A stretch of 30,477 nt of DNA from Magnetococcales bacterium (lineage in GTDB: Bacteria > Pseudomonadota > Magnetococcia > Magnetococcales > DC0425bin3). The DNA is taken from contig JADGCJ010000030.1 in the NCBI GenBank assembly GCA_015229045.1, positions 1 to 30,477 of the forward strand, written 5' to 3'. How positions within the stretch are numbered: position 1 is the first letter of the stretch; each line of letters begins with the position of its first letter. This document shows positions 1-30,477 of the stretch, in pieces. The position numbers and the translations under genes were made by a program. Below the pieces are notes generated by a model. That model had not been told where the DNA came from and did no database searches. It was given only the letters and a program-made list of their open reading frames with translations.

Positions 1-414
1 GTGGATATCAATCCCAACTACATCACCCCCAAGATGTTGCAGTTCCGCTTGCAGAAAATCATGGACGAGTACGTGGCCGGTGTCAGCACGGGCTACGTGA
101 CCAACGAAACCATGATGACCATCGCCGTGGCCAAGATTCAGGAGCTGAAGAAGGACTCCGAAAAGATGATGGCCCGCGACCTGCACGAACTGATGCGCGC
201 CTGGGAAAATTATCACCGCATCTATGCCGGCGAAGCCCATCTGCGGCACATGCTGTTCCGCAAAGAGACCCGCTACCCCGGCTTCTACTACAACATGGAC
301 TACAACTTCGTCGACGAAAAGAACTGGAAGTGCTTCGTCAACTCCAAGATCGACCCCAAGACGGGCGAATGGGTTGCCTTCAAGAAAGAGCACAAGGATC
401 TGGTTCCCAAGTGA
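1..414 (+). CDS. aprA: adenylylsulfate reductase, alpha subunit (C-terminal part)
   Basis: This is the last 137 residues of AprA, the FAD subunit of APS reductase, which interconverts sulfite plus AMP with adenylylsulfate in the cytoplasm. The region with HLRHMLFRKETRYPGFYY followed by NWKCFVNSKIDP and TGEW is the typical AprA C-terminal domain. The gene is cut by the window edge, so the GTG at position 1 is an internal Val codon rather than a start. In this context (flavocytochrome c and SoxYZ nearby) it most likely runs in the oxidative direction in sulfur oxidation, but the C-terminus alone cannot separate oxidising from reducing AprA. It ends at 414 and a strong hairpin terminator follows at 519, so it is the last gene of its transcript (aprBA would lie upstream, outside the window). 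Confidence 0.9.
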   Translation: MDINPNYITPKMLQFRLQKIMDEYVAGVSTGYVTNETMMTIAVAKIQELKKDSEKMMARDLHELMRAWENYHRIYAGEAHLRHMLFRKETRYPGFYYNMDYNFVDEKNWKCFVNSKIDPKTGEWVAFKKEHKDLVPK

Positions 415-518
415 TGGCAGAGCAACGTTTGTCGGGGTGGCAGCGTCTGCCATCCCGGCAGCACCTTCGTCCATGTAGGGATGGGAAGAGAGGTTGTCTC
501 CTCGCCCGGATGTAGGTC

Positions 519-551
519 ATGGGCGCCACCTGCTGGCGCCCATTTTTTTTT
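519..551 (+). terminator. Rho-independent terminator after aprA
   Basis: A perfect 10-bp stem (519-528 with 534-543, sequence ATGGGCGCCA) and a 5-nt loop are followed directly by nine T residues. It closes the aprA transcript. The next gene's ribosome-binding site begins only a few bases after the T tract, so that gene needs its own promoter or readthrough. Confidence 0.9.
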
Positions 552-567
552 GTGGAGGGATTGCCGC

Positions 568-1482
568 ATGTCCGATGAGATTGAGGATTCCGTGGATGCC
601 CAGGATCTGGAAAGAGTCCTGGCTCTGGACGAAGAGATGCGTGACATGCCCCGGGAGACACGCAATGTCCTGCACCCGGTCAAGCTCTCCGGGAAAGACA
701 GCATGCGTTTTCGTTGCCATCCGGAGATATCCTGTTTCAACGCCTGCTGTCAGAATGTCGAAATTGTCCTGACGCCGTATGATTTATATCGGTTGCGGCG
801 ACGTTTGGGTCTCTCTCCCGAGACGTTTCTTTACGAATATGCCATACCCGCTTCTTTGGCCAAGGGGCAGTTGCCGGTGGCCCTGATCCAGATGGATCCC
901 GAGACGGGTCGCTGTCCGTTCAACAGGCCGGAGGGGTGTTCGGTCTATGCCGACCGGCCGGTGACCTGCCGCTACTATCCGATCGGTATGGCCCTGATGC
1001 GACGCCAGGAGAGCCAAAGCGGCGAGGATTTTTATTTTTTGATCAAAGAGGATTTTTGTCAGGGGCACAAGGAGGAGAAGATCTGGACGGTCCAGGAGTG
1101 GCGCGAAGACCAGGGCAGCGATGGCTATGATGAGCAGAATCGCAGCTGGATGGAGTTGATCATCAAACGGCGGTCGGCGGGAGATATGGTGCAGACCTCC
1201 CTGCCGGTTTCCGAGATGTTTTACATGGCCAGCACCAATCCGGAAGCGACCCGGCAGTTTTTATTCGATTCCAGTTTCATGAAACGCTACCAGGTGGATG
1301 CGCAGACCGAAGAGCAGATCAAACATGATGATCTTGCTCTGACGGAGTTCGCCCTGGCATGGCTCAAGAGCGTTCTGTTTGGCGATCCCTTCGTGCCGGT
1401 GCGACCCGAGGTCTTTGCGGAGATGAGACAACGCCGTGCCCAGGCCAAGGCGGATGCAGCAGCGCAAAAACCGGAAACCTGA
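568..1482 (+). CDS. YkgJ/UPF0153-family cysteine-cluster protein
   Basis: The protein has 304 residues. It carries the Cys cluster of the YkgJ (UPF0153) family, predicted to bind zinc or an Fe-S cluster: C50, C56, C60 and C61 in the FRCHPEISCFNACC region, then C116, C124 (GRCPFNRPEGC) and C134 (RPVTCRYYP), with C164 (EDFCQGH) as a further candidate. The biochemical role of the family is unknown. The C-terminal half (about 170-304) is charged and has no motif I recognise. The ATG at 568 is chosen because a GGAGGG ribosome-binding site lies 10 bases upstream. An in-frame upstream ATG at 481 would run through the aprA terminator and is unlikely. The Nudix gene starts 3 bp downstream, so the two are probably co-transcribed. 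Confidence 0.8.
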   Translation: MSDEIEDSVDAQDLERVLALDEEMRDMPRETRNVLHPVKLSGKDSMRFRCHPEISCFNACCQNVEIVLTPYDLYRLRRRLGLSPETFLYEYAIPASLAKGQLPVALIQMDPETGRCPFNRPEGCSVYADRPVTCRYYPIGMALMRRQESQSGEDFYFLIKEDFCQGHKEEKIWTVQEWREDQGSDGYDEQNRSWMELIIKRRSAGDMVQTSLPVSEMFYMASTNPEATRQFLFDSSFMKRYQVDAQTEEQIKHDDLALTEFALAWLKSVLFGDPFVPVRPEVFAEMRQRRAQAKADAAAQKPET

Positions 1483-1485
1483 CCC

Positions 1486-1926
1486 ATGATCGTGCGACCC
1501 GGGGGGTTGATCGTCCATGAGAGGAGGCTGCTGCTCATGCGCTATGTGTATGGGGGCAAGGATCGGTTCAACATCCCTGGCGGCAAGCCGGATCCGGGAG
1601 AGAATCTGCGCCAATGCCTGCGTCGGGAACTGGTCGAGGAGTTGAATCTGGAGCTCAATGTCGGAAAACTGCTCTTCCTGGTCGAGAGTGAAGGGGGGGG
1701 GCGGGAGGTGCTTCATCCGCTTTTTCGTGTGGAGGAGGGAGCATCTCGGCCTGAACCCCGACTGAATCGCCAACAGACATCAGCCCTGGACGTGGTCTGG
1801 ATGGCTGCCCCCGAACTGCGACGGGCGGCCCTGTATCCGCACATTCCGGAGTTGCTGGCGCAGTGGCTGGAAGGAGTGGATCCTGACGACATGTATTTGG
1901 GGCGTATTTCTCAATCGTGGACATGA
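1486..1926 (+). CDS. Nudix hydrolase
   Basis: This 146-residue protein has a clear Nudix box: GGKPDPGE, then seven residues, then RRELVEELNL at about residues 29-51. It matches GX5EX7REUXEEXGU except that the usual Gly near the end is Asn. Nudix enzymes hydrolyse nucleoside diphosphates linked to another group; the substrate cannot be told here. The N-terminus begins directly with the beta-strand MIVRPGGLIVHERRLLLM, which resembles ADP-sugar or housecleaning Nudix proteins. It starts 3 bp after the YkgJ-family gene, so it is probably in one operon with it. No terminator is obvious after it, and the following 200 bp are AT-rich. Confidence 0.85.
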   Translation: MIVRPGGLIVHERRLLLMRYVYGGKDRFNIPGGKPDPGENLRQCLRRELVEELNLELNVGKLLFLVESEGGGREVLHPLFRVEEGASRPEPRLNRQQTSALDVVWMAAPELRRAALYPHIPELLAQWLEGVDPDDMYLGRISQSWT

Positions 1927-2032
1927 ACAGGCCTGTATAATCCAGATTGAAGATGATGTTATATTTTATTATTCACGTTGACATCAGAAGAGTGGAATAT
2001 TAGAGATTTTATAAATTGTGTCTGGGCAGGTA

Positions 2033-2060
2033 TTGACTTTTTTTAGGGATGAGATAGGAT
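2033..2060 (+). promoter_or_regulatory. candidate sigma-70 promoter for the DUF302-fccAB operon
   Basis: TTGACT (2033-2038), a 16-bp spacer and TAGGAT (2055-2060) lie in an AT-rich intergenic stretch about 75 bp before the DUF302 gene. The match and position are good but not proven. No operator-like repeat was seen next to it. Confidence 0.45.
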
Positions 2061-2133
2061 CCCGGACATCGGAAAGGTCGGTTGCCGGTGGGGATGGCGA
2101 CAATAGAGCGGGTATGAAAAGTGAAAGGAGCGG

Positions 2134-2727
2134 ATGACTCACATGGCTGTCATAAGGAATTTGTTGGCGCTTCTCGGGCTGCTCGCGTTGGTTGCTGGGG
2201 TAGTCGGCTACGGAATGATAGGGCCGGTCCTGGGGGAGTTCGACCCCGAATTCATAGGGGTCTACGGTCAGTTTGCACAAAAGCTTCTGAAGACCAAAGA
2301 TCCGGGTTCGACGATGGTCTACTCGGTTCCGGTCAAAGAGGGTGTTTCAGTCGAGGATGTCAAAGAGTCCTTGAAGAGTCTGGCTGCGGAGCGGAACTTT
2401 CTCTTCGTTGGGGAAGCGCCATTCTACAAGCAGGTCGAGGCGACGACCGGCAAACCCTACCGGCACATTGCCTTCATGTCGTTTTGTGATGCCAAGGTTG
2501 GCAAGATGATGGCGGATTACAACGATGTCTATACTGCCTTCATGCCTTGTCGGGTCTCGGTCGTTGAGGACAAGACCAAGCCTGGAAAGTATTGGTTGCA
2601 CACCATGAGTCTGGACATGATGATCCACGGGGGTAAAGAGTTGCCCCCCGAACTCAAAAGAGAAGCACAGCGTATCTGGAAGACCATGCAGGAGATCATG
2701 AACGGGGCGGCCGGTGGCCAGTTTTGA
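2134..2727 (+). CDS. DUF302-domain protein, membrane-anchored, upstream of fccAB
   Basis: The 197-residue protein has an N-terminal hydrophobic segment (about residues 5-28, a signal anchor) followed by a DUF302 domain, seen in the FLFVGEAPFYKQVEATTGK and FMSFCDAKVGKMM...AFMPCRVSV portion (about 85-165). DUF302 proteins have no firm biochemical role, but they recur next to sulfide- or thiosulfate-oxidation genes, as here. The membrane anchor suggests that the domain faces the periplasm, where FccAB and SoxYZ also work. The ATG at 2134 has an AAAGGAG only 3 bases before it. An ATG at 2143, 12 bases from that site, is an equally plausible start. It is the first gene of the likely DUF302-fccA-fccB operon. 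Confidence 0.75.
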   Translation: MTHMAVIRNLLALLGLLALVAGVVGYGMIGPVLGEFDPEFIGVYGQFAQKLLKTKDPGSTMVYSVPVKEGVSVEDVKESLKSLAAERNFLFVGEAPFYKQVEATTGKPYRHIAFMSFCDAKVGKMMADYNDVYTAFMPCRVSVVEDKTKPGKYWLHTMSLDMMIHGGKELPPELKREAQRIWKTMQEIMNGAAGGQF

Positions 2728-2803
2728 TGGCTGGAGGTCTGTTCCTGGTGGTCAACCCAGGGAACGGGGTATGTGTCCTTGTCACCAATAGCTGGAGGGA
2801 GAG

Positions 2804-3409
2804 ATGCATTACATGAATAGACGCACGTTGGTCCTGGCCGCAGGGGTGGTGGTCGGAGGATTATGGAGCGTTCCGGCCATGGCTGGTCCTACACCGTCGA
2901 TGCTGAGCAATACATGTGCCGGGTGTCATGGCCTGAATGGCGTGGCACCTGGGCCGTCCATTCCGTCGATCGCCGGGATGCCCGTCAATTTTTTAAAACA
3001 GATGATGACCGAATACATGAAGGATGAACGGCCATCGACCATCATGGGCCGAGTCGCGAAGGGCTACAGCGACATTGAAATTGAAGCCATCGCCAAACAT
3101 TTTTCCGAGCTGAAGTGGGGTTCTTACAGTGGAGCCTCGGTCAAGGGTAAGGCCCCTGACCCGGACAAGGCACAAAAAGGAAAAAGCCTGGCCAAAGAGT
3201 GCGAAAAATGCCACGAAGAGGGTGGCAAGAAACAGGATGAAGATACACCCCGACTGGCCGGGCAGTGGTTGGAATACCTGTTGGTCAAGGTCGATGACTA
3301 TAAGACCAACGAGAAATATCCTCAGCCCAAAAAGATGAAGAGTCAGATGGACAAGCTATCCGTTGAGGATTTGGAAGCGGTCTCACACTACTTCGCCAGC
3401 CAGAAATAA
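2804..3409 (+). CDS. fccA: flavocytochrome c sulfide dehydrogenase, dihaem cytochrome subunit
   Basis: This 201-residue exported protein is a dihaem c-type cytochrome. Its signal peptide ends near AMA-GP (about residue 27). The two CXXCH haem sites are CAGCH at 38-42 and CEKCH at 133-137, one in each of two tandem cytochrome domains. M81 and M178 or M182 are candidate axial ligands. Length and two-domain layout fit FccA, which passes electrons from the FccB flavin to a soluble cytochrome in the periplasm. The gene directly downstream is fccB, which makes the assignment firm. The start is taken at ATG 2804 after GGAGGGAGAG; the in-frame ATG at 2813 is an alternative. Confidence 0.88.
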   Translation: MHYMNRRTLVLAAGVVVGGLWSVPAMAGPTPSMLSNTCAGCHGLNGVAPGPSIPSIAGMPVNFLKQMMTEYMKDERPSTIMGRVAKGYSDIEIEAIAKHFSELKWGSYSGASVKGKAPDPDKAQKGKSLAKECEKCHEEGGKKQDEDTPRLAGQWLEYLLVKVDDYKTNEKYPQPKKMKSQMDKLSVEDLEAVSHYFASQK

Positions 3410-3431
3410 CGGGCAAGAGGAGAGAAATATC

Positions 3432-4712
3432 ATGTATGATCTGACACGTCGTCGTTTTGTCAAGTTGACTGGTGGTCTTGCTGCAGCTGGCCTGACCGCT
3501 CCGTTGTTCTCTTCGTCGGCCCGTGCCAACCAGGGCAAGAAGCATGTCGTGGTCATCGGGGGGGGGTATGGTGGAGCCATCGCCGCCAAGTATTTGCATG
3601 TGGCCGACCCCAGCATTGCCGTGACCCTGATCGAGAAAGAGAAGATCTACTACTCCTGTCCCCTGAGCAACCCGGTCATTGTCGGCATCCGCGACATGAA
3701 AGTGCAAAGATGGGGCTACGATCATCTTCTCAAACACGGCGTCAATGTCCAGCACGATGAGGTGGTGGAGATTGATCCGGTCAAAAGGACAGTCGCGACA
3801 GCCAAGGGCTTGTCGTTCTCCTACGACAAACTGGTCGTTTCGCCCGGGGTGGACTTCAAGTGGGACGCCATCGAAGGGTATACCGAAAAGGCCAGCGAGA
3901 AGATGCCCCACGGCTGGAAAGCCGGTCCGCAGACCCTGTTGTTGCAGGAGCAGTTGGGTGCCATGAAAGATGGCGACCCCTACATCATCGTGGCTCCGCC
4001 CATGCCTTTCCGTTGCCCCCCCGGTCCCTACGAGCGGGCAGGTCTGGTGGCTTGGTATCTGAAGAAACATAAACCCAGATCCAAGGTCATCATCCTGGAT
4101 GCCAAGGACAAGTTTGCCAAACAGTCCCTCTTTGTGAATGGTTGGAAAGAGCTTGGCTACAACGTTGAGTGGGTGCCGGTGAACGAAGGTGGCAAAGTGA
4201 CGCGGGTGGACGCAGAGAACATGTCCGTCCACACGGAGATGCAAGAGTACAAAAGCTCGGCCATCAACATCATTCCGCCACAAAAGGCTGGCAAGATTGC
4301 CCACGCCGCAGGCCTGGTCGATAAATCGGGTTGGTGTCCGGTCAACCAGAAAACTTTTGAATCGACGCTTCACAAGGATATCTACGTCATTGGCGATGCG
4401 TGTATCGCCACGGCAGAAATTCCCAAGTCAGGGTTTGCCGCCAACAGCGAAGCCAAAATTGCCGCAGCCGCCATCGTGGCTGCCTTCAAGGGCGAAGGTG
4501 AACCGGATCCCTCTTACGTCAATACCTGCTACAGCCTGCTGGCCCCGGACTATGGGATTTCCGTCGCTGCTGTCTGGGCTTACAGAAATAATGCCGTAAC
4601 CAAGGTTTCCGGCGGGGTTTCGCCCGAAAAGGCCTCGGCTGCTTTTCGCAAGCAGGAAGCCTCGTATGCCGAAAGCTGGTACCAGAGCATCATGGCAGAA
4701 ATGTTCTCCTGA
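3432..4712 (+). CDS. fccB: flavocytochrome c sulfide dehydrogenase, FAD subunit
   Basis: The 426-residue protein oxidises sulfide to sulfur or polysulfide in the periplasm and reduces FccA. A Tat signal (RRRFVKLTGG, residues 6-15) precedes a Rossmann FAD site (GGGYGG, 43-48). C76 (YYSCPLSN) sits where FccB binds FAD covalently. C195 (RCPPGPYERA) and C366 (NTCYSLLAPDYG) match the redox-active pair by spacing from the family. The C-terminal 75 residues are the FCSD flavin-binding domain. The ATG at 3432 is chosen because the Tat motif begins 5 residues later and a GGAGAG precedes it; an upstream in-frame ATG at 3363 lies inside fccA. It follows fccA by 22 bp and ends at a terminator. Confidence 0.92.
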   Translation: MYDLTRRRFVKLTGGLAAAGLTAPLFSSSARANQGKKHVVVIGGGYGGAIAAKYLHVADPSIAVTLIEKEKIYYSCPLSNPVIVGIRDMKVQRWGYDHLLKHGVNVQHDEVVEIDPVKRTVATAKGLSFSYDKLVVSPGVDFKWDAIEGYTEKASEKMPHGWKAGPQTLLLQEQLGAMKDGDPYIIVAPPMPFRCPPGPYERAGLVAWYLKKHKPRSKVIILDAKDKFAKQSLFVNGWKELGYNVEWVPVNEGGKVTRVDAENMSVHTEMQEYKSSAINIIPPQKAGKIAHAAGLVDKSGWCPVNQKTFESTLHKDIYVIGDACIATAEIPKSGFAANSEAKIAAAAIVAAFKGEGEPDPSYVNTCYSLLAPDYGISVAAVWAYRNNAVTKVSGGVSPEKASAAFRKQEASYAESWYQSIMAEMFS

Positions 4713-4734
4713 TCCGCGTTGTATATGCCTTGGA

Positions 4735-4763
4735 GAAGCGGGGGAGATCCCCGCTTCTTTTTT
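4735..4763 (+). terminator. Rho-independent terminator after fccB
   Basis: A 9-bp GC-rich stem (GAAGCGGGG at 4735-4743 with CCCCGCTTC at 4749-4757) and loop GAGAT are followed by six T residues. It separates the fccAB transcript from soxYZ. Confidence 0.9.
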
Positions 4764-4808
4764 ATTATGAAAAAACAAATGGTTGTGGATGTCGGCGGCT
4801 GGTTTTCC

Positions 4809-4837
4809 TTGACGGCGGGGGGGGCGGTCGTTTATCC
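4809..4837 (+). promoter_or_regulatory. weak candidate promoter for soxYZ
   Basis: TTGACG (4809-4814), a 17-bp G-rich spacer and TTATCC (4832-4837) lie between the fccB terminator and soxY. The -10 match is poor. A promoter is needed somewhere in this 155-bp gap because fccB is terminated, but the exact site is uncertain. Confidence 0.25.
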
Positions 4838-4918
4838 ATGGGCCAGGGCGCTTTTGCTGCCGGGGACGGTGTAGGGGAGTCTGCTCATTGAGTCGTGGTG
4901 ACGGTCGGAGAGGATAAT

Positions 4919-5389
4919 ATGCGTCAATCTGAAATGAAAAAATGGAGTCGCAGGGAGTTTTTCTTGACGACGGGAGTGGCCGGGCTGGGCATGGTAGCCA
5001 TGACGGCGCTGCCACATGTGGCTGAGGCCACGGATATCGCGGCCGTCATCGCCGAGCACGCCGGACCGGGAACCCCGGTCATGGAAAAAGTGACCGTTGA
5101 TGCACCGGAAAAGGCTGAGAATGGTGCCTTGGTGCGGCTTCCCATCAAGGTGGCTCATCCCATGGAAGCGGGCAATTATGTGGAATCGGTCTCCATCTTC
5201 GTCGAAGAGAATCCCAAGCCTTTTGTCGGCAAATTTGAGTTTTTTCCAGAGTCCGGGGCTGTGGACATGGAGGTCCGTATCAAAATGGCCAAGCCTTCCA
5301 ATATTCACGTCATTGCCAAGACCAACTCGGGCAAACTGTTTGGCGTCGTCAAAAAGATCGATGTCGCTGAAGGCGGCTGTGCGGGTTGA
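4919..5389 (+). CDS. soxY: thiosulfate oxidation carrier protein SoxY
   Basis: SoxY (156 residues) is the periplasmic carrier whose C-terminal Cys holds sulfur intermediates during Sox-dependent oxidation. The sequence has a Tat signal (SRREFFLTTG near residues 10-19), a beta-rich core (about 50-150) and the C-terminal swinging arm GGCAG with C154. The arm is normally GGCGG, so this is a one-residue variant. The ATG at 4919 has GGAGAGGA five bases upstream and puts the Tat motif at the usual distance; an in-frame GTG at 4895 would only add eight residues. soxZ follows 45 bp downstream. SoxA, X, B and CD are not in this window. Confidence 0.9.
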   Translation: MRQSEMKKWSRREFFLTTGVAGLGMVAMTALPHVAEATDIAAVIAEHAGPGTPVMEKVTVDAPEKAENGALVRLPIKVAHPMEAGNYVESVSIFVEENPKPFVGKFEFFPESGAVDMEVRIKMAKPSNIHVIAKTNSGKLFGVVKKIDVAEGGCAG

Positions 5390-5434
5390 CGGACGGATAA
5401 GTGATCTTTCCCCATTAAAATTTGGAGAAACTCT

Positions 5435-5770
5435 ATGTCAGATGTTGGAGGACCCCGCATCGCCGAGGTCAAGGGGCCAGTGGCGCCCGGGACCATGGTT
5501 GAAATCAAAGCCGCCATTCGCCACCCGATGGAGAGCGGCCTGCGCAAGGACAAGGACTCCGGAGAGGTCGTTCCCGCTCATTTCATCGAGAAGGTCGAGG
5601 CGGTCTATCTGGATAAACCCGTCATGCGCGCCACCTGGACCGGGGCCATGTCAAAAAATCCGTTTTTCCGCTTCAACGTGAAAGCCACCAAGAGCGGCAA
5701 GCTGAAAATCACCTGGACCGATAACAAAGGTGGCAGTTGGAGCCAGGAGACCGAGATCAAGGTACAATAA
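5435..5770 (+). CDS. soxZ: thiosulfate oxidation carrier complex protein SoxZ
   Basis: SoxZ (111 residues) is the partner that forms a tight heterodimer with SoxY. The immunoglobulin-like fold is recognisable from VEIKAAIRHPMESGLRKD, HFIEKVEAVYLD and the C-terminal KLKITWTDNKGG..SQETEIKV. Length fits the family, and there is no signal peptide, as expected for a protein exported by hitch-hiking with the Tat-targeted SoxY. A GGAG 8 bases before the ATG supports the start. It is the last gene of the soxYZ unit, with a strong terminator 25 bp later. Confidence 0.92.
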   Translation: MSDVGGPRIAEVKGPVAPGTMVEIKAAIRHPMESGLRKDKDSGEVVPAHFIEKVEAVYLDKPVMRATWTGAMSKNPFFRFNVKATKSGKLKITWTDNKGGSWSQETEIKVQ

Positions 5771-5794
5771 TTGCTTCCTGTTGGGAGAGTCCAG

Positions 5795-5825
5795 AACCGC
5801 CCGGTGGCGTCCGGGCGGTTTTTTT
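5795..5825 (+). terminator. Rho-independent terminator after soxZ
   Basis: A perfect 10-bp stem (AACCGCCCGG at 5795-5804 with CCGGGCGGTT at 5811-5820) and a 6-nt loop run into a T tract. It ends the soxYZ transcript. Confidence 0.93.
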
Positions 5826-5835
5826 GTTGATCGCC

Positions 5836-5855
5836 GATGATTTTCAAGAATCATC
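5836..5855. promoter_or_regulatory. short inverted repeat upstream of the hydrolase gene
   Basis: GATGATT (5836-5842) and AATCATC (5849-5855) are perfect 7-bp arms around a 6-nt spacer, 35 bp before the next start codon. It could be an operator or a small mRNA hairpin; there is no T tract, so it is not a terminator. Confidence 0.3.
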
Positions 5856-5890
5856 ACGGGTAAGGCAACAATCGTCATTGAGGAGGCACG

Positions 5891-6763
5891 GTGATAGACT
5901 GGTTTGAGCGGAGGATGCGCCTTGGCAGTGGTTTGATCGACATCCTTTTTTACGATCTGGTCGCTCTGAGCGACATGGAACTGTTGCAGGTTGCCGAGGC
6001 CAAAGAGGGAGAGATCCTTGTCGTGTCGCCGGGTTTTGGTATGGGGGAGATACCCACCTATGCGACGGTGGATGCCTTTCTGGAAGCCTGTGGCGGCGAA
6101 GGTGGCGTCGATACGGTGGTCATAGCCGGCGTGGGGAGCAGCGCGGCGGGTACGGCAGCCCTGGCCAAAAATGTGGCCAATGTGCTGGAAAAACCTGTTG
6201 CCGGCATCGTGTCCAGCCTGGGTTGGCGCGACATCTTTACCCATGGAATCAAAGGGTTGACGGCTGAAAGGCTGCCAGAACGCCTCAATTCCGTTTTCCA
6301 GTTCTGGAGCGGCCTGCTGCGTGAGGTCACCAACGATGTCTTTTGGGGACAAATGGTGCGCTTCCGGATCAAGGGAAGCTACGTGGAAGGGATCCCGGAG
6401 TCGGAAATTCTGCTCGACATGTTGCGTCGCAACCAGAAAAACATGCGTACCCTGGTGGGGCACAGCAAGGGGAGCCTCAGTATAGCCAACGCCTTGTTCG
6501 GTCTGAAGGACCACAACGCCATCGAGAATCCGGCGATCAATGTCGTGACCTTTGGTTGCGGGGTCAACGTTCCCAGTTCCTATCGCAACATTTTCCAGTA
6601 CATCGGAACCTGGGACATGTTGGGTATCACCAACACCACCGCCAAAGGTGAGTTGTGGCGCGGTCTGAACTGGGTGTGGTTCAAGGGGCATGACACCAAC
6701 AGCCTCAATCAGTTTCATCTGCCGGTGGTGGATATTCTGAAAGAGCTGAAACCGCGTCTGTGA
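5891..6763 (+). CDS. alpha/beta-hydrolase-fold-like protein of unknown substrate
   Basis: This 290-residue protein starts at GTG 5891 with AGGAGG 5 bases upstream. It contains a nucleophile-elbow-like motif GHSKG (residues 190-194, LVGHSKGSLSIANALFG), so S192 is a candidate catalytic Ser of a lipase or esterase-type alpha/beta hydrolase. A conserved-looking VVSPGFGMG (45-52) and VVIAGVGSSAAG (76-87) would be the preceding strands. H718-type assignments cannot be made, but D and His residues in the last 40 residues (FKGHDTNSLNQFHLP) could complete a triad. There is no signal peptide. The family is not one I recognise. The Sel1-repeat gene follows 30 bp downstream, so the two may be co-transcribed. 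Confidence 0.65.
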   Translation: MIDWFERRMRLGSGLIDILFYDLVALSDMELLQVAEAKEGEILVVSPGFGMGEIPTYATVDAFLEACGGEGGVDTVVIAGVGSSAAGTAALAKNVANVLEKPVAGIVSSLGWRDIFTHGIKGLTAERLPERLNSVFQFWSGLLREVTNDVFWGQMVRFRIKGSYVEGIPESEILLDMLRRNQKNMRTLVGHSKGSLSIANALFGLKDHNAIENPAINVVTFGCGVNVPSSYRNIFQYIGTWDMLGITNTTAKGELWRGLNWVWFKGHDTNSLNQFHLPVVDILKELKPRL

Positions 6764-6793
6764 TTGGGCAGGTCTTTCTGCGGGGGGGATGCA

Positions 6794-9298
6794 GTGCAAT
6801 CATTCCCGGGGTGGAAACCAGGTGTTCTGGCCGTATTCTCCTCGTTGTGGGTGGCTGGTGTGGCGGTTGCCGACGAGCCGGTGGTGATTTGGCACTATCC
6901 CCAGAGCCTGCAATGGGATCCCTGGGCCATGGATGCCCACGTGGTGACCATCCCCGGGACCAGTGAGTCCAACGCTCCGGGAGGGTTGAACATACCCAAT
7001 CCCTTCACGGCGCCAGGCATTTCCCGCGCAGACAAAGATCAGTTGAAACAGTTCAAGGCAGCCGCCGAAAAAGGGGATGCCGACAGCCAGTATGGTGTGG
7101 GGTACATGTATTCCCAGGGCCTGGGTGCCGTTCAGGACGATGCAGTCGCCCTGGAGTGGTTCCGGAAGGCCGCCCGGCAGGGACATATGCGCGCACACAG
7201 CGCCATGGGCTTCATGTATGCCCATGGTCGGGGCGTGGACAGGAATGACCGGGAAGCGGTCCTCTGGTATCGGGCTGCCGCCGAACATGGCGAGGCGGAG
7301 GGGCAGATCGGCCTGGGGAACATGTATGTCAGCGGTCGGGGTGTGCCACGGGACGAGCAACAGGCGGCGGAGTGGTTTCGCAAGGCTGCCGAGCAGGGAT
7401 CCAACCACGGTGCGACCAATCTGGGGTTGCTCTATCTGTGGGGCAAGGGCGTACCGCAAAGTGATACGGCTGCTTTTCGCTGGTTGCGCCAGGCCGCCGA
7501 GGCGGGAGACGGCAAGGCCCAACTCAATCTGGCTGCCCTGTATGCCGCCGGTCGAGGGGTCAAACGCGATGCACAGGCTGCACACTCCTGGCGCCAAAAA
7601 GCTGCACAGACCCTGGAACAGGAAAAATCTGCCTTACCCCAGGAAAGAGCTGACAGGTATATCGTCTATGCCGGGGATGCCGTGATTCTGCCCCCGGCAG
7701 AGGGTGCTGTTCCAGGTATACGTCTTTCGCCGCCCGATACTGGTGCCTTGCCGACGGGTTTTCAGTCGGGGGTGATGCCGAGTGTCGGTTCCGGGGGCGA
7801 GACCGGGCTTGCCAAAGAGATGGTGCGCTTGCATCGCATGGCTGAAGCGGGGAGTCTCTCCGCGCAGATCAATCTTGCCCTGCGTTATGCCCAGGGGCGA
7901 GGCACTCCCCGCAATGATCAGGAGGCAGCGCGTTGGTTCCAGATGGCGGCGGTCCAGGGGGATCCCCGGGCGCAGTATAGCATGGGGACTCTATATACAC
8001 GCGGACGCGGTGTCGAACGCAGCGACCAGGAAGCCGTCAATTGGTATCGCAAGGCGGCGGTACAAGGTTTGCCGGAAGCGCAATATTGGCTGGGTTACAG
8101 TTATGCCCAGGGGCGCGGGGTTACAGCGGATGTGATGGAGGCTGTCCGCTGGTTTCGTCATGCTGCCGAACAGGGCTATGCGGAGGCGGAATTCTCTCTG
8201 GGTTGGCTGTATGGTCAGGGGCAGGGCATGCAAAGCAATCCGGCGGAGGCCTTTGCGTGGTTCAGTCTGGCGGCGGAGCATGGTCATCCCAGAGCGGCTG
8301 AGGCCAGGGACCAACTGGCCGCTGCCATGAGTCCGGCCCAACTGGCTGCCGGTCGGCAACGCATTCTGGAACAAAAAGGCGATGGCCTGGCCTCTCCCGT
8401 CGTTGCCAAAGGGGAGAGTGTGGCTCCCCACGCGGCTACATTGCCGCCAGTGGGGCATGGTGCAGCACCTGTGCCAGCGCCTGACAAGGCCAAACCGGCA
8501 GTGGTTGCGCATCCAGGTAAAAGCAAAGCCGGTGATGCGCGCGCCCCTGCCGCCGCACGATCCGCTCCGTCCAAAAACAGAGCGGCAGCTGGGGCGGCAG
8601 CTGCCTCGGGGCATGCTGCCGGGGCGACATCTCCGGCTGCGGTGCCGGGTGCAGGCAAAGCCCATGCGGAGCCGACTGCTGCAAAGCGCCCACCCCCCGT
8701 AGTTGCCGACGACTCTGCTCCGGCTCATGCCACCACGGCAGATTCGGCTCCCGTAGCCACCGATAAGGCTCCTCCCGTTTCGACCACCGCAAAGGAGTCC
8801 ACAAAGGGGTTGACGCCAACAACCGATCAGGTCCAGCCGGTTGCGGCGTCGCCGAAAGAGTCGACCAGGGAGGCCACCAAAGAAGCAACCCCGGTTGCCG
8901 ACAAGGCCCAGCCGGTTGTGGCGTCGCCCAGAGAGTCGACGCAAAAAGCAGCCCCGGTTGCCGACAAGGCCCAGCCGGTTGCGGCGTCGCCCGGAGAATC
9001 GACGCAAAAAGCAGCCCCGGTTGCCGAAAGGACGCACCCGGTTTCAACCACGGCGCAAGAGTCGACCCCCACTGTTACGGACAAGGCGCCCCCGGCATCG
9101 ACAGCCTCGAAACCGAAGGAGGCGTCGTCGTCCGCTCTCAAAGCACCCCGGGTTCCTTTTGTTCCCAAAGAGGCGGCTCTGCCGGGCAAGGGATCATCTG
9201 GCGCCACTGCCGCAGAGGGTTCCTCTGCCAACAAAAAAGAGTCTCCCAAGTCCGCCGCAACCGATGAGAAGCCAACATCGTCCGACAAGGGTCATTGA
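6794..9298 (+). CDS. Sel1-like repeat (SLR/TPR-like) exported protein with long disordered tail
   Basis: The protein has about 834 residues from GTG 6794. That start is chosen because a run of seven G residues precedes it and it gives a clean signal peptide ending at VAVA-DEP; an upstream TTG at 6764 is an alternative. Two blocks of Sel1-like repeats follow, with the pattern A.YxLGxMYxxGxGVxxDxxxAxxWFRKAAEQG: about five in residues 80-275 and four in 340-512. The last 320 residues are Ala/Pro/Thr/Lys-rich, low in complexity and probably disordered, and include near-identical 21-residue repeats. Sel1-repeat proteins are scaffolds for protein-protein contacts, often at the envelope. Partner and role are unknown. 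It may be co-transcribed with the preceding hydrolase. Confidence 0.85.
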   Translation: MQSFPGWKPGVLAVFSSLWVAGVAVADEPVVIWHYPQSLQWDPWAMDAHVVTIPGTSESNAPGGLNIPNPFTAPGISRADKDQLKQFKAAAEKGDADSQYGVGYMYSQGLGAVQDDAVALEWFRKAARQGHMRAHSAMGFMYAHGRGVDRNDREAVLWYRAAAEHGEAEGQIGLGNMYVSGRGVPRDEQQAAEWFRKAAEQGSNHGATNLGLLYLWGKGVPQSDTAAFRWLRQAAEAGDGKAQLNLAALYAAGRGVKRDAQAAHSWRQKAAQTLEQEKSALPQERADRYIVYAGDAVILPPAEGAVPGIRLSPPDTGALPTGFQSGVMPSVGSGGETGLAKEMVRLHRMAEAGSLSAQINLALRYAQGRGTPRNDQEAARWFQMAAVQGDPRAQYSMGTLYTRGRGVERSDQEAVNWYRKAAVQGLPEAQYWLGYSYAQGRGVTADVMEAVRWFRHAAEQGYAEAEFSLGWLYGQGQGMQSNPAEAFAWFSLAAEHGHPRAAEARDQLAAAMSPAQLAAGRQRILEQKGDGLASPVVAKGESVAPHAATLPPVGHGAAPVPAPDKAKPAVVAHPGKSKAGDARAPAAARSAPSKNRAAAGAAAASGHAAGATSPAAVPGAGKAHAEPTAAKRPPPVVADDSAPAHATTADSAPVATDKAPPVSTTAKESTKGLTPTTDQVQPVAASPKESTREATKEATPVADKAQPVVASPRESTQKAAPVADKAQPVAASPGESTQKAAPVAERTHPVSTTAQESTPTVTDKAPPASTASKPKEASSSALKAPRVPFVPKEAALPGKGSSGATAAEGSSANKKESPKSAATDEKPTSSDKGH
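8829..9025 (+). repeat. 63-bp tandem repeats inside the Sel1-repeat gene tail
   Basis: The phrase CCGGTTGCCGA recurs at 8891, 8954 and 9017, exactly 63 bp apart, and the intervening DNA is nearly identical. Each unit codes for 21 residues (APVADKAQPVAASPGESTQK-type). A degenerate copy with an insertion begins at 8829. The number of units could vary between strains. Confidence 0.85.
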
Positions 9299-9304
9299 GG
9301 CAGA

Positions 9305-9592
9305 TCACCCCGCTGCGGCGATGAGCAACTCCTGTGCGATGCCTGTCAGGGTATTGGTGACAGTCAGCTTGCCGCAATCTGGTTGCAGCAGTTGCTCGTT
9401 GGCGTTGAGGAGTTCGATACCGTAGAGTTGGCCATCTGGTGACAAGTCGATATTGAGTTCGTCGTGGATATGGAGGGTGTCGACTTCAACTGTTTTTTCC
9501 CGAAAGCGGATAGAGGCAACGTTGTAACGAGGGTCGTAAGCTGAGATACATGATTTTTTCTGAAGTGGATTTGGTTTAGAAAATCTCCCCAA
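9305..9592 (-). CDS. DUF2283-domain protein
   Basis: The small protein (95 residues from TTG 9592) has the DUF2283 signature: SAYDPRYNVASIRFRE, then HDELNIDLSPDGQLYGIELLNA, matching the family pattern of an initial YD...D..YI.F, a D..V.VD.D..G...GIEIL motif and a short C-terminal helix. The function of DUF2283 is unknown; members are small and often sit beside toxin-antitoxin or unrelated genes. The start is uncertain. No ATG or GTG lies in frame before the domain, and the TTG at 9592 overlaps the end of the dienelactone hydrolase gene by 17 bp without a clear ribosome-binding site, so translation may be coupled to that gene. Confidence 0.6.
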   Translation of the reverse strand: MGRFSKPNPLQKKSCISAYDPRYNVASIRFREKTVEVDTLHIHDELNIDLSPDGQLYGIELLNANEQLLQPDCGKLTVTNTLTGIAQELLIAAAG

Positions 9593-10358
9593 AAAATCTG
9601 CGCATCATGGCGAAGGCTCTTTTGGCTGTTTTTTCGTGGTATTGGGACTTGCCTGGGGTGTTGGCATCAGGATCGGTGAAGGAGTGAACGGCTCCGCCAA
9701 AGCTGACCAGTTGCCAGTCCAGGTTGGATTGCGCCCGCATTTCGGTCTCGAAGGCCTGGACCTGGGCGTCGGGCACAAAGGGGTCGCTGGCGCCATGCAG
9801 AACCAGAACCGACCCTTTTATGTTGGCAGCATCCGCAGAGTTGGGGGTGTCGAGGTTGCCGTGAAAGGAGACCACGCCATGGAGGGGGCGCCCGCTGCGG
9901 GCCAGTTCCAGGACTGCGCCACCACCGAAACAAAAACCAATCGCGGCGGTTTTCTTGGCATCGATGCCACCTTTCTGGCCAGCGGCAAGCAGGGCATCGA
10001 GGGCGTTGTTGGCACGAGCGCGCAGCAAGGGGCGATTGGAGCGTAAAAAGGTGGCCGCTTGTTGGGCCTCGTTGGCATTTTTGGGGCGTACCGTTTCACC
10101 ATAGAGATCAGCCACCAGGACCACATAGTCATGGCCTGCCACCTGTTTGGCCATCTCCACCGCCTGGGGTGTGACTCCCAGCCAGTTGGGGACCATGAGG
10201 ATGGCCGGACGAGCAGAAGCTCCTGCGTTGTCATAAACCAGGAGACTCGCAAAGGTGACGCCCTCGTGGGTATGTTTGACCGGCTCTTCCACCATGGCAG
10301 CCATGGCAACGGTGGGTAATAGAGTCAACAGGAAGGGAAACAGGAGACGAGGAAACAT
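9576..10358 (-). CDS. exported dienelactone hydrolase family protein
   Basis: The 260-residue protein has a signal peptide (MFPRLLFPFLLTLLPTVAMA) and a dienelactone-hydrolase fold. The Cys-Asp-His triad is visible: C143 in GFCFGGG, D192 in HGASDPFVP and H225 in GGAVHSF. It would act in the periplasm on an ester or lactone, but the substrate is not known and these exported homologues are rarely characterised. ATG 10358 (complement) is chosen for the signal peptide and a GGAG about 9 bases before it. An open frame continues 48 codons further upstream but passes through a hairpin and is probably leader. It is divergent from the HD-GYP gene and overlaps the DUF2283 gene at its 3' end. Confidence 0.88.
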   Translation of the reverse strand: MFPRLLFPFLLTLLPTVAMAAMVEEPVKHTHEGVTFASLLVYDNAGASARPAILMVPNWLGVTPQAVEMAKQVAGHDYVVLVADLYGETVRPKNANEAQQAATFLRSNRPLLRARANNALDALLAAGQKGGIDAKKTAAIGFCFGGGAVLELARSGRPLHGVVSFHGNLDTPNSADAANIKGSVLVLHGASDPFVPDAQVQAFETEMRAQSNLDWQLVSFGGAVHSFTDPDANTPGKSQYHEKTAKRAFAMMRRFFGEIF

Positions 10359-10401
10359 GAACAGGACTCCACGAGAGTTTTGAGAAATACTGAAAAAAAA
10401 C

Positions 10402-10423
10402 ACCCTGCGACGCAGAGCAGGGT
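10402..10423 (-). terminator. hairpin with T tract in the leader of the dienelactone hydrolase gene
   Basis: ACCCTGC (10402-10408) pairs with GCAGGGT (10417-10423) across an 8-nt loop. Read on the minus strand, it is followed by eight T residues, the form of an intrinsic terminator, only about 45 bp before the hydrolase start codon. It could be a leader attenuator or could stop transcription arriving from the right. The plus strand also has a T-rich tail, so it may work in both directions. Confidence 0.45.
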
Positions 10424-10576
10424 ATATATTTTTTATCTGCAATTCAAGAAGATGATTCAAAATCATGCAGACGAAAAAGTCACCCTGTGATGTTTGACCC
10501 ATCGACAGGGGTTGTTGGATTCTACGATGATGTGTAGGATATAAAATGATGTTTTCCTGAATAAAACGTACAAATA

Positions 10577-10592
10577 GTTACAAATTTGTGAC
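10577..10592. promoter_or_regulatory. 16-bp near-palindrome, candidate operator
   Basis: GTTACAAATTTGTGAC is a 16-bp dyad with one mismatched pair, centred between the divergent genes and about 85 bp before the HD-GYP start. Such a site could bind a dimeric regulator. It is not a convincing FNR or CRP site, and no regulator gene is adjacent. Confidence 0.35.
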
Positions 10593-10675
10593 AATATCGT
10601 TGCAATAACGCTGGGAGTCATTTAGGATTCTTAGCCTGGGGGTGGGGGCGTTCGTAACCATTTGAGGGGAGTTGT

Positions 10676-12265
10676 ATGGGCGAGGTAGGGATCTGCGACG
10701 CCGATCGACTTGATTTTATTGACGATGACGGGAGTCAGCATGGGCCTGTGGGTCTGGCTGGGGATGCGTCCTCGCCTCGGCGTCCGTGGAAGATCATCAC
10801 GGTTGATGACGAGGCGTCCGTCAATGCCCTGACTCAGTTTGTGCTTAAGGGATTTGTCTTTGAGAACAGAGGACTGGAAATTATTGCCGGAAGTTCTGGC
10901 CAGGATGCCCGGCGCCTGCTGGCGGAACACCCCGATACGGCCATCGTTTTGCTGGATGTCGTCATGGAGTGTGAAACCGCCGGACTCGATACAGTCCGTT
11001 ACATCCGTGATGAACTGAAAAACCCCTTTGTGCGCATCATTCTGCGTACCGGACAGCCTGGCCTGGCACCCGAACCGGATGTGATTGCCAATTATGATAT
11101 CAATGATTACAAAGACAAAGTGACCCTGAGCAAGCAGGGGCTTGTCACTTCCATTACGGCATCACTGCGGGCCTACAGGGATTTGCGCACCCTGGATGCC
11201 ACGCGCAAGGGCCTGAAGAAAATCATCGATGCGACCGGCCATCTGTTCGAACCCCAATCGTTGCGCTCTTTGGCCACGGGTGTTTTGACCCAGCTCTCCT
11301 CCCTGCTTGGCACGGAAGAGAACGGCGGCATGGCACAGACATCCAGCCTGGCTTTTTCGAAGAAACGTGGAAAGTATGTGGTCTTCGCTGGTTCCGGAAA
11401 GTACGAAAACGCCCCGGGGCAGACCTTGGATGTGTTTTTTTCCGAAGAAACGCAGAAACATATCGAGGAAGGGATCCGGTCGGGGCGGAACACTTTCTTC
11501 GATCACTCCTACCTGGGCTGTTTTCAGTCAAAAACAGGGCAAGACAGTTTTGTCCTCGTTGAAGGCAGCCACCCCCTGGCAGCCCTGGAGAAGGATTTGC
11601 TCGAGGTGTTTTCGACCAATGTCTCTCTGGCCATGGATAATATTTTTCTCAACCGTGAAGTTTTGAACACCCAGAAAGATGTCACCTTCACACTGGGGGA
11701 GGTGATCGAAGTCAGATCCCACGAGGCTGGCCAACACGTCCGGCGGGTGGCGGAGAGTTCGCGTTTGTTGGGAACGAAATGTGGCCTTTCGGAGAAAGAT
11801 ATCGACATATTGACCATGGCGTCCCCTCTCCATGATCTTGGCAAGATCGCCATTCCGGACATGGTTCTGAACAAGCCCGGGAGGTATGACGAAAAAGAGA
11901 GGTTGATCATGGAGCAACATACGACAACGGGTTACAACATTCTCAAGGAGTCCAAGCGTTCCGTCCTCCAGGCCGGGGCCATCATCGCTTATGAACACCA
12001 TGAAAAGTGGGATGGCACCGGGTATCCACGGCAACTCAAAGGTGACGGGATTCATGTCTTTGGACGCATCACGGCCATCGCCGATGTCTTCGACGCCCTC
12101 TCCCATAAACGCTGCTACAAAGAGGCCTGGCCGCTCGAAAAGATTGTTGACTTGTTCAAGAAAGAGCGCGGCAAACAATTTGATCCAGGCCTGGTCGACG
12201 TGTTTTTGGGCAATCTGCAAGACATCGCCGAGATTCAGAGTGCCTTTGGCGACTCCGGATCGTAG
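10676..12265 (+). CDS. response regulator with DUF3369 and HD-GYP c-di-GMP phosphodiesterase domains
   Basis: This 529-residue cytoplasmic protein has three parts. A receiver domain (about 38-165) has acidic pocket D44/D45, phosphoacceptor D94 (VLLDVVM) and T125. A DUF3369 linker sensor domain covers about 175-345. An HD-GYP domain (about 340-525) has H386/D387 (PLHDLGKIAIPD) and HHEKWDGTGYP at 441-451. HD-GYP domains hydrolyse cyclic di-GMP, and the motif residues for metal binding and catalysis look intact, so it is probably an active phosphodiesterase switched by phosphorylation. The ATG at 10676 follows GAGGGGAG. The hybrid kinase operon about 860 bp downstream is a possible partner, but the two are not in the same transcript. 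Confidence 0.92.
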   Translation: MGEVGICDADRLDFIDDDGSQHGPVGLAGDASSPRRPWKIITVDDEASVNALTQFVLKGFVFENRGLEIIAGSSGQDARRLLAEHPDTAIVLLDVVMECETAGLDTVRYIRDELKNPFVRIILRTGQPGLAPEPDVIANYDINDYKDKVTLSKQGLVTSITASLRAYRDLRTLDATRKGLKKIIDATGHLFEPQSLRSLATGVLTQLSSLLGTEENGGMAQTSSLAFSKKRGKYVVFAGSGKYENAPGQTLDVFFSEETQKHIEEGIRSGRNTFFDHSYLGCFQSKTGQDSFVLVEGSHPLAALEKDLLEVFSTNVSLAMDNIFLNREVLNTQKDVTFTLGEVIEVRSHEAGQHVRRVAESSRLLGTKCGLSEKDIDILTMASPLHDLGKIAIPDMVLNKPGRYDEKERLIMEQHTTTGYNILKESKRSVLQAGAIIAYEHHEKWDGTGYPRQLKGDGIHVFGRITAIADVFDALSHKRCYKEAWPLEKIVDLFKKERGKQFDPGLVDVFLGNLQDIAEIQSAFGDSGS

Positions 12266-12277
12266 TGGCAAGGAAAC

Positions 12278-12308
12278 GACCAGCAGGGCATGACCCTGCT
12301 GGTCTTGC
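12278..12308 (+). terminator. hairpin terminator after the HD-GYP gene
   Basis: An 11-bp perfect stem (GACCAGCAGGG at 12278-12288 with CCCTGCTGGTC at 12294-12304) has a 5-nt loop. The T tail is short and interrupted (TTGCT), so it is weaker than the other terminators in the window, but it lies 13 bp after the stop codon. Confidence 0.65.
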
Positions 12309-12790
12309 TGTGAAACCTTCTCGGACGGAACCCGGAGCGGTTCTGTCGCAGGGGGACGCCACCCATTCGGGTGGTGTTCGTTGGGTTGCCGAAGAGGGCA
12401 GCCGCAGGGGGGCATCGGCACGAAGTGAGAACCGCCTTACGCGAAGCCACACCCATGCCACGTCCTTGGCGCGGACGCTGACCGGGCAAAGTCGCCCGTT
12501 GTATCCTGGAGTCTCCGAAGGCAAGGTCAATACGAAACCCGACCGCTTCGATACGCGACCCGGCCCACAGACTCACCAGCATGCCTACGGTACCATCCTG
12601 TCATAAGAAACAGGGGACTCAACGCACCTCCTTCCGTGAGACTGGATGTGGGTTTGATCCGGTTGGCCTCGTGAGACGCATCCTCCCGTCTGTCAGAAGA
12701 GGGTTGAACGAAACCGGGCGCACCGGGAGAGAGCCTCCGCCGCCGTCCGCCCTTTACTGACTTGGAGTGTCGCTGCGGAAGATAGTTCCC
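12309..12790. other. gene-free, hairpin-rich GC segment of unknown identity
   Basis: No reading frame here looks like a real protein. The DNA is dense in short inverted repeats: GAACC/GGTTC (12328-12343), CCACCC/GGGTGG (12359-12374), TGCCGA/TCGGCA (12387-12420), CGTCC/GGACG (12461-12477) and CGGGC/GCCCG (12483-12498). More imperfect stems lie towards 12760. This could be a structured RNA, a decayed ribozyme or intron, or a non-coding mobile-element remnant. I could not match it to RNase P, tmRNA, SRP RNA, 6S RNA, a known riboswitch core or a group II domain V, working by eye. Confidence 0.4.
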
Positions 12791-13129
12791 AAGCCGGTGT
12801 GGTCGATGTGGAAAATGAGCGTGTTTGGGACAAAATGGTCGACGGTAAAATAGATTTTTTTATTTATGATAAAAAATTATTATCTTTCCAGTCAGTCGAT
12901 ATTCGGATATACGTCCACAGACTTGTGTGTCGGATATCTGTTTGTTGGTGTGGGGTCAAGTTCTCGTGTCTGTATTTGGATATTCTTTGTCACAAACAGA
13001 CGATGAATTGAGACAATTTCTTGACAATTTGTCAGTAAAACATGCCCCGTTTTTTTCAGGTTTCGAGAGTCCTGGCCGTGTTTTCTGGATGAGGAGAGCA
13101 GGGTGTTCTTGTATGGGAGGGGTTGACAT
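12791..13129. other. AT-rich intergenic region before the solute-binding protein gene
   Basis: In contrast to the segment before it, this stretch is AT-rich, especially 12845-12900 and 12960-13060. It has several TTGACA-like and TATGAT-like words without a convincing pair at normal spacing. It presumably holds the promoter for the sensor operon at 13130. No coding content was recognised. Confidence 0.4.
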
Positions 13130-14262
13130 TTGACGAGCCTGTTGTCGGTTTTTGTGGTGCGCGAGTTTATTGTGGCGCTGCCGCTCCTGTTCGGGGCGCT
13201 GTTTCCGGGAGGGGAGGCGTTGGCCGAGGCCCCGGCCGACATTGCTGGGCAGGCGCGTTACCAGGATTATGTTTTTGGCCCGGCCCGGGAGATGATTGAT
13301 CTGGGCATTCAGCCTTTGTGGATGCCTTTGGGGGTCATTGTGGAGACGATGCGCCGGGATCTTTTCTTGCGAGAGGATTTGCATCGGATGGGCAAGGGGG
13401 TGCGTTTTCACCCCTTTTTGAAGGGTTTGGATGTCAATCGTTTTTTGCATGCAGGAAAGCTGACCGCAGGGGTGGGAGGAGACCTGCCGGGCATCAATGC
13501 CTGTCTGGACGACCAGGTTCGTGTTGTTTCCATGATGGAAATGGGTTATTCGACCATCGTCACGCGTGACTCCATGCTTTTGACCGATTTGCGGGGGTTG
13601 CGTATTGGTTATCCTCCTGGTTCTGCTTCCCATCTTGCCTTGCTCAAGGCGCTGGCCATCGTGGAGATGACAGCCAAGGACGTTCATCTGATCGCGATGG
13701 ATGTGCATGCCATGCCGGCGGCGCTGCGCCAAGGGGAGATCGATGCCTATTCAGCCTGGGAGCCAACACCGACCCTGTCCACCAGTCAGGGTTGGGGGTG
13801 GCCCCTTTTTCGTTCCACGATGGTTGGTTATCTCTATTTTGCGCCCGCCCTGGCGCGGGATGATCCTCTGGTGGTGAAGCACTTTCTGGCATCCCAGGTA
13901 CGTGCCTTGATATGGCTGCGTCAATCCGAAAGGCACCTGCGTCAGGCCGTGCAATGGGCTGTTCAGTCGGCGCGGGACTTTATCCACGATATACCCCTCC
14001 CTGCCCAGGAGGAGTTGGAGGTCATTGCCTTGCGCGGATTGCGTCGCCTGGGTACGGTTCCTGCCATTGAGGAGCAGGGTTTGACCCGCGAGGGACATCT
14101 TGGGCAAATGCTTGGATTTCTCAAGAAAATTGGCAAGATACCTGATTCTGTTTCCCTGGAGTCGGTACGGTCCTGTTATGATTTGAAAACCTTGCAGGAG
14201 GTACTGGACGATCCGGCGGGCCATCGTCTGCGTATTTTTTCCTATCAGGGGGTGGATACACC

Positions 14263-14266
<4 letters not shown>
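13130..14266 (+). CDS. periplasmic solute-binding protein (NMT1/SsuA-like), sensor-operon partner
   Basis: The 378-residue protein has a signal peptide (hydrophobic stretch to about residue 32, ending near ALAEA) and a type-2 periplasmic binding fold like the NMT1/THI5/SsuA family. The recognisable parts are [44 protein letters not shown] and the following MVGYLYFAP. It begins at TTG 13130, supported by GGGAGGGG 7 bases upstream; there is no nearby in-frame ATG. No ABC permease or ATPase gene is present. Its stop overlaps the start of a hybrid sensor kinase (ATGA), so it most likely presents a ligand to that kinase rather than feeding a transporter. The ligand is unknown. Confidence 0.78.
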
Positions 14267-17057
<2,791 letters not shown>

Positions 17058-17061
<4 letters not shown>

Positions 17062-17213
17062 GTTCTGTGTTTGCATCCCAGGAGCTGGTCACCAAGAGTG
17101 ATCTGCGCCGCGAGCTGAAAGAGATGGAACTCCACCTCGTCAAGTGGGTGGTTGGGACCGGCATGGCCATCGTTGGGATCCTGTTCACGTTGCTCCGGGT
17201 TATGCCCCATTGA
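17058..17213 (+). CDS. 51-residue single-pass membrane protein coupled to the sensor kinase
   Basis: The ORF from ATG 17058 encodes a 51-residue protein: a charged amphipathic helix ([20 protein letters not shown]) followed by one transmembrane helix (about residues 28-47, [19 protein letters not shown]). This layout resembles the C-terminal tail of DUF1640/CCDC90-like coiled-coil membrane proteins, which are often very short in bacteria and of unknown role. The start overlaps the kinase stop (ATGA) and has GGGGGAG 5 bases upstream. Longer in-frame starts would lie inside the kinase gene. Coupling suggests a role with the kinase, perhaps as a membrane accessory, but this is inference. Confidence 0.7.
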
Positions 17214-17323
17214 CTTGAAAACCAGTGCGTAAACGCTCGACAATCTCCTGCACGGGTTGTTCCCAGCGCCCCGGTTGTCGTTGACGAAACAGGGTCATGG
17301 TGGGGTACCAGGGGTTGGTGCTG
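17200..17323 (-). pseudogene. ghost 3' end of a TPR-glycosyltransferase paralogue
   Basis: On the minus strand this segment reads STNPWYPTMTLFRQRQPG, RWEQPVQEIVERL, then RTGFQVNGA and a stop at 17200-17202. The first 31 residues are nearly identical to the C-terminus of the intact TPR-glycosyltransferase-like protein at 17984-19465, while the last nine differ. No matching sequence continues to the right of 17323, so the rest of the gene is gone. It overlaps the end of the small membrane protein gene on the other strand by 14 bp. The remaining sequence to 17519 has no recognisable content. Confidence 0.65.
17230..17323 (-). repeat. 94-bp direct repeat, left copy
   Basis: This copy matches 18005-18098 at 92 of 94 positions and has the same orientation. 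The two differ only at CTCGACAA/CTCGGCAA and CCCAGCG/CCCATCG. Both copies code for the same TPR-glycosyltransferase C-terminus on the minus strand. Confidence 0.95.
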
Positions 17324-17519
17324 GCGTGGCTTATGCGGCTATTCGCTTTGCGTTATTTTTATGGGTCTGCCGTCGATTTTTATTCCAATGGTCACGGAGA
17401 TTTTGTACTCTGTGGGCGAAAGGTGGGAGCGCGAAACTGACTGGGCCTGGACCCGATAGTCGGCTGAAAGTTCCCGGATGCGGTTTCCAGGTGTCGTTTC
17501 CGGATCATCCTCCCGCCTT

Positions 17520-17987
17520 TTATTTTCCAAACAGCATGTTGCCCGTTCTTTGCCGGTTCAGGTATTTTGGGTTGGAGCGGACGAAATTCCAGAAGATGTT
17601 CCCGTCCCGACTGGCTCGCGTTACGACTAAAAAGTTTATCTTCCCCTGAAACAGCCCGATGTAACGTGTCCGCTCCCCGTCGTCGTGGGGCGTACTCCAT
17701 ACCTCGTAAGGGTCCATAAGGGTGGGTACGAGAAAATTGCCATACCTCTCCCTTGTGTCTGGCCGCTTTTCTACCACATGCCTCAGCAGTTCTTGCCGCA
17801 GGATCACCTCCTCGACCGGGGTTTTTACGACTTTTACAGGGGTTATCCAAGAGAGACCAACCGCCCTTGTCAGGATGCCCAGGGCTTCGTCATGCGATGC
17901 AGCGGTGGGCAGAAGATCTGGCACAGGAATACGCAGATGGTCGGGAACCTCTGCGATGGGTATCCTGTCGTGTTCGTTGTTTTTCAT
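17520..17987 (-). CDS. PBECR2-type (phage/Barnase-EndoU-colicin-RelE-like nuclease) domain protein
   Basis: The 155-residue protein looks like a stand-alone PBECR2 domain, a family found mostly at the end of phage head-morphogenesis proteins and in polymorphic-toxin-like contexts. It is seen in the stretch from VILRQELLRHVVEKRPDTRE through RYGNFLVPTLMDPYEVWSTP, RYIGLFQGK, FLVVTRASRDGNIFWNF to the Arg-rich end. Conserved-looking candidates include E79/E80-R81, H101, R108 and the final RQR. The family is predicted to be RNase-like. Nuclease activity is not shown. The start ATG 17987 (complement) overlaps the TGA of the TPR-glycosyltransferase gene (ATGA), so it is coupled to it. No phage structural gene or clear antitoxin gene lies next to it. 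Confidence 0.68.
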   Translation of the reverse strand: MKNNEHDRIPIAEVPDHLRIPVPDLLPTAASHDEALGILTRAVGLSWITPVKVVKTPVEEVILRQELLRHVVEKRPDTRERYGNFLVPTLMDPYEVWSTPHDDGERTRYIGLFQGKINFLVVTRASRDGNIFWNFVRSNPKYLNRQRTGNMLFGK

Positions 17988-19465
17988 AGATGTTTTTGTT
18001 TTTTTAAACGCTCGGCAATCTCCTGCACGGGTTGTTCCCATCGCCCCGGTTGTCGTTGACGAAACAGGGTCATGGTGGGGTACCAGGGGTTGGTGCTGCC
18101 GTCGAGGCGCCAGCGCCAGTCCGGTGCGAGTGGGGTCAAAAGCCAGACCGGCTTGCCCAGGGCACCGGCCAGATGAGCGATGGCCGTATCGATGGTGATG
18201 AGCAGATCGACCAGGGAGAGGGCGGCGGCGGTCTCTTCAAAATTGGCCAGATCAGCGCCCAGAGCCACCGGCTGGGGGAGATTGGCGCGAAAGCCGGTCC
18301 GGGTGGTCGTGTCGGGGGTTTGAAAACTGAAGAAATCAAGGCCGGGCAGGGCAAGCAGGGGTTCGAGATCTTTGGGACGGCAGGAGCGACGCCTTGCAAG
18401 ATCGTTGCGATGCAGAGGTTTCCCTTCCCAGAAGAGACCCACCTTGAGGCCATCTCCCTGGATGCGCGGTCGCCAGGCCGCGACGCGATCCGGCAGCGGG
18501 TGGAGATAAGGAACCGTGGCGGGAATGGTGTCCGGCGTGGTGCCGAGCAGTCCGGGCAGACTTAATAAAGGACAATAGTAATCCGCCTGTTGGCCATCCC
18601 GGGTAACCTGGGCGCGGTTGGTGACGGCATCGACGCCAGGGTGACGCCGGAACAGAGGCTCCAGGGTGACGGGGCACTCCAGAAGCGTCTCTGCCCCGCG
18701 CTGCTTGACCAGGGGCAGGTAGCGGACAAATTGAATGTTGTCGCCAAACCCCTGCTCGGCAAGGATGAGAAGCCGTTTGCCGAGCAGAGGCTCTCCCTGC
18801 CAGGGACGCAAACCCCCGGGCAGACGTTGCATCTGCTCGATCACCTCCGGCAGCTGGAAGCGGCAATCGTAGGCTGCCCATCCCTCGGGATAGCGTTCGG
18901 CCAGGAGCAGGGTCAGGGCGCGGTTGAGCCGCGCCGGAAGATGACCAGGGTCGAGGCTCAGGGCATAGTCGAAAAGACCCAGGGCGGCATCGAGATCTTT
19001 TTGGGCCTTCAGGCAGAGGCCGAGATTGACGGCAGCCTCCTTGAAGTCGGGTTGCAGGCGCAGGGCTTCCCGGAATTGGGTGATGGCTTCGGGGAGCTGT
19101 CCCAGGTCCATATGGGCATCGCCGGCCAGAAAGTAATTTCTCGCCTGATTGGGGGCCAGGCGGATCGCCTCGTGCAGGCGTTCCAGGGCAGGGTGGTAGA
19201 GTCCCTGGCTTTGCAGGAGGGAGCCGAGCGCCTGGTGAAAGGTGGCCTCTTCGGGAAGAGCGACGATGGCCCGACTCAGCATCTCCATGGCCTGGTCCGG
19301 AGCGTTGGTTTCGATGAGGGAGAGGCCGTAGAGGTAGCAGGTATGCGGATGCCCGGGAGACTCTTTGAGAATCGCCTGGAAGGAGGGGATGGCCTCCAGG
19401 TATTGGCCCGATTCTTGCAAACGTATTCCCTGTGCCAGATGACTCAGGAGTGTAGCGGAATCCAT
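17984..19465 (-). CDS. TPR-repeat protein with glycosyltransferase-9-like C-terminal domain
   Basis: This 493-residue protein has an N-terminal run of TPR repeats (about residues 1-200, e.g. SGQYLEAIPSFQAILKESPG, LGQLPEAITQFREALRLQPD) and a C-terminal GT-B-like domain (about 230-480). The latter carries GKRLLILAEQGFGDNIQFVRY (a heptosyltransferase-type start) and DLLITIDTAIAHLAGALGKPVWLL (the nucleotide-sugar side). It resembles TPR-glycosyltransferase proteins linked to flagellin or surface glycosylation and to LPS heptosyltransferases. Donor and acceptor are not known. Its place beside the nonulosonate genes suggests work on the same glycoconjugate. It is divergent from legC (38 bp apart) and overlaps the PBECR2 gene downstream. 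The start ATG 19465 lacks a good ribosome-binding site. Confidence 0.85.
   Translation of the reverse strand: MDSATLLSHLAQGIRLQESGQYLEAIPSFQAILKESPGHPHTCYLYGLSLIETNAPDQAMEMLSRAIVALPEEATFHQALGSLLQSQGLYHPALERLHEAIRLAPNQARNYFLAGDAHMDLGQLPEAITQFREALRLQPDFKEAAVNLGLCLKAQKDLDAALGLFDYALSLDPGHLPARLNRALTLLLAERYPEGWAAYDCRFQLPEVIEQMQRLPGGLRPWQGEPLLGKRLLILAEQGFGDNIQFVRYLPLVKQRGAETLLECPVTLEPLFRRHPGVDAVTNRAQVTRDGQQADYYCPLLSLPGLLGTTPDTIPATVPYLHPLPDRVAAWRPRIQGDGLKVGLFWEGKPLHRNDLARRRSCRPKDLEPLLALPGLDFFSFQTPDTTTRTGFRANLPQPVALGADLANFEETAAALSLVDLLITIDTAIAHLAGALGKPVWLLTPLAPDWRWRLDGSTNPWYPTMTLFRQRQPGRWEQPVQEIAERLKKQKHL
18005..18098 (-). repeat. 94-bp direct repeat, right copy (within the TPR-glycosyltransferase gene)
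   Basis: This is the intact partner of the copy at 17230-17323, offset by 775 bp, and codes for the extreme C-terminus of the TPR-glycosyltransferase-like protein. The PBECR2 gene lies between the copies, so recombination between them could remove or have brought in that gene. Confidence 0.95.
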
Positions 19466-19503
19466 AGGGGATCATTCCGAAGGTCGATTCAGGGGAAAAG
19501 ATC

Positions 19504-20658
19504 ATGATACCTCTTGCCGTGCCGGATCTCACGGGGAATGAAGCGAAATATTTGCAAGAGTGCATCACCTCGACGTTTGTGTCGTCGGTGGGGCCTTTTG
19601 TCGATCGGTTCGAGGCCATGGTCGCCGAGGCGGCAGGTTCGGCGCGGGCGGTGGCGACCTCGGCGGGGACGACAGGTCTGCATGCCGCCCTGACCGCCGT
19701 CGGCGTGGGGCGTGACGACCTGGTGATTCTGCCCGCGTACACGTTTATCGGCAGCGCCAATGCCGTGGCCCATTGTGGGGCGCTGCCCTGGCTGTTGGAT
19801 GTGGAGACGGCAGGGTGGACCCTTGATCCGGAGCAACTGGAGATCGAGCTGTGCCAGCGTACCGAACGTCGCGGAGAGCGGCAGGTGATTCATCGTCCCA
19901 GCGGGCGACGGGTGGCGGCGGTGATGCCGGTCCATGTTCTGGGCACACCGGCGGACATGGCCTCCATCGTGGCGATAGCCAGGCGGCATGGATTGCCGGT
20001 GGTGGCCGATGGTGCGGCAGCTCTGGGGGCACGCGCCAACGGTCATCCAATCGGGGCGCTCGGGGCCGATTTGACGGTTTTTTCCTTCAATGGCAACAAG
20101 ACGGTCACTTGTGGCGGCGGCGGCGCGGTGAGCGGCGATGACCCGGCGTTGCTCGATCTGGTCCGGCATTTGACCACCACGGCGCGCCGGGGTGAGGATT
20201 ATGATCATGATCGGGTGGGCTTCAACTATCGCATGACCAACATTCAGGCGGCGGTGGGGTGTGCGCAGCTGGAGCGTCTCGACACGTTGCTGGCCGCCAA
20301 GCGTCGCATCCGTGCCCGTTATGATGCCGTTTGCCGGGATTTGCCCGGGGTGGCGCCGTTTCCGGTTCCGGCGTGGGCCGAGAGCGCCTGCTGGTTCTCT
20401 GGATTGCTGCTCCCTGCAGCCATGGACGCCGAGGCGCTGCGCGGACTCTATCGTGCGTTTCGCGAGCAGGGCGTTGCGGCGCGCTCGTTTTGGAAGCCCA
20501 TTCATGGGCAGGTGCCTTTTCGGGATGCCCCCCGCGCCCGGTTGCCGGTCACGGAATCCATCGCCCCGCGCATTCTGACTCTGCCCTGCTCGGCGGGTCT
20601 GAGCGAGAAGGATCTGGAGCATGTCGTTGCCGTGGTGCGCCAATTGTTGACAGAGTAG
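19504..20658 (+). CDS. legC: LegC-family PLP-dependent aminotransferase (DegT/DnrJ/EryC1)
   Basis: The 384-residue enzyme is a DegT/DnrJ/EryC1 sugar aminotransferase. The PLP lysine is K199 in FSFNGNKTVTCGGGGA, the cofactor-contacting Asp is D169 (VVADGAAALG) and the phosphate-binding AGTTGLH is at 54-60. The N-terminus MIPLAVPDLTGNEAKYL..C and SSVGPFVDRFE are typical of the LegC group, which aminates C4 of a 4-keto-6-deoxy-N-acetylhexosamine nucleotide in the nonulosonate (legionaminic acid) route. The ATG at 19504 is preceded by AGGGGAAA. It starts the plus-strand cluster and must have a promoter in or near the short divergent gap. The 4,6-dehydratase that would make its substrate is not in the window. 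Confidence 0.87.
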   Translation: MIPLAVPDLTGNEAKYLQECITSTFVSSVGPFVDRFEAMVAEAAGSARAVATSAGTTGLHAALTAVGVGRDDLVILPAYTFIGSANAVAHCGALPWLLDVETAGWTLDPEQLEIELCQRTERRGERQVIHRPSGRRVAAVMPVHVLGTPADMASIVAIARRHGLPVVADGAAALGARANGHPIGALGADLTVFSFNGNKTVTCGGGGAVSGDDPALLDLVRHLTTTARRGEDYDHDRVGFNYRMTNIQAAVGCAQLERLDTLLAAKRRIRARYDAVCRDLPGVAPFPVPAWAESACWFSGLLLPAAMDAEALRGLYRAFREQGVAARSFWKPIHGQVPFRDAPRARLPVTESIAPRILTLPCSAGLSEKDLEHVVAVVRQLLTE

Positions 20659-20678
20659 GAGTATGGTCAAGAGGACTC

Positions 20679-20803
20679 ATTCCAATTCCAGATCAAGATG
20701 GATGCGAGGCGACAACGAGTGAGCGACGAGACAGTACGTGTTGGGTACGGCGAGGAGCGAGTGAGGCAGTCAACGAAGCAGACGCTTGATCTGGAGTTGG
20801 AAT
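20679..20803. mobile_element. 125-bp MITE-like element with 19-bp terminal inverted repeats
   Basis: The left end ATTCCAATTCCAGATCAAG (20679-20697) is repeated in inverted form at 20785-20803 with 17 of 19 positions matching. The interior (gcgaggcgacaacgagtgag and a second cgagtgagg motif) is repetitive and non-coding. The end of this element lies 3 bp before the epimerase start codon, and its right arm contains the GGAG that serves as that gene's ribosome-binding site. A solo copy of the end is at 21985-22003. Target-site duplications were not identified. Confidence 0.7.
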
Positions 20804-20806
20804 AAG

Positions 20807-21985
20807 ATGCGAACCATTTGTGTGGTGACAGGTTCACGCGCCGACTATGGGCACCTTGAGTGGATCATGCGCGAGATCCGGGAGTACCCCGGGTTGCGCT
20901 TGCAGGTGGTGGCGACCGGCATGCACCTGTCGCCGGAGTTTGGCATGACGGTCAGGGAGATTGAACGGGACGGTTTTCGCATCGATGGCCGGGTGGAGAT
21001 GCTCCTTTCGGCGGACTCCGGCGTGGCCATTGCCAAGTCCCTGGGGCTGGGCGTCATCGGTTTTGCCGACCTCCTGGAGAGATTGCGGCCTGATGTGTTG
21101 CTGCTCCTGGGGGATCGTTTCGAGGCGTTGGCGGCGGTGTTGGCAGCCCTGCCGGCGCGCATCCCGGTGGCGCATATCCATGGCGGTGAGGCGTCGGAAG
21201 GGGTGATGGATGAAGCCATTCGCCATGCCCTGACCAAAATGGCCCATCTGCACTTTACCGCCGCCCTTCCTTATCGGCAGCGGGTGATTCAGTTGGGCGA
21301 GGATCCAGGCCGGGTCTTTGCCACAGGTACGCCGGGACTCGACCACATCACCCGCACACCGCTCCTGGATCGGGAGAGGTGGCAGCAGGAGACCGGCTTC
21401 ACCCTCGGTTCGACCAACATACTGGTGACCTATCACCCGGTCACCTTGAACGAGGAGGGGCCGGAGGCGGCCATCGACGCCATCCTGACGGCGCTGGAGG
21501 CCTTTCCGGAAGCCCGGATTCTTTTCACCCATCCCAATGCCGACACGGCGGGGCGCATCATTCAGCAACGGGTCGATGGCTGGGTGGCCAGACATGCCCA
21601 ACAGGCGCTGGTGGTGGCAAACCTGGGCACGGTGCGTTATCTGAGCGCCCTGCGCTGCATGGACATCATGCTGGGCAACTCTTCGAGCGCCCTGATCGAG
21701 GCCCCCTGTTTCAAACTGCCGGCGGTCAATCTGGGGGATCGGCAGCGGGGCCGGTTGAAGGCCGCTTCGGTGATCGATTGTGCCGAACATGCCGAGGCGA
21801 TTGTGCGGGCGCTGCGCAAAGGGTTGGATCCGCAGTTCCGGCAGGGTCTGGAGGGCATGGTTCCCCCTTATGGCCAGGGGGATGCCGCCCGCAGGATTGT
21901 CGCGACCCTGGCCACCTTTCCCCTGGAAGGGATCCTGAAAAAACAGTTTCACGACTTCAACCCCGGTGATTTTCTTGTGACCTGA
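20807..21985 (+). CDS. neuC: UDP/GDP-N-acetylglucosamine-type hydrolysing 2-epimerase (NeuC/LegG family)
   Basis: The enzyme (392 residues) hydrolyses a nucleotide-sugar and inverts C2, giving the free hexosamine that the nonulosonate synthase condenses with phosphoenolpyruvate. Family features seen are VTGSRADYGHLEW at the N-terminus, LLLLGDRFEALAA, HIHGGEASEG..DEAIRHALTKMAHLHF and the C-terminal LGNSSSALIEAP. In a legionaminic-type pathway it would be LegG, acting on the 2,4-diacetamido sugar; in a sialic-type pathway NeuC. The presence of a LegC aminotransferase favours the former. The start at 20807 uses a GGAG inside the right arm of the adjacent 125-bp element. An in-frame ATT/TTG further up would put codons inside that element. 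Confidence 0.88.
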   Translation: MRTICVVTGSRADYGHLEWIMREIREYPGLRLQVVATGMHLSPEFGMTVREIERDGFRIDGRVEMLLSADSGVAIAKSLGLGVIGFADLLERLRPDVLLLLGDRFEALAAVLAALPARIPVAHIHGGEASEGVMDEAIRHALTKMAHLHFTAALPYRQRVIQLGEDPGRVFATGTPGLDHITRTPLLDRERWQQETGFTLGSTNILVTYHPVTLNEEGPEAAIDAILTALEAFPEARILFTHPNADTAGRIIQQRVDGWVARHAQQALVVANLGTVRYLSALRCMDIMLGNSSSALIEAPCFKLPAVNLGDRQRGRLKAASVIDCAEHAEAIVRALRKGLDPQFRQGLEGMVPPYGQGDAARRIVATLATFPLEGILKKQFHDFNPGDFLVT

Positions 21986-22003
21986 TGCCAATTCCAGATC
22001 AAG
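21985..22003 (+). repeat. solo copy of the 19-bp element end
   Basis: ATGCCAATTCCAGATCAAG matches the left end of the 125-bp element at 18 of 19 positions. It begins at the last base of the neuC stop codon and marks the left boundary of the 2-oxoacid dehydrogenase block. No partner arm was found nearby, so it may be a decayed element or a recombination scar. Confidence 0.7.
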
Positions 22004-22037
22004 AACCCCAGCGCTTGCGTGGGAGAGGAGACGTCAC

Positions 22038-22937
22038 ATGTCCGAACAGGAACGATCCCGTTTGTATGAGCAGATGGTCACGATCCGGGGCTTCGAGCGG
22101 CTTCTGGAGGATCTGTTCAAGCGCAACCTGCTGTTTGGCACCACGCACAGTTGCGCGGGTCAGGAGGCGGCTGCCGTGGGCTTGATGGCGGCTCTGGCGC
22201 CCGGCGATCTGGTGACCGGGCATCATCGCAGCCATGGGCACTATCTGGCGCGCACGGATGATGTGACCGGATTGCTCGCCGAGATCATGGGGCGGCAGGG
22301 GGGTGTGGTGGGGGGTCGGGGTGGAAGCCAGCATCTGTGCGGTGGTGGATTCATCTCCAACGGCATCCAGGGGTCGATGGTGCCGGTGGCCGCCGGCATG
22401 GCCCTGGCGGAAAAGGTCGCTGGCAGCGGCGCTGTGGTGGTGTGCTGCATCGGCGACGGCACCCTGGGGCAGGGGGTGGTCTATGAGACCCTGAATCTTG
22501 CCGCCCTGTGGTCGCTGCCGCTCCTGATCGTGGTGGAGAACAACCAGTATGCGATGAGTTCCCCCGTGGCCAGCACGGTGGCCGGCTCCATGACGGCGCG
22601 AGCCGAGGCCTTTGCCGTGGAGGCCGCAGAGATCACCTCCAACGACGTCGAACAGATTCTTGCAGCGGCGCGGGAGATCGTCGCCCGGGTCCGCGAGAGG
22701 TGTCGTCCCTTTTTCTGGGTCATTCACACCTATCGCCAGGCTGGCCACAGCAAGAGCGATGATTGTTGCTACCGGAGTCGGGAAGAGGAACACCAATGGG
22801 CTCTTCAGGATCCCCTGCTGTTGGCGGCGCCGCGGCTTGATCCCCGCTTGCGGGAGGCGATCGATCAGCGCTGTGCCGATCGATTGCAGGGGGCACTGAA
22901 AGCGGCCCAAGAGATGCCCTTGGCGGAGGCCCTGTGA
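22038..22937 (+). CDS. 2-oxoacid dehydrogenase E1 component, alpha subunit
   Basis: The 299-residue protein is the thiamine-diphosphate-binding alpha half of an E1 of the pyruvate/branched-chain/acetoin type. The TPP motif GDGTLGQGVVYETLNLAALW...VVENNQYA spans about 139-172, and the heterotetramer-type N-terminus (MVTIRGFERLLEDLF..N..FGTTHSCAGQEA) and RGGSQHL active-site loop are present. It decarboxylates a 2-oxoacid and reductively acylates a lipoyl arm. It lies in a nonulosonate cluster rather than with a normal E2/E3, so its substrate is open (pyruvate gives acetyl, longer oxoacids give other acyl groups). A GAGAGGAG lies 7 bases before ATG 22038. The beta subunit gene overlaps its end (GTGA). 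Confidence 0.9.
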   Translation: MSEQERSRLYEQMVTIRGFERLLEDLFKRNLLFGTTHSCAGQEAAAVGLMAALAPGDLVTGHHRSHGHYLARTDDVTGLLAEIMGRQGGVVGGRGGSQHLCGGGFISNGIQGSMVPVAAGMALAEKVAGSGAVVVCCIGDGTLGQGVVYETLNLAALWSLPLLIVVENNQYAMSSPVASTVAGSMTARAEAFAVEAAEITSNDVEQILAAAREIVARVRERCRPFFWVIHTYRQAGHSKSDDCCYRSREEEHQWALQDPLLLAAPRLDPRLREAIDQRCADRLQGALKAAQEMPLAEAL

Positions 22938-23986
22938 CGCTCACCTGTGGACAATCCATTCAGCAGGGGTTGGCGCGAGCCATGGCCGCCGATCCCCGCG
23001 TTCATCTGCTCGGCGAGGATGTACGGGATCCCTACGGCGGGGCCTTCAAGATGAGCAAGGGGCTTTCCAGCCGTTTCCCCGACCGGGTGCACAACACCCC
23101 CATCAGCGAGGCGACCCTGGTGGGGGTGGGCATCGGCCTGGCGGTACGGGGGGCGAGGCCGGTGGTGGAGATCATGTTTGGCGATTTCATCACCCTGATT
23201 GCCGATCAATTGATCAACAATGCCGGAAAATTTTCCTGGATGTACAACGGCCAGGTGACGGTTCCCTTGGTGGTGCGCACCCCGATGGGGGGGCGTCGGG
23301 GTTATGGCGCCACGCATAGCCAGTGTCTGGAGAAATTATACCTGGGGGTGCCGGGATTGACGGTGGTCGCTCCCAGCCATCTGCACGACCCCGGAGAGCT
23401 GTTGCAGCGGACCATTCTCGAAGGTGAGGGCACGGTTCTTTTTATTGAACATAAAGGGGATTATGGGCGCCGGATCGCCGTGCCGGAAGAGGGCATGATC
23501 GGTTCCTGGCATGTCCGGAGCGGTGGTGGGGGATATCCGACCATTGCCCTGTCGGCGACTGCTTTTCGCGATGATCGCCTGACGGTGGTCACCTATGGCG
23601 GCATGGTGCCGGTGGTCATGGAGGCCATGGAACGGTTGTTGCTTGACGAAGAGGTGACTGCGGAGATTGTCGTTCCTGCGCGGCTCTCGCCGCTGGATGT
23701 TTCCCCTTTGCTGGCGAGTCTGGAGCGGACCGGGCGCCTGCTGGTGGCCGAGGAGGGAACCTTGACCGGCGGCTGGGGTGCGGAGGTGGTGGCAACCCTG
23801 CTGGCGACGGCGAGACATGGGCACGGAGCCATACCGATACGACGGGTGGCGGCGCGTGATCTGCCCATCGGCAGCGCTCCCACCCTGGAGAACCGTACCC
23901 TGCCCGGTGTCAAGGATGTGGCTGCGGCGGCGTTGGCGTTGTTGCAGGGGCATGGCAGCGCGACAGGAGGCATGACGACTGCGTGA
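22934..23986 (+). CDS. 2-oxoacid dehydrogenase E1 component, beta subunit
   Basis: The protein (350 residues) begins at GTG 22934, overlapping the stop of the alpha gene (GTGA). It has the transketolase pyrimidine-binding domain (LTCGQSIQQGLARAM..DPRVHLLGEDV, then HNTPISEATLVGVGIGLA, and VVEIMFGDFITLIADQLINNAGKF) and the C-terminal transketolase domain (LTVVTYGGMV..., LSPLD, LLVAEEGTLTGGWGAEV). This is the standard beta subunit fold that completes the E1 active site. It lacks a lipoyl domain of its own. The next gene, encoding a lipoyl protein, follows with its GTG option overlapping this stop, so the three genes are probably translated together. Confidence 0.9.
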   Translation: MTLTCGQSIQQGLARAMAADPRVHLLGEDVRDPYGGAFKMSKGLSSRFPDRVHNTPISEATLVGVGIGLAVRGARPVVEIMFGDFITLIADQLINNAGKFSWMYNGQVTVPLVVRTPMGGRRGYGATHSQCLEKLYLGVPGLTVVAPSHLHDPGELLQRTILEGEGTVLFIEHKGDYGRRIAVPEEGMIGSWHVRSGGGGYPTIALSATAFRDDRLTVVTYGGMVPVVMEAMERLLLDEEVTAEIVVPARLSPLDVSPLLASLERTGRLLVAEEGTLTGGWGAEVVATLLATARHGHGAIPIRRVAARDLPIGSAPTLENRTLPGVKDVAAAALALLQGHGSATGGMTTA

Positions 23987-24042
23987 TCTCTCGACAAGCC
24001 CGGGATGGAGTGTCAGACATACCATGGAAGGATCAGTATCTC

Positions 24043-25836
24043 ATGTTGCCTATCGTCATTCCCCGACTCAACGATAATGATGATTTCGTGACCTTGTTGG
24101 AGTGGCTGGTTCCGGCTGGGAGTTTCGTCTCTGCCGGCGACCCGCTCTATTGCGTCGAGACCACCAAGGCCGCCGTCGATCTCCAGGCCGAGGGGGCAGG
24201 GTATCTGCACCCTCTGGCGGAACCGGGGCGCGAGCTGGCTGTGGGGGCGGTTGTCGGTCATTTGACAGCCTCGCGGGACGAGGTTGTTTCCGTTTCGCCT
24301 CCTGTTGCCGATGTGCTTCGGCCATCACCTTCCCCCGTGCCTCTCCCCGTGGTTGCGGAGGCATCGTCCTCCTCCCCGCTCGTTGTTCCGCCTGGTTCCG
24401 CTGTCGGCGTGACCTTTTCACGCAAGGCGGCGGAGTTGATCAAGACCCTCGGTGTCGATCCGGCCCTTTTCACCGGACGGGGGGTGCTGCGCGAGCAGGA
24501 TGTGCGGGCGGTGCTGGCGCGGCAGGGGAGGGGAGAGACTCCGGTTCCTGGGCCGTCATCCGCCACGCCGGAGACGTTGCCGTCCGCGTCGGCGGGCGAC
24601 GGGCGGGTGAATCCTGCCTTTCTGGAGCAGATACGTCGGTTTCCGGAGGCGTTTGGCGCGTTGCCATCGGCGTTCAAGGTGTGGCTGTACCGGCAAAACG
24701 GTGCCCTTGTCGGCGAGCGGGTTGTTCTGGGGGTGGGAACCATCCTCGATGCCGAACGGATCGAGATCGGCGCCGATACGCTCATCGGGGAGCGCGTCCA
24801 GGTGCGCTGCCAGGAGTTTTGCCTGGGGGTGTTGGGCGAGATCGGTGACAACACCAGGATTTTCTGTGGTCGTTTCCTGGCCGGATCGACGGTCGGGATT
24901 CGTTTCGACACCGTCTTTGTCGGGGCGGGCAGCGGGCGGGTGTGTCGTATCGGCGACAACAGCTTCATTGCCTACGATGTCTACGTCAACCTGGATCGTG
25001 ACGTCACGCTGGGGCGGCATGTGTGTCTGGCCCCGGGGGTGCGTCTGTATACCCATCGCAAGTGGTTGTCGCCGCTGGAGGGATTCTCCACCGGCTTTGC
25101 CCCGGTGGTCATTGGGGATGATAGCCATCTGGGCAGCGGTGTCGTTGTTTTGCCCGGGGTGGAGATCGGTCCCCGGGTGACGGTGATGGCCAATTCGGTG
25201 GTGGCGGCGCATGTGGGGGCGGAGCGTCTCATGGGAGGGATTCCCGCCCAGCCGGTGGGCAAACAGACCCAGTATCGACGGCAACTGACCCTGGAGGAGA
25301 AGGTGCGCATCGCCCGGAAAAATCTCCTGATCTGCGCCGAGACCCTGGTCCAGGCCGGGGTGCGGGTGGAGGAGGTTCATGAAATTGGTCCCGAGGGCGG
25401 CTCCGGGGGTTTGACCATGACCCTGATCCAGGGTGTGGAGAGGCTGGTCGTCCATTTTCAGCCGGGTGGGATGGGCGACGATCTGCTTGACTCTGCGCAG
25501 CGGGATGGGGGGAGTGCCTCTTCTGTCCGGCGGCTTCTGCTTGGTTTTTCGCCGACCCTTCTCGAGCGGGCCTCGTCGCTGGTGACGGTGATCGATCTGG
25601 GGCAACACCGCATACGGGGTCGGCGCGATGCCTTGAGCGATCTGTTGCGGCAACATTTGGCCAACCTGGGGTTGGAGTTGGCCCCCGGGGCGTGGCGTTT
25701 GGGTCGTCCGGGGCCGTTTCCGCCTGATCGATACGATACCGATACCGATACCGCTTCCGGTCCGGTTTCTGCCGATCTGCCAGCCGTGACCGATGCGGTT
25801 CGGCAAACGCAACCAAGGGAGAAACCGGCATGTTGA
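24043..25836 (+). CDS. E2-like lipoyl/E3-binding protein fused to a hexapeptide (LbH) acyltransferase domain
   Basis: This 597-residue fusion starts with a lipoyl domain (residues 1-78; lipoylation lysine K42 in VETTKAAVDL). A Pro/Ser-rich linker leads to a peripheral-subunit-binding domain (about 124-158, FSRKAAELIKTLGVDPALF..GVLREQDV). A left-handed beta-helix follows (about 225-405), with repeats such as LGVGTILDAERIEIGADTLIG, IGDNSFIAYDVYVN, LAPGVRLYTHRKWL (H338 a possible catalytic His) and HLGSGVVVLPGVEIGPRVTV. A C-terminal region (406-597) has no motif I recognise. Unlike every E2, there is no catalytic core with the HxxxDG motif; the hexapeptide domain takes its place. I infer that it accepts acyl from lipoyl and passes it to an amino sugar. 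The ATG at 24043 fits the lipoyl domain; a GTG at 23983 overlapping the E1-beta stop is a possible earlier start. Confidence 0.82.
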   Translation: MLPIVIPRLNDNDDFVTLLEWLVPAGSFVSAGDPLYCVETTKAAVDLQAEGAGYLHPLAEPGRELAVGAVVGHLTASRDEVVSVSPPVADVLRPSPSPVPLPVVAEASSSSPLVVPPGSAVGVTFSRKAAELIKTLGVDPALFTGRGVLREQDVRAVLARQGRGETPVPGPSSATPETLPSASAGDGRVNPAFLEQIRRFPEAFGALPSAFKVWLYRQNGALVGERVVLGVGTILDAERIEIGADTLIGERVQVRCQEFCLGVLGEIGDNTRIFCGRFLAGSTVGIRFDTVFVGAGSGRVCRIGDNSFIAYDVYVNLDRDVTLGRHVCLAPGVRLYTHRKWLSPLEGFSTGFAPVVIGDDSHLGSGVVVLPGVEIGPRVTVMANSVVAAHVGAERLMGGIPAQPVGKQTQYRRQLTLEEKVRIARKNLLICAETLVQAGVRVEEVHEIGPEGGSGGLTMTLIQGVERLVVHFQPGGMGDDLLDSAQRDGGSASSVRRLLLGFSPTLLERASSLVTVIDLGQHRIRGRRDALSDLLRQHLANLGLELAPGAWRLGRPGPFPPDRYDTDTDTASGPVSADLPAVTDAVRQTQPREKPAC

Positions 25837-26834
25837 CCATCGTCATGTACCACTATGTACGCGACATGCCCAGCACCCCCTGGCCCGCCATCAAGGGGTT
25901 GTTGACCAGCCATTTCGAGGGACAGCTCGACTATATCCGGCGTCACTACAGCGTGTGTACGCTGGAGCAGCTTCTGGCCGCGACCCGGGATGAGGGTGAC
26001 CCCTTGCCGGAGAATGCCTGCCTGCTGACTTTCGATGACGGTCTGCGCGACCATTACGAGACGGTTTTGCCGCGCCTGTTGGACCGGAAGATGACCGGGT
26101 GTTTTTTTCCCATCGCCGACCCGGTGGAGAACCGGGAGGTGGTCATCGTCCACAAGGTGCATCACATTCTGGCCGCTGGCGTCGAGATGGAGCGGTTGTT
26201 TCACGAACTGCTGGAGCTGATCGATGCCTGGCGGGAGGCCTACGAGCTGCCGCCGACCGATGATCTTCTGGCCTCCTGCATCCCCGGGGCGGTGCGTTAT
26301 GACGACGCCCGCACGATTCAATTCAAGCGTCTCTTGCAGCAGGCCCTGCCGCGTCAGGCGGCCTGGGCCATTGCCGGGGAGCTGTTCCAGAGGCATGTCA
26401 CGGCGGACGAGGCGGGGTTTGCCGAGGAGTTCTATCTCAATGTGGAGCAGCTGCGGGAGATGGTCGCTGTCGGCATGGGGATCGGCGGCCATGGGGTGCG
26501 TCACGACTGGATGGAGCACCTTTCCCGGCAGAGTCAGCGGGAAAAAATGCTCCGCTCCCGGGCATTTTTGTCCCGGATCCTGGGTGAACCACCGACCGAA
26601 TGGATCATGAACTACCCGTATGGAAGTCACGACACCCGGACCGTTGGGGTGGCGCAGGAGATTCCCGGCTGTCGGTTGGCGGTGACGACCCGGCCCGGAC
26701 TGGTGGCAGATTTTTCCCGGCCCTATCAACTGCCCAGGCTCGATACCAACGATCTGCCCAGGACAGCCGATGCGGCTCCGTGCGCCTGGACGCGGACGGT
26801 TCAGGAAGCCGCCGCCCGGAAGTTGGCATCGTAA
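25830..26834 (+). CDS. NodB-type polysaccharide deacetylase-family protein (CE4)
   Basis: The 334-residue protein has NodB homology motifs: TFDDG (D69, D70), HGVRH (H221, H225, the HxxxH metal pair) and NYPYGSHD (about 261-268, corresponding to RxPYG with Arg replaced by Asn). The start MLTIVMYHYVRD is typical. Such enzymes remove N-acetyl (or O-acetyl) groups from amino sugars using a divalent metal. An insert between motifs 1 and 2 (about 100-210) is longer than usual. It overlaps the lipoyl fusion gene by 7 bp, so it is coupled with it. It could deacetylate a nonulosonate precursor, or another sugar, before a new acyl group is added; that role is inference. No signal peptide is seen, so it may act in the cytoplasm. 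Confidence 0.82.
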   Translation: MLTIVMYHYVRDMPSTPWPAIKGLLTSHFEGQLDYIRRHYSVCTLEQLLAATRDEGDPLPENACLLTFDDGLRDHYETVLPRLLDRKMTGCFFPIADPVENREVVIVHKVHHILAAGVEMERLFHELLELIDAWREAYELPPTDDLLASCIPGAVRYDDARTIQFKRLLQQALPRQAAWAIAGELFQRHVTADEAGFAEEFYLNVEQLREMVAVGMGIGGHGVRHDWMEHLSRQSQREKMLRSRAFLSRILGEPPTEWIMNYPYGSHDTRTVGVAQEIPGCRLAVTTRPGLVADFSRPYQLPRLDTNDLPRTADAAPCAWTRTVQEAAARKLAS

Positions 26835-26865
26835 AAGGCGATCAACTCAACAAGGAGTCGAGGGA

Positions 26866-27951
26866 ATGGGAATTCTCTGCCCGGGTCGTTGTGCCCTCAT
26901 TGCCGAAGCGGGGGTCAATCATAACGGCTCTCTGGATCTGGCCCTGAAGCTGGTGGACGCAGCCGCAGCAGCCGGGGCGGATGCCGTGAAGTTTCAAACC
27001 TTTCGGGCCGATCGGCTGGTCAGTCGACAGGCGCCCAAGGCCAGATATCAACAGCTCACCACCGACCCGGACGAATCCCAGTGGCGCATGATCCAGCGCC
27101 TGGAACTGGACGCGGCGGCCCATCGACGCTTGCGGGAGCATTGTCAGGCGGCAGGAATTGCCTTCCTCTCCAGTCCGTTTGACGTGGAGAGCCTGGAGTT
27201 TCTGGTCAACGATCTGGGAATGACAACCCTGAAGATTCCCTCCGGGGAGTTGACCAACGGTCCTTTGTTGCTGGCGGCAGGTCGTTCGGGGCGGGAGATC
27301 ATCCTCTCGACCGGCATGGCCACCCTGGCGGAGATCGAGGCGGCGCTGGGGGTTCTGGCCTTTGGCCTGTTGCAGGTGGCTGCCCCGCCGGGACGGGCCG
27401 CGTTCCAGGACGCCTTCATTTCCGCTGCCGGGGGGCGGGTTTTGCGAGAGCAGGCATGCTTGTTGCATTGTACGACAGAGTATCCGGCCCCGTTTGCCGA
27501 GGTCAATTTGCGGGGGATGGATACCCTGCACACGGCCTTTGGTTTGCCGACAGGGTATTCGGATCACACCGAGGGTGTGGCGGTGGCCCTGGCCGCCGTG
27601 GCGCGGGGAGCGGTGCTGGTGGAAAAGCACTTCACCCTGGATCGGGCGTTGCCCGGGCCGGATCACCGCGCTTCGCTGGAACCACATGAACTGGCCGCCA
27701 TGGTCCGGGGTATCCGGGCGGTGGAGGCCGCCCTGGGGGAGGGGCGCAAGGTGCCCACACCCACGGAGTTGAGCAATCGGGATGTGGCCCGCAAGAGCCT
27801 GGTGGCCTTGCGGGAGATCCCTGCCGGGACGCTCTTTTCGGCGGACAACCTGGGGGCGAGACGACCAGGAACAGGTCTCTCCCCCATGGGGTGGTGGGAG
27901 CTGTTGGGCCAACCGGCACCACGTGATTATGTCAAGGATCAGGAAATTTGA
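26866..27951 (+). CDS. neuB: nonulosonic acid synthase (NeuB/LegI family)
   Basis: The 361-residue enzyme condenses phosphoenolpyruvate with a 6-carbon amino sugar to form a nine-carbon nonulosonic acid. The TIM-barrel part has ALIAEAGVNHNGSLDLALKLVD, AGADAVKFQTFRADRLVS, LSSPFDVESLEFL, LKIPSGELTN, LSTGMATLAEIEAAL, LLHCTTEYPAPF and GYSDHTEGVAVALAAV. The C-terminal 55 residues are the SAF (antifreeze-like) lid, RKSLVALREIPAGTLFSADNL. A perfect AAGGAG sits 8 bases before ATG 26866; upstream in-frame ATG 26770 is inside the deacetylase gene. It is the core enzyme of the cluster. Whether the product is legionaminic or another nonulosonate cannot be read from the sequence alone. Confidence 0.92.
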   Translation: MGILCPGRCALIAEAGVNHNGSLDLALKLVDAAAAAGADAVKFQTFRADRLVSRQAPKARYQQLTTDPDESQWRMIQRLELDAAAHRRLREHCQAAGIAFLSSPFDVESLEFLVNDLGMTTLKIPSGELTNGPLLLAAGRSGREIILSTGMATLAEIEAALGVLAFGLLQVAAPPGRAAFQDAFISAAGGRVLREQACLLHCTTEYPAPFAEVNLRGMDTLHTAFGLPTGYSDHTEGVAVALAAVARGAVLVEKHFTLDRALPGPDHRASLEPHELAAMVRGIRAVEAALGEGRKVPTPTELSNRDVARKSLVALREIPAGTLFSADNLGARRPGTGLSPMGWWELLGQPAPRDYVKDQEI

Positions 27952-28595
27952 TGAGCGACAAGTTGCTTGTTCTGGGCGGCGGTGGACATGCCCAGGTGGT
28001 GATGGAGACCATGATCAGCCTGGAGTGGCGGGAGCGCATCCTCGGCATTCTCGACGCCGATCCTGGCCATGTGCCGGAGAACCCCTTCGCCATCCCGGTG
28101 CTGGGTACGGATGAAGAGCTGGAACGGTTTCCCCCCGCATTGGCACAACTCGTCAACGGGTTGGGTACGGTGGGCAGGGATCATCATCGGGAGAGGCTGT
28201 TTCGGGAGCTGCAACGGCAGGGGTATCGCTTTCCATCGCTGGTGCATCCGGATGCGGTGGTGGCCCGGGGAGTGCGGGTGGGGGCTGGCGCCCAGATCAT
28301 GGCCGGTGCCGTGGTGCAGGTGGGATCGGTGGTGGGAGAGAATGCCATCGTCAACACCGGGGCGGTCGTCGATCACGACGGGACCGTGGGTGCCCATGCC
28401 CATGTCGGGCCTGGCGCCGTGCTGTGCGGCGGTGTCAGAGTGGACGAAGGGGCGTTGGTCGGGGCGGGGGCAACCATCATCCAGGGGGTCCATGTGGGGC
28501 ACCACGCCGTGGTAGGGGCCGGCGCGGTGGTGGTGCGCGATGTAGCGGACGGGATGCGCATGGCTGGCGTCCCGGCGCGGGAGTTACCCGAATGA
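27951..28595 (+). CDS. neuD: NeuD/PglD-type hexapeptide acetyltransferase
   Basis: The 214-residue protein has the N-terminal Rossmann-like part (LLVLGGGGHAQVVMETM) and the C-terminal left-handed beta-helix (HPDAVVARGVRVGAGAQIMAGAVVQ...VDHDGTVGAHAHVGPGAVLCGGVRV...VVGAGAVVVRDV) of NeuD/PglD/LegH enzymes. These N-acetylate a 4-amino sugar using acetyl-CoA. H128-region residues (IVNTGAVVDHDG) hold the catalytic His-Asp. It starts at ATG 27951, sharing the last base of the neuB stop (TGATG), and ends overlapping the next gene (ATGA). Its presence means the cluster already has a CoA-dependent acyltransferase, so the lipoyl fusion is a second, different one. Confidence 0.9.
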   Translation: MSDKLLVLGGGGHAQVVMETMISLEWRERILGILDADPGHVPENPFAIPVLGTDEELERFPPALAQLVNGLGTVGRDHHRERLFRELQRQGYRFPSLVHPDAVVARGVRVGAGAQIMAGAVVQVGSVVGENAIVNTGAVVDHDGTVGAHAHVGPGAVLCGGVRVDEGALVGAGATIIQGVHVGHHAVVGAGAVVVRDVADGMRMAGVPARELPE

Positions 28596-29644
28596 AACAT
28601 GACTGGCGCAAGGTCCTGGTGGGACCAGAGCTGCCGATCTTCCACGCCCTCGAGGTGATGAACCAGGGGGCCATTAAAGTGGTGATCGTTGTGGACGACA
28701 ATCGACATCTCCTGGGGATCGTGACCGACGGCGACGTCAGACGCGGTTTCCTCAATCGTATCGATCTCAATGCTCCGATCCGGTCGGTCATGAGCAGTTC
28801 GCCGACCGTGGCCAGGGTCTCGGATGGGCAGGAAAGCATTCGCTCCCTGATGGTGGCGCGTGGCCTCGACCACATTCCGGTGGTGGATGATGCGGGCCGC
28901 CTGGTGGGGTTGAATACCCTCTCGGAGCTGGCACGCCCTCAGGTCAAGGACAACTGGGTCGTCCTCATGGCCGGTGGCCTGGGCAGCCGTCTCGGACGCC
29001 TGACGGAGCAGTGCCCGAAACCTCTGCTGCACGTTGGTTCCAAGCCCATCCTGGAGATTATCCTGGAAAGCTTCATCGAACACGGGTTTCACCGTTTCTT
29101 CCTGTCGGTCAACTATCGCAAGGAGATGATCCAGGAGCATTTTGGTGACGGTTCCCGCTGGGGCGTGACCATCGAATACCTGGAAGAGAACGACCGTCTG
29201 GGGACGGCGGGGTCGCTGGCGTTGCTGCCCGACATTCCGGACAAGCCCTTCTTTGTCATGAACGGGGATCTGCTGACCCGGATCAACTACTCGAACGTCC
29301 TGGAATTTCACAAGGAACATGAAGCCGATGCCACCTTGTGCGTGCGCAAGGTCGAGCAGACCGTCCCTTACGGGGTGGTGGAGACCGATCGGCATCGCCT
29401 CGTCAACATTGTCGAGAAACCTGTTCAGCAATACTTTGTCAATGCTGGTATCTATCTTTTGAATCCGCAGGTTGTCTCCTTCGTGCCGGAGAGCGGATAT
29501 TTTGACATGACCGATCTGTTTCGCAAACTGGTCGAGTTGGGGCGGACCACCGCAGCCTTTTCGTTTTTGGACTATTGGCTGGACATTGGCCGTCTGGGTG
29601 ATTTTCAACAGGCGTGTCAGGATTATCCAAAGGTGTTCGAATGA
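28592..29644 (+). CDS. CBS-domain nucleotidyltransferase (PtmE-like hexosamine-1-phosphate guanylyl/uridylyltransferase)
   Basis: The 350-residue protein has two CBS domains (about residues 1-115: KVVIVVDDNRHLLGIVTDGDVRR and LDHIPVVDDAGRLVGLNTLSEL) followed by a nucleotidyltransferase domain (VVLMAGGLGSRLGRLTEQCPKPLLHVGSKPI, then FFVMNGDLLT and the C-terminal DYWLDIGRLGDF). This architecture is known from PtmE of the Campylobacter legionaminic pathway, which makes GDP-glucosamine. It suggests that the sugar here is carried as a GDP (or UDP) derivative rather than the usual UDP-GlcNAc of sialic acid synthesis. CBS domains may sense an adenine nucleotide. It begins at ATG 28592 (ATGA overlap with neuD) and overlaps the CMP-synthetase gene at its end (ATGA). 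A longer upstream frame is not coding. Confidence 0.87.
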   Translation: MKHDWRKVLVGPELPIFHALEVMNQGAIKVVIVVDDNRHLLGIVTDGDVRRGFLNRIDLNAPIRSVMSSSPTVARVSDGQESIRSLMVARGLDHIPVVDDAGRLVGLNTLSELARPQVKDNWVVLMAGGLGSRLGRLTEQCPKPLLHVGSKPILEIILESFIEHGFHRFFLSVNYRKEMIQEHFGDGSRWGVTIEYLEENDRLGTAGSLALLPDIPDKPFFVMNGDLLTRINYSNVLEFHKEHEADATLCVRKVEQTVPYGVVETDRHRLVNIVEKPVQQYFVNAGIYLLNPQVVSFVPESGYFDMTDLFRKLVELGRTTAAFSFLDYWLDIGRLGDFQQACQDYPKVFE

Positions 29645-30339
29645 TTCAGGGCAAGCGCGTTTTGGCGGTGATACCAGCCCGGGGCGGTTCCAAGGGGATT
29701 CCCCGCAAGAATATTTGCGATCTGGCCGGCAAGCCTTTGCTGGCCTGGAGCGTCGAAGTGGGGAGGGAGTGCAACTGTATCGACCGGCTCATTTTGTCAT
29801 CGGAGGATGCCGAGATCATCGCCACGGCGCAGGCCTGGGGGTGTGATGTCCCTTTCGTCCGCCCCCTGGAGCTGGCCCAGGATGATTCGCCCACCATTCC
29901 GGTCTTGATTCATGCCCTGGATGCCTTGCCGGAGAGTTATGACTATCTGGTTCTGCTTCAGGTGACCTCTCCCCTGCGGCAGGCGTCCGATATCGTTGCC
30001 TGCCTGGAGATGTGTGAACACAATCAGGCGCCCGCCTGTGTCACCCTGGTGGAGACCCATCAAAATCCCCAGTACATGTACAGGCTGGATCCGTCTGGTC
30101 ACATGCTGCCGGTCCTGGGGCCGAAGTCGGGCACCGCCCACATCCGGCGGCAGGATCTGCCCAAAGCCTTCGCCTTGAACGGGGCGGTGTGTGTGGCGCG
30201 TGTTCCCTGGTTGCGGGAGCACCGGACTTTTCTGGGCGAGAGTACGCTGGGTCATGTCATGCCGCCGGAACGTTCCCTGGATATCGACACTCGCCTGGAT
30301 CTGCTCCTGGCCCGGGCCATCCTTGCGGCCAGGGAGTGA
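29641..30339 (+). CDS. neuA: CMP-nonulosonate cytidylyltransferase (NeuA/LegF family)
   Basis: The 232-residue enzyme activates the nonulosonic acid as a CMP derivative for a glycosyltransferase. It has the cytidylyltransferase signature VLAVIPARGGSKGIPRKNI, then LAGKPLLAWSVEV, LILSSEDAEIIATA, LLQVTSPLRQASDI, FALNGAVCVAR and the C-terminal DIDTRLDLLLARAIL. ATG 29641 overlaps the stop of the preceding CBS gene (ATGA). It completes the free sugar to activated sugar route after neuC and neuB. No further cluster gene is visible before the window end. Confidence 0.92.
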   Translation: MIQGKRVLAVIPARGGSKGIPRKNICDLAGKPLLAWSVEVGRECNCIDRLILSSEDAEIIATAQAWGCDVPFVRPLELAQDDSPTIPVLIHALDALPESYDYLVLLQVTSPLRQASDIVACLEMCEHNQAPACVTLVETHQNPQYMYRLDPSGHMLPVLGPKSGTAHIRRQDLPKAFALNGAVCVARVPWLREHRTFLGESTLGHVMPPERSLDIDTRLDLLLARAILAARE

Positions 30340-30424
30340 TTTTGTTTCCGGATCAGGGGCAGGGCAATCGCATTTGAGATTTTCGAGGATCATGAATAGT
30401 GATTCGGGGAGCTGTCAAAACGGG

Positions 30425-30477
30425 GTCCAGGAGGCTGGCTCCCTGGCGGGTCAAGGGCAGAGCCCTTGCGGGGTTTG
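30425..30477. repeat. palindromic repeat at the window end
   Basis: Two hairpins in tandem follow neuA: CCAGGAGGC..GCTCCCTGG (30427-30446, imperfect) and CAAGGGC/GCCCTTG (30452-30468, perfect 7 bp, 3-nt loop), joined by cGGGG-rich spacers. This looks like the start of an interspersed palindromic repeat array cut by the window edge. It may also end the neuA transcript, though no T tract is visible. Confidence 0.5.

Follow-up and report, generated by a model that had tools for sequence, protein, structure and literature searches.

A lipoyl-armed left-handed beta-helix acyltransferase with its own E1 in a bacterial nonulosonate cluster: a candidate CoA-free route from 2-oxoacids to sugar acylation

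Introduction

Why should a hexapeptide acyltransferase, encoded among genes for nonulosonate synthesis, carry a lipoyl arm and be preceded by both subunits of an E1? In bacteria, the donors described for sugar N-acylation are acyl-CoA or acyl-ACP. The locus considered here lies in a contig of a Magnetococcales bacterium (the window, 30,477 nucleotides in total), and the original prediction held that its E1 loads an acyl group on the lipoyl domain and that a fused acyltransferase hands it directly to a sugar. We examined the locus, its relatives and their gene neighborhoods with regard to this proposal.

Results

Organization of the locus

The predicted order E1-alpha, E1-beta and lipoyl-LbH (left-handed beta-helix) fusion, flanked by neuC and neuB, was borne out by Pfam and NCBIfam, and all genes named below are on the forward strand. 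E1-alpha (22038..22937; PF00676 3.2e-56), a ThDP-dependent 2-oxoacid decarboxylase subunit closest to PDH E1-alpha, is followed by E1-beta (22934..23986; PF02779 4.2e-30, PF02780 6.3e-19) and by the 597-residue fusion (24043..25836). Upstream are a LegC-type aminotransferase (19504..20658; best match TIGR04181, 386 bits, below the cut-off of 420) and a NeuC/LegG-type hydrolysing 2-epimerase (20786..21985; TIGR03568, 446 bits, cut-off 235.9). Downstream, the gene for a NodB-type polysaccharide deacetylase (25830..26834; PF01522 1.7e-19) overlaps the fusion gene by 7 bases and is followed by a NeuB-type nonulosonate synthase (26770..27951, start uncertain within the ORF; TIGR03569, 464 bits, cut-off 399.65) and a standalone NeuD sugar acetyltransferase without a lipoyl arm (27948..28595; TIGR03570, 217 bits, cut-off 160.8). 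Thus, NeuC, NeuB and NeuD exceed their NCBIfam cut-offs; the best matches of the remaining two proteins, a sugar-1-phosphate nucleotidyltransferase (28592..29644; TIGR03992, 141 bits against 292.1) and a CMP-nonulosonate synthetase (29614..30339; TIGR03584, 148 bits against 205.7), fall below them, like that of the aminotransferase. The catalytic domain of ordinary E2 proteins (PF00198, 2-oxoacid_dh or CAT, with HxxxDG) was absent by Pfam from the fusion and the other five cluster proteins, and no CAT domain was detected among the proteins scanned (six by Pfam, ten by NCBIfam), which favors the original prediction. The same gene order, a further point in its favor, recurred in one Magnetococcales contig (L001), whose deacetylase is 80% identical to that of the window; a more distant relative of the deacetylase occurs in L022.

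Domains of the fusion protein

The fusion probably starts at ATG 24043, judging from aligned homologues, which begin nearby; GTG 23983 is an in-frame alternative. Its lipoyl domain (residues 1–80; 24043..24282) matched PF00364 over the cut-off (2.7e-6), and the lipoyl lysine assigned earlier, K42 in an ETTKA motif (codon 24166..24168, checked), was invariant in all 26 rows of the window-type family alignment (A1). The predicted peripheral subunit-binding-type domain (residues 122–162; 24406..24528) stood only in part. PF02817 was not found in the window fusion by Pfam even at E up to 10, and a PF02817 search of the L001 genome matched only an E2 of ordinary make-up encoded elsewhere in that genome and missed the fusion. 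On the other hand, PF02817 matched 15 of the 26 aligned family members, the AlphaFold2 model of the window fusion has helices at 127–136 and 151–162, and the family profile aligned with the E. coli E2p chain across the lipoyl and subunit-binding regions (i-Evalue 8.8e-11).

The acyltransferase core (about residues 210–396; 24670..25230) was confirmed as a left-handed beta-helix by PF00132 (2.7e-13, over the cut-off) and by the model, in which the helix spans residues 223–396 approximately. By sequence, its nearest solved relatives were hexapeptide acetyltransferases (best E 4.2e-15), several of which bear the names maltose or galactoside acetyltransferase. Structural comparison was not LbH-specific: tapirins and pectate lyases gave matches of similar quality to those with GlmU or LpxA, the latter having an rmsd of 12 Å. 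The THRKW motif (residues 337–341; 25051..25065), invariant in the 26 aligned rows, is a possible catalytic loop; H338 within it, a candidate for the catalytic His, is likewise present in 26/26 rows but, in a gapless alignment, lies two positions N-terminal to the His of a related hexapeptide acetyltransferase. The model also revealed a C-terminal alpha/beta domain (about residues 412–545; 25276..25677) that the original prediction does not mention. Pfam gave no match to it up to E 10, and because the lists obtained with the window model were filled by lipoyl and biotinyl domains (Foldseek) or by these and various beta-helices (VIA-align), the domain could be assigned no relative.

Distribution of the window-type family

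Searches of protein databases yielded a family of 45 window-type proteins, some of them partial; A1 comprises 26 of these after removal of partial and near-identical members. Two further matches (P0046 and P0047) were set aside as ordinary E2 proteins on the basis of their Pfam domains. The window protein used singly as query found no relatives in genome contigs, and A1 found only L001; recall of the contig search was limited by the two short peptide patterns used. For this LbH type, the linkage to E1 is seen at two loci that are themselves related (their E1-beta are 81% identical). The type is rare: at a cut of 1e-40, A1 matched 1 of 398 genomes in a phylum sample. In the class of G001 (cut 1e-25), 1 of 48 genomes had most of the fusion and four more had the arm alone, and these four arm-only matches led to the discovery of other heads.

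A second fused type

The same kind of arm was found on NeuD/PerB-type amino-sugar N-acyltransferases, with 74 members longer than 300 residues (query included). These carry a PglD_N domain plus an LbH with the catalytic His, and the lipoyl lysine was invariant here as well (alignment A2, 42 of the 74). E1 was the next gene in each of the six fused-NeuD loci examined, one of which has, besides E1, its own E3, a deacetylase and NeuB/NeuC-type genes. In contrast, 33 of 33 standalone NeuD controls lacked E1 within 1.5 kb; these were 30 loci from the 68 matches listed (at most 1.5 kb per side) and L028, L029 and L030 (15.6 to 19.8 kb). The 30 include L068, the NeuD of L001; in that cluster the locus's own E1 is encoded a few kb from it.

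Residues of all 74 fused heads were compared with 33 standalone NeuD proteins (the 30 loci, the window NeuD and the NeuD of L028 and L029). The catalytic His was kept in 74/74 fused heads, and so was the GxP turn that ends the LbH (P in 72/74), whereas residues near the His differed between the two sets, although 16 of the 74 retained the oxyanion Gly. These changes could reflect kinship or the acceptor instead of the donor. P0117 and P0118 are heads of the fused kind without the arm.

With regard to occurrence, A2 (cut 1e-50) matched 5 of 398 genomes in the phylum sample, G283 alone among the 337 of its class, and 5 of 369 in the class of G385 (two fused, three standalone NeuD). Viral contigs gave no match to A1 or A2, and plasmids none to P0062 by tblastn.

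E1 and E3

The window E1 pair contains E1_dh, Transket_pyr and Transketolase_C domains and aligns to PDH E1. E1-alpha scored 250 bits with TIGR03182, below the cut-off of 393.85, and its best solved relative was mitochondrial PDH E1-alpha (166 bits, against 94 for branched-chain E1-alpha); for E1-beta, the scores (163 and 150 against 147 bits) did not distinguish the PDH type from the branched-chain one. Residues E59 and H128 of E1-beta were invariant in the nine rows of alignment A3, built from an earlier set of eleven arm loci without L001 and G283. In trees, the E1-beta of all 14 arm loci, including that of the window, grouped in a single clade (100/100), to the exclusion of 15 others. Eight of these loci are LbH-headed and six bear CAT-type heads, mostly with an altered HxxxDG; the CAT-type relatives P0137–P0140 were added with the arm region alone as query. 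Of the 11 arm loci screened for E3, just one contains it, so the others would depend on a housekeeping E3.

Discussion

Taken together, we consider it likely that the three genes encode a biosynthetic complex of the 2-oxoacid dehydrogenase type, in which an acyl group passes from lipoyl to a sugar and bypasses CoA. E1-alpha/beta would use its ThDP to decarboxylate a small 2-oxoacid and would reductively acylate the lipoyl group on K42, and the flexible arm would bring the acyl-dihydrolipoyl to the LbH core. There, the acyl group would go not to CoA but to the amine (or hydroxyl) of a sugar in the nonulosonate pathway, and E3 (lipoamide dehydrogenase), docked through the subunit-binding domain, would re-oxidize the dihydrolipoyl. 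The adjoining deacetylase probably strips an N-acetyl group and frees the amine, so that deacetylase and fusion would swap one N-acyl group for another in the cluster; the standalone NeuD would make the other, ordinary acetamido group. The sequences show the domains, the invariant lipoyl lysine, the dedicated E1 clade, the recurrence with two different LbH heads and one locus with its own E3; acyl-lipoyl as donor, a sugar amine as acceptor, the deacetylase swap and the identity of the acyl group are inferred.

What the original prediction took for a single oddity belongs, as one branch, to a larger family of modular make-up. We have moderate confidence that this is a CoA-free family of 2-oxoacid dehydrogenases, with one E1 clade, one arm type and exchangeable heads (WcaF-like LbH, PerB/NeuD-like LbH and CAT-like), that couples oxidative decarboxylation to acylation of amino sugars on flagella, capsules or LPS and sets the acyl groups of these sugars.

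A different account, that the LbH head is an ordinary acyl-CoA sugar acetyltransferase and that arm and E1 make or channel acyl-CoA locally (through the CAT of another E2) or serve as a scaffold, seems improbable to us. It draws on the nearest solved relatives, since many solved NeuD/PerB proteins contain CoA and the maltose and galactoside acetyltransferases close to the window type use CoA, and it also fits the GxP turn kept in the fused heads and the ordinary E2 of the L001 genome. However, no CAT domain was present among the cluster proteins scanned, the surroundings of the catalytic His differ between fused and standalone NeuD, and on this account the lipoyl lysine need not stay invariant across two LbH families. 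Somewhat better placed, though still doubtful, is a QncN-like ketol transferase function of E1, by which two carbons taken from a ketose phosphate would be passed on as glycolyl to give an N-glycolyl nonulosonate or amino sugar. A proposal of this kind, with E1-type subunits and a lipoyl domain before an acyltransferase, appears for QncN/QncL and SclQ2-4 in PMC6335953; but the window E1 was nearer PDH than transketolase by solved structures and NCBIfam. This function is a sub-case of acyl transfer from lipoyl to sugar and not exclusive of it, as arm and head would work alike.

The acceptor might instead be an acyl carrier protein or a lipid, which we regard as very unlikely. One CAT-headed locus (L098) adjoins a protein with a phosphopantetheinyl transferase domain, and at G170, G283 and G062, which make up three of the eight LbH-headed loci, sugar or nonulosonate genes next to the fusion were unconfirmed by search; yet aminotransferase or nonulosonate genes were confirmed by search at the other five (window, L001, G385, G252 and G740), and the LbH head of the second fused type is PerB/NeuD-like. 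That the fusion is a decayed or chance product without function is scarcely credible: only the Pfam miss of the subunit-binding domain speaks for it, against residues invariant over 26 and 42 diverse rows, an open frame, tight gene spacing and recurrence with E1.

Transfer from lipoyl to sugar, the reading we prefer, has partial parallels in known systems. The fusion resembles E2 of 2-oxoacid dehydrogenase complexes in its lipoyl domain, its putative subunit-binding-type domain, the adjoining E1-alpha/beta and its low-confidence, probably flexible linkers, but it lacks CAT and has in its place an LbH acyltransferase and a C-terminal domain without family match. Similarly, the second fused type shares fold, catalytic His and, at several loci, sugar clusters with NeuD, PglD and PerB; unlike these, the fusions have a lipoyl arm and E1 that likely replace free acyl-CoA, and changed residues flank the His. 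LpxA and LpxD are LbH enzymes that receive an acyl thioester tethered to a protein, which in their case is a separate ACP with phosphopantetheine and not a fused lipoyl domain. QncN/QncL/QncM and SclQ1-4, as described in PMC6335953, combine ThDP E1-type subunits with lipoyl and acyltransferase domains and transfer an acyl group to an acceptor other than CoA; they supply a glycolyl unit for peptide natural products with ACP as acceptor, in contrast to LbH heads in sugar clusters. A literature search, mostly without full texts, brought up no paper that we recognized as describing a lipoyl-LbH fusion, passages of PMC8040287 included. In PMC4875605, the word "lipoylation" refers to the attachment of fatty acids to flagellin glycans and not to a lipoyl domain.

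If true, a lipoyl-tethered donor would connect surface glycans with central 2-oxoacid metabolism in a new way: cells may decorate their surface sugars directly from 2-oxoacids without coenzyme A, and the placement of uncommon N-acyl groups on nonulosonic acids could be explained in this way. Besides, 2-oxoacid dehydrogenase complexes would appear as modular machines that take a different acceptor when the head is exchanged. Annotations could also be corrected, as these proteins are presently named isoleucine-patch acetyltransferase, NeuD-family O-acetyltransferase, UDP-perosamine 4-acetyltransferase, biotin/lipoyl-containing protein or hypothetical protein.

Relatives of the Window Fusion

We found that 45 of the 47 matches in a search of 5.8 billion proteins belonged to the family of the window fusion (the window protein counted, several matches partial). 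In an alignment of 26 members, K42, E39 and T40, as well as the THRKW motif of the left-handed beta-helix (LbH), were invariant. The lipoyl, subunit-binding and hexapeptide domains assigned in the original prediction were also recovered by Pfam, in 16, 15 (E3_binding) and 26 of these 26 members, respectively. One family member was labeled Actinomycetota, and the rest were either unnamed or labeled only broadly as acetyltransferases. No description of a lipoyl-LbH fusion was found in the literature searched, which covers a minority of subscription papers. The C-terminal alpha/beta domain of the fusion (window 25276–25677) had no Pfam match, and parts of it were conserved across the family.

Beyond the window, the only genome locus found for the window type (a WcaF-like LbH head) was L001, from Magnetococcales bacterium HA3dbin3; linkage of this type to E1 was seen in only two loci. 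The gene order recurred in L001: the order from aminotransferase to CMP-transferase, read from ORFs, was identical to that in the window, and the fusion, E1-beta, NeuD and deacetylase were each confirmed by search. Away from the cluster, the L001 genome also encodes a conventionally built E2 of 473 aa; therefore, the fusion is not the sole lipoyl-arm protein of this organism. Besides, the window contains cytochrome c and flavocytochrome c sulfide dehydrogenase genes (2804–4709), suggesting a sulfide-oxidizing host.

Lipoyl-NeuD Fusions and Standalone NeuD

In the second type, the lipoyl arm is attached to a NeuD/PerB-like LbH head. Six such loci were examined (genomes G170, G385, G283, G062, G252 and G740), and in all of them E1, with subunits either separate or fused, was the adjacent gene. 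In contrast, none of 33 standalone NeuD loci (30 loci, one of which, L068, sits inside the L001 cluster itself, and 3 longer loci) had E1 within 1.5 kb. With the window left out, E1 was thus found beside 7/7 fused LbH loci versus 0/33 standalone loci (Fisher's p = 5e-8, with loci that are not all independent).

The most telling of the six loci is G252, in which a CMP-transferase, NeuB, NeuC, dihydrolipoyl dehydrogenase (E3), polysaccharide deacetylase, fused E1 and lipoyl-NeuD form a single gene run. NeuC and E3 (447 bits versus a cut-off of 408.8) scored above their cut-offs, whereas the CMP-transferase was below and NeuB slightly below (389 bits versus 399.65). Its deacetylase is a distant relative of the window deacetylase. 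G252 alone had E3, which was not found in the remaining ten arm loci screened. In G385, PseB, PseC and PseF each exceeded their own cut-offs. Locus L019, where lipoyl-NeuD and a fused E1 share one run with PseF, PseC and PseB (9323–16424), is likely a flagellin pseudaminic acid locus; flagellar-regulator-like open frames were seen nearby by eye. An aminotransferase adjoined lipoyl-NeuD in G740, and open frames resembling flagellins, together with an aminotransferase, were recognized by eye in G062. For G170 (a 3 kb contig) and G283, the searches confirmed no sugar gene.

Further analysis set 74 fused NeuD sequences against 33 standalone ones. In the NeuD-type enzyme Pcryo_0637, His 142 probably acts as the base, and the Gly 160 amide makes the oxyanion hole (PMC8040287). 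The catalytic His was conserved in every fused and standalone sequence. Its preceding residue was Asp/Glu in 33/33 standalone and Ala/Pro in 73/74 fused heads; the Gly 160 position (His + 18 residues) was Gly in 33/33 standalone heads, whereas 58 fused heads had Ser there and the other 16 had Gly; and a Lys 25 columns upstream occurred in 73/74 fused and 0/33 standalone heads. Since His is kept and the neighboring residues differ, the fused heads are intact yet altered where donor and acceptor meet. This is consistent with a different donor, and it could instead reflect kinship or the acceptor. Two NeuD-type proteins lacking the arm, P0117 (213 aa) and P0118 (212 aa), showed the fused-head signature by eye; their arm may be a separate gene.

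A Clade of Arm-Adjacent E1

A first tree held 24 E1-beta sequences, taken from 13 genomes and the window. The 11 sequences adjacent to an arm formed one clade (support 100/100; 100% of bootstraps; 0/500 shuffles), with the 13 others outside. Further members were then sought with a profile of nine clade members, disregarding the presence of an arm. At 1e-70, 12 of 299 genomes matched, the new ones being G038, G023 (two places), G267 and G143. G038 and both G023 places had E1-beta inside the clade and, immediately downstream, a lipoyl-arm fusion with a CAT-type head. G267 and G143, the weakest matches, fell outside the clade and lay in 2-oxoacid dehydrogenase operons of ordinary look. The enlarged tree placed 14 rows in the clade (support 100/100) versus 15 outside. 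Because E1 generally tends to adjoin lipoyl E2, this result speaks more for a single, unified clade than for the LbH reading.

The heads of the 14 clade loci were WcaF-like LbH in 2 (window and L001), NeuD-type LbH in 6 and CAT-type in 6. At the HxxxDG position, the CAT-type heads had HxxxNG in three close relatives and HxxxDG, HxxxEG and HxxxAG in one each. The Asp was lost (NG or AG) in L011 (7656–10804), L012 (7758–10906), L013 (1–2402) and L099 (3–2099), each with clade E1 and a lipoyl-CAT head; a methyltransferase then follows the fusion, as identified by Pfam for L011 and by eye for the other three. In L098 (4271–10071), clade E1 and the lipoyl-CAT head (HxxxEG) lie beside a phosphopantetheinyl transferase-domain protein, and this locus may be an acyl-ACP loading system. 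A HAD-like protein resembling FkbH was also seen there by eye. In L097 (5314–9580), the lipoyl-CAT head next to clade E1 carries a cysteine-containing C-terminal tail, and a separate hexapeptide-repeat protein adjoins.

Proposed Mechanism

E1 would act on a small 2-oxoacid, decarboxylating it and loading the resulting acyl group onto the lipoyl lysine, from which the LbH head would next accept it. Window E1-alpha scored 166 bits to PDH versus 94 to branched-chain E1, whereas E1-beta barely separated these types (163 and 150 versus 147 bits). LpxA and LpxD are LbH acyltransferases to which a protein carrier supplies the acyl group. In the QncN/QncL/QncM system, E1-type and lipoyl subunits are reported to load ACP with a glycolyl group (PMC6335953), and therefore such an E1-lipoyl unit is able to serve an acceptor other than CoA. 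Once the acyl group is passed on, the dihydrolipoyl group would need re-oxidation, which would account for E3 in G252 and for the subunit-binding domain. A deacetylase was present within the gene run of the window, L001 and G252, suggesting that N-acetyl is exchanged for a different acyl group at these three loci.
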